Shown here: positions 1-64,000 of the stretch, one piece after another | Layout of the letters: the number at the start of each line of letters is the position of its first letter | Numbering within the stretch: the stretch's first letter is position 1 | From: Nitrospirota bacterium | Lineage (GTDB): Bacteria > Nitrospirota > Nitrospiria > Nitrospirales > Nitrospiraceae | Direction: 5' to 3' | DNA length: 64,000 nt | NCBI GenBank assembly: GCA_030684575.1 | Contig: JAUXVD010000003.1 | Location: 248,001-312,000, forward strand | The notes under the pieces: generated by a model | Told to the model about the DNA's origin: nothing | The model's database searches: none | What the model saw: the letters and a program-made list of their open reading frames with translations, nothing else | Made by a program: the position numbers and the translations under genes

Positions 1-1366
1 TAATGAAATTGACGCTGGCAAAAGGGCGGCGACCGCTCATGCTATAGAGGTCGCTGCTGCCTGTCAGTCGATAGGCCCATTCGGCGACTTGGCCGCCGTC
101 GCCTTTGACGTACCGGCGGATCGTGTCCCGATACTTGCCGTTCCATTCAGCCCAGCCCACCGGAAAGTTTCCGACTTGATAGCCCCCTTCCCCGACGTCC
201 CACGGTTCCGCGATCAGCTTGACCTGCGACAGAATGGGATCTTGATGGAGAATATCGAAGAAGGCGCTCAGGCGATCCACGGCATGGAGCTCACGCGCGA
301 GGGCAGAGGCCAGGTCGAAGCGAAAGCCATCCACATGCATCTCCGTGACCCAGTAGCGCAGGCTGTCCATAATCAGTTGAAGGGTGCGTGGATGTGTGGC
401 GTTGAGTGTGTTGCCGCAGCCGGTGTAGTCCATGTAATGCCGCTTGTCCTGTTGGACCAGCCGGTAGTACGACGCGTTGTCGATGCCCCTGAAGCAGAGG
501 GTGGGCCCCAGTTGATTGCCTTCCGCCGTATGGTTGTACACCACGTCGAGGATGACCTCGATGCCTGCGCTATGCAGTGTCTTGACCATCGTTTTGAATT
601 CCCGCACATGCCGGCCGCGGACGGGAGAGATGGCATAACGAATGTCGGGGGCAAAGAATCCGATCGTGTTGTACCCCCAATAATTGATGAGTCCGCTATC
701 GGCCAGGTGCTTGTCGCGCACGAAGTGATGGATCGGGAGCAACTCGACCGCGGTGACCCCCAGCCCGACCAAATGGTCGATGACGGCGGGAGTCGTGAGG
801 CCCGCGTAGGTCCCTCGCATTTGTTCGGGGACGTCGGGATGGCTCGCGGTGAAGCTCTTGACGTGCATTTCGTAAATGACGGTTTTATCCCATGGGGTCT
901 TGAGCAGGCGGTCGCCGCCCCACGTGAAGGCTTGATCTACGACGACACACTTGGGAATATTGCCGGCGTTGTTTCTAGTGTCGAAGGAGAGGTCGGCCGT
1001 GGGATCGCCGATACGATAGCCGAACATGGCGTCGGACCATTCGATAGTTCCTGCAATGGATTTCGCGTAGGGGTCGATCAGCAGTTTATGCGGATTGAAC
1101 CGATGTCCCTCATGTGGCGCATAGGGGCCGTGGACCCGGTATCCGTAATGTTGCCCAGGCCAGAGGCCAGGGATATACACGTGCCAGACCTGATCGGTGC
1201 GTTCTTCGACGCGGACACGATGTGATTCTTTGACGTGTTCAGGCCCGTCGAAGAGGCAGAGCTCCACGCCTGTGGCATTTTCGGAAAAGAGGGCGAAGTT
1301 GACGCCTTCACCGTCCCACGTCGCGCCGAGCGGGTAGGGGGTGCCTGGCCAGACTCTCATGCTCAT
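1..1366 (-). CDS. glgX: Glycogen debranching enzyme GlgX, C-terminus beyond window
   Basis: This cytoplasmic GH13 isoamylase-type enzyme hydrolyses alpha-1,6 branches of glycogen or limit dextrins. The reading frame is open from the ATG at 1366 to the window edge (455 codons seen; the family is usually about 650-720 aa). The N-terminal CBM48-like domain begins [18 protein letters not shown]. The GH13 core shows the nucleophile region [11 protein letters not shown] (Asp about 351) and the acid/base region [13 protein letters not shown] (Glu about 387). The third catalytic Asp and the C-terminal domain lie outside the window. The start codon overlaps the stop of the upstream MscS gene in an ATGA arrangement, so the two are probably translationally coupled. 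Function is secure; GlgX versus TreX naming is by overall similarity only. Confidence 0.93.
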
Positions 1367-2268
1367 GACTCTTCCTTCCATGTTCGCGCTGCCGGATAGC
1401 GCACCAGGGTCAGCGCCGGGGACGCGATCTCGATTCCGGCTGCTGCCAAGGCCTTGAGCGCCTTGACCTGTAATTGGTGTTTCACCGTGCGTCTCGACCG
1501 GGCATGGACCACGTAGCGTAATGTGCACGCGACCCAATGTTCTGTGAGGGAGATATAGGCTTGCGCCTGCGTCTCCGGCGATCCGATGAGTGACATGCCG
1601 GGCAATTGCTGGAGTGCGGCCTTCGCGGGAGCCGCGACCTCGTTCATATAGTCGGCCACTGATGCAAGGATTGTGGGCTGTGCCTCTTCCCAGCGGGGCC
1701 CGTACGAGATCGGTACGGTGAACTCATCCCAGATGTACGGAGCCCCTTGGGTGTAATTGAAGACAGGATCTTTGAAGACGGCGGCGTTCGATACTGCGAC
1801 CACCCGGCCCGTGAGTTGATCGGCCTGGACCCAGTTTCCGATTTCCAAGAGCGAGGTGCGAAGGATTCCCACATCCGTGACGTCACCGATGACTCCACCA
1901 AGTTGTACGCGATCACCTACCTTGTAGAGATTCGACGACACGATTAATGCCCAGCCCGCCATGCTGACGATGACCGGAGACAGCGCAATGGCCAATCCCG
2001 CCCCCGTCGCTCCAAGGACGAGCAGCAACCCTTGAAGGCGTTGGGCCCAGATGCCCAGTACGGTTAGCAGGAAGATACTGATCGCCGTGTACCGGATGAC
2101 TTTCCGAATCGTATAGCGCCAATGTTCGTCCGTGACGGCGCGCTCTGCCGCCCATTCCCCCAAGCGGATGGCCGTGACAATGGCAATGATCAGGACTGCG
2201 GTGTAGATGAGCCGCTCATCCACCTCTTTCACCCAATCAAGCCAAGGCAGCGTGCGCGTGACATCCAT
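1363..2268 (-). CDS. MscS-family mechanosensitive channel
   Basis: A 301-residue inner-membrane protein with three hydrophobic segments (about residues 20-35, 58-75 and 80-110) followed by an MscS beta-domain-like stretch ([20 protein letters not shown], about 118-137) and the motif [17 protein letters not shown]. Members release solutes during hypo-osmotic shock. Its TGA overlaps the ATG of glgX. This links a channel directly to a glucan-debranching enzyme, and a second MscS gene lies 2 kb away next to treZ. Whether it is mechanically gated or is a small-conductance relative with another trigger cannot be told from sequence. Confidence 0.85.
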
Positions 2269-2405
2269 GACATATCAATCCCTTCTGCTGAACTCATACG
2301 GCTCTTTCCTGCCTTATGCAAGGGGGAATTTCCCATTCACCTCCGTCTTGTGTAAGGAGTACGCCTCCCCTAATGTGGGAGGAAGAACAATAAGGAGAGG
2401 TGGCG
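2269..2405. promoter_or_regulatory. Divergent intergenic region mscS/glgX versus treZ
   Basis: A 137-base spacer separates the divergent mscS-glgX and treZ transcripts and must hold both promoters. A strong Shine-Dalgarno (AAGGAGAGG, 2392-2400) precedes treZ. No confident -35/-10 pair or operator was assigned. Confidence 0.45.
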
Positions 2406-4271
2406 ATGGATGAACATTGGCAATTAGAGCTCGGTGCCAGAATGATCGGGGCCGATCGGGTGCATTTTAAGGTCTGGGCGCCATTCGCCAAAATCGTGGC
2501 GGTGGAGTTGGTAGATCAGGATCGGATGGCCATCCCGATGCACCCCTCAGCGCAGGGGTATTTCGAAGTCACGGCTGAGGGCGTCGGGCCTCGTGCGCGA
2601 TACCGCTATCTCCTGGACGGGAAGAATGCCAGGCCGGACCCGGCCTCCCGCTTTCAGCCTGATGGTGTCCATGGTCCCTCGGTCGTCGTCGATCCCGGCT
2701 CCTTCTGCTGGACCGATACGGCATGGCAGGGGATGCCGCTGAAAGACTTCATCATCTATGAGTTGCATGTGGGAACGTTCACGGTCGAAGGGACGTTCGA
2801 GGCGATCATTCCGCAGTTGTCCTATCTCAAGGAAACGGTGGGCATCACGGCCATTGAACTCATGCCGGTGGCCCAGTTTCCCGGAGGGAGAAACTGGGGC
2901 TATGACGGAGTCTATCCCTATGCGGTTCAATCCAGCTACGGAGGCCCTGACGGATTGAAACGGCTGATAAATGCCTGTCATGCGATGGAGCTCGCCGTGA
3001 TCCTGGACGTGGTCTACAACCATCTTGGCCCGGAAGGAAATTATTTAGGTGAGTTCGGCCCCTACTTCACAGATCGCTATCGGACACCCTGGGGAGCCGC
3101 GATCAATTACGACGGCCCGGACAGCGATCATGTCCGGCAGTACGTTGTCGGCAACGCACTCTACTGGGTGACCGAGTATCATATCGATGCGCTGCGCTTG
3201 GACGCGATTCACGGCATCTACGATTTCAGCACGCCGCACATTTTGAAAGAGCTTGCGTCTTCGGTGCAGGCCCAGGCGTCCAGGCTCAATCGCCAGATTT
3301 CCGTCATCGCCGAGAGCGATTTAAACGACACGCGTGTGATTGACCCGCCGCTGCAGGGCGGGTTTGGGCTCGACGGCCAATGGAGCGACGATTTCCATCA
3401 TGCCCTGCGTGTGGTGCTGACGGGCGACCAGCGGGGCTATTATGAGGACTTTCACGGATTACAAGATTTGGGCACGGCCGTTCGTGACGGGTTTGTCTAC
3501 AGCGGACGGTACTCCGGTCACCGTCGCCGTCGGCATGGGAATTCGTCGCAGCATTGTCGACCGTCCCAACTGGTTGTGTTCTCCCAAAACCACGACCAGA
3601 TCGGCAATCGCGCGGTCGGGGATCGGTTGAGCACACAGCTCCCGTTCGAGGCCATCAAAGTAGCCCGGGCGCTGGTGCTACTCTCTCCCAACATTCCGCT
3701 CTTGTTCATGGGCGAGGAATATGGGGAGACCGCGCCGTTTCAGTATTTCATCGAACATAGTGATCCTGCATTGATCGAGGCCGTGAGGCAGGGACGAAGG
3801 AGTGAGTTTGCGCACTTCGGCTGGAAGGCGGAGGAGGTGCCCGATCCTCAAGACTGCGCTACATTCGAACGCTCCAGAGTAAACCGTGAAGGACTCAATG
3901 AGCGCCAGGCGGGTTTCCTGCGATGGACGAACAGACTCATTCAGCTCAGAAAGACGCTTCCGGCATTGGGTGCCGGGGATGCCAAGGCAAACGGCCACAA
4001 GGTCTGGGTCTTTGAAGAGGAACAGGTGTTGGTGATGCATCGCTGGGTGACGGGAGGAGCCGCGGCGCTGCTGGTCTTGGGATTCAACAGGTCCCCAGTC
4101 ACCGTGACCTTGCGCGAACCGATTGGCACGTGGCAGCTGAGTCTAGACTCCATGGCCATGGAATATGGCGGAGCCGGGGAGGATGCGATGCCGGCCCACC
4201 TGGTAGTGCTCTCTCAAGGGGGTTCGCTGGTGGTTCCGGCATATACGGCTGCCGTATTCACTTCTTCGTAG
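2406..4271 (+). CDS. treZ: Malto-oligosyltrehalose trehalohydrolase TreZ
   Basis: TreZ (GH13) releases free trehalose from the maltooligosyl-trehalose made by TreY, the second step of the TreY/TreZ route from alpha-glucan. The N-terminal early-set domain (about 1-105) is followed by the barrel with YDGVYPYAVQSSYGGPDG, the nucleophile region DALRLDAIHGIYD (Asp about 266), the acid/base region ISVIAESDLNDTRV (Glu about 303) and the stabiliser motif SQNHDQIGNRAVGDR. Length 621 aa is normal. I chose the ATG at 2406 rather than the in-frame GTG at 2400, because the GTG lies inside the AAGGAGAGG ribosome-binding site while the ATG is spaced properly. treY lies 17 kb downstream, so the pair is split within one neighbourhood. 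Confidence 0.95.
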   Translation: MDEHWQLELGARMIGADRVHFKVWAPFAKIVAVELVDQDRMAIPMHPSAQGYFEVTAEGVGPRARYRYLLDGKNARPDPASRFQPDGVHGPSVVVDPGSFCWTDTAWQGMPLKDFIIYELHVGTFTVEGTFEAIIPQLSYLKETVGITAIELMPVAQFPGGRNWGYDGVYPYAVQSSYGGPDGLKRLINACHAMELAVILDVVYNHLGPEGNYLGEFGPYFTDRYRTPWGAAINYDGPDSDHVRQYVVGNALYWVTEYHIDALRLDAIHGIYDFSTPHILKELASSVQAQASRLNRQISVIAESDLNDTRVIDPPLQGGFGLDGQWSDDFHHALRVVLTGDQRGYYEDFHGLQDLGTAVRDGFVYSGRYSGHRRRRHGNSSQHCRPSQLVVFSQNHDQIGNRAVGDRLSTQLPFEAIKVARALVLLSPNIPLLFMGEEYGETAPFQYFIEHSDPALIEAVRQGRRSEFAHFGWKAEEVPDPQDCATFERSRVNREGLNERQAGFLRWTNRLIQLRKTLPALGAGDAKANGHKVWVFEEEQVLVMHRWVTGGAAALLVLGFNRSPVTVTLREPIGTWQLSLDSMAMEYGGAGEDAMPAHLVVLSQGGSLVVPAYTAAVFTSS

Positions 4272-4350
4272 CGAAGGATTATCCTCATACGGCAATAGGG
4301 CGTTGCCGCCTTTAACGTATACGGGAAAATTGATATTAGAGGAGATGTGT

Positions 4351-5241
4351 ATGTCGGAATCGTATCTCTTGCAGCTCGTTAATCGGTTGAGTGAGTGGCT
4401 CGTCACATCGGGGTTACGGGTGATGCTGGTTGCGGTGGGCATGGTTATCATGATGACTCTGTTGAAACGCGGAGTGGAGAGACTCCGCGTGATGTATGAA
4501 GGCACGCTTCCCGATCCGGCTCAAATCATGAGAGCGCATACATTGACCCACATCGTCAGGGATGTCGCGAGGATCGTCATCTTTTTCGTCGGAGTCATGA
4601 TGATCCTCTCTGAGGTCGGTATCGACTTGAAGCCTTTGTTGGCGGCCGCCGGGCTGGGCGGCTTAGCCATTGGTTTTGGGGCACAAAGTCTCGTGAAGGA
4701 CTTAATCTCAGGATTTTTCATCCTGCTGGAAAACTCCATTCTGGTGGGGGATGTCGTTGAAGTCGCCGGAGTGGCAGGGGTTGTAGAGAAAATCGAACTG
4801 CGGACGATTCGGCTCCGTGATTTGTCAGGCAACGTCCACGTCGTGCCGAACGGGGTGATCGACAAGGTCAAGAACATGACAAGAGATTTCTCGTACTATC
4901 TGTTTGAAATCGGCGTCGCCTACCGAGAGAATGTGGATGAGGTGATGACGGTCCTGCAGGACATTGCCGAAGAACTGCGTCGAGATCCCCTCTTCGCGGA
5001 CGATATTCTGGCCCCGTTGGACATGTTGGGCGTTGATAAGTTTGCCGACTCCGCCGTCATCATTAAGTCCCGCATCAAGACCGTGCCATTGAAACAATGG
5101 CGGGTCGGCCGTGAGATGAACCGGCGGATCAAGCAGACCTTCGATGCCAAGGGAATTGAGATTCCGTTCCCGCACCAGACGGTCTATTGGGGTGAACCGA
5201 AGCAGGGGAAACCGGCGCCGTTATATGTGGCCGGTTTGTAG
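4351..5241 (+). CDS. mscS: MscS-family mechanosensitive channel
   Basis: A 296-residue inner-membrane channel with classic MscS architecture. Hydrophobic segments lie at about 17-37 and 70-90. The pore helix is rich in Gly and Ala (LLAAAGLGGLAIGFGAQSLV). Next comes the beta-domain motif ILVGDVVEVAGVAGVVEKI, then GNVHVVPNGVIDKVKNMT and a C-terminal alpha/beta domain. It resembles the YnaI/YbdG-type or small MscS class in length. The start at ATG 4351 is favoured by GGAG at 4341-4344 (spacing 6); ATG 4345 overlaps too closely. It lies 80 bp after treZ and 30 bp before the metallopeptidase gene, so it may belong to one transcript with them. Confidence 0.92.
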   Translation: MSESYLLQLVNRLSEWLVTSGLRVMLVAVGMVIMMTLLKRGVERLRVMYEGTLPDPAQIMRAHTLTHIVRDVARIVIFFVGVMMILSEVGIDLKPLLAAAGLGGLAIGFGAQSLVKDLISGFFILLENSILVGDVVEVAGVAGVVEKIELRTIRLRDLSGNVHVVPNGVIDKVKNMTRDFSYYLFEIGVAYRENVDEVMTVLQDIAEELRRDPLFADDILAPLDMLGVDKFADSAVIIKSRIKTVPLKQWRVGREMNRRIKQTFDAKGIEIPFPHQTVYWGEPKQGKPAPLYVAGL

Positions 5242-5270
5242 CCGCCGCCGGCCAACTGAGGCAGAAGCCG

Positions 5271-6356
5271 ATGGCGCAGGGGATAGGAGCGGGCATGGAT
5301 CTCGAAGAACCGGTCGACAGCACAAGCGGGCAGCCCCCGTCCCTTCAGCCGGAATGGGCCGATTGGCCGGATGACAAGCTTCTTGAGCTACGGCTCTGCG
5401 ATCTCCATCTGACGGTCAAGGGGAGTCAGATCGAAGGGCCGATTCGCCAACTGAACGATGAATTGGCGGCGCGCGGCCTGCTCTTTCGTCCCCACTTCTG
5501 GCTGTCGAACGAATGGTTTTCCCCGGATGGAGTGCCCGGCATCGCCGTGCCGTTTTATCTGGCCCATCCACGTCTAGCCCGGCTGGAACTGGCTCAGATG
5601 TTGGAAGTTGAAGGAGGGACATCGGAGTCCTGCATGCGAATTCTCCGGCATGAAGCCGGCCATGCCCTGGAGAATGCCTATCGCCTGCGTCGTCGACGGG
5701 ATCGTCAGGCGGTCTTCGGCCGATCGACCCAGCCCTACCCGAAGTATTACACGCCGAGAGCCTACAGCAAGAGCTACGTGCTGCACCTTGACATGTGGTA
5801 CGCGCAAAGCCATCCCGACGAGGATTTTGCCGAAACTTTCGCCGTCTGGCTGACTCCGCAATCCCAATGGCAGCAACGCTATGTGGATTGGCCTGCGCTG
5901 AAGAAGCTCGAATACGTGGACACCTTGATGCAGAGTCTGGTCGGCGCTCGTCCAGCGGTGAATACGAAAGAGCAGGTCGATCCGATCTCCCGCCTCCGCA
6001 AAACACTGAAGGCGCATTATGACGAGAAGCGCAAGCATTTCGGCGTCGACCATCCGACATTCTACGATCGTGATCTCCGCCGCCTCTTTTCCGACCAGGC
6101 CGCTTTTAAAACGCATCCCACTGCCGCGAGTTTTATTAATCGTTTGCGCAAGCAGATCCGGCGACACGTGGCGAAGTGGACCGGCGAATATCAATACACG
6201 ATCGATCGACTCCTGGAAGACATGATGCGGCGCTGCCGGGAACTCGATCTCCATGTGGCGGGACCGGAAGATCAGGTGAGGTTGGAATTTACGGTGCTGT
6301 TGACGTTGCAGACGATGAATTATCTCCACAGCGGACGGCATCGGGTGGCGCTATGA
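5271..6356 (+). CDS. Putative zinc metallopeptidase (HEAGH family)
   Basis: A 361-residue soluble protein with no signal peptide. It carries a zinc-binding HEXXH motif (ILRHEAGHALENAYRL; His127, Glu128, His131) and a downstream acidic motif DEDFAETFAVWL, whose Glu188 is placed to be a third zinc ligand, as in gluzincins. It resembles the uncharacterised 'putative zinc-binding metallo-peptidase' families; the substrate is unknown. It ends in an ATGA overlap with the ATP-grasp ligase gene, so the two are likely made in fixed ratio and act together. Alternative start at the inner ATG 5295. Catalytic class is inferred from the motif only. Confidence 0.75.
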   Translation: MAQGIGAGMDLEEPVDSTSGQPPSLQPEWADWPDDKLLELRLCDLHLTVKGSQIEGPIRQLNDELAARGLLFRPHFWLSNEWFSPDGVPGIAVPFYLAHPRLARLELAQMLEVEGGTSESCMRILRHEAGHALENAYRLRRRRDRQAVFGRSTQPYPKYYTPRAYSKSYVLHLDMWYAQSHPDEDFAETFAVWLTPQSQWQQRYVDWPALKKLEYVDTLMQSLVGARPAVNTKEQVDPISRLRKTLKAHYDEKRKHFGVDHPTFYDRDLRRLFSDQAAFKTHPTAASFINRLRKQIRRHVAKWTGEYQYTIDRLLEDMMRRCRELDLHVAGPEDQVRLEFTVLLTLQTMNYLHSGRHRVAL

Positions 6357-7417
6357 AGCGGAAACGCCGCGTCATGGTGCTGGTGCATGCCGACCTGGTC
6401 CCGCCTGATTCGGTGGAAGGCGTCGATCTCGCGGCGGCGGTCTGGAAGACGGAATACGATGTCGTGGCAGGGCTCCGTGAGTTGGGACATGACGTGCTTG
6501 TGGTCGGCGTGCGCGACGATCTACTGGTGATTCGGACGGCCGTCGACGACTGGAAACCGCATATCGCCTTCAACCTGTTGGAGGAGTTCAGCGGCGTGGC
6601 GATCTATGATCAAAACGTGGTGTCGTTTCTCGAGTTATTGGGGGTGCCCTACACCGGCTGTAATCCCCGCGGCTTGATGCTGGCGCGCGATAAGGCGTTG
6701 GCGAAGAAGATCCTGCATTATCATCGGATCGCCATTCCTGAATTTATCACGGTCCCGGTGGGACGTTCCGTGAAGCGGCCCAAGGAGCTGCCCTTCCCGC
6801 TGTTCGTGAAATCGGTGTCGGAAGAAGCCTCGTTGGGGATCTCGCAAGCCTCGATCGTCGACGACGACGTCAAGCTGCAGGAGCGGGTTGCCTTCATCCA
6901 CCAGAGCGTCGGCACCGGTGCGTTAATCGAACGGTATATCGATGGCCGTGAGATGTACTGTGGAATTCTCGGCCATCACCGCCTGCAAGTCCTGCCTGTC
7001 TGGGAGCTGGATTTGAGCAAGCTGCCGGCCGAGGCCAAACGGATCGCGACCGGACGCGTCAAATGGAGCCGAAAATATCAGAGTAAATATGGCATCACGT
7101 CCGGCGAGGCCAAGGACCTCCCTGAAGGAATGGCCAAGAGCATTCAAGATCTTGCGCGGCGGGTCTATCGCGCACTGGGTCTCAGTGGCTATGCGAGAAT
7201 CGATTTCCGGCTGGATCAGGCCGGGGGCATCTATGTGCTGGAGGCGAATCCGAACCCGCAGATCGCGCAAGGTGAAGACTTCGCCGAGTCTGCCAGACTG
7301 GCAGGTCTGCCGTATGCCCCGTTGTTGCAGCGCATCATCGACTTGGCGTTACGCTGGCATCCACACGTCATCCAGTCGGACTGTACCACGACTATGCCCA
7401 ACCGGGGAGGCGAGTGA
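6353..7417 (+). CDS. ATP-grasp ligase, D-Ala-D-Ala ligase-like
   Basis: A 354-residue ATP-grasp enzyme that forms an acyl-phosphate and joins it to an amine or hydroxyl. Visible are GVPYTGCNPRGLMLARDKALAK (ATP-binding subdomain, about 98-119), the Lys-containing strand LPFPLFVKSVSEEASLGIS, and the metal-binding end YARIDFRLDQAGGIYVLEAN followed by PNPQIA. It matches the D-alanine-D-alanine ligase/RimK superfamily, but it lies outside any cell-wall (mur/dcw) cluster and is coupled by ATGA to a metallopeptidase, so a specialised peptide or amino-acid ligase is more likely than housekeeping Ddl. An in-frame extension to about 6176 is ignored because it overlaps the peptidase. Convergent glgB ends 6 bp beyond its stop. 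Confidence 0.82.
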   Translation: MKRKRRVMVLVHADLVPPDSVEGVDLAAAVWKTEYDVVAGLRELGHDVLVVGVRDDLLVIRTAVDDWKPHIAFNLLEEFSGVAIYDQNVVSFLELLGVPYTGCNPRGLMLARDKALAKKILHYHRIAIPEFITVPVGRSVKRPKELPFPLFVKSVSEEASLGISQASIVDDDVKLQERVAFIHQSVGTGALIERYIDGREMYCGILGHHRLQVLPVWELDLSKLPAEAKRIATGRVKWSRKYQSKYGITSGEAKDLPEGMAKSIQDLARRVYRALGLSGYARIDFRLDQAGGIYVLEANPNPQIAQGEDFAESARLAGLPYAPLLQRIIDLALRWHPHVIQSDCTTTMPNRGGE

Positions 7418-7423
7418 CCGGTG

Positions 7424-9634
7424 CTACCCCGTCTGGTCTGCTTTGAGATAGACCACCGATAGCGGGGGTAGGGTCAACGAAATCGAGTTGGCAAATCCAT
7501 GGCATGCCATGGGCTCCGCCATCACCCCTCCGCCGTTTCCCTGGTTACTGCCGCCGTAGGCGGCAGCATCACTGTTCAGGAGCTCGCGGTATCGACCGAG
7601 TGTCGGAACGCCGATTCTGTAGTCATACCGTGGAACCGGCGTGAAATTACAGACGCAGACGATCGCTTGAGTCTGGTCTTGGGCTTTTCGCAAAAACGCG
7701 ATGACCGAATTTTCATTGTCGCTGAAGTCGATCCATTGAAAGCCGGTCCAATCGAAATCTACCTCATAGAGTGCCGGTTCGTTTCGATAGAGCCAGTTCA
7801 GATCTCGGACATAGCGTTGCAGGCCGAGATGCGGCTCGTTCTGGCAGAGATGCCACTGTAGACTGTCGTCATGGTTCCATTCCCACCATTGGCCAAACTC
7901 GCCGCCCATAAAGAGCATCTTTTTGCCCGGGTGGCCGTACATGTACCCGTACAAGGCGCGTAGATTCGCAAATTGCTGCCATGGGTCACCCGGCATCTTG
8001 TCGAGTAGGGCCTTCTTGCCATGCACCACTTCGTCATGAGAGAGGACGAGTACGAAGTTTTCGTGAAAGGCATAGACTAACCCGAAGGTGATCTGGTTCT
8101 GGTGGTGTTTACGATGAACGGGATCGGTCTTGAAGTAATCCAGGGTGTCGTGCATCCATCCCATGTTCCACTTGAAGGTGAAACCCAATCCGCCTGTGTA
8201 GGTCGGCTTGGACACGCCAGGCCACGACGTGGACTCTTCGGCGAGGGTGACTGCGCCAGGATGTTCCTGATGGACCAGGACATTGAGTTCCTTGATGAAG
8301 GTGACCGCCGCCAGGTTTTCATTTCCGCCGAACTGATTGGGTATCCACTCGCCGGATTTTCTCCCGTAGTCGAGATAGAGCATCGAGGCCACCGCATCCA
8401 CGCGCAGTCCGTCGATATGATACTTGTCCAACCAGAAGAGGGCGCTGTTCACGAGGAAGTTTTTCACCTCCACGCGCCCGTAGTTGAAGATTCGGCTCTT
8501 CCACTCGGGGTGATAGCCCAGCCGCGGGTCCTCATGGTCGTAGAGGTTCGTCCCGTCGAACCAGGCCAACCCATGGGGATCGTCAGGAAAATGGGCCGGC
8601 GCCCAGTCCATGATGACGCTGATCCCGGCTTGATGGGCGGCATCCACGAAGGCCATGAAGTCCTCCAACGGGCCGAATCGACAGGTAGCCGCAAAGTAGC
8701 CGGTGGCCTGGTAGCCCCAGGATCCGTCGAACGGATGTTCGGTAATCGGCATCAGCTCGAGATGGGTGTAGCCCATGTCCTTCACATAATGGAGGAGCTT
8801 GTCGGCCAGTTCACGATAGGTCAGCCACCGACCGCCTTCTTCAGGCGCCCGCATCCACGAACCGAGGTGGACTTCGTATATCGATATCGGCGCAGTCAAG
8901 GGATTGATGCGTGAGCGAGCTTCCATCCAGTCCTGGTCCTTCCATTGATAGGTCGAAAGGTCTCGGACGGTGGACGCGGTTCGGGGACGTAACTCTCCGG
9001 CGAAGGCATAGGGGTCTGCTTTCGTGAAGGGCGCATCGGTCTGCTGGGAACGGATTTCATATTTATACAGCGTGCCCTCAGGGATATCCGGGACGAATAA
9101 TTCCCAGAGGCCGGTCGCGCCACGGCGCTCCATCGGATGGCACCGTCCATCCCAACGATTGAATCCGCCGACGACGCTGACACGTGCCGCGTTGGGCGCC
9201 CAGACGACGAAGTGGACACCGCTGACTCCGTTGATAGTTCTGAGATGGGATCCCAGTGTGTCATAGGCCTTGAACAGTTTCCCCTCTGAAAAGAGGTGCA
9301 GGTCGTGATCGCTGATTAACGGCGCAAAGGCATAGGGGTCGTGGCGCTCGGTGACGATGCCCTCGGAATCCGTGACCTGAAGGCGATACCGTGATGGTCC
9401 ATTCGGCTTAGGCAAGATAGCTTCGAACAGTCCTGCGTCATGGATCCGGTGCATCTGAACGGGATGACTGCCGGGGACATCCAGGATGACTCGTGCCTCC
9501 TGTGCATCCGGGGCGAAGGCCCGGACCGAGTAGGCGCGGGCACCCTCAATGGAAGCCTGATGGGGCCCGAGCAATTCATACGGGTTCACATATTCGGCGT
9601 TGACGAGACGTTCGATCTGTTTAATCGTGACCAT
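7424..9634 (-). CDS. glgB: 1,4-alpha-glucan branching enzyme GlgB
   Basis: GlgB (GH13) cuts alpha-1,4 chains and re-attaches them as alpha-1,6 branches in glycogen. At 736 aa it is full length. It has an N-terminal N1 domain (about 1-105), a CBM48 domain with VHFVVWAPNAARVSVVGGFN, and the barrel with HIDGLRVDAVASMLYLDYGR (nucleophile Asp413), VTLAEESTSWPG (Glu466) and VLSHDEVVHGK (stabilising Asp). The ATG at 9634 has GAAGGGAG upstream at 9-base spacing. It is the only minus-strand sugar gene between 2.4 and 37 kb and ends tail-to-tail 6 bp from the ATP-grasp gene without an evident terminator hairpin. Confidence 0.97.
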   Translation of the reverse strand: MVTIKQIERLVNAEYVNPYELLGPHQASIEGARAYSVRAFAPDAQEARVILDVPGSHPVQMHRIHDAGLFEAILPKPNGPSRYRLQVTDSEGIVTERHDPYAFAPLISDHDLHLFSEGKLFKAYDTLGSHLRTINGVSGVHFVVWAPNAARVSVVGGFNRWDGRCHPMERRGATGLWELFVPDIPEGTLYKYEIRSQQTDAPFTKADPYAFAGELRPRTASTVRDLSTYQWKDQDWMEARSRINPLTAPISIYEVHLGSWMRAPEEGGRWLTYRELADKLLHYVKDMGYTHLELMPITEHPFDGSWGYQATGYFAATCRFGPLEDFMAFVDAAHQAGISVIMDWAPAHFPDDPHGLAWFDGTNLYDHEDPRLGYHPEWKSRIFNYGRVEVKNFLVNSALFWLDKYHIDGLRVDAVASMLYLDYGRKSGEWIPNQFGGNENLAAVTFIKELNVLVHQEHPGAVTLAEESTSWPGVSKPTYTGGLGFTFKWNMGWMHDTLDYFKTDPVHRKHHQNQITFGLVYAFHENFVLVLSHDEVVHGKKALLDKMPGDPWQQFANLRALYGYMYGHPGKKMLFMGGEFGQWWEWNHDDSLQWHLCQNEPHLGLQRYVRDLNWLYRNEPALYEVDFDWTGFQWIDFSDNENSVIAFLRKAQDQTQAIVCVCNFTPVPRYDYRIGVPTLGRYRELLNSDAAAYGGSNQGNGGGVMAEPMACHGFANSISLTLPPLSVVYLKADQTG

Positions 9635-10216
9635 GGTCGTGTTCTCCCTTCACTGCTTCCATTAATCTCTATCCTAATCGTGCCGGACAAGTTAAGTAAG
9701 GGGCGGGTGAGAAATAAAATGACCGTAGGCCAGTCTCGGCGCGGAGCCTCCTCAGACGAAGGCGCCTCACCTGTGCAGCGGCGGATGGGCGAAGACCGGT
9801 CGTATCAACAGGCCGTTCTTCCAGGTGACTGATTGTGGTCATGCTGTGCAATTTAGACCAGTTTCTAATTAGCGAGAAGCCTACAAATATACCGAGCATA
9901 CTTATGGATAAGCGGTTATAGACTCGATTACTGGGGGATGCTCTTGATTCATGACCCTGCGACCATTTCCTGAGGAGGGAGGTCCCGTCCTTTCTTCGCC
10001 AGCAAGGAGGTTCGTCGAGGATACCGAAGTCGTGATTGACCGCGTCACGGCCAGCGCAGGCCTATCTTGTGACGGTGAGTTGTGTATACTGTGCGATGTG
10101 CCGTTGTGATGTGTCTCAATGTAATTGTGTGCGCTGCCGCGCTAATGCCCGATGATTTTGGAGCACTCCGGTATCAATCCTGGAGGCAGCGCGATCTTAT
10201 TTATAAGGAGAGCACC
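9635..10216. other. Intergenic region between glgB and the HPF-like gene
   Basis: A 580-base divergent spacer. It carries one member of a shared motif (9845-9864) also found at 15935-15956. A 52-codon frame (9951-10109, containing CDGELCILC) looks weakly coding but lacks a good ribosome-binding site. A TATACT hexamer at 10085-10090 could be a -10 element for the HPF-like gene, but no matching -35 box was found. Confidence 0.4.
9845..9864 (+). promoter_or_regulatory. Shared non-coding motif, copy 1
   Basis: TGTGCAATTTAGACCAGTTT here matches the element at 15935-15956 apart from a two-base GC insertion and one A/T change. Copy 1 lies about 350 bases upstream of the HPF-like gene. It could be a protein-binding site or the fossil of a repeat; function unknown. 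Confidence 0.35.
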
Positions 10217-10582
10217 ATGCAGATCCAAGTCAATTCTGGCCACAACATCAAAGGCGGTGAAGGGCTGACGACCTATGTGAACGGTGCCGTCGAGAAGGCG
10301 CTGACCCTCTGCCGTGATCACATCACGCGCGTGGAAGTTCACGTGAGTGATGAAAACAGCAACAAAAAATCCGGCGTGGACGACATACGTTGCGTGATGG
10401 AGGCCCGCCTCGAAGGCCGTCAGCCCATTGCAGCTACTCACCAGGGCGCCACCGTGAATCAGGCTGTCGACGGTGCTGCAGAAAAGTTGACCAGAATGAT
10501 CGAGAGTATCCTCGGGCGCCTGCATGATCAAAAGATTCGCAGGACTGATCCTCCTGCTGATCCGAAACTCTCCGAGGCGTAG
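10217..10582 (+). CDS. HPF/RaiA-type ribosome-associated protein
   Basis: A 121-residue cytoplasmic protein of the ribosome hibernation-promoting factor/YfiA family, which bind the 30S decoding centre and silence or dimerise ribosomes in starvation. Its start MQIQVNSGHNI, the central EVHVSDENSNK stretch and the basic helix DGAAEKLTRMIESILGRLHD fit the beta-alpha-beta-beta-beta-alpha fold. There is no long-form C-terminal dimerisation domain; the tail is short and Pro-rich. ATG 10217 is supported by AAGGAG at 10205-10210; an upstream in-frame extension to 10082 is not. It is a likely stationary-phase gene, flanked by a long spacer. Confidence 0.8.
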   Translation: MQIQVNSGHNIKGGEGLTTYVNGAVEKALTLCRDHITRVEVHVSDENSNKKSGVDDIRCVMEARLEGRQPIAATHQGATVNQAVDGAAEKLTRMIESILGRLHDQKIRRTDPPADPKLSEA

Positions 10583-10710
10583 TAGGCGGTATGGCGGCGA
10601 AGCCGCGCCGGACGAGCTTCAGGCCCGGGATTTCTTATACGCCGAGCATAGAAAACGACCGCTGCAGCCATAGACCCTGCTGAAGGTTAGGCAGTGTATC
10701 TATTGCGGGA

Positions 10711-11622
10711 ATGACGGATGAGAGCGGTCGAACGCGCCTCGGTGATCTGAAGATGATGGGACTGGTGAAGGTGAGCGTGGCGGAAAAACTCGTCTCGTTG
10801 CGACTCCTCGCTGGAAGGGGCCTGCGCAAGTTCTTTGCGGACGGCGGATTGTTCCTCGCCAGTGCGTTGGCCTTCAATCTCCTGCTCTACTTCATTCCCT
10901 TGGCATTCTTGATGATCTCGCTGCTCGGGTATACGGTGCTGGATTCCGAGCGGGCGATGAATGAAGTGCAGTCTGTGCTGAAGGCCTTCCTGCCACGCTC
11001 ACAGCAAGCCTTGGCTGAGAATCTATCGGCGATCGTCGCCAATCGTGGGCTCCTTGGGTTCTTCGGGTTTACCTCCTTCTTCATCTTCAGTACCTTTCTC
11101 TTCGGCTCAGTCCGAACTGTGCTGAACCAGGTATTTCAGGTGAAACAGGTGCGCACGCTTGTCAGAGGGATGGGGGTCGATCTGCTCATGATGGGTCTCA
11201 CCGCACTGCTTGTCCTTCTTGCCGTCGGGACGACTTGGTTTCTGACGGTAGTCGGGGCATTCACCGAGCGGTATCCCTCATGGAGCGGCCTTCTGCAGCC
11301 TGGATTGGTTGCGCTGAGCAAGGTGATGAGTGTGGGCGCCACGGGCCTGTTGTTCTACGTTCTCTACCGGTTTCCACCTGTCGCCACGCTGACTGCTCGG
11401 GCGTTGGTGATCGCCTCCGTGACAGGGACCGTCCTCTTCCAATGCGCCAAGTGGGGCTTTGCCTGGTACGTGGCCGCCTCACAGGATAATCTCGATCTCT
11501 ACGGAGCGCTCGGAGGACTGATGTTTCTGTTCGCCTGGCTCTATTATGCGTCCGTGGTCTTCATCGTCGGGGCCGAAGTTGGCTGGGCTTATGACCAGCA
11601 ACGAGTCGGCCTCAGGGACTGA
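10711..11622 (+). CDS. YihY/UPF0761-family inner membrane protein
   Basis: A 303-residue polytopic protein with about six hydrophobic segments (residues 50-76, 110-135, 152-175, 190-220, 232-250 and 265-290). It carries family features such as LFLASALAFNLLLYFIPLAFL and YGALGGLMFLFAWLYYASVV near the end. The family was once called RNase BN by mistake; its biochemical role is unknown. A start at 10753 or 10756 is equally possible, since 10711 has only a weak ribosome-binding site. It converges with the exported duplicated protein at 11683. Confidence 0.8.
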   Translation: MTDESGRTRLGDLKMMGLVKVSVAEKLVSLRLLAGRGLRKFFADGGLFLASALAFNLLLYFIPLAFLMISLLGYTVLDSERAMNEVQSVLKAFLPRSQQALAENLSAIVANRGLLGFFGFTSFFIFSTFLFGSVRTVLNQVFQVKQVRTLVRGMGVDLLMMGLTALLVLLAVGTTWFLTVVGAFTERYPSWSGLLQPGLVALSKVMSVGATGLLFYVLYRFPPVATLTARALVIASVTGTVLFQCAKWGFAWYVAASQDNLDLYGALGGLMFLFAWLYYASVVFIVGAEVGWAYDQQRVGLRD

Positions 11623-11682
11623 ACAAGATTTCAAAGTCGGTGCGGTTCCCGTGGGTTTGGGATGGCCAGAGTAGGGTGCAGG

Positions 11683-12300
11683 CTATTTGGCAGACTTGAT
11701 CGCCACGGCATGTTCCACGGGTGATGTGAAGACCTCGATCTGATCTCCCGGCCTGAATTCGCCTGCCAATTCCGTGTTCTGATTGACCAGGAGGCGGATC
11801 TCCTTCCCATCAGCTCCGACCACGACATAGTACTTGCCTTCGATGCCGATCAGTTTTCCCTTGAAGCTATGGGTGGCCATTTCTATCCGATCTTCTATCC
11901 GGTCCGACTCCTGCACAAGAGAAGTGGATCGAATCGCGATGGCATGCTCAATCGGTGACGTCCAGACGTCAATGCGGTCTCCAGGCTTGAAGGGCCCGGC
12001 GAGTTCGGTGTCCGGGCCGACCAGGAGATACATTTCCTTCCCCTGGGTGTTTTTTATGACGTAGTATCGGCCTTCCACTCTGATCAATTCGCCTTCGACC
12101 TTCATCGACGAAATGGCTGAGGCGGGCGTCTGATGCGTCGATCGGTCTTGAGACAGGGCCGGAGCAGGTCCTCCCATTCGCACAACCGTCAGTGCGAGTA
12201 GGAGCAGCAGAGTTTTTGAAGTGATCCCTGATTGCATAGGCGTTGTACTTTCATGGTCGATGCCGATGCATCTCGTCGGGGCTGGAATGCCCTTGTTCAT
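11683..12300 (-). CDS. Exported protein with tandem duplicated ~60-residue domain
   Basis: A 205-residue protein. A hydrophobic signal-like segment (SKTLLLLLALTVV, about 28-40) ends near ALSQ. Two homologous units follow: residues about 68-128 (VEGELIRVEGRYYVIKN to PIEHAIAIRS) and about 144-204 (FKGKLIGIEGKYYVVVG to PVEHAVAIKS). Each unit reads as small beta-strands with TELAG.F(K/R)PGD in the middle, suggesting an SH3- or OB-like barrel. Its ATG overlaps the stop of the upstream lipoprotein (ATGA). If translation instead starts at Met22 the signal peptide is more standard. Function unknown; similar short repeats occur in exported proteins of related genomes. Confidence 0.7.
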   Translation of the reverse strand: MNKGIPAPTRCIGIDHESTTPMQSGITSKTLLLLLALTVVRMGGPAPALSQDRSTHQTPASAISSMKVEGELIRVEGRYYVIKNTQGKEMYLLVGPDTELAGPFKPGDRIDVWTSPIEHAIAIRSTSLVQESDRIEDRIEMATHSFKGKLIGIEGKYYVVVGADGKEIRLLVNQNTELAGEFRPGDQIEVFTSPVEHAVAIKSAK

Positions 12301-13547
12301 TTGGCGATGGTAATTGACGGCGTCGGTACATTGGAGACCTGGGTGACGGTCATCTGGTACAGCTGGCTGAGAACCCGAAAGGCCACTTGATTCCAGGGTT
12401 GTATCGTTCCGGTGGCCCTGGGCGCCTTCCTGATCGAGTACCAGCGGTCCTCATACCCCACAGCAAAAGCGGCTTCGGGTGGCTGGCTGTCCGACTCTTC
12501 AATCGAGATAGTCCAGGGTGGATTCCGACCGATCGCACCAGTTCGCACGTCCTTCTCGACATGGTACTCGGGATTCGCAGTGATCCCATCGGCCAAAAAC
12601 TGCAGAATCGAGTGAAAGCTTCGAAAGATGAACATGCCGCGCATGGGATAGTCGCCGCCGGGATGGCCCGGTTGGATGTCGACAAGGATCGCATTACGGG
12701 GAGCCTGCTCGGCTTCCAATGCCAATTGTTGGCGTTCCTGATTGGTGAGCAATGCGGGATTGTAATTGGTGATGACGATCCGGCCAATAACACGACGGCT
12801 CAGGGCGACCTCGCCTTTCGGGTTTTGAATCCAGTGGTAGCCTTTTTCCAACGCCCGGAGGATTTTGTCCAAGCTCTCCACCGTCTCCTCTGTCGAGAGT
12901 CCACGCGTGAGGCCGAACGGAAAGGTTTCTTCGTACACGACCGGTCCCACAAAGAGGTCTCGTGACTTATAGATGGATGAGAGGTGAAGCGCCCGCCGTC
13001 GGAACTCGGGATACTCCTTCAGATGGCTCGGATCGTTCTGGAGTATCACCGACTCGCCATATCCGCTCAATACCAGTTCCCTGCTCATGAGTCTGAGAAT
13101 AAGGGCAGGTTCGAGTCGTTGCTGAAAGAGAAAGGCGACTTTGTTCTCATCAAACGGAGTCAGGATACGGGAGGTAAACTCCTCGCCTTGAATCGGGATG
13201 ATGGTCATGGTGGGTTTTTCGGCCGCGGTCGCGCCAAAGATAGGGGCGACCAGAGCCGTGGTACTGGATCCTGCCGGAGCAAGACCGACATGCGTCTGGA
13301 ATTCGAACGTCGCGGCCACGCTGGAGAGTGCCGTGAAATGCGTGGGATGGAAATGACGCGTTCGAGCAACGTTCAACAGCAACATTTCCGCCTCTACACG
13401 GCTCACCGTTCTGTCGTATTCCAACACCGCTTGGTGCATGGCGAGCGGTGACAGACAGCCGGAAAGCAGGAGCAGGCTGATGATCAATCCACCAAGCAAC
13501 CCCTGTCTTGGTATTCCTGGTCTCAACGCGTCCTGCATAACCCTCAT
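12297..13547 (-). CDS. Hypothetical outer-membrane-type lipoprotein
   Basis: A 416-residue protein beginning MRVMQDALRPG. The hydrophobic stretch LLGGLIISLLLLSGC ends in a lipobox, so it is predicted to be lipid-anchored. The body has no domain I recognise: VSRVEAEMLLLNVARTRHFHPTHF near the N-terminus, then RDLFVGPVVYEETFPFGLTR, and a C-terminal stretch with SIRKAPRATGTIQPWNQVAF. The longer frame to 13628 adds a charged, unlikely leader; Met31 (13538) is another candidate with GAGGG upstream. A TTCG repeat lies 40-60 bases upstream. It is coupled to the downstream duplicated exported protein, so both probably act in the envelope. Confidence 0.65.
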   Translation of the reverse strand: MRVMQDALRPGIPRQGLLGGLIISLLLLSGCLSPLAMHQAVLEYDRTVSRVEAEMLLLNVARTRHFHPTHFTALSSVAATFEFQTHVGLAPAGSSTTALVAPIFGATAAEKPTMTIIPIQGEEFTSRILTPFDENKVAFLFQQRLEPALILRLMSRELVLSGYGESVILQNDPSHLKEYPEFRRRALHLSSIYKSRDLFVGPVVYEETFPFGLTRGLSTEETVESLDKILRALEKGYHWIQNPKGEVALSRRVIGRIVITNYNPALLTNQERQQLALEAEQAPRNAILVDIQPGHPGGDYPMRGMFIFRSFHSILQFLADGITANPEYHVEKDVRTGAIGRNPPWTISIEESDSQPPEAAFAVGYEDRWYSIRKAPRATGTIQPWNQVAFRVLSQLYQMTVTQVSNVPTPSITIAK

Positions 13548-13586
13548 TTCCGTGCTTCGTTGATATCGGCCGGTGTGACTCAGTCC

Positions 13587-13607
13587 GCTCGCTCGTTCGT
13601 TCGTTCG
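13587..13607. repeat. TTCG tetranucleotide repeat
   Basis: Three perfect TTCG units with two degenerate TCGC units, 40-60 bases upstream of the lipoprotein start. A similar run lies upstream of glgE at 24707-24726. Short enough to be chance, but slippage could alter leader length. Confidence 0.35.
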
Positions 13608-13662
13608 GAAAAGATATGTCGTGAACACGTGCGCGCCGCGCAGGTTATACCATGTTCGAGCC

Positions 13663-14856
13663 TCACCGCGACAGATCGTTAAGCCTCGCTCGAGCCCGTG
13701 CGATCTCGCCGCGATTGTCCGGAGTTTCCGGTGTCAACCGCAGAAATTCCTGGAAGGCCTGCTCGGCCTCCTGCCGTCTCCCCGCGACGACGCTCGAATT
13801 GCCTAAATTGTAATGAACGGCAGCCAGATCCGCTTGCAGCTGGATGGCTCGGCGGTATGCGCCAATGGCCCCATCCAGGTCACCTGATTGCTGCAGCGCG
13901 ATCCCCAGATTGGCATAAACGATCGCGTCATCGGGCTTCAGGCGAAGCGTCTCCTGGTACGACACGATGGCGCCTGGCAGATCATCCTTGGCCTGCAATG
14001 CGATCGCAAGTCGCAGATGCGCTTCTGCATGGTCCGGTTGGAGTCGGATCGTCATGTGATACAGCGCGATGGCCGCGGTTGCGTCTCCCTTTGCCATGAG
14101 CGCATTGCCGAGGTTGAGTCCATACCTGGCTGCCAGTGGACCGGATTGGAGACGCAATGCGGTTCGGTAGGCGGTGATCGAACCATCCAGATCGCCTTTC
14201 GCCTGCAGGGAGATGCCCAGATTATTATGTGGCACCGGATTGTTTGGTTTGAGACGAATAGCCTCTTGGTAGGCGGCGATCGCTCCGTCAGAGTCGCCCT
14301 TGTTCTTTAGGGCGACGCCCAGGTTGTTCTGCACCATCCAAAGATCAGGCTCCAGGCGGATCGCCTCGCGATATTCTCGAATGGCGCCGTCGGGGTCGTC
14401 GGTGGCGTCGAGCGCCCTCCCGAGACTGCCGTGCGCCATGGCATGGTCCGGCTGAAGAGCAAGGGTCGCGCGATATTCCACCATCGCCGCCTCGACATCA
14501 TCTTGTGAGGCAAGCGCCAATCCGAGCCCATGATGAGCTTCGGCAAAGTCGGGGTGGCGCCGAAGGGCCTCTTTGTACTCCAGGATCGCAGCAGTCTGTT
14601 CGCCCTTTGCATAGAGCGCGACGGCAAGATTGTGGTGCGAAGCCGCCTCCACCGGCGCTAACTCTCCTGCCAAGGCAGGGGTGGTTCCTTGGACCCGTTG
14701 GTTCGTATTTTGTGAAAGGGGTTCGAGAGGAGCAGGAGCCTCAGTTGCCGTGGCGTCGACAACTGCCAGGCAGCTGAGGAGTGCCGTCGCAGCAAGAGCG
14801 GGTCGAAGTGCGGCTATAGAGACGTTGAACATGTAGTCTTTAGTCGCATGTTGCAT
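13663..14856 (-). CDS. Exported TPR-repeat protein
   Basis: A 397-residue protein with an N-terminal signal-like segment (ALAATALLSCLAVV) and then nine or so consecutive 34-residue tetratricopeptide repeats from about residue 70 to the end. Examples are AEAHHGLGLALASQDDVEAA, MVQNNLGVALKNKGDSDGAI and AIVYANLGIALQQSGDLDGA. The repeats are nearly identical in the small-residue pattern G-L/A-A, so recent internal expansion is likely. TPR arrays mediate protein-protein contacts; the partner is unknown. The first Met (14856) and Met9 (14832) are both possible starts; Met9 gives the more standard signal peptide. It is probably periplasmic, upstream of two further exported proteins on the same strand. 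Confidence 0.85.
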   Translation of the reverse strand: MQHATKDYMFNVSIAALRPALAATALLSCLAVVDATATEAPAPLEPLSQNTNQRVQGTTPALAGELAPVEAASHHNLAVALYAKGEQTAAILEYKEALRRHPDFAEAHHGLGLALASQDDVEAAMVEYRATLALQPDHAMAHGSLGRALDATDDPDGAIREYREAIRLEPDLWMVQNNLGVALKNKGDSDGAIAAYQEAIRLKPNNPVPHNNLGISLQAKGDLDGSITAYRTALRLQSGPLAARYGLNLGNALMAKGDATAAIALYHMTIRLQPDHAEAHLRLAIALQAKDDLPGAIVSYQETLRLKPDDAIVYANLGIALQQSGDLDGAIGAYRRAIQLQADLAAVHYNLGNSSVVAGRRQEAEQAFQEFLRLTPETPDNRGEIARARARLNDLSR

Positions 14857-15281
14857 CCCTGCGTTTCGGCTCTGAGCGCGGCGGGAATCCGTTTCATTCT
14901 ACAGAGGTTTCCCGGCTCGCGCAATTAGGATATGCCGGTACAGCCTGACTCGAGTGAGCGACCGGACTCTCGAAATCCTTGCAGACGTGCTGAGGAACGC
15001 TCCAGGCATCGTCCAATCCTGATGATGATTGTGCAGGTGAAGTCGGTCGGGAATACGTTGAAGTGCACCGACCATTATTGGGGCCTGCCCCTGGTCTTTC
15101 ATAGACGCCTATGGGCAATAGTTTCATGGCGTAGCAGGGGAGTAAAAAACCGTCTGGAAAGTCGTTTTTCGTGTGGAATGTACTTGACTCAGAGCCCGCA
15201 AGGCAATAAAGTGACTCATAGGTCACTAATGACTGATTGTGATGCAAGAGGGACTGTCCGGGCGGGAGGGGAGATTGCAAG
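14857..15281. other. Divergent intergenic region TPR gene versus PilZ-like gene
   Basis: A 425-base spacer with no convincing gene. It contains an AT-rich patch (about 15145-15200) and an operator-like inverted repeat at 15210-15227. Confidence 0.45.
15210..15227. promoter_or_regulatory. Operator-like inverted repeat
   Basis: AGTGAC-TCATAG-GTCACT is a perfect 6-base inverted repeat with a 6-base spacer, 55 bases upstream of the PilZ-like start. The arm and spacer geometry is like sites of CRP/FNR-type dimers, though the bases are not a canonical CRP or FNR box. Confidence 0.4.
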
Positions 15282-15749
15282 ATGCAGACTATTGCTGGGG
15301 TGGAAAGCGAGGGGACGTTCGCAGGGCGGACGACGGAGCTGATAAGTGCGTCCAATGCCAGCACTGCCAGAGTTATCGCCCCAGGTGGCGAGCCAAGGAG
15401 CGGATTGCACGATCGATCAGCTTCTCCTGTGAGCGGGTCAGCACACATTCCGGTCACCTTCTGGGTGCCGGACGGCAGTTGCTACGAAGGGGTTACTCCC
15501 CATCTTGCCGATGAGATCCTCTTCGTTGAATCGAAACAGGTCCTACCTATAGACACAGCCGTTACCATTCGCATCGCGTCATCGAATGATGGTTCGGTCA
15601 ACTGGGCTCTCGCCAAGGGAACGGTCGTGTGGAATTGTCCTGACGGAGATCAATTCAAGAATCGGCAGGGGTTTGGGGTCTGCCTTCAAGGTCGCTGGCC
15701 TCAGCCGCTTGGACAGACGAAGCCGGATGGCTCAAAGGAGGACGCATGA
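15282..15749 (+). CDS. PilZ-like domain protein (weak)
   Basis: A 155-residue soluble protein. Residues about 58-145 (HIPVTFWVPDGSCYEGVTPH, LPIDTAVTIRIASS, LAKGTVVWN, QGFGVCLQGRW) follow the strand pattern of PilZ domains (variable strand, turn, then a G.VVW...G.GV ending). The usual RxxxR c-di-GMP motif is not evident, so it may not bind the nucleotide. The start at 15282 has GGGAGGGGAG 8 bases upstream. It overlaps the next short frame by ATGA. The call rests on pattern alone. Confidence 0.5.
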   Translation: MQTIAGVESEGTFAGRTTELISASNASTARVIAPGGEPRSGLHDRSASPVSGSAHIPVTFWVPDGSCYEGVTPHLADEILFVESKQVLPIDTAVTIRIASSNDGSVNWALAKGTVVWNCPDGDQFKNRQGFGVCLQGRWPQPLGQTKPDGSKEDA

Positions 15750-15949
15750 ATACGCTTCGCGGACTCATCAAGCAGGTCACTCGTCGAGAGGGCCGTGTCG
15801 GGCGGGTTTGGTTGATGAATAATGAGCATACGCGATGGGTCAATCGATTGTCGTCGTCCATTGCTTCGAAAATACAGCACCCTGCGGGAACGGTCTGCGG
15901 CCACCGGCTGCAGGAACATGGAATTGATGGAAATTGTGCGCAATTTTGA
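15746..15949 (+). CDS. Small hypothetical protein
   Basis: A 67-residue basic frame starting in an ATGA overlap with the PilZ-like gene and preceded by a near-perfect AAAGGAGG site inside that gene. No recognisable domain. Its 3' end runs into the shared motif at 15935, so it may be spurious or a truncated gene. Confidence 0.35.
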   Translation: MNTLRGLIKQVTRREGRVGRVWLMNNEHTRWVNRLSSSIASKIQHPAGTVCGHRLQEHGIDGNCAQF

Positions 15950-15956
15950 CCAGTTT
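15935..15956 (+). promoter_or_regulatory. Shared non-coding motif, copy 2
   Basis: Second copy of the element described at 9845-9864. It is followed 9 bases later by GGAAC (15971) and, 18 bases after that, CGTC, a spacing slightly wide for an ECF-type promoter. It lies 87-108 bases upstream of the YtxH gene, so it may be part of that promoter region. Confidence 0.35.
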
Positions 15957-16042
15957 GTTCTTGATCAAAGGAACAGTGTGAGGCGTGCCAAACGTCCAAT
16001 AACTGTAGCTATACCGTGAAAATTACGAAAGGAAGGTGAGTC

Positions 16043-16273
16043 ATGATGGATGAACGTAATGTATTAGTGCCAATGGGATTTTCATTGCTGGCAGGGATTT
16101 TGATCGGCGGGGTGGCCGGGCTGCTGTATGCCCCTCAGTCTGGAGCCAGATCCCGCCGTCAGCTCGCGAACTTAGCTGATGACGTGCGGGAGCGGGCCGG
16201 AGAGATAGCGGAAGATGCAACCACGGCGATAGAGAAAACGGTCGAACGAGGGCGCCGGTTGGCCAATTTGTAA
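16043..16273 (+). CDS. YtxH-domain small membrane protein
   Basis: A 76-residue protein with one N-terminal membrane helix (GFSLLAGILIGGVAGLLYAP, about 11-30), the YtxH signature in which a Gly-rich helix ends in LLYAPQSG, and a charged helical tail (AGEIAEDATTAIEKTVERGR). The family is linked to general stress in Bacillus; the mechanism is unknown. It has a good AAAGGAAGG site. A second YtxH-like gene follows treY at 24088. Confidence 0.8.
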   Translation: MMDERNVLVPMGFSLLAGILIGGVAGLLYAPQSGARSRRQLANLADDVRERAGEIAEDATTAIEKTVERGRRLANL

Positions 16274-16327
16274 TCGACGGGGCGATCCGATGGGGATCGC
16301 CAGGGCACGAGTAAGAAGGAGGGTGCT

Positions 16328-16543
16328 ATGTGTTGTCACCGTTGCAATGGCTTGATGCTTCGAGATTCGTTTGTCGATCTTCGAGACGATACGGGGCGGT
16401 TGACGTTCGAGGGATGGCGTTGTCTCAATTGCGGTGAAGTGGTCGATCCGGTGGTCCTCACACACCGGATCGATGCACCGGCAGGACCGTATCAAGGGCG
16501 AACGCGCGATCGCCGCATGTGGGAACGTCTCGTCGCCGTGTGA
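16328..16543 (+). CDS. Small zinc-ribbon protein
   Basis: A 71-residue protein with two knuckles, CCHRC near residues 2-6 and CLNC near 33-36, as in small zinc ribbons, separated by an acidic LRDDTGRLTFEGW stretch. The start has AAGGAGGGTGCT upstream. Such proteins are common and uncharacterised in related bacteria. Metal binding is inferred from the cysteine spacing. Confidence 0.65.
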   Translation: MCCHRCNGLMLRDSFVDLRDDTGRLTFEGWRCLNCGEVVDPVVLTHRIDAPAGPYQGRTRDRRMWERLVAV

Positions 16544-16681
16544 GCTACCAGGCTGTACGCCTTCGTCCACATCGGACACAGTATCTCCTCAGTCCGGAAC
16601 CCCACGGCTCGCCGCCTCGGCAGGTCTGATAATTTTTATGTGCAAAGTAGGTGTCTGTATTGATTCACGCCATCTTGTCTG

Positions 16682-16888
16682 TTGAGGCTGATTCTTTCGT
16701 TTTTGGAGGGCCTGTGGGGACCCCGGATGTTACGAAGATCCAACGGTATCCCAGACGTATTAACGGTAGGACGCTTCATCGAGAAGCCTGACGCCCAGAT
16801 GGCGCAGACCCTGGGCGCGGGCCTGTTATTGAACACGATGATCATCATGGCAAAAGTGAAGACACGTTGGAGTCTGGGGGTTGCATAA
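16682..16888 (+). pseudogene. Remnant of a sugar nucleotidyltransferase (mannose-1-phosphate guanylyltransferase type)
   Basis: The frame contains GRFIEKPDAQMAQTLGAGLL followed by LNTMIIMAKVKT. This matches the substrate-binding FVEKP plus GALWNT-type segment of NTP_transferase enzymes. The N-terminal nucleotide-binding GGxGxR part and the C-terminal half are missing, so what remains is an internal slice of about 45 residues. It is likely a decayed gene; a small real protein is less likely. No mobile element flanks it. Confidence 0.5.
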
Positions 16889-16968
16889 GGATCGGCGGTA
16901 CAGAACAATGGCGCAGGTATCCTGACGATCGATCCCTCTAGGGCGAGATGAAAGGAGCCGAAATTTAG

Positions 16969-17112
16969 GTGAATTGTTCACGAAACATGCAGCTTCGCCG
17001 GCGGCTGGGCTGGCCGCCTGACCCGCCATTCAGACATTATGTCTGGGGAGTGCTGATTGCGGCTTGTGGGGGGCTGGCCATTCTGGGGATGGCGTATTTG
17101 TTGGGTCAGTGA
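16969..17112 (+). CDS. Small single-span membrane protein
   Basis: A 47-residue frame from GTG 16969 (AAAGGAG 11 bases upstream), or 41 residues from ATG 16987. After a basic Pro-rich segment (RRRLGWPPDPPFRHYVW) comes one membrane helix (GVLIAACGGLAILGMAYLLG) and the stop. It sits 30 bases before the CBM48-like gene on the same strand. Function unknown. Confidence 0.5.
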   Translation: MNCSRNMQLRRRLGWPPDPPFRHYVWGVLIAACGGLAILGMAYLLGQ

Positions 17113-17142
17113 GTTGCGTTTTGCATACAAGGAGATTGTCGA

Positions 17143-17535
17143 ATGAAACAGCCTGCTCGTAAAAAGGTGGAGTCTCCCCGTTCTCCGCGACGGCCCTCGA
17201 CCAAGCAATTGGTGTCGTTCGAATACTTCGATCCCTCGGCAACCGTGGTGACACTCGTGGGGGATTTCAATCGATGGGACATGAAGGTCCGGCCGCTCAA
17301 GCGCGATGCGGGGGGCCTCTGGAAGGTCCGCGTGCAATTAGAGCCCGGTACGTATCAGTATAAGTTTGTCGTCGATGGAGTGCGCTGGGAAGAAGATCCG
17401 CTGAATCTGCATCGTGCCTATAATGAGCATGGCACGTTCAACTCGATCAGGAAGGTCGCACAACCACCTGTCAAGACGGGCGATAGGGGAGCTGGTACGG
17501 CGAAAGGAGATCATGGGCACAACAACGCAGGTTGA
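17143..17535 (+). CDS. Stand-alone glycogen-binding (CBM48/AMPK-beta-like) protein
   Basis: A 130-residue protein whose residues about 22-105 form an isoamylase-N/AMPK-beta glycogen-binding domain: VSFEYFDPSATVVTLVGDFN, then RWDMKVRPLKRDAGGLW, LEPGTYQYKFVVDGVRWEED and a conserved end. The Trp and Lys contact positions of the family (W in FNRW and GLWKV, K in YKFVVDG) are present. There is no catalytic domain, so it probably tethers something to glycogen or senses it. Its 3' end overlaps the TetR gene by 23 bases, which suggests coordinated expression. It lies 2.4 kb upstream of glgC. Confidence 0.85.
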   Translation: MKQPARKKVESPRSPRRPSTKQLVSFEYFDPSATVVTLVGDFNRWDMKVRPLKRDAGGLWKVRVQLEPGTYQYKFVVDGVRWEEDPLNLHRAYNEHGTFNSIRKVAQPPVKTGDRGAGTAKGDHGHNNAG

Positions 17536-18184
17536 GGCGCCTCTGTCTCGGGTCGCGAGACGGAAGGCGAAAACGAATCAACGGTTGTTAGAGGTTGCGC
17601 GGAAACTCTTCTCCGAGAAAGGTATTTACTGGGGCAAGGTTGAAGATATTACGGAGATGGCCGACCTCGGGAAAGGAACGTTCTACAAGTATTTCGATTC
17701 GAAAGAGGCGATCATCCGTGCCCTGCTTGAGGAGGGGCTGAGCGAGTTGTTGGGACAAACGGAGCATGCCGTTGAACAGGCGTCTTCCAACTCAAAGATT
17801 TTATCGGCGATGATCGCGGCGAGGGTCGACTTTTTCCTGACGCAACCGGACTACTTGCTGTTCCTTCACCAGATTCGTGGGCTGATGCAGCTTCGGGTCG
17901 ATTCCGCCCATGAGTTATGTGAAGTCTACGATATCCATCTTCGCCGCCTCGCACAATTGGTGAAGCCGGCCATCGGGACCAGCGGATCTATCAAAGCTCG
18001 TGATCTTGCGACGGCCATTGCTTCATACACGTCCGGGCTGCTGACGTACCACGCATTGTTTGAAGGATCGGACGCGATGACTCACCGGCGCGATCACTTT
18101 GTGGACATGCTCGAACGGAGTCTCCAGGCCCTGCTGAAAACCGGTAACGGATCATCCAAACCGGCTCGGAGCCGTCGGGGCTGA
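17513..18184 (+). CDS. TetR/AcrR-family transcriptional regulator
   Basis: A 223-residue regulator. The N-terminal helix-turn-helix spans about 22-70: LLEVARKLFSEKGIYWGKVE, DITEMADLGKGTFYKYFDSK. The C-terminal ligand domain (about 80-205) is helical and diverged, so the ligand is unknown. The start at 17513 has GAAAGGAG just upstream; an earlier in-frame start at 17414 lies inside the CBM48-like gene and is rejected. The natural target could be its own transcript, the adjacent glycogen-binding gene or the OmpA-type lipoprotein downstream; no operator was identified. Confidence 0.88.
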   Translation: MGTTTQVEAPLSRVARRKAKTNQRLLEVARKLFSEKGIYWGKVEDITEMADLGKGTFYKYFDSKEAIIRALLEEGLSELLGQTEHAVEQASSNSKILSAMIAARVDFFLTQPDYLLFLHQIRGLMQLRVDSAHELCEVYDIHLRRLAQLVKPAIGTSGSIKARDLATAIASYTSGLLTYHALFEGSDAMTHRRDHFVDMLERSLQALLKTGNGSSKPARSRRG

Positions 18185-18260
18185 AGGTACAGAATAGCGG
18201 GAATGACCGAATAATAAAGGGGGGTACTCGATGGAGCGATATAGAGCAGAGGCAACCTTG

Positions 18261-19808
18261 ATGAACAAGCATATGGCCATCATCGGAATCGTGGCCATTC
18301 TCGGCCTAGGGCTGAGCGGATGTGTCTCCAACGGAACACATGAGCAGACGTTGGCTGAGCTCGACAAGGCTCGGAAAGCGGCGGCTCAACAAGCCGAGGT
18401 CGACAAGAGCAGTCTGGCCGAGCAAGTGGCTCGCGTTGCCGATTTAGAGAAAGCCAAGGCGCTGGTCGGGAATGAATTACTGGCCGCCCAGACGGAGCTT
18501 TCGAGGACTCAGGCCGAGTTGGTCCGAGCGAGAGATGTGGCTGAACGGGAACAGGAGAGCAGCCGCCGGTTGCGGGATCAGGTGATCAAGGCTCAAGAGG
18601 AGAGCCGACAGGTCCAGAACTTGTCAGGAGAAGTCCGTCGCGAGCGCGATCAGCTCAAGACGAAAGCGGATGATCTAAATCGTCAACTTGAAACAGGTCG
18701 GCAGGACCTCGCCAACCGTGAGAATGCGTTGAGCGGGACAAAGGCTCGCGTGGCAGTCCTGGAGAAGCAGGAGCAGGATTTGACCGATGCCCTGAGTGCG
18801 GCGCGCGGAGATATCCGCAACCTGACGACCAAGCTTGAAGCCGAACATACTCAGGTGGCTACATTGCAGGAGGACAAGAAACGGTTGTTGGGAGGCACGA
18901 CCACGGCACAAAGCGAAATTGCACGTTTGCAGAAACGGGCCGGTGAGTTGGAGACCGAGGCGATGCGGGCCAAAGATTTGGACAAGCAGGTGACGGAACG
19001 GAATCAGGAAATCGGCCTATTGCGACATTCCCTCGCCGATCGCGATGCCGTCGCTGCCGCCTTGGCCTCCCAAGGGGGTGAGCTCAAGAATACGAGACAG
19101 CGAGTGGATCAGCTCACCGCTGAATTGGCAACAATGAGCGGGGAGTCTGCCGCCTTCAAGCATGAACGAGACAATCTCGCCGGACAAGTCGCCAAGCTCG
19201 ACGAGACGACTGCCTCCCTCAAAAAGAGTAAGGAGGAAGCCCTCGCCTCGCTCGAGACCCAGCAAGCAGCGCTGAAGCGCTTAGAGCAGGAAAAGGCAGC
19301 GAAGGATGCGGAGATCAAGCGTCTCGCGGGAACCTATGAGGATCTCGCAGCGTCGTTGCGGTCCGAGATTGCCCAAGGCGATATCAAAATCAAGCAGGTG
19401 CAGGATCGTTTGACGATCAACGTGGTGGATCGCATTCTCTTCGACTCCGGCAGCGCCAAGATCAAACCGGCAGGGCTCAAGGTGATGAAAACTGTCGGCG
19501 ATGTCTTGAAGAAGATCACGGACAAGCAGATTCGCATCGAAGGCCATACCGACAACGTGCCGATCGGAGTGGGACTGAAAGACAGATTTGCTTCGAATTG
19601 GGAGCTGTCGACGGCGCGGGCCACTAGCGTGGTTCGCTACCTGATCGATGAAGGCGGCGTGGCTCCTGAATTCTTGACGGCGGCCGGACATGCAGACACG
19701 CAACCCGTTGTCGCCAACACCTCCGACGAGGGGCGCGCTCAAAATCGGCGGATCGAAATCGCCTTGTACCCGAAGGATCTGAGGAGTATTGCCGAGGGTA
19801 TTCGCTAG
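18261..19808 (+). CDS. OmpA-domain lipoprotein with long coiled coil
   Basis: A 515-residue protein with a lipoprotein signal (MAIIGIVAILGLGLSGC, lipid attachment at the Cys), a Gln/Glu/Lys-rich coiled-coil region of roughly 360 residues, and a C-terminal OmpA-like peptidoglycan-binding domain (about 388-510) with DRILFDSGSAKIKP, RIEGHTDNVPIG, NWELSTARATSVVRYL and AQNRRIEIAL. It probably spans from the outer membrane to the cell wall. The in-frame ATG at 18231 would add ten residues before the signal; the lipobox spacing favours 18261. Independent of the alpha-glucan genes in function. Confidence 0.88.
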   Translation: MNKHMAIIGIVAILGLGLSGCVSNGTHEQTLAELDKARKAAAQQAEVDKSSLAEQVARVADLEKAKALVGNELLAAQTELSRTQAELVRARDVAEREQESSRRLRDQVIKAQEESRQVQNLSGEVRRERDQLKTKADDLNRQLETGRQDLANRENALSGTKARVAVLEKQEQDLTDALSAARGDIRNLTTKLEAEHTQVATLQEDKKRLLGGTTTAQSEIARLQKRAGELETEAMRAKDLDKQVTERNQEIGLLRHSLADRDAVAAALASQGGELKNTRQRVDQLTAELATMSGESAAFKHERDNLAGQVAKLDETTASLKKSKEEALASLETQQAALKRLEQEKAAKDAEIKRLAGTYEDLAASLRSEIAQGDIKIKQVQDRLTINVVDRILFDSGSAKIKPAGLKVMKTVGDVLKKITDKQIRIEGHTDNVPIGVGLKDRFASNWELSTARATSVVRYLIDEGGVAPEFLTAAGHADTQPVVANTSDEGRAQNRRIEIALYPKDLRSIAEGIR

Positions 19809-19916
19809 ATCGCAGTAACGGCGGGCAATGTGTCTGAAGGACCAGCCTGTGGATGTGGGCGAGAGCTTGGCGGCGAGCGGTAACATGCTCGCAAGAGAAA
19901 TCGGAAGGAGCGGAGG

Positions 19917-21173
19917 ATGAGGACCGTCATACAAGGGAAGCGCGTATTAGCCATTATCATGGCCGGTGGAAAAGGCTCACGGCTGATGCCGTTGACCGAG
20001 CTACGGAGCAAGCCGGCCGTGCCGTTTGGCGGGAAATACCGTATCGCGGACTTCGTCCTGAGCAACTTTTTGAATTCCGGGATCATGGCCATGTATGTGC
20101 TCGTACAGTATCGGTCGCAATCGCTGATCGAACATCTTCGGCGAGCCTGGCGGATCGGGGGACGGATCAAGCAGCATTTCATCACCGTCGTGCCCCCGCA
20201 AATGAAGGCCGGGGGCGGGTGGTATGAAGGGACGGCCGACGCGGTCTATCACAACCTCAATCTCATTCGGGACTTTGCGCCGGATTTGGTCGCAGTCTTC
20301 GGGGCGGACCACATCTATCGCATGGACATTAACCAGATGATCCAGTTCCACCAGGCGAAGAAGTCCGAGGTGACGGTGGCGGCGTTGCCGGTACCGCTGC
20401 ATGCCGCTACGGGATTTGGGATTATTGAAACGGACCGTGACGGACGGGTTACCGGTTTTGAAGAGAAGCCCAAGCATCCGAAACCGATGGTCCAGGATCC
20501 TGAGCACGCCTATTCGTCGATGGGCAATTACCTCTTTGACGCCGAGCTGCTCATCAACGTGTTGGAGGAGGATGCCTCGAAGCCTGGATCGCATGATTTC
20601 GGCCGGGATATTATTCCTCACTTGATCAAGAGGAATCGTGTGATGGCCTACAACTTCCGCGATAACCTCGTGCCGGGAATCAAGCCCTATGAGGAGCCAG
20701 GCTATTGGCGGGACGTCGGGACGTTGGAGGCCTATTGGCAGGCGCATATGGACATGTTGGGCTCTGCGCCATTGTTTGATCTTCGTAACGAGGAATGGCC
20801 GATTCTGACCGATACCTTCGACGGCCCGACGGTGAGTTTCGCTCGCGCGACGATCGAGGATTCGTTGGTGGGACAAGGCAGTCTGGTGATCGATGCCAAG
20901 ATCCGCCGTTCGGTCATCGGCAGGAATGTCCACATCGAGCACGGAGCCGAAATCGATGAATGTATCATCCTGGACGGATCCAGGATCGGCTCCAAGGCGC
21001 GTCTTCGCCGGGTCATCGCCGATCGCTATAACTTGATTCCACAGTCAGCAGAAATCGGATTCGTGCCCGACGAGGACCGGAAATCGTATCAGACGACGAA
21101 ATCGGGGTTGGTCATTCTTCCGCGAGGCCAGTCTGACGGCAAGGGTGGCTTCCGCACACCAGTTTCTTCATAG
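19917..21173 (+). CDS. glgC: Glucose-1-phosphate adenylyltransferase GlgC
   Basis: GlgC makes ADP-glucose from glucose-1-phosphate and ATP, the committed step of glycogen synthesis. At 418 aa it is full length. The N-terminal nucleotidyltransferase domain has MAGGKGSRLMPLTELRSKPA and PFGGKYRIADFVLSNFLNSG, the substrate-binding TGFEEKPKHPKP and PGYWRDVGTLEAYWQAHMD, and a C-terminal left-handed beta-helix with hexapeptide-like repeats (SLVGQGSLVIDAKIRRSVIG). It is separated from treY by 9 bases. No glgA is present in the window, so the ADP-glucose may feed the GlgE route, TreT or an unseen synthase. Confidence 0.97.
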   Translation: MRTVIQGKRVLAIIMAGGKGSRLMPLTELRSKPAVPFGGKYRIADFVLSNFLNSGIMAMYVLVQYRSQSLIEHLRRAWRIGGRIKQHFITVVPPQMKAGGGWYEGTADAVYHNLNLIRDFAPDLVAVFGADHIYRMDINQMIQFHQAKKSEVTVAALPVPLHAATGFGIIETDRDGRVTGFEEKPKHPKPMVQDPEHAYSSMGNYLFDAELLINVLEEDASKPGSHDFGRDIIPHLIKRNRVMAYNFRDNLVPGIKPYEEPGYWRDVGTLEAYWQAHMDMLGSAPLFDLRNEEWPILTDTFDGPTVSFARATIEDSLVGQGSLVIDAKIRRSVIGRNVHIEHGAEIDECIILDGSRIGSKARLRRVIADRYNLIPQSAEIGFVPDEDRKSYQTTKSGLVILPRGQSDGKGGFRTPVSS

Positions 21174-21181
21174 AGGCGCGC

Positions 21182-24091
21182 ATGCAACAGACCACCCATC
21201 CTCGCATTCCCGTTTCGACCTATCGGATTCAACTGAACAAGACCTTCACGTTTCGCGATGTGGCGAAGATCGTGCCGTACCTGCACGATCTCGGGATTAC
21301 GGATCTCTATTGCTCGCCCTATTTCACGGCGGTGCCCGGTAGCATGCATGGCTACGACATCGTCGATCCGACCACCCTGAATCCTGAAATCGGGACCGAA
21401 GAAGATTATCGCGCGATGGTCAGTGAGTTGCACCTGCGTGGAATGGGTCAGCTCTTGGATGTGGTTCCGAATCACATGGGGATCACGCAGCAGCTCAATG
21501 GCTGGTGGCAGGATGTGCTTGAAAACGGGCCGAGCTCTCCCTATGCGTCGTTTTTCGATATCGATTGGGATCCGCTGAAGCTGGAGTTGCGGGAAAAGGT
21601 CCTGCTCCCGATTCTCGGAGATCAGTATGGCGTCGTGCTGGAAAATCAAGAACTGCAATTGGTCTATCAGGATGGGCGGTTTATCGTGCAGTACTACGAC
21701 CATTGCCTGCCGGTCGCCCCAAAGCCGTCCGCGTTGATTCTGGCGCATCGGCTGCCAGCGCTGACTCAGGAGCTGGGCGTCAACGATTCGCATGTGATGG
21801 AACTGGAGAGCCTCATCACGGCATTGAAACACTTACCGTCTCGACAGGATCGGGCTCCCGATGCGGTCGCCGAACGTTATCGCGAAAAAGAAATCATCAA
21901 GCGCCGCTTGAGTGCGCTGGTTTCCGGCAGCGAGCCGATTCGGGTATTTCTCCATGAAAACGTGCGCGTGATCAATGGCACGAAGGGGGATCCTCGAAGT
22001 TTCGACCTGCTGGATCAGATGCTGAACGACCAGGCGTATCGGCTCGCGTACTGGCGGGTTGCGGCGGAAGAAATCAACTATCGACGATTTTTTGATATCA
22101 ACGAGTTGGCCGCAATCCGCATGGAGATCCCGGCGGTCTTCGAAGAGACGCATAAGCTCATTTTGCGATTGGTCAAGGATGGCGCGGTCACGGGGCTTCG
22201 CATCGATCATGTCGATGGGCTGTACGATCCGGCCGATTATTTACAGAAACTACAACATTGGGCTCGAAAAGAATTGCCACTCACGTCCGAGTCCACCAAC
22301 AGGCCGTTGTACGTGCTGGTCGAAAAGATTCTCGGCGTCAATGAACAAATCCCGGATAATTGGCCGGTCTTCGGCACGACCGGCTATGATTTTCTTGGCT
22401 GGCTGAATGCGCTGTTCGTGGATCGTACTTACGAACGAGCATTCGATGCCATCTATACCCGGTTTATCGGGAGAGACAAACCCTTTGACGAACTCACGTA
22501 TCGATGTAAGCAGCTGATCATGCAGGCCTCCATGGCCAGTGAGCTCAGTGTGCTGGGCCATCAATTGGATCGATTGTCCGAACGGGACCGCCGGTCGCGG
22601 GATTTCACGCTGAATAGCTTGACCCACGCGATTCAGGAGATTATTGCCTGTTTCCCCGTGTATCGCACCTATATAACGGGAGCCCCGGACGGGATCCTCG
22701 ACCGGGACCGGATATTCGTGTGGCAGGCGGTGACCCAGGCGAAACGACGGAATCCAGCCGTGAGCGGCTTGGTCTTCGACTTCGTGAGGGATCTCCTGTT
22801 GAAACCATCGGACCAGACTGAGTCGGACCGGGAAGGCCGGTTGAAGTTCGTGACGAAATTCCAGCAGATGACCAGCCCCGTCACGGCCAAGGGCATTGAG
22901 GACACGGCGTTCTATCGCTACCACCGGTTCATTTCGCTGAACGAAGTCGGATCCAATCCCCAGCAATTCGGCATCACGCCTTCGCTCGTGCATCATCAAT
23001 GGATCGCACGGCAGGAGCACCGGTCCACTTCGCTCTCGACAACCTCGACACACGATACCAAACGTAGCGAAGACGTTCGGGCACGGCTCAACGTGCTCTC
23101 AGAGATTCCGAAGCGCTGGAAGCATCATGTGATGCGCTGGCAGAAACTGAACCGGCGCTTCAAGAAGCCAGCCAGCGGCCACGAATCGGTGCCAGGCCGC
23201 AACGAAGAATATCTCCTATACCAGACCGTACTCGGAGTGTGGCCACTCGAACCCATGAATGAACAGGCGTATGCTCGATTCGTGGATCGCATCCAGGTCT
23301 ACATGAATAAAGCGGTCAAGGAGGCGAAGGAGCATACCAGTTGGGTCAGTCCGGATGGCGAGTACGAAGAGGCGCTCAAGCAGTTTATTGCCAAGGTGTT
23401 GGACCGTTCGTCGTCGAATGCCTTTCTGGACGACTTTCTTCCCTTTCAAGAAGACGTCGCCCAATACGGTCTCTATAACTCTTTGTCGCAAGTACTCGCG
23501 AAGATCGCCGCGCCTGGTGTGCCAGATCTCTACCAGGGTTCGGAGTTGTGGGACTTCAGCCTGGTCGATCCAGATAACCGGAAGCCGGTCGATTTTGCGG
23601 AGCGAGCAAGGCTATTGGCTGAACTGAACAAGGCCTCGGCAACCGCATCAGGCCGTATGGCGGTCATTGAGGATCTGTTTGCCCAACGCGCCGACGGTCG
23701 GATCAAGCTGTTTTTTGCCGCAGAGGCGCTGCGCTATCGGCGGGACCACCGCGCGCTGTTTCTGTCAGGTGAGTATGTCCCGCTGGAGGCATCGGGAGAT
23801 AAGAGCGAGCATCTGTTCGCGTTTGCCCGTATTCACGGCGAGGAGTCGATCGTGACCGTCATCCCTCGCTTGTTGACCAGGGTGATCCCGGATGTCTCTG
23901 TCCCTCCTCTCGGAGCAGCGGTATGGGGAGAGACGTGGTTGCCGGTGCCGGCTGTGCGGGAGGGTACGAACTTTCACGATATTTTTACCGGAGCGGTGCT
24001 GAGTACGATCACACGCGACGAGCGCCAGGTATTGCCGGTGAGCGAGATTCTTTTACGCAGTCCTGTGGCCTGGCTGGAAAGGATGTCATGA
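21182..24091 (+). CDS. treY: Malto-oligosyltrehalose synthase TreY
   Basis: TreY (GH13) converts the reducing end of an alpha-1,4-glucan into a trehalosyl unit, which TreZ then releases. At 969 aa it is in the usual range. The barrel begins PRIPVSTYRIQLNKTFTF and carries TGLRIDHVDGLYDP (nucleophile Asp342), VLVEKILG (acid/base Glu381) and SLSTTSTHDTKRSEDVRARL (stabiliser). A long helical insertion separates the last two, and the C-terminal beta-domain has VPDLYQGSELWDFSLVDPDN. It ends in an ATGA overlap with the YtxH-like gene. Its partner treZ lies 17 kb upstream, past glgB. Confidence 0.97.
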   Translation: MQQTTHPRIPVSTYRIQLNKTFTFRDVAKIVPYLHDLGITDLYCSPYFTAVPGSMHGYDIVDPTTLNPEIGTEEDYRAMVSELHLRGMGQLLDVVPNHMGITQQLNGWWQDVLENGPSSPYASFFDIDWDPLKLELREKVLLPILGDQYGVVLENQELQLVYQDGRFIVQYYDHCLPVAPKPSALILAHRLPALTQELGVNDSHVMELESLITALKHLPSRQDRAPDAVAERYREKEIIKRRLSALVSGSEPIRVFLHENVRVINGTKGDPRSFDLLDQMLNDQAYRLAYWRVAAEEINYRRFFDINELAAIRMEIPAVFEETHKLILRLVKDGAVTGLRIDHVDGLYDPADYLQKLQHWARKELPLTSESTNRPLYVLVEKILGVNEQIPDNWPVFGTTGYDFLGWLNALFVDRTYERAFDAIYTRFIGRDKPFDELTYRCKQLIMQASMASELSVLGHQLDRLSERDRRSRDFTLNSLTHAIQEIIACFPVYRTYITGAPDGILDRDRIFVWQAVTQAKRRNPAVSGLVFDFVRDLLLKPSDQTESDREGRLKFVTKFQQMTSPVTAKGIEDTAFYRYHRFISLNEVGSNPQQFGITPSLVHHQWIARQEHRSTSLSTTSTHDTKRSEDVRARLNVLSEIPKRWKHHVMRWQKLNRRFKKPASGHESVPGRNEEYLLYQTVLGVWPLEPMNEQAYARFVDRIQVYMNKAVKEAKEHTSWVSPDGEYEEALKQFIAKVLDRSSSNAFLDDFLPFQEDVAQYGLYNSLSQVLAKIAAPGVPDLYQGSELWDFSLVDPDNRKPVDFAERARLLAELNKASATASGRMAVIEDLFAQRADGRIKLFFAAEALRYRRDHRALFLSGEYVPLEASGDKSEHLFAFARIHGEESIVTVIPRLLTRVIPDVSVPPLGAAVWGETWLPVPAVREGTNFHDIFTGAVLSTITRDERQVLPVSEILLRSPVAWLERMS

Positions 24092-24705
24092 CACAGTGGC
24101 TCGGCGATGATCGGGAGAAGATGCTGTGGCTAGGTGGAGAGGCCCATGTTCGTTCTTATGACGTCAGACCGACACTCTCATTTCTGCGTCGGTGGCTGAC
24201 GTTGGAGGCCCTGCCTCTGTTGGCAGGAACTGCGGCAGCCGGAATCGCTCTCGGAAGTCTCGGCACGGTCGGCATGATGAAGGCGAAGCAAGAGCCCTCG
24301 CGAAAGCGAATCGGCGAACGGATCCATACGGGATCTTACGAAAGGAAGGAATCTATGGAACAGGGACGAGCAGATGATCGGCAGATGCGGGACGTTGAGT
24401 CTGATGCAATGGGTGCCTTGACGATCCTGGCAGCATTCGGATTCGGGCTGTTGGCCGGCGCAGCGGTGACGCTGTTGACGACGCCGGAACCCGGCTCGTC
24501 GGTCCGCAGGCGCGTGAAGCGAGGAGTGGACACGGCCAGAGAGGAACTCGATGAGATCGTAAAAGAGAGCAAAGAGTCCTGGGGGCAGGTTCGTGACGAT
24601 GCGCGTGAAGCGGTCAAGCGAACGGCGGTCAAGATGAAGGACGCCGCTCAAGCCACGAAAGACGCGCTGGCTGAAGATCCTTCTTCGGTACGGAAGATGC
24701 CATGA
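24088..24705 (+). CDS. YtxH-domain membrane protein coupled to treY
   Basis: A 205-residue frame with a first hydrophobic stretch at about residues 44-60 and a YtxH domain from about 110 (LTILAAFGFGLLAGAAVTLL then TTPEPG), followed by a charged amphipathic helical tail (AREELDEIVKESKESWGQV). The start ATG overlaps the treY stop. A strong ribosome-binding site (AAAGGAAGG) precedes the internal ATG at 24355, which alone would give a 116-residue YtxH protein. The first 89 residues may therefore be a separate N-terminal addition or an alternative product. It is possibly stress-linked; function unknown. Confidence 0.65.
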   Translation: MTQWLGDDREKMLWLGGEAHVRSYDVRPTLSFLRRWLTLEALPLLAGTAAAGIALGSLGTVGMMKAKQEPSRKRIGERIHTGSYERKESMEQGRADDRQMRDVESDAMGALTILAAFGFGLLAGAAVTLLTTPEPGSSVRRRVKRGVDTAREELDEIVKESKESWGQVRDDAREAVKRTAVKMKDAAQATKDALAEDPSSVRKMP

Positions 24706-24706
24706 G

Positions 24707-24726
24707 CGTTCGTTCGTTCGTTCGAA
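24707..24726. repeat. TTCG tetranucleotide repeat
   Basis: Four perfect TTCG units, 46 bases upstream of the glgE GTG start, in the 66-base spacer after the YtxH-like gene. Related to the run at 13587-13607. Possible slippage site in the leader; effect unknown. Confidence 0.35.
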
Positions 24727-24771
24727 TCGAAGCTGCGGAAGGCACGTCACATCAACGGAGGTGTACGCGAG

Positions 24772-26772
24772 GTGGGTAAGACAACGAAATTTGAACCGGC
24801 GATCTCGCCGGCCATCGTGATCGAGCGGGTGCAACCGGAAATCGACGGCGGCCGCTGGCCGATCAAACGCGAGATGGGAGACCGGCTGGAAGTGTCGGCC
24901 GACATTTTCAAGGAGGGGCACGATGTCCTGGCTTGCGTGCTGCGGTATCGTCTCCTCAAAGAAGAGGTCTGGCAGGAAGTGCCGATGGAGCCACTGTCCA
25001 ACGATCGATGGGTGGGGCACATCGACCTGACCCAGAATATGCGGTATCGCTATTCGATCGGGGCCTTTGTCAATCTGTTCGAGTCCTGGCTGATCGAAGT
25101 GACGAAAAAGCATGAAGCCGGTGAACGGATCGAGAGCGAACTGCTCGAAGGGAGAACGCTGGTGGAGGCCACGGCGATCCGAGCCACAGGAGAAGACAAG
25201 ACTCGGTTGCAGGAGTGGCTGAGTCGTTGGCGAACCGGCGATCCGGCGGAGGCGCAATTGGATGTCGCCTTGAATGCCGACGTGAAGGCGCTCGTGGAGC
25301 GGCATCAGGAACGACGGGCCTGGACCCTCTACGATCGTGAATTGGAAGTCGTCGTGGACCGCGGGCTGGCCCGCTACGGGGCCTGGTACGAATTCTTTCC
25401 GCGGTCGCAGGGCACGACGCCGGGCCGGAGCGCGACCTTTAAGGAATGTGAAGCGAGACTGCCAGCCATCAAAGCCATGGGATTCGACGTCGTCTACCTC
25501 ACGCCGATCCACCCGATCGGCCACACGAATCGCAAAGGGAAAAATAATTCGCTCACGCCCCTGCCGACCGATCCCGGCAGTCCCTATGCGATCGGGAATG
25601 AATTGGGTGGACACGATGCGGTCGAGCCGAGCCTCGGCACGATCAAGGATTTCGATCACTTTCAGGAAGCCGTCCGCGGACAGGGCATGGAAGTCGCCAT
25701 GGATTTTGCGATCAACTGTTCGCCGGACCATCCCTATGTGAAAGAACATCCGGAATGGTTCGCCCATCGGCCGGACGGCACGATCAAGTATGCAGAGAAT
25801 CCGCCTAAGAAATATCAGGACATCTACAACGTCGACTTTTATTGCGAGGACTGGCGCGGTCTGTGGAATGAGATGAAACGCGTGATCCTCTTCTGGGCCG
25901 GCCACGGCGTGAAGATCTTCCGCGTGGATAACCCGCATACCAAGCCGGTGGCCTTTTGGGGCTGGCTGATCCGAGAGGTACAGGACTGCCATCCGGACGT
26001 GATCTTTTTATCCGAAGCCTTCACCAGGCCGAAGATGATGAAGGCCCTCGCCAAGGCTGGATTTACGCAATCCTATACCTATTTCACCTGGCGGAACTTC
26101 AAGCAGGAGCTGACGGATTACATGCGGGAATTGTCCGGCAGCGAGATGAAGGAATACTTTCGTCCAAACTTTTTCACGAATACGCCGGATATCCTGCCTG
26201 ACATTCTTCAGCACGGCGGCAGACCGGCTTTTAAATTCCGGCTGGTGCTCGCGGCGACATTGTCGCCGTCGTACGGCATCTATAGCGGGTACGAACTCTG
26301 CGAAAATCGCGCGTTGCCGGGGAAGGAAGAGTATCTTGATTCGGAAAAATACGAGATCACGTTGCGGGACTGGGCCCTGCCTGGCCACCTGACCGACTAT
26401 GTGACGACGGTCAATCGCATCAGACGTGAAAATTCGGCCTTGCACGAATTGGAAAATCTTGAATTTTACGAATCTGACAACGAACATCTGCTCTTTTACG
26501 GAAAGCGCACGGTCGACGGGCGCAACATGGTGCTCGTCGCGGTAAATCTGAACCCGTTTCAGGCGCAGGAGGCGCGGTTGCAGATTCCGATTGCCGCACT
26601 CGGCATCACGCCCGACGAAATATACCAATTGCACAATTTGATCACGGATCAACGGGACCTGGTGCAGGGTGAGACCTATTCCATTCGACTGGATCCGCAG
26701 GTCGAGCCGGCCGCGATTTACGCCGTGCGGCGTTGGACACGTCGCGAACAGGAGTTCGATTACTTCTTTTGA
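24772..26772 (+). CDS. glgE: Alpha-1,4-glucan:maltose-1-phosphate maltosyltransferase GlgE
   Basis: GlgE (GH13_3) extends alpha-1,4-glucan chains with maltose from maltose-1-phosphate. At 666 aa it is full length. The N-terminal beta-domain (about 1-115) is followed by YEFFPRSQGTTPGRSATFKE and the GlgE-specific motif VYLTPIHPIGHTNRKGKNN, with catalytic regions KIFRVDNPHTKP (Asp386) and VIFLSEAFTRP (Glu415). The C-terminal domain ends YAVRRW. The start is a GTG with CGGAGGTG upstream. It is followed 10 bases later by maltokinase, the standard partner. Confidence 0.96.
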   Translation: MGKTTKFEPAISPAIVIERVQPEIDGGRWPIKREMGDRLEVSADIFKEGHDVLACVLRYRLLKEEVWQEVPMEPLSNDRWVGHIDLTQNMRYRYSIGAFVNLFESWLIEVTKKHEAGERIESELLEGRTLVEATAIRATGEDKTRLQEWLSRWRTGDPAEAQLDVALNADVKALVERHQERRAWTLYDRELEVVVDRGLARYGAWYEFFPRSQGTTPGRSATFKECEARLPAIKAMGFDVVYLTPIHPIGHTNRKGKNNSLTPLPTDPGSPYAIGNELGGHDAVEPSLGTIKDFDHFQEAVRGQGMEVAMDFAINCSPDHPYVKEHPEWFAHRPDGTIKYAENPPKKYQDIYNVDFYCEDWRGLWNEMKRVILFWAGHGVKIFRVDNPHTKPVAFWGWLIREVQDCHPDVIFLSEAFTRPKMMKALAKAGFTQSYTYFTWRNFKQELTDYMRELSGSEMKEYFRPNFFTNTPDILPDILQHGGRPAFKFRLVLAATLSPSYGIYSGYELCENRALPGKEEYLDSEKYEITLRDWALPGHLTDYVTTVNRIRRENSALHELENLEFYESDNEHLLFYGKRTVDGRNMVLVAVNLNPFQAQEARLQIPIAALGITPDEIYQLHNLITDQRDLVQGETYSIRLDPQVEPAAIYAVRRWTRREQEFDYFF

Positions 26773-26782
26773 GGAAGCGTCG

Positions 26783-28360
26783 ATGACGAAGATTGCTGCA
26801 TCAGGATGGGTTGAGTCAGTCGTGGCTGCGCTGGATGGACAGGGCCGGCGCCCACTCATTGAGTTCATCCAAGGTCAGCGCTGGTTCGGCGGCAAGGGGA
26901 AGCCCCTGGCCGATGTGCGTGTTGTGGATGCGGTGCAGCTGACTCATGGAACAGGCCGTCGACTGCTCGCATTGATGCGTGTGGAATATCGAGGCGGGGC
27001 ACAGGAGCGCTATGTGATGCCCTTGACGATCAGACCGAGGACTGATCAATCCGATATCCTGGCGCTCGTCGAGCTGCCAGACTCTTCCACCCATGAATGG
27101 GTCTGCGATGGGACCCAGGATGCGGATATCTGGAAGGGTCTCTATGATGGCATGGCGAAGAGTCGGGAGCTGGCCGGACTGTCCGGATGCCTGATGGGCC
27201 GGTCCATGCCGCAGGGACAGGAGGAGCTGGGGAAGCCGGTGCGGGAGGCGAAGGTTCTCTCCGCGGAGCAGAGCAACACCTCGGTGATCTTCGACCGGCG
27301 AGTGATCATGAAATTGATTCGAAAACAAGATGCGGGGATCAATCCCGACAGCGAGGTCTTGGAATTCTTGACGACGCAGACAACCTGTCGGGACGTGCCG
27401 GCGCTGTTGGGTGTGGTGACGTATGACGACGGTCTCTCGGACGAAGCGCAGCCTGCCACGGTCGCGGTGCTCCAGCGATTTGTGCCGAATGTCGGCGACG
27501 GCTGGAGCTATACGCTGGCCCATCTCAAGACCTTGCTGGATGAGGGCTGCAAGGCGGTCACGGGGAGTGGCGACAATCTCTCGAAGGCGGTCGCGGCGAT
27601 CTCAGGACCGTTCCTCGTGCAGCTTCGACGTCTCGGCGAGATTACAGGAGGCCTGCATGTGGCGTTGGCTTCCCGGCAGGAACCGGAGGCGTTTCGTCCC
27701 GAATCCATTACCCCTCACGATGTCGATCTCTGGCAGGCCGGTATGAAAAAGCATTGCTCCGACGTCTGTCACGATCTGCGTGCGCTTCAGCTGGAACAAG
27801 AATCGGCGGTTGGGTTGACGGGCGATGGCGTGACCGGGCTGGAAACAGCCTGCCGCGATCGGTTCGGGGACCTCCAGTTGTTGTCTCGAGCAAAGACGTC
27901 GAAGATTCGTCATCACGGAGACTATCATCTTGGGCAGGTCCTCAAAACGGACGAGGGGTTTGTCGTCATCGATTTCGAAGGAGAGCCGGCCAGGCCACTG
28001 GAGGAGCGGCGGACCAAGGTCTGTCCGTTAAAAGATGTCGGCGGCATGTTGCGTTCTTTCAACTATGCGGCCCAGGCCGCGCTCAAACAGCGAGCGACCC
28101 CCTCTGCGACGGAGGTTGGTTTGATGACGGAATGGGAAGGCGCCGCTCGCACATCGTTCCTCGATGGCTACCGTTCGGTCGCCAAGCCGGGGCAGGCGGT
28201 GTTTCTGCCTGCCACGTGGGAAGAGGCCTTGCGGGTTATTCAAGTCTACGAACTCGACAAGGCCCTCTACGAATTGCGGTACGAAATGCGGAATCGACCG
28301 GATTGGCTGTCGATCCCGCTCCAGGGCATTTTGGGATTGGTCGGGAACGCTGTCGAGTGA
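26783..28360 (+). CDS. mak: Maltokinase (Pep2/Mak type)
   Basis: A 525-residue kinase that phosphorylates maltose to maltose-1-phosphate with ATP, feeding GlgE. The N-terminal cap region (LIEFIQGQRWFGGKGKPLAD, about 25-44) is the mark of this family. The aminoglycoside-phosphotransferase-like core has SVIFDRRVIMKLIRKQ (Lys in the ATP site) and the catalytic loop HHGDYHLGQVLKTDEGFVVI with DFEGEPARP. The start at 26783 follows GAGGAAG. It sits between glgE and the GH15 gene. TreS can supply the maltose, so TreS-Mak-GlgE forms a complete trehalose-to-glucan route here. Confidence 0.93.
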   Translation: MTKIAASGWVESVVAALDGQGRRPLIEFIQGQRWFGGKGKPLADVRVVDAVQLTHGTGRRLLALMRVEYRGGAQERYVMPLTIRPRTDQSDILALVELPDSSTHEWVCDGTQDADIWKGLYDGMAKSRELAGLSGCLMGRSMPQGQEELGKPVREAKVLSAEQSNTSVIFDRRVIMKLIRKQDAGINPDSEVLEFLTTQTTCRDVPALLGVVTYDDGLSDEAQPATVAVLQRFVPNVGDGWSYTLAHLKTLLDEGCKAVTGSGDNLSKAVAAISGPFLVQLRRLGEITGGLHVALASRQEPEAFRPESITPHDVDLWQAGMKKHCSDVCHDLRALQLEQESAVGLTGDGVTGLETACRDRFGDLQLLSRAKTSKIRHHGDYHLGQVLKTDEGFVVIDFEGEPARPLEERRTKVCPLKDVGGMLRSFNYAAQAALKQRATPSATEVGLMTEWEGAARTSFLDGYRSVAKPGQAVFLPATWEEALRVIQVYELDKALYELRYEMRNRPDWLSIPLQGILGLVGNAVE

Positions 28361-28372
28361 GATTGGGAGCCT

Positions 28373-30208
28373 ATGGCGTATAAGTCGATCGGGGACTACG
28401 GCGTGATCGGGGACCTCCATACGGTGGCCCTGGTGGGGAAGGATGGATCGATCGATTGGTGCTGTTTCCCGCACTTCGATTCACCCAGCCTGTTCGGCGC
28501 CCTGCTGGACGACCAACGAGGGGGACGGTTTCGTATCGCGCCTCTGGACGACGGGAAACGCCAGCAGTTGTATCTGCCTGAAACGAACGTGTTGCTGACC
28601 CGCTTTCTGCATAAGGATGGCGTCGCAGAGCTCACGGATTTCATGCCGGTTGAATGCGACGAGCCGGGAGTCCGTCCGAAGCGGCATGAGATCATCCGGA
28701 TGTTGTCGGTTGTGCGAGGCGAGATCCGCTTTCGGCTGGAATGTCGTCCGGCGTTCAACTTCGGCCGTGATGCACATCGTGTCACCTTGCATCCGCAGGG
28801 TGCGCGATTTCATTCCCCCTCGATGGCGGTCGGGTTGGTGAGTCCGGTGCCGTTGACGACAGTCGATGGGGGAGTCGAGGCGGAATTTACCTTGGCCGCC
28901 GGTCAGCGGATGTCGTTTTACCTGGAGCACATGGAGGCCGATGGTGCGGAGGATCTTATGGTTTCTCCTCACGCAGCCGAGACGGCCTTTCACGACACGG
29001 TTCAGTTTTGGCGTGGGTGGCTTGCGCAGTGCTGCTATGTCGGACGATGGCGTGAAATGGTGCAGCGCTCGGCCCTCACGCTCAAGTTGCTCACGTATGC
29101 ACCGAGCGGGGCCATCGTGGCGGCTCCGACCACCAGTTTGCCGGAAACCATAGGCGGTGAACGCAATTGGGACTATCGATACACCTGGATTCGCGATGCG
29201 GCCTTTACTCTCTATGCCTTACTGCGCCTCGGATTTTCGAAGGAAGCAGGCCGATTCATGCAGTGGCTTGAGGCTCGTTGCCATGATCTGAATGAGGATG
29301 GCTCGCTCCAAGTGCTGTATGGAATCGACGGACGCCGCATCACCGCTGACGAGGTCCTGCTGGATTGGGATGGCTATCGAGGGTCGAAGCCGGTTCGCGT
29401 CGGCAATGGCGCCGCCAACCAGCGGCAATTGGATATGTATGGCGCGTTGATGGACGCGGCCTATCTCTACAACAAGCACGGATCTCCCATCAGTTACGAT
29501 AGTTGGGTCGGACTCTCCCGGTTGCTGGAATATGTCTGCGCCAACTGGGATCAGCCGGATGAAGGCATCTGGGAGGTGCGGGGCGGAGCGCGACAGTTCG
29601 TGTATTCGAAGGTCATGTGCTGGGTCGCGTTGGATCGCGGCATTCGTCTGGCGGACAAGCGAGGATTTCCGGCAGATCGGGCCAAGTGGACGGAGGTGCG
29701 GGATCGCATCTATCGGGAAGTGATGAGTCGCGGGTGGAATCGCGAGCTCGCGTCGTTTGTGCAAGAGTATGAAGGGACGGCGCTGGATGCGAGCGCGCTG
29801 GTCATGCCCCTGGTGTTCTTTCTGTCGCCGACGGACCCGCGGATGATCACGACGTTGGACCAGATCCAATCCCGATTGGTGTCCGACGTGCTGGTGTTTC
29901 GCTACCGTGCTGAGGAGGCGGCTCCGGATGGTCTCTCGGGCGAGGAGGGGACGTTCACGCTCTGCTCCTTTTGGCTGGTGGAGGCGTTGACAAGGGCTGG
30001 CCGGTTGGAAGAGGCTCGGCTGATGTTTGAAAAGATCTTGAGCTATGCCAATCACCTGGGGCTCTATGCGGAAGAATTGTCGGTGACGGGAGAACATCTG
30101 GGGAACTTCCCCCAGGCCTTTGCCCATATCGGACTGATCAGCGCCGCATACAATCTTGATCGGGCTCTGGGCTCGCGTCGAACGTCGATGGGGGAGAATC
30201 GTTTTTAG
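28373..30208 (+). CDS. Glycoside hydrolase family 15 protein (glucoamylase/trehalase-like)
   Basis: A 611-residue GH15 (alpha/alpha)6-barrel hydrolase. It begins MAYKSIGDYGVIGDLHTVAL with GSIDWCCFPHFDSPSLFG, typical of bacterial GH15, and has the barrel motif GGERNWDYRYTWIRDAAFTL at about 261-280. GH15 members release glucose from alpha-glucans or, in some, hydrolyse trehalose; substrate cannot be assigned from sequence. It has no signal peptide, so it acts inside the cell. It is spaced 12 bases after maltokinase and 6-21 bases before the next gene. Presence beside GlgE and TreS suggests turnover rather than feeding. Confidence 0.92.
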   Translation: MAYKSIGDYGVIGDLHTVALVGKDGSIDWCCFPHFDSPSLFGALLDDQRGGRFRIAPLDDGKRQQLYLPETNVLLTRFLHKDGVAELTDFMPVECDEPGVRPKRHEIIRMLSVVRGEIRFRLECRPAFNFGRDAHRVTLHPQGARFHSPSMAVGLVSPVPLTTVDGGVEAEFTLAAGQRMSFYLEHMEADGAEDLMVSPHAAETAFHDTVQFWRGWLAQCCYVGRWREMVQRSALTLKLLTYAPSGAIVAAPTTSLPETIGGERNWDYRYTWIRDAAFTLYALLRLGFSKEAGRFMQWLEARCHDLNEDGSLQVLYGIDGRRITADEVLLDWDGYRGSKPVRVGNGAANQRQLDMYGALMDAAYLYNKHGSPISYDSWVGLSRLLEYVCANWDQPDEGIWEVRGGARQFVYSKVMCWVALDRGIRLADKRGFPADRAKWTEVRDRIYREVMSRGWNRELASFVQEYEGTALDASALVMPLVFFLSPTDPRMITTLDQIQSRLVSDVLVFRYRAEEAAPDGLSGEEGTFTLCSFWLVEALTRAGRLEEARLMFEKILSYANHLGLYAEELSVTGEHLGNFPQAFAHIGLISAAYNLDRALGSRRTSMGENRF

Positions 30209-30229
30209 AGAAAGGTGGGTGCCGTGGCC

Positions 30230-30904
30230 ATGAGTGACGCCAATACGACATTTTCATTTATCGGCTGCAGTGAAATTCAGGAGATCCTCGGGAAGCAAGC
30301 CGAGGATGAACGCCAGCTTGCAGAAATGTTGGAAGAAGTCCCGCTCGATTCGGTGTACTTCCACACGCATAGCTATTTCCTGCGGACCAGATTTATCGAA
30401 CGCATCTACCCCAACGACTTTGCCGAGTGGGTAGGTGAGCAGGTGCGGGATCACGTGCTGGCAGAACGCCTGTCCGTCTTGGATCCGTTCGATTTTCAGA
30501 GCCTGGAGGCCCTGCGGGAGGAGCTGATCTCCATTATCGACGACCATCTGTCCGGCCTGGCGACGGTGCCTCGGGTGGGATTCGGGACGTCCTTTTTCTT
30601 CAACCGATCGCGGATTTTAGAGGTGCCGACCGGCGTGGAAGTCAGAACGCTGCGGGAGTTCCGCGATGCGATCTCCGAGGTCGATATCAGTGCGATTTAT
30701 TTCCATGTGTTCGAGGCTCATTTGCGGTTGCAGCGGGAGGAGAACGATTTCTCCGCCTGGATCAGAGGCAGTCTCAATCTGCCGGAGTTGGCTGACCGCA
30801 TGCGATCGTTGAACCCGTATCTCGGCAGTCTCGAACGACTGCGGTCGAGCCTGTTGACCATGTGCGATGACCATCTGGCGAAGTCGGGTGGGCCGAAAGG
30901 GTAG
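30230..30904 (+). CDS. DUF5752-like protein with internal duplication
   Basis: A 224-residue cytoplasmic protein resembling the DUF5752 family, which often sits beside glycosyltransferases and trehalose genes. Two similar halves are visible: VPLDSVYFHTHSYFLRTRFI with PNDFAEWVGEQVRDHVLAER and, later, ISAIYFHVFEAHLRLQREEN with DFSAWIRGSLNLPELADRM. Each half carries a YFH.....R plus DF..W pattern and ends in a DDHL or CDDHL-like segment. ATG 30230 is preferred to GTG 30215. A role as a binding or regulatory factor for the neighbouring enzymes is possible but not shown. Confidence 0.65.
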   Translation: MSDANTTFSFIGCSEIQEILGKQAEDERQLAEMLEEVPLDSVYFHTHSYFLRTRFIERIYPNDFAEWVGEQVRDHVLAERLSVLDPFDFQSLEALREELISIIDDHLSGLATVPRVGFGTSFFFNRSRILEVPTGVEVRTLREFRDAISEVDISAIYFHVFEAHLRLQREENDFSAWIRGSLNLPELADRMRSLNPYLGSLERLRSSLLTMCDDHLAKSGGPKG

Positions 30905-30915
30905 GGAGTTGAGCG

Positions 30916-32595
30916 ATGTTGAGTGCAGATCCACTGTGGTACAAAGACGCCGTGTTTTACGAGATCCACGTCAAGGCCTTTGCCGACGGCAACGGGGATG
31001 GAGTCGGTGATTTTCAGGGCCTGACCGGCAAACTGGACTATCTCCAGTGGCTCGGCGTGGATTGTCTCTGGCTGCTGCCGTTTTATCCGTCTCCGTTACG
31101 GGACGACGGCTACGATGTTGCCGATTTTATGAGCGTGGCTGAAAAATACGGCACGACCGAGGAGGTGCGACGTTTTCTGGACGAGGCGCACCGGCGAGGC
31201 ATGCGGGTCATCGTGGACCTGGTCTTGAACCACACGTCCGATCAACATCCGTGGTTTCAGGAAGCGCGCAGCTCTCCCGATTCTCCCAAGCGCGATTACT
31301 ACGTCTGGAGCGACAGCGACACCAAGTATGCGAAGGCGCGGATCATCTTTATCGATACGGAAAAGTCCAATTGGACCTGGGATCCGGAAGCCAAGGCCTT
31401 CTATTGGCACCGGTTTTTCAGTCATCAGCCCGATTTGAATTATGACAATCCGGAAGTCCAGAAGGCCATGCTGGACACGATGGAGTTTTGGCTCGAGCAG
31501 GGGCTAGACGGGTTCCGTTGCGATGCGGTGCCCTATCTGCTCGAACGCGAGGGCACCATCTGCGAGAACCTGCCAGAGACGCACGAGTACTTGAAGGCAA
31601 TCCGACGTCGTATCGACGAGACTTACAAGGGGCGCGTCCTCTTGGCAGAGGCGAACCAATGGCCGTCTGACGTGCGGCCCTATTTCGGCGATGGCGACGA
31701 ATTTCACATGGCGTTCCACTTCCCGCTGATGCCACGGCTCTATATGGGCGTGCGCAGCGAAACGCGCGATCCGATCATCGACATGTTTACCCATACGCCC
31801 GAGATTCCACCGAATTGCCAATGGTGCCTGTTCCTCCGTAATCACGACGAGCTGACGCTTGAGATGTGTTCCGGCGAAGAGCGGGACTACATGTACTATA
31901 CCTATGCGCGCGATCCGAAGATGCGGCGCAACATCGGCATTGCACGTCGGTTGGCGCCCTTGCTGGACAACGACCGTCGAAAAATCGAGCTGCTGAACAG
32001 CCTGGTCTTTACCATGCCGGGCAGCCCGATCATCTACTACGGCGACGAGATCGGCATGGGGGACAACGTGCAGTTGAAGGATCGCGACGGGGTGCGCACG
32101 CCGATGCAGTGGACGATGGACCGGAATGCGGGATTTTCGACCTGCGACCCCTCTCAACTCTATTTGCCTGTCGTCTCGGATCCGGTGTTCGGCTACCAAT
32201 CGATCAATGTCGAATCGCAACGGGAGATGCCCCATTCGCTGTTGCATTGGATGAAACGAATGATTGCGGTGCGCAAGCGATACCCTGCCTTCGGGCGGGG
32301 CACGATCACATTTTTGCGGCCGGCGAACGGCAAGGTGCTCGCCTATTTGCGACAGCACGAGGGGATCGTCCTGCTGCTCGTCCATAATCTGGCCGGGTCA
32401 GCGCAGTCAGTGGAGTTGGACCTGAAGGAATTTTCCGGTTCGACGCCGGTCGAATTATTGGCCGAATCGCGATTTGCCAGGGTGACGGAACAGGCCTATG
32501 TGCTGACGATGGCCCCGTACGGATTGTACTGGCTCAATCTGGTGCCGGAGCGGACGGGAGTGGAACTCTATGGGATCGAACAGACGGCACTGTAG
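30916..32595 (+). CDS. treS: Trehalose synthase TreS (maltose-trehalose isomerase)
   Basis: TreS (GH13) interconverts maltose and trehalose in the cytoplasm. At 559 aa it matches TreS without a fused maltokinase domain, and a separate maltokinase is encoded upstream. Motifs: [20 protein letters not shown] at the N-terminus, [20 protein letters not shown] (nucleophile Asp203), LLAEANQWP (Glu245) and [14 protein letters not shown] (stabiliser). Alpha-amylase-like enzymes are hard to tell apart, but this N-terminus and the EREGT motif are typical for TreS. Confidence 0.93.
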
Positions 32596-32652
32596 GCAGT
32601 CACGCGGTGTGATGAGTGGGACGAATCTGTTGAGGGTAGAGGAGCAACGGCA

Positions 32653-33852
32653 ATGATCAGGGAACTGGAACAATATCGGGAGGTGGCTCCGAAGGGAACC
32701 ATCGACTTTTTGCAGCGCTTAAGCGAGCAGGTGCAGGGGAAGCGGTTTCTTCACATCAACACCGTCCGCTACGGGGGCGGGATGGTGGAGATCTTGCGAC
32801 GACTCGTGCCGGTGATGAAGGCGATGGGTATCGAGGCGCGCTGGGAAGTCATTGCCGGCACGCAGGAGTTTACCGACGTCACGCGCCGGATCGCCGACGG
32901 ATTGCAGGGCCGGCCTGAAGTCATTACCGACGAGATGTACCAGATCTATCTGGACGTCACCGCCAGGAACGCCAAGGCCTTGGATCTCGACGCGGACCTC
33001 GTGTTCGTCCACGACCCGCAGCCGGCCGCGCTGATCGAACATCGGACGGGCGGGAAATGGGTATGGCGCTGCCACCTCGACGCCGGCCAACCCCATCGGC
33101 CGGTGTGGAGTCTGTTTCGCCGGCATGTATTGAAATATGATGCAGCCGTCTTTTCGTTGCCGGGGTTTGCGCAACGGCTGCCTATTCCGAAGTTTATGAT
33201 TCACCCCTCAATCGACCCCCTGACCGAGAAGAACCGGGAGCTGTCGCGCAGCGAGATCGGCGAGGTGCTCGATCGATTCGGGATTGCCAAGGGAAAACCG
33301 ATGCTCTTGCAGGTGGCCCGATTCGATCGATTCAAGGACCAGCTCGGCACGATTCGCGCCTATCGGATGGCCAAGAAGCATCATAATTGTCAGCTCGTGT
33401 TCGCGGGGAGCGGCGTGGTGCACGACCCGGAGGGAGAAGCCGTGCTGGCAGAGGTGCAGGAGGCGGCGGGGAACGATCCGGACATTCATATTCTCCAGTT
33501 GCCACCGGAGGCCGACCGTGAAATCAACGCGCTGCAGCGGGGCGCCTCGATCGTAATTCAAAAGGCGCTCAAGGAAGGGTTTGGCGTGGCCGTCTCAGAA
33601 TCGATGTGGAAGGGGAAGCCGGTGATCGGTGGAACCGCCGGAGGGGTGTCCGCGCAGATCGTGAACGAGGCGACCGGATTCATCGTTCATTCCGTCGAGG
33701 GCGCCGCCTTTCGTATTCGTTATCTCCTGAGCAATCCCAGCGTGATGACCAGGATGGGCGCCATGGCGAAGGAACATGTCAGGAGAAACTTTCTCATCAC
33801 GCGGCATCTCAGCGACTATCTCACGATGCTGAAGCTGCTGTGTCCAGAATAG
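32653..33852 (+). CDS. treT: Trehalose glycosyltransferring synthase TreT (GT4)
   Basis: TreT forms trehalose from an NDP-glucose and glucose in one step. It is 399 aa, a GT4 two-domain Rossmann enzyme. The family-specific N-terminus has KRFLHINTVRYGGGMVEILR, and the C-terminal donor domain has KPMLLQVARFDRFKDQLGT and KALKEGFGVAVSESMWKGKP, including the EX7E-type Glu pair. It starts 57 bases after treS; SD AGAGGAG upstream. GlgC product ADP-glucose is a possible donor. Reversibility and donor preference differ between homologues and cannot be told here. Confidence 0.92.
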   Translation: MIRELEQYREVAPKGTIDFLQRLSEQVQGKRFLHINTVRYGGGMVEILRRLVPVMKAMGIEARWEVIAGTQEFTDVTRRIADGLQGRPEVITDEMYQIYLDVTARNAKALDLDADLVFVHDPQPAALIEHRTGGKWVWRCHLDAGQPHRPVWSLFRRHVLKYDAAVFSLPGFAQRLPIPKFMIHPSIDPLTEKNRELSRSEIGEVLDRFGIAKGKPMLLQVARFDRFKDQLGTIRAYRMAKKHHNCQLVFAGSGVVHDPEGEAVLAEVQEAAGNDPDIHILQLPPEADREINALQRGASIVIQKALKEGFGVAVSESMWKGKPVIGGTAGGVSAQIVNEATGFIVHSVEGAAFRIRYLLSNPSVMTRMGAMAKEHVRRNFLITRHLSDYLTMLKLLCPE

Positions 33853-33902
33853 TTCCACTCGCCGGAACACCGAACCTTTAATGAGCTGGGAGGGATCCCC
33901 AA

Positions 33903-35171
33903 GTGGGAGAGTTTATTGTCCCGGAGTCGGTCCGCACGTTGCTGCACGGAGCGACGCCGGTTGATCTCGTGGTCGGTGTGCTCACGTTCAACGACAAGGC
34001 GACTGCGCCTGGGGTTGCCCGTGCGCTGGCTGATGGATGTGCCAAGGCGTTCCCGCAACGGCGGACGCTGATGGTCAACTGTGATGCGGGTTCGCAGGAC
34101 GACACGCCCCAGCACATTCAGAAGGGCCTCGGGGTGGACGCGCATCTCTGGACGATCTGCCACCCTGTGCAGGGCGCGTCGCGCAACGTGCTGTCCGAAT
34201 CCGGCGTGCCGGGACGGGAGACAGCCGTACGCATCCTTGCCGCCGTGGCGGACCAGCTCGGCGCGACCGCCTGTCTGGTCGTCGACGGTAACTTGAAGTC
34301 GGTGGATGCGACGTGGACCGAGCTTCTTGCCGCCCCGATCCTCGATAAGGGAGTCGATTGTGTGCTGCCCTGGTTTCAGCGTAATCGGTACGAGGGGACA
34401 TTGACGAACACCCTATTGGCACCGCTCACCAGGGCCTTGTACGGCAAGCAGATTCCCTATCACTTGGGCGGCGCCTACGCATTTTCCGGCAGTATGATCC
34501 GTTCGACCTTGCTTCAGCAGCCCTGGGACGAAGAAATTATGCCGTACGGCATTGACGGATGGGTGACCACACTTGCGGTTGCGGAGCCGCTCCAGATCTG
34601 CCTGGCTTCGCTCGGACCCCGCCTGCAGCAGGCCAAGCCGATGGGCGACTTGGCCTCTGTCGTGGCCCAGGCCGTCGGTTGTCTGTTCCATTTGATGGAG
34701 CGGTATCCGGAGAAATGGGAATCCGTCGCGGGGTCGGTGGCGGTCCAGGCAGTTGGCACCACGAGGGGGTTGGGAGCTGAGACCGGTGCCATCAATGTGG
34801 AGCGGATGGTCAACGGATTTCGCCAGGGGCTCCGCGATTTGGTGCCGGTGTGGCATCTCATCCTTTCGGAAGAGACATTTCAGCAGGTCTTGGAACTCGG
34901 TGTCGAAGAGACAGACCGCTTTCGTTTTTCCTCCGCCTTGTGGGTACAGGTCGTCTACGACTTCGCGCTGGCGTATCATGACCGCCTGTTGCACCGCGAG
35001 CATCTGCTCAAGGCCTTGACGCCACTGTATCTCGGATACACGGCATCATTCATCATCGGGACACGCGCGCAGGGCGTCGACCGCGTCGAACAGGAATTGA
35101 CTCGTCTGAGTGAGCAGTTCGAGACCATGAAACCGTATTTCGTTCAGCGATGGAGGTGGCACAATGAATGA
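33903..35171 (+). CDS. GT2/GT81-type glycosyltransferase (glucosylglycerate synthase-like)
   Basis: A 422-residue enzyme starting at GTG 33903. The N-terminal GT-A domain has PVDLVVGVLTFNDKATAPG, a variant DXD region ACLVVDGNLKSVD and LGGAYAFSGSMIRSTLLQQP with MPYGIDGWVTTLAV. The pattern resembles glucosyl- or mannosylglycerate synthases, which make compatible solutes from NDP-sugar and glycerate, but I cannot exclude another acceptor. Its last 8 bases overlap the start of the channel-like gene. Position beside treT and the channel supports a role in solute pools. Confidence 0.6.
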   Translation: MGEFIVPESVRTLLHGATPVDLVVGVLTFNDKATAPGVARALADGCAKAFPQRRTLMVNCDAGSQDDTPQHIQKGLGVDAHLWTICHPVQGASRNVLSESGVPGRETAVRILAAVADQLGATACLVVDGNLKSVDATWTELLAAPILDKGVDCVLPWFQRNRYEGTLTNTLLAPLTRALYGKQIPYHLGGAYAFSGSMIRSTLLQQPWDEEIMPYGIDGWVTTLAVAEPLQICLASLGPRLQQAKPMGDLASVVAQAVGCLFHLMERYPEKWESVAGSVAVQAVGTTRGLGAETGAINVERMVNGFRQGLRDLVPVWHLILSEETFQQVLELGVEETDRFRFSSALWVQVVYDFALAYHDRLLHREHLLKALTPLYLGYTASFIIGTRAQGVDRVEQELTRLSEQFETMKPYFVQRWRWHNE

Positions 35172-35865
35172 TGTCTGGGGCGAAGCCATGGTCGAAGCGT
35201 TTCGCGACATGATGAAGCGGGTCGCGCTCTTTCTGCCCAAGTTGCTGGCCCTGTTCAGCTTTATCCTGCTCGGGATCATCGTCGGGTGGGCGATCAAAGC
35301 CGTCCTCCAACGTCTGCTGAAGGCGGTTCAACTCGATGCACTCAGCGAGCGGTGGGGGATCCAGGCTGCGCTCACGAAAGCGGGGTTTAAGCAGCCGCTC
35401 TCCCAAGTCGTGGGGCGTCTGGCATTCTGGGTAGTCTTTGTCCTGTTCGTGTTTATGGGCGTCGACTCGCTGGATCTTCCAGCGACTGCCGGACTGATGG
35501 GCCAGATTTTGGGATTCGTGCCGAGCGTCGTTGCGGCCGGGTTGTTGCTCCTGGTCGGAGTCCTGATGGGAAACTTCTTTGGCGAAGCGACGTTAATCGC
35601 GACGGTTAATGCGCAGATCCAAGAGGCCAGGCTCATTGCTAATTTTGTACGATGGGGCATTTTCCTGTTCACTGCGGCGATGGTGCTGACGCATCTCGGA
35701 ATCGCCAAAGAAATTGTCGTGGCCGCATTCTCCATCCTTTTTGGTGGCGTCGTGCTGGCGTTGGCGATTGCCATTGGTCTCGGCGGGCGAAATATTGCAC
35801 GGGATATGCTGGAACAGCGATGGCGAAAGGCCAAAGAGGAGCGAGACGAGATGTCGCATTTGTAG
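35164..35865 (+). CDS. Small mechanosensitive-channel-like TM protein
   Basis: A 233-residue polytopic protein with hydrophobic segments at about 21-42, 82-100, 110-135, 160-180 and 185-207. The repeated pattern near VGVLMGNFFGEATLIATVNA and VLALAIAIGLGGRNIARDML matches the 'conserved TM helix' repeats of MscS-related proteins. The MscS beta-domain is absent. The start overlaps the glycosyltransferase end. Whether it forms a pore is unknown. Confidence 0.7.
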   Translation: MNDVWGEAMVEAFRDMMKRVALFLPKLLALFSFILLGIIVGWAIKAVLQRLLKAVQLDALSERWGIQAALTKAGFKQPLSQVVGRLAFWVVFVLFVFMGVDSLDLPATAGLMGQILGFVPSVVAAGLLLLVGVLMGNFFGEATLIATVNAQIQEARLIANFVRWGIFLFTAAMVLTHLGIAKEIVVAAFSILFGGVVLALAIAIGLGGRNIARDMLEQRWRKAKEERDEMSHL

Positions 35866-35959
35866 CGACCATGAGGAACGAATACAGTTGGAATGCAATC
35901 GCCGGTGGATTCCGATCTTGGTTCCTGCATGATCGGTATGCGCGCTCAGCCCACAACGA

Positions 35960-36604
35960 GTGAGAGGTCATGTGATTCGGGTGATACTGCAGTGGATGCA
36001 TCGGTTAGACAACAGGGCGTTGACGCGTACGATCTGTTTTGGGATTTGCATTGTCCTCCTCTCTGGTTGTGCCGCGACTCGGCAGGCCGGCAGCGCCCCG
36101 TTAAGACCTGCCATAGAACAGTTGCTGCTATCGCAGGCGTTACAGCGTTCCTTGCAGGAGGTGAGCCTGCCGATCCCGGCTGAGGCGACAGTGTTTCTGG
36201 AAGCAGTGGGACTTACTCGCGACAACCCCCCGGATCAGGAATATGTCCGTCAGGCCATCGCGGTTCAGTTCGCGCGCCAGGGATTTCGTCCGGTTCAGAA
36301 AGAAGAGGAGGCGAGGTACCGCGTCAAAGTTCTGCTCCAGACGTTCGGCATCGAGCAGGGGGTCGTATTTTTCGGAATGCCGCCGGTGCAAAGCGTGCTA
36401 CTGCCATTTTCACTTCCTGAGATCGCGCTCTATAAGGATTTTCATCAAATGGGGCTTGTCCGCTGGGCCCTTACGGTCTCGGAACGAGCGACCGGACGCT
36501 GGATTAACTCGAGTCCCTGGTATGCCGCTTCCACCTACTATAACCACTACACTCTCTTTATCGCGGTGACGTTCCGCATGACTGATCTGGAGTTGCCGGA
36601 ATGA
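35960..36604 (+). CDS. Hypothetical lipoprotein
   Basis: A 214-residue protein with a signal anchor and lipobox: TICFGICIVLLSGCAATRQA puts the lipid Cys at about 36. A start at Met13 (35996) would give a more standard leader. The mature body contains LPIPAEATVFLEAVGLTRDN, a helical segment and a C-terminal hydrophobic FIAVTFRMTDLELPE. No recognised family. Its stop overlaps the next lipoprotein's start (ATGA), so the two are probably made together. Confidence 0.6.
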   Translation: MRGHVIRVILQWMHRLDNRALTRTICFGICIVLLSGCAATRQAGSAPLRPAIEQLLLSQALQRSLQEVSLPIPAEATVFLEAVGLTRDNPPDQEYVRQAIAVQFARQGFRPVQKEEEARYRVKVLLQTFGIEQGVVFFGMPPVQSVLLPFSLPEIALYKDFHQMGLVRWALTVSERATGRWINSSPWYAASTYYNHYTLFIAVTFRMTDLELPE

Positions 36605-37296
36605 TGCGTCTTGCTCTGACCACGGATCAGCGAGCACCTCGCATGTTGAAGAGCGAGGAACGGTTGAGGGCTGTGCCGTCGGTCATCTGTTGGATCCTGT
36701 TGCTGACCCTCCTGGGCTGTACGTCCTCTCGCGAGATCATTCCGTTGGAGGTCCGCCAGGGTCGACCGATGCTGAAGAAGTCTCTTTCCGATGGGCAACG
36801 ATTCAATGTGGCAGTTATGCCCTTCGAGGATCAACGTGCCGATTCCAGTCGCATCGGCATCCGGCGGGATTGGCGGGGTGATGAGACGACGTTCACGATC
36901 GAGGGGGGCCGCCTGGGTGACATACTCGCCGAGATGTTCGTCGACTATCTGAAACAGCGCGAGGGCTGGAACGTGTGGATCGTCAAGCCCGGGATCGTTC
37001 CGCCGGATGGGGGGCCTGACGTCACGCTGTCCGGTATGGTCGTGGCATTTTCGGCGGACGCTGAACCTGGGTTTGGCGTGACAGATATGACCGTAACGGC
37101 ACGGTTTCTTATCACCGGACAGCATCCCGTCGATCAACGCTCGGCGGTTGTGATGGTTGATGCGATAGAATCCTCATGGGCGTTTGGGTTTGAACCACGC
37201 GATCTGGAAGCTCTTCTCAACGCGACGCTTCGGAAGGACCTGGAGCAGTTCATGTCACAAGTCGTGGTCGAGGGGCGACGTCTGCGGCTGAAATAG
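36601..37296 (+). CDS. Hypothetical lipoprotein, YajG/FlgT-type beta fold possible
   Basis: A 231-residue protein; a signal (VICWILLLTLLGCTSS) with a lipobox Cys at about 40 follows a charged leader. The mature part has FNVAVMPFEDQRADSSRIG, then GDILAEMFVDYLKQREGWNV and GPDVTLSGMVVAFSADAEPG, a strand-helix pattern seen in lipoproteins that assemble envelope machines. No clear family can be named. It is coupled to the preceding lipoprotein and ends the plus-strand trehalose run; a convergent alpha-glucosidase lies 70 bases beyond. Confidence 0.6.
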   Translation: MMRLALTTDQRAPRMLKSEERLRAVPSVICWILLLTLLGCTSSREIIPLEVRQGRPMLKKSLSDGQRFNVAVMPFEDQRADSSRIGIRRDWRGDETTFTIEGGRLGDILAEMFVDYLKQREGWNVWIVKPGIVPPDGGPDVTLSGMVVAFSADAEPGFGVTDMTVTARFLITGQHPVDQRSAVVMVDAIESSWAFGFEPRDLEALLNATLRKDLEQFMSQVVVEGRRLRLK

Positions 37297-37365
37297 CGGG
37301 CGAGTAATCCTCCATGGCTGCTGCCGGGATTGTCCCACCGCTGCGGCGATTTCTTGCACAGTCCG

Positions 37366-39006
37366 CTAGGCCAGCAAAACGATAACAGCTTCATCCGGTT
37401 GTAAGTCGAGCCGGCCTGATCTCCAAGGTTGGCGATCGGCGGTCGTCTCATGCGTGGAGAGCAGCAGCGTCCCCTCACGTATCGCGCCAGGAGCTGAACA
37501 GGTGGAGCGTTCGGAGGAGAAGTTGACGGCGATGAGGACGGCTTGTCCCGATGAGCCTGTTCGTTCGTCTTTTCTGACGAACAGTAGGCAGTGAGGGTTG
37601 GAGGTGTCGAGGGAACAATAGGTCCCGTGTAGGAGGGCCGGAGTCATGCTCCGCAAGCGGAGCAGACGCCGATAGAGGTGCAGCAGCGACGATGGGTCCT
37701 TCGATTCCCCTTCCACATTGAGGGTGGCTGCGTCTCGGGAGACCGGGAGCCAGGGCCGCCCCTTCGTAAATCCTGCCTGGAACGATCCGTCCCACTGCAT
37801 CGGTGTACGGGCTGGATCACGACCGGTGCGGAAGGGCCAGTACCGCTTCGTGTAGGGATCATGTAAGTCGCGGTAGCGCAACCGACCGTCCCGCATGCCG
37901 ATCTCCTCTGCATAATAGAGGAACGGGGTGCCTCTCAACGTAAAAAGGATGACCGCGGCTGCTCTGGCTCGCCGCGCGGCATCGCCACCCTGGCCGTACC
38001 GGTCGATGTGTCGGGACTGATCGTGGTTGCTCAAAACGATCGAGGGCCAGCCGCCCGGTGGCACCGCCCGCTCTGCATCCGCAATCACCTCGCGAAAGCG
38101 GTCTGCGAGCCAGGGGGACTTTAACAGACGAAAATCGAACACCATATGCAGTTCGTCCGAACCGTTGCCGTAGAAGGCTGCCGGCCCCCCGGGGGTGTCG
38201 GCTGAGGCTTCGCCGACGAGGACGATGTCGGGGTAGGAGGACACGACTGCGCGCAATTCCCTCATCACCTCGTGGGCGAGCGGCCGATCGCGATCGTGCT
38301 GATGGATTTGTCTGGTATAGCCGCGCCAGCCCAATCGCACAGGATTGTCGGGCCAGCGCCGATCCTTTCCGAGCCAGTTGATGGCGTCGAGCCGGAATCC
38401 CTGCACGCCACGATCGATCCAGAATCGCACGATGTCGAACATCTTGGCGCGCAACGTAGGGTTATGCCAATTCAGATCCGGCTGGCTCGCCAGGAAGGAA
38501 TGCAGATAGTACTGGTGGGCCACGGGATCCCACGTCCATGACGATCCGCCGAAGCGCGCGTTCCAATTACTGGGACGGCGTCCGAATCCTTTGCCGTCCG
38601 CCCAATAGTACCAGTCTCGTTCAGGCGCCGAGCGAGAGGCGCGGGCTTTTTGAAACCACGGATGTTGATCAGACGTGTGGTTGAGGACGAGATCCATGAT
38701 GACTCTGATGCCACGCCGCCTGGCCTCGGTGACGAGTCGATCGAAGTCGGCGAGGGTGCCGAAGCGCGGGTCCACATTGCAGTAGTCGGCCACGTCGTAG
38801 CCGAAATCCTTCATGGGGGAAGGATAGATCGGCGACAGCCAGATGGCATCGATCCCTAACGAATCCGTCGTTCCGTCGTTCAGGTAATCGAGTCGGGAGA
38901 TGATGCCGGGGATATCGCCGATGCCGTCTCCGTTGGAGTCCTGAAAGCTCCAGGGATAAATTTGGTACACGATGGCAGTTCGCCACCAAGGCGGATTGGC
39001 AGTCAT
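37366..39006 (-). CDS. GH13 alpha-glucosidase / oligo-1,6-glucosidase
   Basis: A 546-residue GH13 enzyme of the alpha-glucosidase type, acting on short malto- or isomalto-oligosaccharides. Motifs: WWRTAIVYQIYPWSFQDSNG, DFGYDVADYCNVDPRFGTLA, GVQGFRLDAINWLGKDRRWP (nucleophile Asp207), VGEASADTPGG (Glu266) and VLSNHDQSRHIDRYG. No signal peptide, so it is cytoplasmic. It faces the trehalose operon tail to tail. It could also be a trehalose-6-phosphate or sucrose hydrolase; the subfamily is not certain from sequence. Confidence 0.85.
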   Translation of the reverse strand: MTANPPWWRTAIVYQIYPWSFQDSNGDGIGDIPGIISRLDYLNDGTTDSLGIDAIWLSPIYPSPMKDFGYDVADYCNVDPRFGTLADFDRLVTEARRRGIRVIMDLVLNHTSDQHPWFQKARASRSAPERDWYYWADGKGFGRRPSNWNARFGGSSWTWDPVAHQYYLHSFLASQPDLNWHNPTLRAKMFDIVRFWIDRGVQGFRLDAINWLGKDRRWPDNPVRLGWRGYTRQIHQHDRDRPLAHEVMRELRAVVSSYPDIVLVGEASADTPGGPAAFYGNGSDELHMVFDFRLLKSPWLADRFREVIADAERAVPPGGWPSIVLSNHDQSRHIDRYGQGGDAARRARAAAVILFTLRGTPFLYYAEEIGMRDGRLRYRDLHDPYTKRYWPFRTGRDPARTPMQWDGSFQAGFTKGRPWLPVSRDAATLNVEGESKDPSSLLHLYRRLLRLRSMTPALLHGTYCSLDTSNPHCLLFVRKDERTGSSGQAVLIAVNFSSERSTCSAPGAIREGTLLLSTHETTADRQPWRSGRLDLQPDEAVIVLLA

Positions 39007-39090
39007 ACAGGCGTTTCTGGTTGAGACGATGACGGGGCAGGACAGTATAGGCCTCTGTCGTCAAATTGCAATGACGCAATGACGGACACA

Positions 39091-39936
39091 TTATCGTAGT
39101 ACCGAACTCAGTGCAGTCCAGGTCTGCGGTCCGACCATGCCATCCGGCTCGATGCCGTGTTTCTGTTGAAATCTGGTAACGGCGATGTCGGTCGCTGGTC
39201 CGTATTGACCATCGAGGGGGATGCGATAGCCCGCGCGTCGCAAGGCCCGTTGAACGGTGGAGACGTCTTGGCCCATGAGAGGAGGTCGCTGGAGCGAGAG
39301 GTGTCGAGCGAGTCGCGCCGTCGGCGCGACGCGACGGAGCGCCCTGTAGGTCGCTGGTCCGACAGTGCCATCAGTCTGGAGTCCGTGGACACGTTGAAAC
39401 GACCGGATCGCAGCTTCCATGTTGCGTCCGAAAATACCATCTACACGAATAGGCAACTCATGGCGGCGCAGCAGTTTCTGCAGTTGCACGACTTTCGGTC
39501 CTCGGAGCGCCGGATGCTCCAATCGCAATGTGGTAAAGGAGCCTTTTGAAATGGATGCGCGTGAGGATTCGGTCTTGCCGGAAACGGTATGGATTGGGGC
39601 AGGCGAGGCGCTCTGTGCAGTTTCGGCCTTGGCCGATGACCGTTGTGTGTTCCTGTGCGCCAGGACCAAGAGACGCCGCTCTAACTCGTCGTGGTTGTCG
39701 GTCTTGGTCTTCGTCTCCTGGACTAGCGATTGATTGACGGATTGTAGCTCTGCGAGCTCAAGGGTCATCCGTTGCCGTTCATCCATTGCGTCGTCGAGGT
39801 CGGCCCGCAATGTCTCAATTTGGGATTGAAGGGCCGGCGGCCAGTAATCGCAGCCGTTGAGCCAGAGCAACGCCGGCATCGCGAGCATCATAACTCCCTT
39901 TCTTACGGTCGGAGCGAACGTCTGTGTTGTTTGCAT
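39091..39936 (-). CDS. Peptidoglycan-binding-domain lipoprotein
   Basis: A 281-residue protein with a signal (GVMMLAMPALLWLNGCDYWP; lipobox Cys at about 27), a coiled-coil segment (LQSQIETLRADLDDAMDERQ onward), a Ser/Ala-rich linker and two PG_binding_1 domains: HPALRGPKVVQLQKLLRRHE with VDGIFGRNMEAAIRSFQRVHG, and LMGQDVSTVQRALRRAGYRI with DGQYGPATDIAVTRFQQKHG. It should attach the outer membrane to the cell wall. ATG 39936 is supported by GAAGGAG. Confidence 0.85.
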   Translation of the reverse strand: MQTTQTFAPTVRKGVMMLAMPALLWLNGCDYWPPALQSQIETLRADLDDAMDERQRMTLELAELQSVNQSLVQETKTKTDNHDELERRLLVLAHRNTQRSSAKAETAQSASPAPIHTVSGKTESSRASISKGSFTTLRLEHPALRGPKVVQLQKLLRRHELPIRVDGIFGRNMEAAIRSFQRVHGLQTDGTVGPATYRALRRVAPTARLARHLSLQRPPLMGQDVSTVQRALRRAGYRIPLDGQYGPATDIAVTRFQQKHGIEPDGMVGPQTWTALSSVLR

Positions 39937-40042
39937 TGATACAATCTCCTTCCGATGTTCTCGTTCTTGAGCGCGGGCGTCTTCCCACAACCATGGACGA
40001 TGGTTGTGGGGATTGCGTCGCCCCCGGTGTCTGTCGGGCATG

Positions 40043-40447
40043 TCACAGGGCTTCTTCCGGTACGGGACCCGATTGCATGAATGCCCGGTCATGGTCTGGC
40101 GCGTTGATGCCAGGGATGATCACCCGCTTCAGAATGGCGATGGCCTGGCGGATGAATCTCATAGCCTGATGCTCGTCCTTGTCGAGGATGTCGGCAGCAT
40201 GTCTCAAGAGGGCAGCCGCACGTGTGAGCGACAGGCTTGTCGCGTGCGAAGCTGGCGCGATGGATTGATGGGTCGGAGGGAAGGCCGTGGTTTGGGCCAG
40301 CTGAGATGTCGCATAGGCCGATGCAGGAAGGGAAGAGATGTCAGGCGTCGGCTTGCACCCTTTCTGTGAAAAGAGCCATACACCTATGACGAGCAGCGGA
40401 GTGATAAGAAGCAGTCGGCGCCATGATGGTGTGGTGAAGGTGAGCAT
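40043..40447 (-). CDS. Small anchored hypothetical protein
   Basis: A 134-residue protein with one N-terminal membrane helix (WRRLLLITPLLVIGVWLFSQKGC) and a soluble tail. The tail carries an amphipathic helix LTRAAALLRHAADILDKDEH with QAMRFIRQAIAILKRVI. No family recognised. It is 106 bases upstream of the peptidoglycan-binding lipoprotein on the same strand; the longer start at 40474 is less likely. Confidence 0.5.
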   Translation of the reverse strand: MLTFTTPSWRRLLLITPLLVIGVWLFSQKGCKPTPDISSLPASAYATSQLAQTTAFPPTHQSIAPASHATSLSLTRAAALLRHAADILDKDEHQAMRFIRQAIAILKRVIIPGINAPDHDRAFMQSGPVPEEAL

Positions 40448-40537
40448 CGCTCTTTCATTTCCTGTCTGGCTCAATGAGGTGTTCAGCTATCCTGGGTTCC
40501 CACCTGCGGATTCTCTGTTGTGCGAGATGCAGGCCGT

Positions 40538-40669
40538 TTAGAAGACATGGACAGAAAGATGTCGCAGCGGCTTGTTTTTTCTGCCACGGACGGACCATCG
40601 ACGTTTGTGTCTCCACCTGAACAAGAGCCACAAGAGCAGCGCCGCGACCGGTATCGTCAATTCCAGCAT
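40538..40669 (-). CDS. Small single-span membrane protein
   Basis: A 43-residue frame from ATG 40669: the helix MLELTIPVAALLLWLLFRW and a strongly basic tail (RHKRRWSVRGRKNKP). GAGG lies just before it. Its start lies just after the SlyD-like gene, whose stop is at 40683. The frame upstream to 40765 overlaps that gene and is not used. Function unknown. Confidence 0.4.
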   Translation of the reverse strand: MLELTIPVAALLLWLLFRWRHKRRWSVRGRKNKPLRHLSVHVF

Positions 40670-40682
40670 GGCCTCACTTTCG

Positions 40683-41207
40683 CTACGCAGCAGGAGGCGG
40701 CGTGGCCCAACTGTCTGGATCGGCTCGATCCAGTACGTCCAAGAGATCCACTTGCACGATGACATTTTTTCCCGCTAACCGGTGATTCGCGTCGAGCGTC
40801 ACTCGGTCGCCGTCCAATCCGGTGATGGTCATGTGCACCAACGTTCCATCCGTCTTGCGTATTTCGAGTCCCAGCCCTACCAGTAGCGCAACATTTTGAG
40901 CCAGGAGCCAGGCGCTGCTTACCTGACAGCACAGTTCGGGACGGTATGGCCCGAACGCTGAATCGGAGGAGATTCTTTCCGTAACGGACTCGCCGACACA
41001 CATGCCGACGACGAGTGTGCCCAATCCATGAAGCATTGGATGATTCCCTGCAGTAAAAATATGCGGCTCGCTGTCGATCGAGGAAAAATAGATCAAGGTT
41101 CCGTCCTCCAGCCACGCCATGAGGTTCACATGCACGATATCTCCCCATTGGACGGGACGGGTCTGATGAGCGCCTGCTAGAGTATCGGACAAGCCTGCCA
41201 TGTCCAT
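40683..41207 (-). CDS. SlyD-like FKBP-type peptidyl-prolyl isomerase
   Basis: A 174-residue protein of the FKBP/SlyD fold, which speeds proline isomerisation and acts as chaperone; SlyD also helps nickel delivery to hydrogenases. The FKBP core shows GDIVHVNLMAWLEDGTLIYF, HPMLHGLGTLVVGMCVGESV, and the diagnostic VTLDANHRLAGKNVIVQVDL of SlyD insert and flap regions. The C-terminal His-rich metal-binding tail of E. coli SlyD is absent. It lies 7 kb from the hydrogenase genes, so a link to nickel is speculative. ATG 41207 has AAAGGA 8 bases upstream. Confidence 0.8.
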   Translation of the reverse strand: MDMAGLSDTLAGAHQTRPVQWGDIVHVNLMAWLEDGTLIYFSSIDSEPHIFTAGNHPMLHGLGTLVVGMCVGESVTERISSDSAFGPYRPELCCQVSSAWLLAQNVALLVGLGLEIRKTDGTLVHMTITGLDGDRVTLDANHRLAGKNVIVQVDLLDVLDRADPDSWATPPPAA

Positions 41208-41708
41208 GGATCACATCCTTTCACCTGAGCGACTATCCGAGAGGATCGGTGCTGTTGATGTTCGACGGTATTGTGCAAGTATGCCGCGCATCGGAGAACT
41301 GGGAGAAGTCCTAGTCGTGGGGAGCACTTTCCCTGGCTGGGAGCCGATTCAGAGCCTGTCTTCGTGCGGCGCCGGAGCGAACGTAGATCAGATGTTTGGA
41401 GAAGATTGGAGTCGACGGTCTGTGCCAGTCAGAGGCTGGCGTCCGGCACATACCAGCTTTGCGCGTAGAGAGGAATTGGCCACGCGCAGCTCCTCAGACA
41501 AGATATCAAGTCCTGGTAGCGTGATTTCGCACCACATGTAAGTGGAGGGCAATGGGCGAGTGAAGAATAAGCCTCTCCCAGGATTGACCAGCCGGGATGG
41601 AGACCAGATTGTGAGAGTTAACGGCACCGTTCACCCTCCGTCGAGTTTCAGAAAGGATGGCCCTGCCTGAGCAGGGCCATCCGGCCATCACTGTCGCGCC
41701 TTCGCAGG
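41208..41708. other. Non-coding interval
   Basis: Between the SlyD-like gene and the exported cupredoxin-like protein. Open frames of 79 and 113 codons on either strand have no recognisable content, and codon patterns look like shadow frames. Contains the terminator hairpin at 41655-41682. Confidence 0.45.
41655..41682 (-). terminator. Rho-independent-type terminator of the cupredoxin-like gene
   Basis: A perfect 12-base stem (GGATGGCCCTGC / GCAGGGCCATCC) with a CTGA loop, 26 bases past the stop at 41709. On the minus strand it is followed by TTTCTGAAAC, a short T-rich tail, consistent with termination. Confidence 0.75.
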
Positions 41709-42581
41709 TTACTTGCCCTTCAAAGTGAACTCCACCTTGACGGTTTCGCCTTCCTTCACGTCAACCTCCTGTTCAAGCAGTCCGGCGATTGGATGCCATG
41801 CCGCCACCTTCTGCTTCCCCGGTGGCACATCGGTCAATTCAAAGGACCCATCCTCCTTCACTTTCGTAAAGTAGGGATTGGTCACAGGGAGAAACCAGGC
41901 TTGCATGAACTCATGCTGATCGCATTGAAGTCGGACCACCGAGCCAGCCTTGACCTGGCGTAAGGTAATTTTCTTATTCATCGAGTCTCCCTTTTGGGCC
42001 AGCGCGATGTTAAAAATAGTTGAAGCACTGTTGTTTTTTTTGACTTCAAACGCATGCGGGTTGTGGAGGACCCCCGAAGCCGACTTCGGATCATCGGGAT
42101 CGGCATCATTGTTTTCGACGATAAACCGTCCTCTATTGACGGCCACCCCCGTGAATTCTGACCATTCACATAGATCGGCAACGACCTTGGTTCCGGGGTA
42201 CGCTTTCATCCAGGTGTCGTCATTGAGCCCACGGACGGCCACCAGGGCATCCTGCAGGCCCCCGCCCTTGGCAAGCCGGACTCGCGTGAGGAGGCGAATT
42301 TTCCCGTCCTCTGATTTGTTCGGGTTCTTCGAGCAGAATGCAGTATTAGGGAATTTCTTGAAGGCAAACTTCTTGGGTGGCGGAACCTTGCCTGAGTACA
42401 GGACCTGCCCGATGATGGTGCCCCCGGCCTCGGCGGGGAGGGGAGCCGCTCCGAAACTCCAGAACCCCAACGCCAGGAACGACACAACCATCGACAGCGG
42501 AGCCATTGCATGTCGCTGTGTCAGGCGGTTGTCATGAAGGGATGGCCCTCCTCGTGTCTTGATGTCGTGTCGCATGCTCAT
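41709..42581 (-). CDS. Exported cupredoxin/carboxypeptidase-regulatory-like protein
   Basis: A 290-residue secreted protein. Its signal segment (PLSMVVSFLALGFWSFGAAP) lies near the N-terminus of the frame. The mature part opens with GGTIIGQVLYSGKVPPPKKF. It resembles copper-protein-like periplasmic proteins: CDQHEFMQAWFLPVTNPYFT, DGSFELTDVPPGKQKVAAWH and the regulatory beta-sandwich end LEQEVDVKEGETVKVEFTLK. The Cys and His in CDQHEFM could bind a metal, but the full type-1 copper set is not clear. ATG 42581 follows TGAGGT. A clean terminator follows the gene. Confidence 0.7.
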   Translation of the reverse strand: MSMRHDIKTRGGPSLHDNRLTQRHAMAPLSMVVSFLALGFWSFGAAPLPAEAGGTIIGQVLYSGKVPPPKKFAFKKFPNTAFCSKNPNKSEDGKIRLLTRVRLAKGGGLQDALVAVRGLNDDTWMKAYPGTKVVADLCEWSEFTGVAVNRGRFIVENNDADPDDPKSASGVLHNPHAFEVKKNNSASTIFNIALAQKGDSMNKKITLRQVKAGSVVRLQCDQHEFMQAWFLPVTNPYFTKVKEDGSFELTDVPPGKQKVAAWHPIAGLLEQEVDVKEGETVKVEFTLKGK

Positions 42582-42797
42582 GGTATACCTCATTACGTAA
42601 AGGTGTAGCGTAGGTGTCTCGTCTCTAGCCTGCTGAAGCAGCAGGTCTCGGTCTGAGGCCTCCTTTTACCTTACGAGCCTGCAGAAGCCTATGCAAGTAA
42701 TAAGAAACCCTGGTTATGACCGTCGCCTATCGCTGCGAACCGCGAAGAGAAGAGGTTCGCGCCAGAGTGAGCCGACGACCGTAGTCGTGAAGTGGGA

Positions 42798-43439
42798 TCA
42801 GACAGAGACGAGCCCGTGGGTCACGGCATACTTGGTGAGGTCGGCGGTGGTGCGCAGCCCCAATTGCTTTGCGATGCGGGCCTTGTGGAATTCTATGGTT
42901 TTTGACGAGACGCAGAGGATGGACGCGATCTCCTTCAGCGATCGTCCTTCGGCGACCAGTTGGAGGACTTCGCGCTGACGCAGCGTGAGGGTGGCTTGTG
43001 CGCTTGCAGGGGATGTCCGCTGATGGAGCAGCGGATCCAGGACGCCCTTTGCCAAGAGCGGCGATACGTAGAGGTGGCCACGCAGGGAGGCGCGAATCGC
43101 TTGCACGAGTTCCGTGGCGCTTGCCCGCTTAAGCACATAGCCCGAGGCGCCGGCGCGAAAGGCTTCCGTGACATAGGTCGGGTCGCCGTGCATGCTGAGG
43201 AACACCAGTTTCGCATCGGGGACGAGACGGCGAAGCTGCTGGGCGGCATCAATGCCGTTCAGCAGCGGCATCGACAGATCGAGGAGAATCACGTCCGGTT
43301 CCAGTCGTGGCGCAGCTTCAATCAGGGCGCGCCCATCCCCAACCGAACCGACTAAGTTAAATTCAGGCTCCAGCACTTTCTGAAGAGCCTCGACGAACAT
43401 CGTGTGGTCGTCTGCCAGGAGAATGCTCGGTTTCGTCAT
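42798..43439 (-). CDS. NarL/LuxR-type response regulator
   Basis: A 213-residue regulator with a receiver domain (SILLADDHTMFVEALQKVLE; acceptor Asp54 in VILLDLSMP) and a GerE-type helix-turn-helix (LTLRQREVLQLVAEGRSLKE onward, about 148-205). The start ATG overlaps the stop of the histidine kinase gene (ATGA). It is expected to act as the output of that kinase. The target is unknown; the cupredoxin-like gene 220 bases downstream is one candidate. Confidence 0.92.
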   Translation of the reverse strand: MTKPSILLADDHTMFVEALQKVLEPEFNLVGSVGDGRALIEAAPRLEPDVILLDLSMPLLNGIDAAQQLRRLVPDAKLVFLSMHGDPTYVTEAFRAGASGYVLKRASATELVQAIRASLRGHLYVSPLLAKGVLDPLLHQRTSPASAQATLTLRQREVLQLVAEGRSLKEIASILCVSSKTIEFHKARIAKQLGLRTTADLTKYAVTHGLVSV

Positions 43440-44197
43440 GATGGCTCCTTTGGCCATGGAAGGCGGGCAACGACTTCGGTCCCTTCGATCGGCGTCGAAT
43501 GCCACTCCACCGATCCGTTCAGCTGTCGTACCCGCTCCTGCATGCTGAGCATGCCGAGTCCCGGCCTGCCTCTGCGGACTTCTTCGAGGTCCATGCCGAT
43601 TCCGTTGTCTAGAATGGTGAGACACAGGGCTTCCGGCGTCACCGACAACTTGACGGCCACTTGCGACGCCTTGGCATGTAGTCCGACGTTTCCCAAGCTC
43701 TCCTGCGCAATGCGATAGAGACAGGTTGCGAGGCGTAGCGGGATGGGCATGCCCGAACGCGGCTTCGTAAATCTAGCTTTGATGCCGGTGCGTTTGACGA
43801 ACTCGTTGATATAGCGCTGAAGGGCCACGACCAGCCCGAGATCATCCACCGTGGTCTGGTGAAACCGGTAGGCGAGTTGACGGACATCGTCTGATAGCTC
43901 GCTGACATGTCGGCGGATGCCGCGTATCCGGCGGCGAATGGCTGCGGGAGATTCAGGAAGATCCCGGCACAACGAGTCCAGGTGGAGCCCGATCGCGCCC
44001 AGTCGCTGATTCACATCGTCGTGCAGATCACGAGAAATTCTTCGGCGCTCTTCGTCCTGAACTGTGAGTAATTTCCCAGCCAGCGTTCGCAGATCGTTCT
44101 GGGTCCGATCCATGTCCTCAATGTGAGGATCAACTCCTATAGGAAGAACCTTCTGAGTTCGCATTTGTCCCAGTGTCCCCGACATCGCATGCGTCAC
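43436..44197 (-). CDS. Soluble NarX-type histidine kinase
   Basis: A 253-residue kinase lacking membrane segments and any visible sensor domain; residues 1-40 are short and unstructured. The HisKA_3 dimerisation motif ERRRISRDLHDDVNQRLGAI carries the phospho-acceptor His59, followed by an HATPase domain with LYRIAQESLGNVGLHAKASQ, DNGIGMD and GLGMLSMQERV. The start GTG 44197 lacks a clear ribosome-binding site; Met5 and Met12 are alternatives. Cytosolic location suggests an internal signal or another partner as sensor. Confidence 0.85.
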   Translation of the reverse strand: MTHAMSGTLGQMRTQKVLPIGVDPHIEDMDRTQNDLRTLAGKLLTVQDEERRRISRDLHDDVNQRLGAIGLHLDSLCRDLPESPAAIRRRIRGIRRHVSELSDDVRQLAYRFHQTTVDDLGLVVALQRYINEFVKRTGIKARFTKPRSGMPIPLRLATCLYRIAQESLGNVGLHAKASQVAVKLSVTPEALCLTILDNGIGMDLEEVRRGRPGLGMLSMQERVRQLNGSVEWHSTPIEGTEVVARLPWPKEPS

Positions 44198-44495
44198 ATG
44201 AATTCAATCGCCCACGGAAATTACCAGTCCACAATACTTCCTTCACCATACTGCGCCGCCAGAGCGTACACAACCCTGGGATGCGGGGGAATTCGCCACT
44301 GCATGGACGTCTATGACAGCGAGTCAATTGAATAGTCCTGAGCTCGGCGGGGTCGTAGTCTGTTGGTTGTGGTGGTAATCAGCAGGAGCTCTGATCGAAG
44401 CGACTCTGCTGCCTATACAATTCATGGTCCCAGTGGTTCGATTCCGATCTGTCCGTTCTGTCGAACTGCCAATCTGGGCCGAGCCTATTCCTTGG

Positions 44496-44507
44496 TCACA
44501 ATTGTGA
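44496..44507. promoter_or_regulatory. Perfect 12-base palindrome
   Basis: TCACAATTGTGA, a perfect inverted repeat, about 480 bases before ppsA. It may bind a dimeric regulator of the CRP or lac type, but the distance to the start codon leaves its target uncertain. Confidence 0.3.
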
Positions 44508-44520
44508 AAGGCGAATGACA

Positions 44521-44661
44521 TCAGGGTTGAGCCACCTGTTCAAGATATTTCTTCTGTCGCATTTTGCGACGGGCCTTAGTCGTAATCAGGCCTGAAATGC
44601 CCCACAGGGCTTCTCCCTTCCCGGCATGATCTTGATAAGTTCGCAGTAAACGTTGACCCGA
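44521..44661 (-). pseudogene. Possible C-terminal remnant of an unidentified gene
   Basis: A 46-codon stretch without a start codon, reading ALWGISGLITTKARRKMRQK and ending KYLEQVAQP-stop. The basic end after a hydrophobic segment looks like a real C-terminus. Just upstream, past one in-frame TGA, the frame continues (LWFLLQDGNQVGA). It could be chance; no family was recognised. Confidence 0.22.
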
Positions 44662-44974
44662 TCATGCCCCCACCTGGTTGCCATCTTGCAGAAGAAACCA
44701 GAGACGACCGGGGGACAGGACCTGACATGAACAGGTTGTCCAAATTCTGGAGGATGCAGGTGAGCCAAGAGTTTTATCCTGCCCTGACGAAGTTCATGGT
44801 CTCTGTTAGGTTGAAATGTGTCGAGCAAGGCACTTCTCGTCTGACCAAGTGGCTGTCGGCCCCAGGTGCTGACCTGTTGTTTGAGAGGCCAGGTGTGGAC
44901 AGATGATGCACGAATAGAGAGACGGAAGCACAGGCTGGGGGGCCTGACCGTTTCCACGTCGTTAAGGAGAAACC

Positions 44975-47392
44975 GTGGGTAATGTCACGCAGGATAAGCA
45001 GTTGGTGAAATGGTTCGAGGAGCTCGGTATCGAGGACGTTCCGCTGGTCGGCGGAAAGAATGCGTCGTTGGGAGAAATGTATCGTGAGCTGGCCGCCAAA
45101 GGCGTGAAGGTGCCCAACGGTTTCGCCGTCACGGCTGAGGCCTATCGACTCTTCCTGAAAGACGCGAAGCTCGATGCCGTGATTCGGTCGATTCTCAACG
45201 ACTTAGATACGCACGATCTGACCAACCTTCAACAGCGTGGGAAGCAGGTACGGCAGGCGATTCTCGCCGAGACGCTTCCGCCTGAGTTGGCCGATGCGAT
45301 TACCGACGCCTACGACCGGCTGAGTAAAGGACTTCCCGAGCCAGCGGATGTGGCGGTGCGCAGCAGCGCAACGGCGGAAGATTTGCCGGATGCCAGTTTC
45401 GCCGGACAACAAGAGACCTACCTCAATGTGCAGGGGCATCTGTCACTCCTGGAGCATTGCAAGCGCTGTTTTGCCTCGCTCTTCACCGATCGAGCCCTCT
45501 CCTACAGGGCGGACAAGGGCTTCGATCATTTGAAGATCGCCCTTTCCATCGGGGTGCAGCGGATGGTGCGATCGGATCTGGCGACCTCCGGCGTGATGTT
45601 TTCCATCGACACCGAAACCGGTTTTCGCGAGGCCGTCTTGATCAACGCGGCCTATGGCCTGGGCGAAAACGTCGTGCAGGGGACCGTCAATCCCGACGAG
45701 TATTATGTGTTCAAGCCGACGCTCAAGCAGGGCTATCGGCCGATCTTGCAGAAAATGCTCGGAACCAAGGAGTTCAAACTCATCTACGATATCGGCGGCG
45801 GCAAGATGGTGAAGAACGTGCCGGTGTCTCAGGGTGACCGATCGAAGTTCGCCGTAACCGACGAGGATATCCTGACCCTCGCCCGCTGGGCCTGCGTGAT
45901 CGAAGATCATTACAGCGCGAAGCGAGGCACTCCCAGCCCGATGGACATGGAATGGGCCAAAGACGGACTCACCGGAGAACTGTTTATCGTCCAAGCCAGA
46001 CCGGAAACGGTCCAATCCCTTCAACCGCGCGATACGCTGGAGACCTATCGCTTGAAGGAAAAGGGGAAGGTGTTGGTGGCGGGCCGCAGCGTCGGAGAAA
46101 AGATCGGGCAGGGCCCGGTTCGTGTGATCAGGAGCGCCCGGCAGATTCACGAGTTTCAGTCAGGTGAGGTGCTGGTGACCGATAAAACCGATCCTGATTG
46201 GGAGCCCATCATGAAAATAGCCTCTGCGATCGTCACCGATCGTGGCGGACGGACCTGCCACGCCGCGATCGTCAGCCGCGAATTGGGCCTGCCGGCCATC
46301 GTCGGGACCGAACAGGGGACAGATGTGCTCCTCGACGGACAAGCGGTGACGGTCTCCTGCGCGGAGGGTGATACCGGTTTTGTGTATGAAGGGCAGCTCC
46401 CGTTTCACGTCGAGACGCTGGACGTGAAGGGCCTCGGGCGGCCCAAGACTAAAATCATGATGAATGTCGGGAATCCACAAGAAGCCTTCGGACTGTCATT
46501 CATTCCCAACGACGGCGTCGGGTTGGCCAGGGAAGAATTCATCATCAGCTCCTACATCAAGGTCCACCCCCTGGCGTTGCTCAACTTTGACCGGCTGGAG
46601 GATCAGGCGCTCAAGGCTGAGATCGGGCGGATCACGGCCGGGTACTCGGACAAACCCAGATTCTTTGTCGATAAACTGGCCCAGGGCGTGTCGATGATCG
46701 CGGCTGCCTTCTACCCGAAGGATGTGATCGTCCGGCTCAGCGACTTCAAGAGTAATGAGTATGCGGACCTGCTCGGTGGCCGCGGCTACGAACCGAAGGA
46801 AGAGAACCCGATGCTGGGCTTTCGCGGGGCGTCACGGTACTACGACCCGCGCTATCGGGAGGGGTTTGCGTTGGAATGCCGGGCGATGAAACAGGTGCGG
46901 GATGAGATGGGCCTGATCAACGTGAAACTCATGGTCCCGTTCTGCCGGACGGTCGACGAAGGGCGGCGTGTGATCGCGGAAATGGAGCGACATGGCCTGA
47001 AGCAGGGCGAGAGGGGCCTTGAGGTCTACGTGATGTGTGAGATTCCGAGTAACGTGCTACTCGCCGAGCAGTTCGCGGAGATCTTCGACGGTTTTTCTAT
47101 CGGATCGAACGACCTGACACAACTTGTCCTCGGCGTGGACCGGGATTCAGCAATCGTCGCGCACCTGTTCGACGAGCGGAACGAGGCCGTGAAGAAAATG
47201 GTGGCAAGCGTCATTCAAGCGGCCAAGGCGAAGGGACGAAAAGTCGGTATCTGCGGACAGGCGCCGAGCGATTATCCAGAGTTCACCCGGTTCTTGGTGG
47301 AGCAAGGCATCGACAGCATTTCGCTCAATTCTGACGCCGTCGTCAAGACCACGCTGGCCGTGTTGGAGTTGGAGCGTAACCGGGTTGGATGA
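44975..47392 (+). CDS. ppsA: Phosphoenolpyruvate synthase PpsA
   Basis: PpsA makes phosphoenolpyruvate from pyruvate, ATP and water for gluconeogenesis, supplying hexose for the glucan genes. At 805 aa it is full length. The N-terminal ATP-binding domain begins LVGGKNASLGEMYRELAAKG and includes VAVRSSATAEDLPDASFAGQ. The swivelling phosphohistidine domain has GGRTCHAAIVSRELGLPAIV (His429), and the C-terminal PEP-binding barrel has the region GFSIGSNDLTQLVLGVDRDS. The start is GTG 44975 with TTAAGGAG upstream. Pyruvate phosphate dikinase is excluded by length and overall pattern. Confidence 0.96.
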   Translation: MGNVTQDKQLVKWFEELGIEDVPLVGGKNASLGEMYRELAAKGVKVPNGFAVTAEAYRLFLKDAKLDAVIRSILNDLDTHDLTNLQQRGKQVRQAILAETLPPELADAITDAYDRLSKGLPEPADVAVRSSATAEDLPDASFAGQQETYLNVQGHLSLLEHCKRCFASLFTDRALSYRADKGFDHLKIALSIGVQRMVRSDLATSGVMFSIDTETGFREAVLINAAYGLGENVVQGTVNPDEYYVFKPTLKQGYRPILQKMLGTKEFKLIYDIGGGKMVKNVPVSQGDRSKFAVTDEDILTLARWACVIEDHYSAKRGTPSPMDMEWAKDGLTGELFIVQARPETVQSLQPRDTLETYRLKEKGKVLVAGRSVGEKIGQGPVRVIRSARQIHEFQSGEVLVTDKTDPDWEPIMKIASAIVTDRGGRTCHAAIVSRELGLPAIVGTEQGTDVLLDGQAVTVSCAEGDTGFVYEGQLPFHVETLDVKGLGRPKTKIMMNVGNPQEAFGLSFIPNDGVGLAREEFIISSYIKVHPLALLNFDRLEDQALKAEIGRITAGYSDKPRFFVDKLAQGVSMIAAAFYPKDVIVRLSDFKSNEYADLLGGRGYEPKEENPMLGFRGASRYYDPRYREGFALECRAMKQVRDEMGLINVKLMVPFCRTVDEGRRVIAEMERHGLKQGERGLEVYVMCEIPSNVLLAEQFAEIFDGFSIGSNDLTQLVLGVDRDSAIVAHLFDERNEAVKKMVASVIQAAKAKGRKVGICGQAPSDYPEFTRFLVEQGIDSISLNSDAVVKTTLAVLELERNRVG

Positions 47393-47729
47393 CGGAAAAG
47401 GACAGCTACACCACTGAAGCGCCGCCGCAGCACCGCTGCTTCAAGATGGCCCTACTGATAGGGATAGTGCGGTGTTCTGCCCCTCGTGCCAGTTGCTCAC
47501 TGTAGCTAAATGTCCCTTCCCTCTCACCCTGAGCATGTCGAGTGGTGTGAAAGTCGTGAAATTTTCGCCGGTCGTTGAAGAGCGATCAGGGCATTGCTCT
47601 TGCTGACGTTGATCACTGTGTTCCTGCCTATCGCGAGTTCCTGCAACCGGTTCAGCTCGGAATTAGGTAGGCCTACGCAGGCGGAATATCATGCCGGATG
47701 TTCAAGCAATCGTCAGGGGGCAAGAGCGT
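47393..47729. other. Intergenic region after ppsA, with a possible tiny lipoprotein frame
   Basis: Contains a TTG-started 49-codon frame (47594-47743) reading LLLLTLITVFLPIASSCNRF, which resembles a lipoprotein signal with a lipobox Cys but has no usual start. An imperfect inverted repeat lies near 47530-47555. Nothing else is visible. Confidence 0.35.
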
Positions 47730-47966
47730 ATGGAGCAGCCTAAGAAGAGCGACGGCTGGTTGGCCACATTCCTTCGTGAAGTAATCAGCATGCCGCGCCG
47801 GCATATGTTGGTTTTTGTTGTCGCGACCCTCTTGCTCGTTGTCGTGGAGATCGAGTTGGTCGAAGGATGGCACCTAGTTCATCTCGTCGAACTCGTGGGC
47901 CTGATGGTGTTTCTGTTTCTTCTCTGGGCGGCCTGGCGGGTCCGACGTTTCAGAATGAGCAGGTGA
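47730..47966 (+). CDS. Small two-helix membrane protein
   Basis: A 78-residue protein (91 if the ATG at 47691 is used) with two membrane helices (MLVFVVATLLLVVVEIELV and LVELVGLMVFLFLLWAAWRV) linked by EGWHLVH, ending in a basic tail RRFRMSR. The His residues in the linker might bind something, but no family is known. Upstream of the hydrogenase genes by about 105 bases. Confidence 0.5.
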   Translation: MEQPKKSDGWLATFLREVISMPRRHMLVFVVATLLLVVVEIELVEGWHLVHLVELVGLMVFLFLLWAAWRVRRFRMSR

Positions 47967-48071
47967 GAAGGTGGGCGTGGCTCAATCCCGGCTGAAAAGA
48001 AAGGGCGGGCACTGATGATACCCAATCGAAGTGTTGTCGGTCTGCTAGAGAGAGATGATAGCTGATTTGTC

Positions 48072-49214
48072 ATGGCCTCCAAATCTAACAATCAGATTAA
48101 CGTTATACCGAAAGTTTTGCTTCAACAGTTGATCGATGTGCTTTCTGCACAAGGCTATCGCACGGTCGGTCCGGTCGCGCGCGACGGAGCTGTCCTCTGG
48201 GACACCATCCGACAGGTATCGGATCTGCCGATCGGTTGGCGCGATGAGCAGGCGCCTGGACGCTATCGCATAGAACAGACCGGCTCGGCCAGGATTTTCG
48301 GTGTGGTCCATGGGCCGCAGTCTGTGAAGCCGCTGGCATTTGCGCCGCGTGAGCCGTTGCTGACGATCGAACGGAGTCAGGGGCGGGTTTCGGTTCAGCC
48401 GACAATGCCGAAGAGCGAGAAGGTTGCGGTGCTCGGGGTGCGGGCCTGCGATCTGGCAGGGCTCGCGATCCAGGATCACATCTTTCTGAAAGACGCCTAC
48501 CGGGATCCCTATTATCGTACACGTCGTGACGGCCTGTTTCTGATTGCGGTGAACTGCACTCGCGCGCTCGCCACCTGTTTTTGCGCCTCGATGGACACCG
48601 GTCCGCGAGCGGGCGCAAGTTTCGACCTCGCCCTGACCGAATTGGACGAAGCATTTCTCGTGGAAGCAGGCAGTGAAGCTGGCCGAGAGGTGGTGCGCGC
48701 ATTATCGCCTGCGCCGGCCTCGACCGCGCAGACCCGCGAAGCCGAACAGCAGATCGAGGCCTGCGCCGGTAGCCAGACGCGGCAGTTGGACCGATCGCAG
48801 CTCCCACAGGCCCTGTATGACGCGCATGAGCATCCACGATGGGACGATGTCGCGGTGCGCTGCCTCGCCTGCGGGAATTGCACGATGGTGTGCCCGACCT
48901 GTTTCTGTCATGCGGTCGAGGAGGTGCCGAACCTCACGCAGACAGGTAGTGAACAGAGCAGATTGTGGGATTCCTGTTTCACCCAGGACCATGGCTATAT
49001 TCACGGCAAGAACATTCGACCGACAATCAAGGATCGTTATCGCATGTGGCTCACCCACAAGCTGGCTTCCTGGATCGATCAGTTCGGCACCTCCGGCTGT
49101 GTCGGCTGCGGACGGTGCATCACCTGGTGCCCGGTCGGGATCGATCTCACCGAAGAGTTGCCGACGTTACTGAAACCATCGAGTCCGGCCAAGGAAAAAT
49201 CTAGCCAATCATGA
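48072..49214 (+). CDS. hydB: Group 3b [NiFe] hydrogenase/sulfhydrogenase beta subunit (iron-sulfur)
   Basis: A 380-residue iron-sulfur subunit that carries electrons between the hydrogenase dimer and the flavin subunit. Its C-terminal half has two [4Fe-4S]-type motifs, RCLACGNCTMVCPTCFC (Cys264, 267, 270, 274) and GCVGCGRCITWCPVGIDLTE (from Cys343), with another Cys-rich area (GVRACDLAGLAIQDHIFLKD, CFCASMDTGPRAG). This order matches the AsrA/HydB family. The stop overlaps the next gene's ATGA. Naming follows archaeal hydBGDA; the substrate partner (NADP or sulfur) is not settled by sequence. Confidence 0.88.
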   Translation: MASKSNNQINVIPKVLLQQLIDVLSAQGYRTVGPVARDGAVLWDTIRQVSDLPIGWRDEQAPGRYRIEQTGSARIFGVVHGPQSVKPLAFAPREPLLTIERSQGRVSVQPTMPKSEKVAVLGVRACDLAGLAIQDHIFLKDAYRDPYYRTRRDGLFLIAVNCTRALATCFCASMDTGPRAGASFDLALTELDEAFLVEAGSEAGREVVRALSPAPASTAQTREAEQQIEACAGSQTRQLDRSQLPQALYDAHEHPRWDDVAVRCLACGNCTMVCPTCFCHAVEEVPNLTQTGSEQSRLWDSCFTQDHGYIHGKNIRPTIKDRYRMWLTHKLASWIDQFGTSGCVGCGRCITWCPVGIDLTEELPTLLKPSSPAKEKSSQS

Positions 49215-50077
49215 CACGCTTCTCACAGGTCACGGAGAATGGCGCACTCAATCCCTATCTGATTCAGCCTGCCACGATTGTGGAGAAGATCAGAGAAGCG
49301 GAAGATATCGACACCTATCGGTTACGTTTCGTCGATGAACAGGCGCGGCGGAGTTTTCGATTCGCGGCCGGGCAGTTCAACATGGTTTATCTCTTCGGCG
49401 TCGGCGAGGTGGCAATCTCGATCGTGTCGGATCCTGATGAGCCGGAGTCCCTGGCCCACACCATCCGTGCGGTAGGGCGAGTCACCAAGGCCATCGCGCA
49501 ACTGCAGCCTGGCGATGAGCTGGGCATCCGTGGGCCGTTCGGACAGGGCTGGCCGCTCGACGACGCGCTGGTCAAAGATGTGCTGATCGTGACCGGCGGG
49601 CTGGGCTGTGCGCCGGTCGTCGGCGCCATTGAATATATCTTTCGTCGACGCAACCAGTATGGAGCCGTGAAGATTCTACACGGGGTCAAGACGCCGCACG
49701 ACCTGCTCTTTCGGGAGCGGTTCGATGCCTGGCGAAGACATCCCGATACTCAGGTCTTATTGACCAGCGACCAGCCCGATAAGACCTGGCATTACCACGT
49801 CGGCGTGGTGACGGAACTTTTCGAGCAAGTGGCGTTGGACCCGGCACGGACCATGGTCTTGATGTGCGGACCGGAGATCATGATGCGTTTAGGCGTGCCG
49901 ATCTTGATGCAGCGAGGGATTCCGGCGACCGCGATCTACGTCTCGCTGGAGCGGCACATGGAATGCGGGATCGGCCTCTGCGGCCATTGCCAATTGGGCC
50001 CCTATTTTCTGTGTAAAGACGGCCCGGTCATGCGGTACGACCGGGTCGCGCCGTGGTTGGGACGGACTGGTGTGTGA
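49211..50077 (+). CDS. hydG: Hydrogenase gamma subunit, FAD/NAD(P)-binding
   Basis: A 288-residue diaphorase subunit of the ferredoxin reductase type. It has a FAD-binding beta-barrel (about 15-105; RSFRFAAGQFNMVYLFGVGE), an NAD(P)-binding domain with DVLIVTGGLGCAPVVGAIEY, and a C-terminal [2Fe-2S] cluster motif MECGIGLCGHCQLGPYFLC (Cys252, 257, 260, 268). It is predicted to exchange electrons with NAD(P)H. The start overlaps the beta gene by ATGA. Confidence 0.9.
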   Translation: MTRFSQVTENGALNPYLIQPATIVEKIREAEDIDTYRLRFVDEQARRSFRFAAGQFNMVYLFGVGEVAISIVSDPDEPESLAHTIRAVGRVTKAIAQLQPGDELGIRGPFGQGWPLDDALVKDVLIVTGGLGCAPVVGAIEYIFRRRNQYGAVKILHGVKTPHDLLFRERFDAWRRHPDTQVLLTSDQPDKTWHYHVGVVTELFEQVALDPARTMVLMCGPEIMMRLGVPILMQRGIPATAIYVSLERHMECGIGLCGHCQLGPYFLCKDGPVMRYDRVAPWLGRTGV

Positions 50078-50099
50078 TCGGTGATGGGATGCCGTCGCT

Positions 50100-50948
50100 A
50101 TGAATGACAAGAACACAATTAAACCGCTCGTGACGCCCATGCGGCCCAAGCTCGGTGTCTTTAAATTCGCCTCCTGCGACGGATGCCAGCTCAGTATTTT
50201 GAACCTCGAAGATGACCTGCTCGCGCTGGGGCAGGCCTTGAACATTGCCTATTTCCCCGAAGCTTCCAGCGACATGAGGGAGGGGCCCTACGACATCGCC
50301 TTGGTGGAGGGGTCCATCACGACGCCGGAAGATGCGCATCGAATTCTGTCCGTGCGGAAGCAAGCCGCCATGTTGATCACGATCGGCGCCTGCGCCACGG
50401 CAGGCGGGATTCAAGCCCTGCGTAACTGGGGGGATGTCGAGGCTTTCAAACGAGTGGTCTATCCGAGTCCTCAGTATATCCAGAGCCTCAGTACCTCGAC
50501 GCCGATCTCGGAACATGTGCATGTCGATTTTGAGTTGTGGGGCTGTCCGATCGATAAAACTCAATTACTCCTGGTGATCACCGATCTATTAGCCGGCGTG
50601 CAGCCGCGACTGCCAACACATAGTGTATGCATCGAATGTAAACGCCAGGGGAACGTCTGCGTGATGGTCGCCAAGGGGATTCCCTGCCTCGGGCCTGTGA
50701 CACGTACCGGTTGCGGTGCGATTTGTCCGAGCATGGGTCGGGACTGCTACGGCTGTTTCGGCCCGGCCGAAGGCCTGCATGAAGGTCCCGGACTCCCTCC
50801 GAATACGGCCGCGCTGGCCAAGGAGTTTAATCAGGGACTCCAACTTATTCCCGCTGAGGTGTTGCGCCGGTTCCGCGGCATCAACGGCTCTGTCAGGCCG
50901 TTTCGAGAGGAGAGCCAGGCATGGGAGCAGAAAGACCGTGACGCGTGA
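50100..50948 (+). CDS. hydD: [NiFe] hydrogenase small subunit, group 3-type
   Basis: A 282-residue soluble small subunit that chains electrons to and from the active site. FASCDGCQLSILNLEDDLLA (Cys26, Cys29) begins the proximal cluster, with LITIGACATAGGIQALRN and CIECKRQGNVCVMVAKGIPC, then CGAICPSMGRDCYGCFGP. There is no Tat signal, as expected for a cytoplasmic group 3 enzyme. It starts 22 bases after the gamma gene. Confidence 0.92.
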   Translation: MNDKNTIKPLVTPMRPKLGVFKFASCDGCQLSILNLEDDLLALGQALNIAYFPEASSDMREGPYDIALVEGSITTPEDAHRILSVRKQAAMLITIGACATAGGIQALRNWGDVEAFKRVVYPSPQYIQSLSTSTPISEHVHVDFELWGCPIDKTQLLLVITDLLAGVQPRLPTHSVCIECKRQGNVCVMVAKGIPCLGPVTRTGCGAICPSMGRDCYGCFGPAEGLHEGPGLPPNTAALAKEFNQGLQLIPAEVLRRFRGINGSVRPFREESQAWEQKDRDA

Positions 50949-50978
50949 CGAGTACTATATAGCGCGAGCCTGTACGTC

Positions 50979-52286
50979 ATGAGTGAATCAAACGACAATA
51001 AGACAAGAACCATCTCGGTCGGCATGATTGCGCGCGTCGAAGGCGAAGGCGCACTCCGTGTCTCTGTGAAAGAGGGCGTCGTGCAGGATGTCGAGCTGAG
51101 GATCTTCGAGCCGCCGCGGTTCTTCGAGGCCTTCCTGGTAGGGCGACATTACGACGAGGTGCCGGACATCGTGGCGCGGATCTGCGGCATCTGCCCCGTG
51201 GCCTACCAGATGAGTGCCGTCCATGCGTTGGAGCAGATCTTCGGTGTGACCGTGGAGGGGGCGCTGCGGGATGTGCGGCGGATGATCTACTGCGGCGAAT
51301 GGATCGAGAGCCATACGCTCCACGTCTACATGCTCCACGCGCCGGATTTTCTCGGCTATGCCAGCGCGATCGCGATGGCCAAAGATCATCCGGAGATCGT
51401 GACCAGGGGGCTGCGATTGAAGAAAGCCGGCAATGCTTTGATGACCCTGCTGGGTGGCCGCTCCGTGCATCCGGTTTCGGTGAAGGTTGGTGGATTTTCT
51501 CGCGTGCCGTTGCGCCGTGAACTGGAGGGGCTGAAAGATGAATTCCTGTGGGCACGCGATGCAGCGGTGGAGACTGTCCGCTGGGTCGCGGGGTTCGACT
51601 ACCCTGATTTTGCGCAAGACTATGCCTTCGTCGCGCTCCGTCCTCCCGATGCGTATCCCTTCAACGCGGGGCCGATCCTGTCCAGTGGCGGTTTGAATAT
51701 TTCTGCTGAGGAGTTCGAACAGTATTTCAGGGAAGAACAGGTGCCCTATTCCACGGCGCTTCAATGCAGACTCAATGGGGCCAGTTATTTGGTGGGGCCA
51801 ATGGCGCGGCTGAACCTCAATCATGACCATCTGTCGCCGCTGGGGAAGCAGGTATTGGCCGACACCGGACTGTCGGTGCCTCTGTGCAATCCTTTTCACG
51901 CGGTCGTGGCCCGCTCCGTCGAAATCCTCTATGCGATCGAGGAAACGCTGCGGATCATCGACCGCTACGAGCCGCCACCCAGTCCGTCGGTCCCGGTGAC
52001 CGTGCGTGCCGGTATCGGTATGGCCTGTACCGAAGCGCCGAGAGGAATTCTCTATCATCGGTATCGGGTGGATGGCGACGGCCTGATTCGCGAAGCCAAG
52101 ATCGTTCCGCCCACCTCGCAGAATCAGCGGCGGATCGAGGAGGATCTGCGAGCCTATCTGCCTCGTCTGCTGGATCTCTCGAACGAGCAAGTGGCGTTGG
52201 GATGTGAAAAAATTATCCGTTGTTATGACCCTTGTATCTCCTGCGCGACGCATTTCTTGAAACTGGACATTCAGCGTGACGGGTAA
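50979..52286 (+). CDS. hydA: [NiFe] hydrogenase large (catalytic) subunit, group 3b-like
   Basis: A 435-residue catalytic subunit that binds the NiFe centre. The L1 motif [20 protein letters not shown] has Cys69 and Cys72, and the L2 motif [10 protein letters not shown] has Cys419 and Cys422, giving four nickel ligands. The ten residues after the L2 His ([10 protein letters not shown]) are the likely pro-peptide removed by the endopeptidase. Lack of a signal and the partner genes place it in group 3. H2 oxidation or production with NAD(P)H is expected. Group 3b against 3d is inferred from the subunit set. Confidence 0.93.
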
Positions 52287-52289
52287 CGT

Positions 52290-52781
52290 ATGACACACAT
52301 CGGAGCGCAACATTCCGTCCGCATCATCGGAGTCGGCAATCTGTTCAGGGGCGACGATGCAGCAGGAGTCCTGGCCGCACGGCGGCTGAAGGCCCTGGTG
52401 GGAGACCGCGCCGACGTGATTGAAGCGGAGCTGGCTGGTCTCGACGTGCTGGACTTGATGGCAGAGGCGTCAACGGTATTCCTGATCGATGCGGCAAGGA
52501 GCGGTCAGCCTGCAGGGACCATTCATCGTCTCGATGCGTCTGCCGGGCCGATCTCAGCAGACCTGTTCCCTCATTCCACGCATGTCCTGAATGCGGTAGA
52601 CGCGATCGAGATGGGCCGTACCTTGGGCCTCCTTCCATCTCGCGTGATCGTATATGGACTGGAAGTCGGGGACACCAGGGCCGGGAACGAGCTGTCTCCG
52701 GCGGTTGCCGCAGCGTTGGATCAGGTTGTCGAGCGAGTCGTCCATGAGTTGGAGGCGCTTTCGTGCACGAGTGGCAGCTGA
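52290..52781 (+). CDS. Hydrogenase maturation endopeptidase
   Basis: A 163-residue protease of the HyaD/HybD/HycI family, which removes the C-terminal peptide of the large subunit once nickel is in place. It has RIIGVGNLFRGDDAAGVLAA with the metal-site Asp, and a conserved second Asp/His area (LDVLDLMAEASTVFLIDAAR, HSTHVLNAVDAIEMGR). It is 3 bases after the large subunit gene and overlaps hypA by 19 bases. Confidence 0.9.
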   Translation: MTHIGAQHSVRIIGVGNLFRGDDAAGVLAARRLKALVGDRADVIEAELAGLDVLDLMAEASTVFLIDAARSGQPAGTIHRLDASAGPISADLFPHSTHVLNAVDAIEMGRTLGLLPSRVIVYGLEVGDTRAGNELSPAVAAALDQVVERVVHELEALSCTSGS

Positions 52782-53116
52782 TGGCCCAGGTGGTCAAGAT
52801 GGTAGAGGAGGCGCTCAGCCAGGCTCCCTCTGCGAGACCGTCGGTCGTGCGGCTCAAAGTCAGTACGCAGTCTCATATCTTCGAGCACGATGCGGCGACC
52901 TTGCAATCGGTCTTTGCTGCGGCCGCAGCGGGGACTGTGGCTGAGCAGGCCGCGCTGGAGATTCTGCCGGTGTCGGTCACGGGCCACTGCCGGCTCTGCG
53001 GGACGTCCTGCGAGATGCATGAGTTGCTGCAATGTTGTCCTGGTTGCGGGTCGGCAAGTGTGGAAGCGGAGCCAGTCCCTGAGGTGATGCTGTACGAAGT
53101 CGTGGTGAAGGAATGA
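52763..53116 (+). CDS. hypA: Hydrogenase nickel-insertion accessory protein HypA
   Basis: HypA binds nickel and passes it to the large subunit, usually with HypB. It is 117 aa, starts GTG with the protein beginning MHEW (His2 is the nickel ligand; HypA normally begins MHE), and has a zinc site in CRLCGTSCEMHELLQCCPGCG (C-x2-C twice). It overlaps the endopeptidase gene. hypB is not found in the window. Confidence 0.93.
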   Translation: MHEWQLMAQVVKMVEEALSQAPSARPSVVRLKVSTQSHIFEHDAATLQSVFAAAAAGTVAEQAALEILPVSVTGHCRLCGTSCEMHELLQCCPGCGSASVEAEPVPEVMLYEVVVKE

Positions 53117-55458
53117 AACAGGACACCATCGTTCGCCTGCGCATCACCGTGGAGGGAACGGTCCAGGGGGTCGGATTCAGGCCGTTCACCTATCGCGTAG
53201 CGCAGGAACTGGGAGTGGCCGGATGGGTGATGAACAGCGCTCATGGGGCAGTACTGGAACTTGAGGGGCCGGTTGCTGTGGTGGAGACCTTTCTCGCGCG
53301 CCTGCAATCAGAAGCGCCGGCGGCGGCGAAGGTGGACCGGCTGACCGTAGGACCCGCGAATCCGATGGGAGCGACTGTATTTGAGATTCGAGCCAGCGAA
53401 GGTGCTGGTGTGCGGCGTTTGGTGGTGCCACCGGACCTTGCGACCTGTGCCGATTGTCTGGGCGAGATGCGCGATCCGATGGATCGGCGCTTCCGCTATC
53501 CCTTTCTCACCTGCACCCAATGTGGCCCACGATTCAGCCTCATCACGGACATTCCCTATGACCGCGCCAACAGCACGATGAGCGGGTTCCTCCTGTGCCG
53601 GGATTGCCAGGCTGAGTATGACGATCACCGGAATCGTCGCTTTCATGCCGAACCGATCGCCTGTCCAGTGTGTGGTCCTCGATTGGCCCTGTGGAATATT
53701 CAGGGAGAAGAGGTGGCCCGTGAGCAGGAAGCGTTGCAGCAGGCCTGCGAGATCATTCGGAACGGCGGGATCCTCGCGGTCAAGGGAGTCGGAGGATTTC
53801 AGTTGTGGGTGGATGCCTGCTCGGAATCAGCGGTGCAACGGCTACGCCTGCGCAAAATGAGACCGGATAAACCCTTTGCGGTCTTGTTCCCCTCTATGTC
53901 CGCTGTGCAGACATCATGCGGCCTGAGTCAGGAGGAAGAAGGAGTACTGCTCTCTCCCGAATCGCCGATTGTGCTGCTGCGACAGAGCGAACCGTTCGGA
54001 CTGGCTCTATCTGTGTCGCCGGACAATCCTTACGTCGGCGCGATGGTGCCCTACAGCCCGCTCCACTGTCTGCTCATGACTGAGTTGAACGCTCCGGTGG
54101 TAGCCACCAGCGGCAATCGTTCAGACGAGCCGATTGTGATCGATGAACAAGAGGCGTTGGTTCGACTTGCTGGAATTGCCGATGCGTTCCTCGTGCACGA
54201 TCGAGCGATCGCGCGGCCAGTTGATGATTCAGTCGTACGTGTGATCGAAGGCGAGCAGTTGATCATCCGGCGAGCGAGGGGATACGTGCCGCGATCAATC
54301 AGGATACAGGCGCCCCTGATGAACGGACGCGCGATGGTTCCGATCCTGGCAGTCGGGGGCCATCTCAAGAACACGATTGCACTGATGTCCGGCGATCAGA
54401 TCATGCTGAGCCAGCACCTTGGCGATCTGTCTACCCTGGAATCCTTCGAGGCGTTTCATCGCGCCGTTGATGATCTGCAACGGCTGCTCGACGTACAGCC
54501 GAAACTCGTCGCCTGCGATCTCCATCCCGACTATCGATCAACCCTGTTTGCGCAGGAATTCGCCGAGCGCCACGCGGTTCCGCTCGTTCGAGTGCAACAT
54601 CATCATGCGCATGTCGCCGCCTGTATGGCGGAACATGGATTGGATGGCGAGGTGCTGGGCGTCGCCTGGGACGGGTCCGGGTACGGAACGGATGGCAGGA
54701 TCTGGGGAGGGGAGTTCCTTGTCGCAGGGTATCAAGGCTTCAGGCGCCTTGCCCATCTTCGGCCCTTCCGCTTGCCTGGCGGAGAGCTGGCCATGCGTCA
54801 ACCCTGGCGTTGTGCCTTCTCAGTCCTATGGGAAATCTATGGCGAGAGGATGGCGGTTCAGGAACTTGCGGTCCGGCAGGGTGATAGAGAGGAACGCGAC
54901 GTGCTATCGGTCCTCTTGAGGACGGGCATGGCCTCTCCCGAGACCACCAGCATGGGACGACTGTTCGATGCCGTATCTTCACTTGCTGGCTTCCGTGATG
55001 TAGCCAGTTTTGAAGGACAGGGGGCCATGGCCCTTGAGTTTGCCGCAGAACGGTATGAACAGCTTGCTCCAGGTAATGAGACGGGTTATCCATTTCCTCT
55101 CGCACGGGGTGAGGACACCCACGCAATGTGGGTAGCTGACTGGCAGCCACTGATTGAGTCGCTGATACAGGAGAGGCGCACAGGAAGCAGTCCCGAACGA
55201 ATCGCCTATCGGTTTCACCTCGGCATGGCCGATCTGATCGGCCATGTGGCGAAGCAAGCGGCGTTACCGCGGGTGGTGCTGACCGGTGGATGCTTCCAGA
55301 ATGCCCTGTTGCTCCGGCTTGCGCGTCGCCGGTTGGAGCAAGCGGGGTTTACCGTCTATACCCATCGCCTGGTGCCGCCCAACGACGGGGGGCTCTCCCT
55401 TGGACAGGCGGTCGTGGCGGCGCATCGTTCCGGCGGGAAGTGCGATTCAGACGTATGA
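53113..55458 (+). CDS. hypF: Carbamoyltransferase HypF
   Basis: HypF makes the cyanide ligand precursor of the NiFe centre from carbamoyl phosphate, moving a carbamoyl group to HypE. It is 781 aa. Parts in order: acylphosphatase-like (GTVQGVGFRPFTYRVAQEL), two zinc fingers (CADCLGEMRDPMDRRFRYPF, CRDCQAEYDDHRNRRF, CPVCGPRL), YrdC-like domain (GGILAVKGVGGFQLWVDA), and the Kae1-like domain (VQHHHAHVAACMAEHGLDGE). The ATG overlaps hypA's stop. Confidence 0.96.
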   Translation: MKQDTIVRLRITVEGTVQGVGFRPFTYRVAQELGVAGWVMNSAHGAVLELEGPVAVVETFLARLQSEAPAAAKVDRLTVGPANPMGATVFEIRASEGAGVRRLVVPPDLATCADCLGEMRDPMDRRFRYPFLTCTQCGPRFSLITDIPYDRANSTMSGFLLCRDCQAEYDDHRNRRFHAEPIACPVCGPRLALWNIQGEEVAREQEALQQACEIIRNGGILAVKGVGGFQLWVDACSESAVQRLRLRKMRPDKPFAVLFPSMSAVQTSCGLSQEEEGVLLSPESPIVLLRQSEPFGLALSVSPDNPYVGAMVPYSPLHCLLMTELNAPVVATSGNRSDEPIVIDEQEALVRLAGIADAFLVHDRAIARPVDDSVVRVIEGEQLIIRRARGYVPRSIRIQAPLMNGRAMVPILAVGGHLKNTIALMSGDQIMLSQHLGDLSTLESFEAFHRAVDDLQRLLDVQPKLVACDLHPDYRSTLFAQEFAERHAVPLVRVQHHHAHVAACMAEHGLDGEVLGVAWDGSGYGTDGRIWGGEFLVAGYQGFRRLAHLRPFRLPGGELAMRQPWRCAFSVLWEIYGERMAVQELAVRQGDREERDVLSVLLRTGMASPETTSMGRLFDAVSSLAGFRDVASFEGQGAMALEFAAERYEQLAPGNETGYPFPLARGEDTHAMWVADWQPLIESLIQERRTGSSPERIAYRFHLGMADLIGHVAKQAALPRVVLTGGCFQNALLLRLARRRLEQAGFTVYTHRLVPPNDGGLSLGQAVVAAHRSGGKCDSDV

Positions 55459-55503
55459 GGCGGAAACGCTTCGTGAGAAATTGGCCGATGTGAGGGTCGA
55501 CAA

Positions 55504-57234
55504 ATGTATCGTCGTGTGATGGCGTTTGATTTTGACGGAACGTTGGCGGTGGATGGGGTGGTGCCCCGTGATCTCGAAGAGGCGCTCGAACGATGCCGTG
55601 CTGCTGGTTATGCGCTCTTTCTTGTCACGGGTCGGCGTTTCGAGGCCGTCCAGCTTGGCCGCCTCAGCAAGCTGTTTACCGGAGTGGTCTGGGAGAACGG
55701 CGCGGTCTTGGTTCACAGCGCGACCGGTGAAGTCTATCTGCCATTCGGGCAGCTCGAGGATCGCCTCGTGAAAGCAATGAAGGACGCGAAGATTCCCTTC
55801 GAGGAGGGGTTGGCGATTGCGGCCACCTGGGTGCCGCACGACCAGGTGGTATGGCAGGTCCTCGGCGCCCATGGTGGGGGTGCAGTTGTCGAGTATAACA
55901 AAGGGGCCGTGATGATTCTGCCGGCTGGTGCGGCGAAGGGGGCGGGGTTAGAGCGATTGCTTACGATCTGCGGGTTTTCAGCCCACAATCTAGTCGCGTT
56001 CGGCGATGCCGAGAATGATATCTCGATGCTGCGGCTGGCGGAGGTCGCGGTGGTGGTCGGGGATGCCGTGCTGGCAGTTCGAGAGATGGCCGATGTGGTC
56101 GCGGCTGGTCCGGGGCCGGCAGGGGTGCTGGAAATTCTGAATCGGTATCCTTTGGCTGGTAAGTATTTCGATATTCCATTGCGACGCGAGCGGCGGATTG
56201 TGATCGGCCGGGACGGATCGAACAGCGAGGTGTCTCTGCCGGGGTCTCGCCTGGCCGGGCGGAACTTGGGTGTGTTCGGTGACTCAGGCACAGGCAAGTC
56301 CTGGGTGGTTGGACTGTTGGCCGAAGGGCTGCATCGCGAGGACTATCAGGTCCTCCTTGTGGACCCTGAAGGAGATTTCCGCGGGCTCAGGGCTCTTCCG
56401 CGATTCGTCGCATTGGAGGGAGATGGTGTGTCCATGCCGGCACCATCGGCCGTGGCGGCATTGCTGGATACCGGTGGTGTGTCGGCGGTGGTCGATCTCA
56501 GCCGATACCCGGTCGCCATGCGGATCCCCTATGTGGCTGAGCTCCTGCGCGCGCTTCGTCCATTGCGGGAGCGAAAGTATCGGCCACATTGGATTGTCTT
56601 CGATGAAGCGCAGCAGCTGTTCCCGCCGAACGGTGGAGAGGCGGCAGGCTCGGTGATTCCGCTGTTGGACCATGGCGGATGGGCCTTTGTGTCCTATCGG
56701 CCTGACCGCCTTGACCCGATGGTGCTTGGATCCGTGCACCATTGCCTGGCAACTCGAATGGTCGAGCCGGAAGCGGTTCGGGCGGTGAAAGAGCATTGTG
56801 GCGATTGCGGGATTCGTGACGTGAACTTTGCCGAGATTCCTTCCGGTGAGATTCTCTTGTGCGAGGGGCAAGTGGCCCGTTTGCGCCCGGCCCTCCGCAG
56901 GATTCCGCACATCAGGCATTTCTATAAGTATCTTGAGGTTCCGTTGCCGCCTGAGAAGCGATTCTGGTTCCGGGATGCGCGGGAGGCTGTGGGGCACGAA
57001 GCGGCCAGCCTGTACGAGTTCTTACAGATTATCCAGACGGTGCCGCACGCGAGTCTGGAGTATCACGACCATCGGGAAGATTTTTCACGGTGGGCGGTGA
57101 GCGCGTTGGGCGATGCGGACCTTGCCGCGCGTCTGCGGAAGCTGGCGCATCGACAGCTCAAAGGGAAGCAGCTTCGAGAGGCCATCCGGCAAACCGTCGC
57201 GGCGCGCTATGAAGAGCTGAATGCGTTACGCTGA
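55504..57234 (+). CDS. HAD-phosphatase fused to HerA/VirB4-like ATPase, unknown function
   Basis: A 576-residue two-domain protein. Residues 1-205 form a Cof-type HAD hydrolase (FDFDGTLAVDG with Asp9 and Asp11; LFLVTGRRFEAVQLGRLS; FGDAENDISMLRLAEVAVVV). Residues about 225-576 form an ATPase with Walker A GDSGTGKS (259-266), GFRGLRALPR-type body, and Walker B IVFDEAQQLFPPNG (Asp367, Glu368), as in HerA/DUF87-type P-loop enzymes. It sits between hypF and hypC, 45 bases after hypF and 143 before hypC, in the hydrogenase maturation run. No known hyp gene matches. It could be a maturation factor or an unrelated insertion. Confidence 0.8.
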   Translation: MYRRVMAFDFDGTLAVDGVVPRDLEEALERCRAAGYALFLVTGRRFEAVQLGRLSKLFTGVVWENGAVLVHSATGEVYLPFGQLEDRLVKAMKDAKIPFEEGLAIAATWVPHDQVVWQVLGAHGGGAVVEYNKGAVMILPAGAAKGAGLERLLTICGFSAHNLVAFGDAENDISMLRLAEVAVVVGDAVLAVREMADVVAAGPGPAGVLEILNRYPLAGKYFDIPLRRERRIVIGRDGSNSEVSLPGSRLAGRNLGVFGDSGTGKSWVVGLLAEGLHREDYQVLLVDPEGDFRGLRALPRFVALEGDGVSMPAPSAVAALLDTGGVSAVVDLSRYPVAMRIPYVAELLRALRPLRERKYRPHWIVFDEAQQLFPPNGGEAAGSVIPLLDHGGWAFVSYRPDRLDPMVLGSVHHCLATRMVEPEAVRAVKEHCGDCGIRDVNFAEIPSGEILLCEGQVARLRPALRRIPHIRHFYKYLEVPLPPEKRFWFRDAREAVGHEAASLYEFLQIIQTVPHASLEYHDHREDFSRWAVSALGDADLAARLRKLAHRQLKGKQLREAIRQTVAARYEELNALR

Positions 57235-57377
57235 CCGATTTCGGTAAGACAGTTGGACGAATTGTCCTTGCCCTCTTGGCCGTCAGTCACGATACCGGAT
57301 GCCGTCCGACGACATGCGGGGCTTTCTCGGTCAGGCGATCGTTGCGGTATCTTATACGTTTAGCCGAGGTGTCAGAT

Positions 57378-57662
57378 ATGTGTTTAGCGATTCCCGGGCA
57401 GGTTCTCAATATCAAGGACGATCAACTCCGTACCGCGACGATCTCGTTCGGCGGCACCATGAAAGAGGTCTCCCTCGCGCTCGTGCCGGAAGCAATGGTC
57501 GGGGACTATGTGATCGTGCATGTGGGATTTGCCATCAGCAAATTGGATGAGGACGCGGCGAGAAGGTCACTTGAATTGATAGCGCAACTCGATAAGGGAG
57601 AAGCGCAAGGCAAGGGGCCTGAGGCACTGGGCAGGGTCGAGAGATCTGGCCTGTTGCCGTAA
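57378..57662 (+). CDS. hypC: Hydrogenase assembly chaperone HypC
   Basis: A 94-residue chaperone of the HypC/HybG family; the essential N-terminal Cys is present in [20 protein letters not shown]. It holds the Fe(CN)2CO fragment with HypD and hands it to the large subunit. Its middle ([20 protein letters not shown] and [19 protein letters not shown]) is well conserved; the C-terminal 20 residues are variable. An in-frame start at 57276 would bury the Cys and is rejected. It starts a cluster of hypC-D-E. Confidence 0.96.
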
Positions 57663-57688
57663 GCCACTCGCCGCATACCGAGGCAGCG

Positions 57689-58801
57689 ATGAAGTACGTT
57701 GATGAATACAGAGAGCCTGCGACCGCTGCGGCATTGGCCGAGACGATCAAGCGAACAGTGACCAGGCCTTGGACGATCATGGAAGTCTGCGGCGGGCAAA
57801 CCCATTCGATTGTGCGGTTCGGCCTCGATGCCCTGTTGCCGGCGAAGCTGACCCTCGTGCATGGGCCTGGCTGTCCAGTCTGTGTCACCCCGATCGGCTT
57901 AATCGATCAGGCGCTCCAGCTTGCGTCGTTGCCACGAGTGATCTTCTGCTCCTTTGGGGACATGCTGCGCGTACCTGGCTCGCAGGGCAATCTGTTCGAC
58001 GTCAAGGCTGCCGGGGGAGATGTACGCATTATCTATTCACCGCTGGACGCGCTGGAGTTGGCCCGCGAGAACCCTGACCGTGAGATTGTATGTTTTGCAG
58101 TGGGATTTGAGACGACCGCGCCGGCCTATGCGATGGCGGCGATCCAGGCGCGACGCCTGGGTCTGACCAACTTCAGTCTGCTCGCGGCCCATGTGTTGGT
58201 GCCGCCGGCCATGGAAGCCATCTTGTCTGCTCCAGGCTCGCTCGTGCAGGGTTTCTTGGCGGCCGGTCATGTCTGTACCATCATGGGCTACGAGGAATAC
58301 GAAGACCTGGCGCGACGCTATCGCGTGCCCATCGTCGTCACAGGGTTCGAGCCGATCGACATTCTGGAAGGGATCGCGATGCTCCTGTGCCAACTCGAAG
58401 AAGGGCGAGCAATCGTCGAAAACCAATATGTGAGATCCGTGCGTCGGGAGGGCAACGTGTCGGCCCAAGCGGTTGTGCGAGAAGTCTTCGAGCCAACGTT
58501 GCGCGCATGGCGTGGCATCGGCGACATCCCTCACAGCGGCCTGAAGCTCACATCTGCCTATGCCAACTTCGATGCAGCGATGCGATTTCGTGAGGCACTC
58601 TCACAAGCCGGTCCGGTGGGCGGAGAAGATCCAGACTGTCAGAGTGGTCTGGTCTTGCAGGGCCTGCTCAAACCGCCGGACTGCCCGGCCTTTGCCACGC
58701 GCTGCACGCCGGAGAAACCTCTCGGCGCGCCGATGGTATCCAGCGAAGGGGCCTGCGCGGCCTATTATCGGTATCGACGAAGGAGCGGAAGTGAGTGCTG
58801 A
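57689..58801 (+). CDS. hypD: Hydrogenase formation protein HypD
   Basis: HypD (370 aa) carries a [4Fe-4S] cluster and redox-active cysteines and assembles the Fe(CN)2CO unit with HypC. Motifs: [19 protein letters not shown] (catalytic Cys), [31 protein letters not shown] and, near the C-terminus, [10 protein letters not shown]-type [13 protein letters not shown] and [20 protein letters not shown]. It follows hypC by 26 bases and overlaps the hypE start. Confidence 0.95.
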
Positions 58802-59867
58802 CGAGAGTGAGAGACGAATGAAGGACGAAGAATTTCAACTTCAATGCCCGCTGCCGGTCTCCGGTGACCGCGTACTCCTGGCGCATGGTGGCGGTGGCAG
58901 GCTCATGCAGGACTTGATTCGCGAGATCTTTCTCCGTTCGTTCGACAACGAGTTGCTCCGCCAGCTCCACGACGGCGCGACATTCCCGGTCGGGAAGGGC
59001 ACCCTTGCCTTCACCACAGATTCCTACGTCGTGTCGCCCTTATTCTTCCCAGGCGGGAACATCGGAAGCCTGGCGGTGCATGGCACAGTCAATGACCTTG
59101 CCATGTGCGGAGCGATGCCCCTCTATCTCAGCGCAGGGTTCATTCTGGAAGAGGGACTCTCTCTGGACATGCTCAGGAAAGTGGTGGAGTCGATGGCGAA
59201 GGCGGCGGAAGGGGCGGGGGTGCAGGTCGTGACCGGAGATACCAAGGTGGTAGATCGGGGTAAAGGCGACGGGATTTTCATCAACACCGCGGGAATCGGC
59301 GTCGTATCCCCTGGTGTTCGCATTGGCCCACAAGAGATCAAAGTCGGGGATCGAATTCTATTGAGCGGCGACCTTGGTGCACATGGCTTGGCCGTGATGA
59401 GTGTGCGTGAAGGGTTACGCTTCACCGGCGAGATCGAAAGCGACTCGGCGCCGCTGCATCTGCTTGTGCGTGATCTGCTGGAATGCGGAGCATCAGTCCA
59501 TTGCCTGCGCGATCTAACGCGCGGAGGATTGGCGACGGCGCTCAATGAGCTCGCTGCCGGAGCGAAGGTGGGCATGACCGTTGAAGAACGTCGCATTCCT
59601 GTTCGAGAGTCCGTGCGCGGAGCCTGTGAGCTGTTGGGCCTCGACCCCCTCTATGTTGCGAACGAAGGGCGGTTCGTCGCCTTCGTGCCGGACGCGCATG
59701 TGGAGGCATCGTTGGCCGCCATGCGCCGGCACGCAGTCGCACAGCAGGCGGTGCAGATCGGCACCGTCACGGCGGAGCATCCCTCGTTGGTGGTGCTGCG
59801 GACCGTATTAGGCACGCATCGTATTCTTGATCTCTTGTCCGGCGAGCAGTTGCCGCGCATCTGCTAG
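58791..59867 (+). CDS. hypE: Hydrogenase expression/formation protein HypE
   Basis: HypE (358 aa) turns the thiocarbamate from HypF into thiocyanate and donates the CN ligand. It is a PurM-like ATPase with [60 protein letters not shown] and the C-terminal PRIC that bears the essential terminal Cys. GTG 58791 follows AAGGAG and overlaps the end of hypD; ATG 58818 would give 349 aa but has a poor ribosome-binding site. Confidence 0.95.
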
Positions 59868-59930
59868 ACGTCACGACCGTATCGCCTGGGAACGAGAGGG
59901 AGAGCTGCCAATGCCGAGAAAGGGAACTTC

Positions 59931-60023
59931 ATGGAAGGATTAGGCCTTCTGGGATTGTTAGCGGTCATTGTGGGGCTTGTAGGGTTGTTTGTGCTCTATA
60001 AGGGTTGGCGTAAACCGCAGTAA
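59931..60023 (+). CDS. 30-residue single-span membrane peptide
   Basis: ATG 59931 begins MEGLGLLGLLAVIVGLVGLF, then a short basic end VLYKGWRKPQ-stop. GAAAGGGA precedes it. One transmembrane helix with a positive end is typical of small regulatory membrane peptides. Function unknown. Confidence 0.5.
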   Translation: MEGLGLLGLLAVIVGLVGLFVLYKGWRKPQ

Positions 60024-60180
60024 CCGGTTCAAGCCGGGAAGAGAAAGGTGAGGTATGGTAAGACGATTGCCATGGAGGGCCTGGGAAGCTACAGGCTCCG
60101 ATGCGACCTCCATCCGCAGGCGAACGGCGAGTTTCTCACCCTGGATGTTCAGGCATTGTAGCCCATGAGTGGTAGGACGA

Positions 60181-61461
60181 ATGGATTTTGAAGAGATCTT
60201 CTCGGGGTTTCTGATCGCGCTGGGGGCAGGGGCGCTCATTGGGCTGCAACGCCAGCAGTCCAGGGGCGGCGAAAAAGGGCCAGGCGTAGGCGGCGTTCGG
60301 ACTTTTCCTCTCATTGCGCTGGCGGGCGCCCTGTCCGCATTCCTCGCTCAGACCATGGGAATGTGGCCCCTGCTGGGTACCATGCTTGTTGTCGGAGCCT
60401 TTTTGGCCCTGTCACAGTATCAAGAGTCGAGCCGGAGCGCAGATCCTGGAATTACCACGCAAGTGGCGGGCCTGATCACCTTTCTTCTCGGGGTCCTCGC
60501 TCTTGCGCCGGACCTTCCACTGGCGGTCGGTCAGCGCTACCTCCTGATTGTCGCCAGCGCCGGCGCAGTAATGGCCCTGCTGTCGTTCAAGGAACCGCTG
60601 CACCAGGCTGTGGCGCGCATCTCGGACGACGACCTCTACGCAACGGCTAAGTTCGTGGTCCTCACATTGGTCGTCTTACCGCTGTTGCCCAATCGCACAT
60701 ATGGGCCTTTCAATGTGCTGAATCCCTTCAACGTGGCGCTCATGGTGGTGTTGATTGCAGGGATGAGTTTTCTCGGATACATCGCGATGCGGTTGGTCGG
60801 TCCGCGGCATGGGCTTCTCGCAACTGGTATTTTAGGCGGCGTGGTCTCCTCCACGGCCGTCACGGTCAGTCTGGCGATGAAAGCACGGGAGGCGCCGTCG
60901 GTGGTTGCGCTTGCTGCTGTGGCCGCGCTGTTGGCATCGAGTACCATGTTTCTCCGCATGCTCGTGGTGATCGGAGTCGTCGGTCCTGAACTCCTCCCTC
61001 GTTTGGTGTGGCCGTTGGGAGTCATGGGGATCGGCGGCTATGGCACGGCGCTGATACTCTATCTGAAGTCGCGGCGAACTCCTCAGGAAGCTCCTCCTGT
61101 GGCCTATCAAAATCCGCTTGAACTGCGCACCGCTTTGCAGTTTGGCCTCTTCTATGCGGGAGTCATTGTCGTGGCGAAAGGTGCGCAGGTCATGCTCGGA
61201 GACAGGGGACTGTACGCCTCCAGCGTGCTGGCCGGAACGACGGATGTGGACGCCATCACGCTCTCGGTGGTCCGGTTTCACCAGGATGGATTGGACCCCG
61301 GGACTGCCGTGAGCGCCATCATGGCAGCGGTGATGATGAACACGATGGTCAAAGCAGGTCTTGCCGCCTGGTTCGGCGGGTGGGATTTAGGTGCGCGTGT
61401 CGGCCTGGGCTTAGGGCTGGCCTTAGCCGGAGGCATCTTGACGCCATTTTTCAGGCCTTAA
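60181..61461 (+). CDS. MgtC/SapB and DUF4010 membrane protein
   Basis: A 426-residue polytopic inner-membrane protein. The N-terminus is MgtC/SapB-like (FSGFLIALGAGALIGLQRQQ, GGVRTFPLIALAGALSAFLA), followed by a DUF4010 part with GGVVSSTAVTVSLAMKAREA, a conserved motif for this pair, and LAGTTDVDAITLSVVRFHQD with AAVMMNTMVKAGLAAWFGG. About 11 hydrophobic segments. MgtC proteins relate to magnesium stress; this fused type is uncharacterised. The start 60181 is more likely than 60169. Confidence 0.88.
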   Translation: MDFEEIFSGFLIALGAGALIGLQRQQSRGGEKGPGVGGVRTFPLIALAGALSAFLAQTMGMWPLLGTMLVVGAFLALSQYQESSRSADPGITTQVAGLITFLLGVLALAPDLPLAVGQRYLLIVASAGAVMALLSFKEPLHQAVARISDDDLYATAKFVVLTLVVLPLLPNRTYGPFNVLNPFNVALMVVLIAGMSFLGYIAMRLVGPRHGLLATGILGGVVSSTAVTVSLAMKAREAPSVVALAAVAALLASSTMFLRMLVVIGVVGPELLPRLVWPLGVMGIGGYGTALILYLKSRRTPQEAPPVAYQNPLELRTALQFGLFYAGVIVVAKGAQVMLGDRGLYASSVLAGTTDVDAITLSVVRFHQDGLDPGTAVSAIMAAVMMNTMVKAGLAAWFGGWDLGARVGLGLGLALAGGILTPFFRP

Positions 61462-61637
61462 CCGGACGATCATCTGAGAGCTGACATGCGCACAGATTCG
61501 GATGGCGTGGCGTCAGCGTACAGAGGGCATGGCTCTCGCGTGGTCGCCCCTGGCGGTAGTCATTCAGCAAAAATGTTCCGGCTTACGACGTGACGGTTGT
61601 GGGGGGCGGGGTGTGAGGGATACAACGAAACTGACTT

Positions 61638-62039
61638 ATGCCGGTTTTTGAAAGTGTCTTTTACGAAATCGCAGCGCTATTGATGATCGCAGCGGTGTGC
61701 GGCGCGATCGTGATTCGAGACGTGAATCTGGCATTGATGTCTGCGTTGCGCCACCATGGCTATACGGGGCGGGTGGCGGCGACGGCCACGACGGTCGAGG
61801 AGCAAGCAGTGCTGGAACGCGCCGGGGCGCATCTTGTCCTCGTTCCCTATGCAGACGCGGCAGCGCGGGCAATCGATGCGGTGGCCGGCTCGGTCCCGCC
61901 GCCGTCCTGGATGCAGACATCCGCACGACAAGCTCCCGAGAGCATTGTGCCAGAATCGAGCGGGCCGCGACCGGATGAACTCAGTCAGTCGATCCTGCAT
62001 CCGGTCCGCAGGACGGTCCCTCAACAGCCGGAGGAATGA
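61638..62039 (+). pseudogene. Internally deleted CPA2 cation:proton antiporter (N-terminus joined to RCK C-terminus)
   Basis: A 133-residue frame. Residues 1-25 (MPVFESVFYEIAALLMIAAV) match the first segment of KefB-type antiporters. From about residue 27 it turns to the end of a TrkA/RCK NAD-binding domain (RDVNLALMSALRHHGYTGRV, ERAGAHLVLVPYADAAARA). The membrane core and the start of the RCK domain are missing, so an in-frame deletion of several hundred codons is likely. It still reads open and overlaps the UspA start by ATGA, so a peptide may be made; it is not expected to work as a transporter. Confidence 0.5.
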
Positions 62040-62983
62040 TGAAGCAACAGGATCGATCTGTGAGTACGATTGTGCTGGCGACGGATTTTCTGAGACCGGC
62101 CCAACGAGCCTTCGCGTATGCCATTGCGCTGGCGAAGGCGCTGCGCTGTCGCCTGGCGATCCTCCATGTCATCAAAGGGGTGGCGGATGCGCAATTGCCG
62201 CACCCTCATGAAGGCTGCAATCTACAGTCGATGAAGACCGCGGCGCTCTTGGAATTAGGACGCCTCGTCCGTTTGGCACAGGACGCCGGAGTCCGAGCCG
62301 AGCCGTTCCTGCGAGTGGGTCACCCGGCGACCTGTATTCGGGACAGGCTATTGGCCGAGCCTCTCTCGCTCATTGTCATGGGCACACATGGACGAACCGG
62401 CTGGGACCGGCTGGAACTCGGGAGCACGGCAGAATCCGTGATCCGGGAGACGCCTTGCCCTGTGATGGCTGTTCGAGAACTGGTGGCCGGAGATGCAGTG
62501 CGAGGGCCGACACATGTCCGGCTGAAGCGCATTCTTGTTGCCACGGACTTTTCCGTCTGTGCTCAAGCGGCTGTTCGCTACGCGGCGATGCTGGCCCGAC
62601 AGCTTAAAAGCGAGCTGATGGTCCTCCATGTCGTCGAGGCCTTAGATCGGAGACCGGATTTCGGTCGCTCCGGTGCCAGGAATGCAGTCGAGATAAGTGT
62701 GGGGCAGGCACGAAGCCAGCGTCGGTTAGACCGGGCCCTGTCCCTTCTGAAAACAGACGGCGTGAGGACTGAGGGGCGTTGCGTGACAGGCGTCCCGATC
62801 GACATTATTTTAGCCATGGCTGGAGAATGGACTACCGATGCGATTGTTGTCGGGACGCAGGGGCGGCGCGGGCTGCGCCGACTGATGCTGGGTAGTTTGG
62901 CTGAACAGGTGGTCAGACGCGCGGGCTGTCCGGTGCTCGTCGTGAATCCGTCGGCAGACATGTCCGGTTGTGAAAGGGATTGA
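62036..62983 (+). CDS. Tandem universal stress protein (UspA x2)
   Basis: A 315-residue protein with two UspA domains: the first (about 8-143) has STIVLATDFLRPAQRAFAYA and IVMGTHGRTGWDRLELGSTA, the second (about 160-310) has RILVATDFSVCAQAAVRYAA and IVVGTQGRRGLRRLMLGSLA. Both keep the G-2X-G-9X-G(S/T) ATP-binding pattern at the end. Such proteins are induced by starvation and stress. It overlaps the truncated antiporter frame by ATGA. Confidence 0.93.
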   Translation: MMKQQDRSVSTIVLATDFLRPAQRAFAYAIALAKALRCRLAILHVIKGVADAQLPHPHEGCNLQSMKTAALLELGRLVRLAQDAGVRAEPFLRVGHPATCIRDRLLAEPLSLIVMGTHGRTGWDRLELGSTAESVIRETPCPVMAVRELVAGDAVRGPTHVRLKRILVATDFSVCAQAAVRYAAMLARQLKSELMVLHVVEALDRRPDFGRSGARNAVEISVGQARSQRRLDRALSLLKTDGVRTEGRCVTGVPIDIILAMAGEWTTDAIVVGTQGRRGLRRLMLGSLAEQVVRRAGCPVLVVNPSADMSGCERD

Positions 62984-63046
62984 GTGGCGAAGTTTCGTGA
63001 GTCCACCCAGGTCATGATTTGCGTGACGAAGGAGCGCGGGGGGTAA

Positions 63047-63169
63047 TTGCTGGAGCAGATCAGTAAGGTCGTGACGCATCACGGCCTGCCGATCCATCCC
63101 GTGCTGAGTGCGAAGGTTGCACGGCATGCGCCGTGCTCGGTGCTCATGGTGAGACCAACTCGCCGCTGA
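63047..63169 (+). pseudogene. Decayed C-terminus of a universal stress protein
   Basis: An open frame without ATG; its last 22 codons read VLSAKVARHAPCSVLMVRPT before the stop, which matches the end of UspA domains (VARHAPCSVLVVR). The preceding part has no UspA core. It is most likely the leftover of a second usp gene or a duplicate of the neighbouring one. Confidence 0.5.
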
Positions 63170-63183
63170 AGGAGGAGGACAGG

Positions 63184-64000
63184 ATGGTTTGGTTTGAAGG
63201 GCTCGTGCCGTGGGCGATCTTTCTGTTGAGCGCGGCGGTGATCGTCTATGCCGGAGCAAAACTATCTCGCTATGGCGATCAGATCGCCACCCTCACCGGT
63301 CTGGGTGGGCTGTGGATTGGCGTCGTGCTGATGGCGGGAGCGACCTCGCTCCCGGAAATCTTCACCGACGTCAGCGCCGCATTGATGGACGCGCCGGATC
63401 TCGCCGCAGGCGATTTATTCGGCAGCAACATGGCCAATATGCTCATCCTGGGCATTATCGACCTCATGCATCGACAGAAACGTGTCTGGCAGCAGGCCGC
63501 GTTCGAGCATGCCTTGAGTGCCGGCTTAGCCATCTTTCTCACCGGGCTTGCCGCGTTTTTCGTCCTCTATGGATCGGACGTCAAACATGGCGGTGTTGCG
63601 CTCGGGAGCATGATCTTGCTGCTCTTCTACATCTTCGGCATGCGGCTGGTGTTCAGGCAGGAAAGCAGCAAGTGGCGGAAACAGGAACAGGAGAAAGTCG
63701 TGGAAGGGCAGAGAGCGGATGAGCGCACTCAACCGAACATGCGTGATGGCCTCAGGCAGGCTTCCTTTCGATTTGCCATGGCAGCGCTGGCGCTGCTCGT
63801 GGCGGCGCCGTTTCTAGCCGGTTCGGCCAGCGAGATCGCGAAGCAGTCCGGGGTGACGACGACCTTCATCGGCACCTCGCTCGTGGGCATTGCCACGTCT
63901 TTGCCGGAGCTGGTCACGGCGACGGCTGCGGTTCGGCTCGGGGCATTCGACCTTGCGGTGGGGAATTTGTTCGGGAGCAATGCCTTCAACATGGCGGCGT
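63184..64000 (+). CDS. Sodium/calcium exchanger family protein, C-terminus beyond window
   Basis: A CaCA-superfamily cation antiporter (272 codons seen), starting ATG 63184 with GGAGGAGG upstream. Two alpha-repeats are visible: GVVLMAGATSLPEIFTDVSA with LFGSNMANMLILGIIDLM, and IGTSLVGIATSLPELVTATA with VGNLFGSNAFNMAA at the edge. Eight or so membrane segments; a hydrophilic loop (SKWRKQEQEKVVEGQRADER) lies in the middle. Expected to exchange Ca2+ or a similar cation for Na+ or H+; ion choice unknown. Confidence 0.9.
   Translation, partial: MVWFEGLVPWAIFLLSAAVIVYAGAKLSRYGDQIATLTGLGGLWIGVVLMAGATSLPEIFTDVSAALMDAPDLAAGDLFGSNMANMLILGIIDLMHRQKRVWQQAAFEHALSAGLAIFLTGLAAFFVLYGSDVKHGGVALGSMILLLFYIFGMRLVFRQESSKWRKQEQEKVVEGQRADERTQPNMRDGLRQASFRFAMAALALLVAAPFLAGSASEIAKQSGVTTTFIGTSLVGIATSLPELVTATAAVRLGAFDLAVGNLFGSNAFNMAA

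Follow-up and report, generated by a model that had tools for sequence, protein, structure and literature searches.

The stretch of DNA analysed here (the window) comprises 64,000 nucleotides of a Nitrospirota genome of 3.79 Mb in 23 contigs. On its plus strand, positions 17143 to 17535 code for a protein of 130 residues which is – according to profile match, alignment, and predicted model – a stand-alone CBM48, that is, a glycogen-binding domain of the AMPK-beta type. The reading frame is preceded by AAGGAG and exceeds the curated cut-offs of two Pfam families, AMPK1_CBM (2e-12; 47.6 bits, cut-off 26.8) and CBM_48 (8.9e-11; 42.4 bits, cut-off 22.4); the sole further Pfam match, X25_BaPul_like, is below its cut-off. 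Pfam detected no enzyme domain in the 130 residues, and only the CBM was matched, so that the C-terminal kinase/gamma-binding region of AMPK-beta is absent. No signal peptide was evident by eye. At E 0.001, this frame is the only AMPK1_CBM match in the window's genome; there are six further CBM_48 stretches, all within open frames of 625-832 residues, among them the window's GlgB.

The predicted model has the beta-sandwich fold of the AMPK-beta domain. Its pLDDT values are 93-97 over residues 21-100, with block means of 88-97 over residues 21-110; the two tails of about 20 residues each are of low confidence. The best structure match is the glycogen-binding domain of AMPK-beta1 (pdb code 1z0m; Z 14.6, rmsd 1.2, 81 aligned residues, 32% identity). 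The model contains no helix of four or more residues and consequently no coiled coil. Reading frame, Pfam matches, and fold thus bear out the initial annotation, which had described a free-standing CBM48/AMPK-beta-like protein of 130 residues lacking an enzyme domain.

A superposition of the sequences placed W45, K74, W82, and N100 opposite W100, K126, W133, and N150 of AMPK-beta1, whose numbering was anchored by the end point of the alignment (106 = 156). A study of the AMPK-beta domain (PMC4032982) describes the latter residues as critical to glucan binding. In all 13 aligned orthologs these four positions do not vary, at an identity to the window's protein of 42-74% across twelve of them. 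A basic N-terminal tail is a further common property: across the 17 orthologs listed (G414 left out), there are 7-10 lysines or arginines as compared to 0-3 acidic residues. Pairwise dN/dS values were 0.09-0.24 in ten comparisons, one of which was saturated in dS. The window's protein is 22 residues longer than that of the closest relative (G087).

The adjoining gene (17513 to 18184, plus strand) codes for a TetR-family regulator of 223 residues, which starts with an ATG at 17513 and has AAAGGAG upstream. Its HTH was matched by Pfam TetR_N (1.1e-12; 47.9 bits, cut-off 24). The predicted model adopts a TetR/FadR-like fold with a helical ligand-binding C-terminal domain of its own; the comparison with FadR gave Z 19.2 and rmsd 2.5 for 183 aligned residues at 15% identity. 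HTH, fold, and a predicted palindrome over the -10 element of its own operon, described below, liken the protein to the TetR/FadR-type autorepressors, from which it differs in that it reaches no NCBIfam equivalog cut-off (best score 45.5 bits as compared to 250). The 23-bp overlap of the two genes, noted previously, was confirmed at 17513-17535.

Operon members and the glycogen/trehalose neighbourhood

All genes between the predicted promoter and TetR lie on the plus strand. The first reading frame of the predicted operon (15282 to 15749) codes for 155 residues, which are PilZ-like by eye only and gave no Pfam match. It is followed by a basic frame of 67 residues (15746 to 15949), also lacking a Pfam match, which has a similar counterpart 5' of YtxH in several relatives. 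Then come a YtxH-like protein (16043 to 16273; Pfam YtxH, 2.1e-13) and a Cys-rich protein of 71 residues (16328 to 16543), which is zinc-ribbon-like by eye and has no Pfam match. At 16745 to 16879 there is a remnant of a sugar nucleotidyltransferase-like gene (tblastn, 52% over 46 residues, 7e-10). In relatives, this gene is longer and lies between the 71-residue gene and CBM48; the copy of locus L041 belongs to Pfam NTP_transferase. Finally, a frame read from the sequence at 16987 to 17112 codes for a hydrophobic microprotein of 41 residues, single-TM-like by eye, which ends 30 bp 5' of CBM48. In some relatives, the TetR operon contains a TatA-like gene (L042:11723-11989; Pfam TatA_B_E, 6.3e-16 for this copy), and frames resembling it by eye occur in L039 and L040.

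The predicted operon would start at 15184-15228 and would run through YtxH, the small Cys-rich protein, and CBM48 to TetR. The 71-residue gene and the microprotein are separated by a gap of 443 nt, and a weak terminator-like hairpin is located at 17077-17093; hence, transcripts may not extend as far as CBM48. On the other side of TetR, the operon perhaps continues into a gene with an OmpA domain (18231 to 19808; Pfam OmpA, 2.3e-19), the glucose-1-phosphate adenylyltransferase GlgC (19917 to 21173; NCBIfam NF002023 and TIGR02091, over cut-off), and the maltooligosyltrehalose synthase TreY (21182 to 24091; TIGR02401, over cut-off), all on the plus strand. The maltosyltransferase GlgE (24772 to 26772, plus strand; Pfam GlgE_dom_N_S, 2.3e-50) and, on the same strand, a maltokinase-cap protein (Pfam Mak_N_cap) as well as GH15, alpha-amylase-family, and TreT_GT1 proteins are encoded nearby. 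The minus strand carries an alpha-amylase protein with a CBM48 at 2400, TreZ-like by reading, and GlgB at 7424. Judged from these assignments, the neighbourhood of the CBM48 gene is a glycogen/trehalose cluster. At some distance, positions 48000-51000 of the window contain genes which, judged by eye from a motif, resemble those of a [NiFe] hydrogenase.

Conservation and separation of the gene pair

In order to define orthologs, 395 genomes of the phylum, including the window's own, were searched. At a threshold of E <= 1e-25, a TetR ortholog was found in 17 genomes. The CBM48 profile matched in 88 genomes at E <= 1e-20; its scores fall into two groups: 18 genomes reach at least 145 bits, and no other exceeds 104.5 bits. 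These 18 were taken as the genomes with a CBM48 ortholog, the cut being placed by choice in the score gap. Fourteen genomes contain both orthologs, and in every one of them the genes are adjacent with CBM48 directly 5' of TetR. The adjacency exceeds chance, although the genome counts are not independent, because the genomes are related. The pair is spread over five genera (g1, g2, g6, g12, g21); among 23 sampled genomes of its own genus, it occurs in the window's genome only. The initial annotation had recommended a search for the pair in relatives and had regarded a lack of conservation as an argument against its interpretation; the pair is conserved.

Downstream of CBM48, GlgC and/or TreY are encoded in 14 of the 18 genomes with an ortholog; in the stretches fetched from the other four (G087, G033, G001, and G040, the contig of G040 being 9.2 kb in length) neither gene was seen. 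Similar observations were made for named sequences. Among the best 80 of 427 named loci, Nitrospira MAGs come closest to the window in this region, and five named Nitrospira contigs contain the pair; GlgC/TreY come next in four of them, and the fifth stops shortly past TetR. Note that three of the named Nitrospira contigs (L127, L131, L132) were taken as identical to contigs of G067, G414, and G374. Beyond these five, the same best 80 loci gave no high-scoring TetR hit (339 bits or more); the hits in L174, L183, and L199 score at most 38 bits and are all located more than 3 kb from CBM48. A CBM48 ortholog with 72% identity to the window's protein is present on a contig labelled Planctomycetaceae (L126:329-706), with neither a TetR hit nor a good operator; this contig is possibly chimeric or misbinned. 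Among the papers listed for the open-licence part of PMC, we found none on a CBM48-TetR pair.

The overlap of the two genes is less constant than their order. For ten pairs, the spacing between the stop codon of CBM48 and the first position matched in TetR was measured: the window (G000) and G021 both have -23, and the remaining eight have +6 to +86; alternative in-frame starts are possible, one of which would give a short overlap in G087 too. In the window, the overlap codes for part of the nonconserved C-terminal tail of CBM48, modelled at a pLDDT of about 50. The 23-bp overlap is not conserved and looks incidental.

Moreover, the two genes can occur apart. A CBM48 ortholog without intact TetR was found in four genomes (G258, G018, G033, G001), and TetR with its predicted operator but without a CBM48 ortholog in three (G002, G010, G387). 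In G018, TetR is absent and the gene order is TreZ-CBM48-GlgC-TreY. In G258, CBM48 precedes GlgC, TetR is a broken remnant, and the operator was not found; the CBM48 gene is intact, with dN/dS values of 0.15-0.22 in four pairwise comparisons, like those of pairs with intact TetR. We regard the intact CBM48 alongside a broken TetR as modest evidence. The YtxH gene and that of the 71-residue Cys-rich protein each occur in 15 of the 17 TetR loci, as compared to 14 of 17 for CBM48, and each in none of the four loci having CBM48 but no intact TetR.

Predicted promoter and operator

A sigma-70-type promoter, TTGACT-N17-TAAAGT, is predicted at 15184 to 15212 of the plus strand, based on a search for promoter-like sites and on a layout common to relatives. 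It is the sole promoter-like site on the plus strand of 14850-24800; on both strands of this interval, two such sites were found as compared to 4.7 expected in shuffles, which alone is not significant. On the -10 element, at 15209 to 15228 and without strand assignment, lies the predicted TetR operator AAGTGACTCATAGGTCACTA, a 20-bp palindromic site similar to AAGTGACYNNNNRGTCACTT, 1.9 kb upstream of the CBM48 gene. The window's palindrome has perfect 6-bp arms and a 6-bp centre; a repeat search of 15150-15290 reported no inverted repeats with a length of at least 8 bp. Directly upstream of CBM48, a search for shared palindromes gave no motif common to distant genomes.

The operator was first spotted by eye on the -10 element upstream of YtxH in L045, L209, L042, and L213. 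A first 14-bp consensus, allowing at most one mismatch, matched in the operon of 14 of the 17 TetR loci and missed the window, L040, and L210; in the four TetR-less loci, it matched twice in L047 and not in the other three. The window's operator, which fails this consensus at one mismatch, is not among the stronger ones. A position matrix recovered all three missed loci. When applied in leave-one-out mode, it had the operator as top hit in 17 of 17 TetR loci, in each of them scoring over all 20 dinucleotide shuffles of that locus (for the window, of its first 20 kb). As the training sites had been chosen as the best match of each locus, data outside the training set matter more. In the held-out Nitrospira contigs L128, L129, and L130, the operator scores are 18.8, 24.3, and 16.2; each site is located downstream of a TTGAC box and differs from all training strings. 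A TetR gene can be seen in L129 and L130, and L128 ends within CBM48. Of the controls, 73 unrelated loci (732 kb) reach no more than 12.8, and 17 loci of another CBM48 paralog no more than 8.5. The four CBM48 loci without intact TetR scored 3.2, 13.0 (a weak site in L047), 4.1, and 3.9, and the CBM48 ortholog of L126, which has no TetR, is accompanied by a score of 7.8.

The arrangement of promoter and palindrome recurs among relatives. A sigma-70-type promoter with at most three mismatches to the consensus precedes the operon in 16 of the 17 TetR loci (a count made without shuffle control), the exception being L213, whose best promoter has six mismatches. In 15 of 17 loci, the -10 element of the best promoter overlaps the palindrome, and in L208 it abuts it. 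A weaker second site is indicated at +18 bp: in 14 of 17 loci, no other further offset scores better, and the mean score over the 17 loci is 6.7 there as compared to -31.4 (sd 4.3) elsewhere. The window is not one of these 14 and has no clear second site at this offset. In G387, where TetR occurs without YtxH or CBM48, the site is placed some 40-60 bp upstream of the TetR start.

Genome-wide matches of the pattern are scarce. The window's operator is the single match in its genome with at most one mismatch to AAGTGACYNNNNRGTCACTT. At this stringency, 9 of the 17 genomes with TetR, including the window's, have one site each, all at the locus; one of 17 genomes without TetR (G028) has a single match, where the reversed control also gave one. 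With up to three mismatches, the matches listed showed no enrichment over the reversed pattern in genomes with or without TetR. We therefore do not claim a wider TetR regulon. Such confinement of the operator to the TetR locus is characteristic of local autorepressors, and at the sequence level the palindrome lies, as in such systems, in the promoter of the regulator's own operon. TetR is thus predicted to be a local autorepressor of the operon holding its own gene: by binding the palindrome over the -10 element it would repress the operon and itself, and a ligand would relieve this repression.

Possible roles of the CBM48 protein

Among known proteins, the window's CBM48 most resembles the glycogen-binding domain of AMPK-beta, with which it shares the fold and the four glucan-contact residues; it differs in being stand-alone and bacterial, in lacking the kinase-binding C-terminal region, and in its basic N-terminal tail. 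With the CBM48 domains of GlgB and other GH13 enzymes it has the domain family in common, but it is unfused, and in both Pfam and structure comparison the AMPK-beta type matches it best. A functional parallel is offered by PROTEIN TARGETING TO STARCH (PTST) of Arabidopsis, described as a CBM48 protein without enzyme domain which targets an enzyme to its polymer, and whose starch binding is abolished by mutating two tryptophans equivalent to W100/W133 (PMC4339375). Both proteins are non-enzymatic and possess the equivalent Trp pair; according to this description, however, PTST binds its enzyme by means of a coiled coil, which is absent from the model of the window's protein. For this reason, we suggest that the latter may work like PTST and do not file it as a member. 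A description of a stand-alone bacterial CBM48 with a worked-out role was not found among the papers listed for the open-licence part of PMC.

Stand-alone CBM48 genes are not rare. The initial annotation, which considered these domains as normally fused to GH13 enzymes or kinase beta subunits, was too narrow in this respect: among 73 non-ortholog loci drawn from the best 80 of 427 named loci, 13 have CBM48 frames of less than 150 residues, one of which is truncated where its contig stops. They occur in Deltaproteobacteria, Omnitrophota, Spirochaetes, Elusimicrobia, and others, and some may be secreted. In the same bacterial family as the window, the loci L022-L038 have a sigma frame in 17 of 17 cases and a TetR hit in none; more generally, of the best 80 among 427 named loci, 28 from many phyla contain a sigma frame. 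At L022:498-2204, an ECF sigma gene (Pfam Sigma70_r2/r4) is followed by that of a 228-residue protein, TM-like by eye and with a C-terminal CBM48, and by a small CBM48 gene. No anti-sigma Pfam domain was matched at this locus; still, the layout recalls anti-sigma factors and is possibly a glucan-sensing sigma/anti-sigma system. The likeness to the window is that a CBM48 and a transcription factor are encoded side by side, which implies that CBM48 may serve transcription control elsewhere; the differences are that the paralog is another one and that, in L022, its CBM48 stands behind the TM-like segment seen by eye.

A role in transcription control has also been considered for the window itself, as the initial annotation proposed that the CBM48 could place a partner on glycogen or report the glycogen level, possibly to the regulator. 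In the second case, free CBM48 would bind TetR at low glycogen and alter its DNA binding, and glycogen-bound CBM48 would not; expression of the operon would thereby track the amount of glycogen. If true, a bacterial repressor would read a storage polymer instead of a small molecule, glycogen occupancy being passed on by contact. The strict adjacency in all 14 genomes that have both genes, CBM48 immediately preceding TetR in each, and the CBM48 on a TM protein beside an ECF sigma gene in the same family are in agreement with this idea. However, TetR and its operator are kept without CBM48 in three genomes and CBM48 without intact TetR in four, which shows that signalling from CBM48 to TetR is not required; moreover, the TetR model has the usual fold with a ligand-binding domain of its own. 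We consider a report to the regulator very unlikely, and since the genes can occur apart, CBM48 more likely acts on glycogen. What stands of the earlier interpretation is the intact AMPK-beta-type site, the glycogen/trehalose cluster, and the conserved pair.

The separated genes also bear on the proposal that CBM48, as a glucan-binding protein, regulates the activity of one enzyme (GlgC, GlgB, or TreY) by direct contact instead of by positioning it, with TetR as a mere transcriptional neighbour. The uninterrupted row of G018 and the position ahead of GlgC next to the broken TetR of G258 would fit, but in G033 and G001 neither GlgC nor TreY was seen in the vicinity of CBM48, and we regard this proposal as rather unlikely. 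A tether of glycogen to the membrane or envelope, by means of the TM-like microprotein or the basic N-terminal tail, could be suggested by the position of the microprotein directly 5' of CBM48 in the window, by similar frames in L040, L042, and L210, by the presence of the tail in all 17 orthologs listed, and by the YtxH and OmpA-domain proteins encoded nearby. As the microprotein was seen in at least 4 of 18 loci and other relatives hold the nucleotidyltransferase-like gene in its place, such a tether seems quite improbable. Finally, YtxH and the 71-residue protein track TetR about as closely as CBM48 does, as would be expected if CBM48 had lost glucan binding and its gene were carried along passively in an envelope operon; the invariance of the four glucan-contact residues and the low dN/dS values argue against this, and we consider it very improbable.

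The simplest account is that of an accessory protein in a TetR-autoregulated operon. In our estimation, there is an even chance that the window codes for a cytoplasmic stand-alone CBM48 which binds glycogen or maltodextrin and acts as a non-catalytic accessory of the neighbouring enzymes. From the conserved site we infer that glucan would be bound in the AMPK-beta manner, and from the gene neighbourhood that the enzymes served would be those of glycogen and trehalose metabolism encoded alongside. The protein would probably keep a partner on the glycogen particle, in the way in which plant PTST acts on a starch synthase. Due to the predicted operon, its predicted operator, and the existence of clear relatives, three points are directly testable: whether the protein binds glucan, whether bacteria have a PTST-like function, and how a glycogen/trehalose locus is controlled in Nitrospira-like organisms.

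Follow-up and report, generated by a model that had tools for sequence, protein, structure and literature searches.

The window, by which we mean the whole 64,000-nucleotide stretch of Nitrospirota DNA that was analysed, carries a hydrogenase operon on its forward strand. The order of the genes is hydrogenase beta-gamma-delta-alpha, maturation protease, hypA, hypF, a fusion ORF, hypC, hypD and hypE. Their positions, together with those of the domains and motifs of the fusion ORF, are given in Table 1. The hydrogenase fits group 3b by its sulfhydrogenase-type subunits, the scores of which lie below the equivalog cut-offs. Genes for PPDK and Usp surround the hydrogenase in the window. A NarL/DegU-type response regulator and a sensor histidine kinase, encoded at 42798–44197 and pointing away from the PPDK and hydrogenase genes, form a possible regulator of the island. 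The hypC and hypD genes are adjacent in the window and separated by about 3.4–5.6 kb in several Nitrospira group-3b operons (L138, 4407–8001; L139, 7092–12650; L141, 3768–8001; L145, 4636–7998).

Table 1 Features of the hydrogenase operon, the fusion ORF and a related stand-alone gene in the window.
Feature	Position	Strand	Remarks
Stand-alone two-repeat DUF5752 protein	30215..30904	+	Between GH15 enzyme and alpha-amylase-family/TreT trehalose pair
Group-3b [NiFe]-hydrogenase subunits beta, gamma, delta, alpha	48072..52286	+	
Hydrogenase maturation protease	52290..52781	+	
hypA	52763..53116	+	Starts M-H-E; two CxxC pairs
hypF	53113..55458	+	Ends 46 bp upstream of fusion ORF
HAD-IIB / HerA-like ATPase / DUF5752 protein (fusion ORF)	55504..57234	+	ATG start, 576 aa, stop included
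HAD-IIB phosphatase domain	55504..56148	+	Residues 1–215; Pfam/NCBIfam
HerA/FtsK-type RecA-fold ATPase domain	56179..56937	+	About residues 226–478; DUF87 and fold
Walker A GDSGTGKS	56278..56301	+	Residues 259–266
Walker B-type FDEAQ	56599..56613	+	Residues 366–370 (D367/E368)
DUF5752-type helical domain, C-terminal	56962..57222	+	Residues 487–573; Pfam
hypC	57378..57662	+	ATG 57378; 144 bp downstream of fusion ORF
hypD	57689..58801	+	
hypE	58818..59867	+	Start inferred inside ORF 58560–59867

The initial annotation described the protein encoded between hypF and hypC as a fusion of a HAD phosphatase and a HerA-type ATPase. The ORF, its motifs and both domains were confirmed using Pfam and NCBIfam; the description was incomplete in that it missed the third, DUF5752 domain. 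The N-terminal part matches Hydrolase_3 (1.2e-23) in Pfam and, at residues 6–185, HAD-SF-IIB in NCBIfam above its cut-off, and the Pfam DUF87/HerA match (1.4e-10) is likewise above the cut-off. The DUF5752 match scores 29.7 bits against a cut-off of 23 and covers half of the two-repeat Pfam model. The HypB profile TIGR00073 gave no match to the fusion ORF. Conservation of the motifs was assessed in an alignment of 20 diverse fusion members with identity down to about 30%. The HAD motif residues D9, D11, T42, K145, G167-D168 and N171-D172 are kept across this set, and G259, S261, G264, K265 and S266 of Walker A and E368 of Walker B are invariant. These HAD residues comprise the DxDGT pair of nucleophile and acid (D9 and D11), the Thr of motif II, the Lys of motif III and the Mg ligands of motif IV (GDxxND), and E368 corresponds to the catalytic Glu of the ATPase. 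Since both sites are conserved family-wide, both the HAD and the ATPase active sites are probably used.

An AlphaFold model of the whole protein was of good quality in the ATPase part and the C-terminus and poor in the HAD part; the C-terminal domain modelled alone from a single sequence gave a weak model. VIA-align superposed the ATPase part, residues 228–477, on HerA structures with Z scores of 26.4 (PDB 9x1m) and 26.2 (4d2i). The HAD part, modelled at low confidence, aligns to the BT4131-type sugar phosphatase 1ymq with a Z score of 17.1. No HypB-like chain was present among the Foldseek and VIA matches listed for the model, which does not mean that there is none. The comparison with HerA and HypB that the initial annotation had proposed places the ATPase with HerA, in a P-loop class that differs from that of HypB. 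The N-terminal HAS barrel of HerA-NurA systems is absent, the HAD domain occupying the N-terminus of the fusion, and neither nurA nor another nuclease gene is found among the annotated neighbours, the flanks being hypF and hypC.

The absence of hypB from the window, already pointed out in the initial annotation, extends to the whole source genome (99.84% complete), in which the TIGR00073 profile found no match. The sole full G3E GTPase found in the genome is of the COG0523 type and lies beside a cation-efflux gene, far from the hyp operon; a HypB encoded elsewhere was ruled out on these two grounds. UreG is also absent from the genome, because it would match TIGR00073 weakly, as it apparently does in relatives. 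The hypD gene occurs in 47 of 147 Nitrospiraceae genomes (46 over cut-off). A hypB over cut-off occurs in only four, each of them one of the 47, so that hypB is missing from 43 of the 47 hypD-bearing genomes. In each of the four, a copy of hypD lies within 2–4 kb of hypB; at these hypB-bearing clusters, the hyp genes that were read share only about 35–55% identity with those of the window. One of the genomes, G098, has two clusters, one with hypB and one of group 3b that lacks hypB and contains the HAD-HerA ORF. Weaker TIGR00073 matches of about 80 bits in other genomes look like UreG, judging from length and score.

Absence of hypB is therefore the rule for such clusters, and no special replacement is needed at the window site. 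It follows from the same count that the group-3b hydrogenases of Nitrospira are probably normally assembled without HypB. The apparent lack of HypB in the assembly of most of them agrees with a remark in PMC12342949 that such hydrogenases may mature by a different route or have lost their function.

The fusion occurs in two forms. The close form was found by whole-genome search in 38 of the 147 Nitrospiraceae genomes, two of them with fragments, and lies inside the hyp operon in only five (G000, G052, G056, G083 and G098), the hyp-operon copies of which share 85–87% identity. The distant form, about 30–34% identical and of the same architecture, constitutes a deeply separate branch present in some 26 Nitrospiraceae genomes, and also in rhizobia, Burkholderiales, cyanobacteria and one actinomycete. 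A first homologue scan yielded 22 Nitrospira loci with a full-length protein, only two of them (L005 and L006) inside a hyp operon; the flanks of the other 20, up to 10 kb on each side, contain none of the hydrogenase or hyp genes of the window, except for weak (26%) hypE-like paralogues in two. HAD-HerA genes are split or broken at G001:C1:1078043-1079717, G052:C36:31166-32853 and G099:C3:469354-470206, either by recent decay or by natural fission of the fusion.

The close form is lacking in 29 of the 47 hypD-bearing genomes, and any HAD-HerA protein in 22. The close form is mildly enriched in genomes with hypD (18 of 47, versus 20 of 100 others; Fisher p 0.026, uncorrected for phylogeny). 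Among 296 Actinomycetota genomes the fusion is present in nine and hypD in 153 (151 over cut-off); four genomes have both, on different contigs and no more often than expected, and the fusion lies beside hypD in none of the nine. The actinobacterial locus L190 (2–9683) holds, within 10 kb, the end of a [NiFe]-hydrogenase large subunit with its protease, a gene for pyruvate:ferredoxin oxidoreductase and the HAD-HerA gene, the last about 7 kb from the hydrogenase subunit and protease; this is the only non-Nitrospira case seen near a hydrogenase. The fusion is thus usually away from hydrogenase genes in Nitrospiraceae, its position in the hyp operon being restricted to a few species. Its absence from many hypD-bearing genomes, and from the empty operons described below, does not fit a general hydrogenase maturation factor, which would be expected alongside every such hydrogenase and hyp set. 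The predominance seen here of homologues without hydrogenase neighbours is what the initial annotation had itself named as speaking against a role in maturation.

Outside the hyp operon, the neighbourhoods are those of stress and carbohydrate genes. Of the 20 Nitrospira loci that are not in a hyp operon, 13 have a CBS-pair gene, encoding 155 aa in most cases, directly upstream of the fusion; phosphoribosyltransferase, Hsp20, Usp and an uncharacterised 166-aa protein are further neighbours. Several distant-form Nitrospira loci are near Ku, catalase and trehalose genes. The neighbours are Usp, CBS and phosphoketolase in Agrobacterium, trehalose-6-P synthase, debranching enzyme and GT4 in Aminobacter, a GT4 pair in Caballeronia, hemerythrin, Hmp and catalase in Paraburkholderia, and hemerythrin, Dps and rubredoxin in Synechococcus; Usp is also among the neighbours in an actinobacterium. 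The window's stand-alone DUF5752 protein, a relative of the third domain of the fusion, matches OrfY (4cso) at 7e-18, and its place within a trehalose/glucan cluster together with the OrfY relation suggests a role of DUF5752 in trehalose/glucan metabolism.

Three hyp operons without the insert were found (L127 in G027, L133 in G100 and L142 in G132). In each, hypF is followed by hypC after 30–42 bp, and there is no true hypB. The operon of G132 is close to that of the window, with 92% identity for hydA, 89% for hypD and 97% for the downstream mgtC/DUF4010 gene. In G132 and G027 the HAD-HerA gene lies at another site, and in G100 another site has a fragment of it at a contig end. When six operon proteins were concatenated for a tree, the empty operon L127 was basal in the insert-bearing group (99%), and no operon outside this group has the insert; the phylogeny therefore indicates that insertion of the fusion is derived. 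The inner nodes are weak (41–55%), and L133 and L142 fit either never having had the insert or having lost it. In the HAD-HerA tree, the root of which is on a very long branch, the hyp-borne copies are at the base and not inside the others; the operon tree was used for the direction because the long outgroup roots the HAD-HerA tree among the hyp-borne copies. The ancestral island was not found in the genome of the window, since a search there for a remnant of the CBS gene gave only generic CBS matches of 27%.

The initial annotation suggested a new maturation or nickel-handling factor. In the tempting form of this interpretation, the fusion would take the place of HypB in maturation or nickel delivery, with the ATPase standing in for the HypB GTPase. 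The fusion lies between hypF and hypC on the same strand, with short gaps, in five genomes, hypB is absent, and Thermococcales are known to have non-canonical substitutes for HypB. However, 19 of the 43 Nitrospiraceae genomes that have hypD and lack hypB also lack a HAD-HerA protein of either form, the operon exists without the insert in G027, G100 and G132, and most homologues are away from hydrogenase genes. The HerA/FtsK fold of the ATPase, moreover, belongs to another P-loop class than the G3E/SIMIBI fold of HypB. We consider this role highly improbable, and HAD-HerA as a general HypB replacement is ruled out by the co-occurrence counts and the empty operons. The identity among the five hyp-operon copies leaves room for a local recruitment as a group-3b accessory factor, for example one that would regulate or protect maturation under stress in a lineage without HypB, although we regard such recruitment as very unlikely.

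The other proposal of the initial annotation, a genome-maintenance ATPase that merely shares the transcript, is supported as regards the sharing of the transcript; genome maintenance would be a putative role, the ATPase being HerA-like and DNA a putative substrate. Taken as a DNA-end machine, the protein would be a HerA-type translocase whose HAD domain removes phosphates from DNA ends after stress. The HerA fold, the presence of Ku within a few genes of several distant-form copies in Nitrospira and the stress-island setting are consistent with such a function. The HAD domain, however, is of the capped IIB subclass, characterised members of which act on small molecules, whereas DNA 3'-phosphatases are capless. 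With no nuclease partner such as NurA alongside and glucan/trehalose neighbours at least as frequent, a function at DNA ends appears unlikely. HerA also occurs with effectors in anti-phage defence systems such as SIR2-HerA and DUF4297-HerA; SIR2-HerA is among the closest folds, and in PADLOC the fusion matched mad8 at 1.6e-9 and, more weakly, HerA. Nonetheless, the PADLOC matches span only the ATPase part, the neighbours are metabolic and stress genes rather than defence genes, and the fusion is conserved in its clade with steady divergence instead of patchy turnover, which makes a defence protein scarcely credible.

The reading that we favour, and hold to be probable, is that of a widespread phosphatase-motor protein of stress islands, probably a HerA-like hexamer with HAD domains, which entered an operon from which hypB was already missing. 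The 85–87% identity of the hyp-operon copies, their basal position in the HAD-HerA tree, the mild enrichment with hypD, the hydrogenase proximity in L190 and the poor HAD part of the model were counted against it. In the proposed mechanism, the ATPase domains would form a HerA-like hexameric ring bearing the HAD domains, and the ring, by binding or turning over ATP, would drive or gate hydrolysis of a small phosphorylated metabolite. The substrate would most likely be a sugar phosphate from the stress metabolism of trehalose and glucans, and the DUF5752 domain may dock the fusion to the trehalose/glucan machinery. Its place in the hyp operon would then serve co-expression under low-oxygen or starvation conditions and not nickel insertion. 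The initial annotation was fair in calling the architecture unusual and undescribed, as a limited literature search found no paper on the HAD-HerA fusion or on DUF5752. The component families are known and NCBI names relatives 'HAD-IIB family hydrolase', the fusion itself being apparently unstudied. The analysis removes a tempting candidate for HypB replacement and draws attention to a conserved, widespread fusion that joins a phosphatase to a HerA-type motor in stress islands of bacteria.

The fusion can be compared with several known systems. With HypB, the nickel GTPase, it has in common that both are P-loop NTPases, but of different classes, and no homology between the two was detected. 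With HerA of S. solfataricus (4d2i) and the HerA-NurA system of T. kodakarensis (9x1m) it shares the RecA-fold core with Walker A and B over residues 228–477 at only about 20% identity; it differs from them in its N-terminus, where a HAD domain replaces the barrel, in lacking a NurA partner and in its C-terminal DUF5752 domain. All four HAD motifs are common to the fusion, the Cof-type HAD-IIB sugar phosphatases (BT4131, 1ymq; YidA) and the archaeal phosphoglycolate phosphatase PH1421 (1wr8). The matches to family models have E values of 1e-20 to 1e-24, the scores lie below every equivalog cut-off, and, unlike in these phosphatases, the HAD domain of the fusion is joined to a putative ring ATPase. 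OrfY of Thermoproteus tenax, the structure of which (4cso) was deposited as that of a transcription factor, has DUF5752 in common with the C-terminus of the fusion, with two repeats in OrfY and one in the fusion. Counterparts in architecture belong to the deeply separate branch and do not adjoin hyp genes in the loci read: the 'HAD-IIB family hydrolase' proteins of Sinorhizobium pSymB, Aminobacter, Synechococcus and Agrobacterium plasmids have the same three-part organisation and align with the fusion over 91–99% of its length at 30–33% identity.
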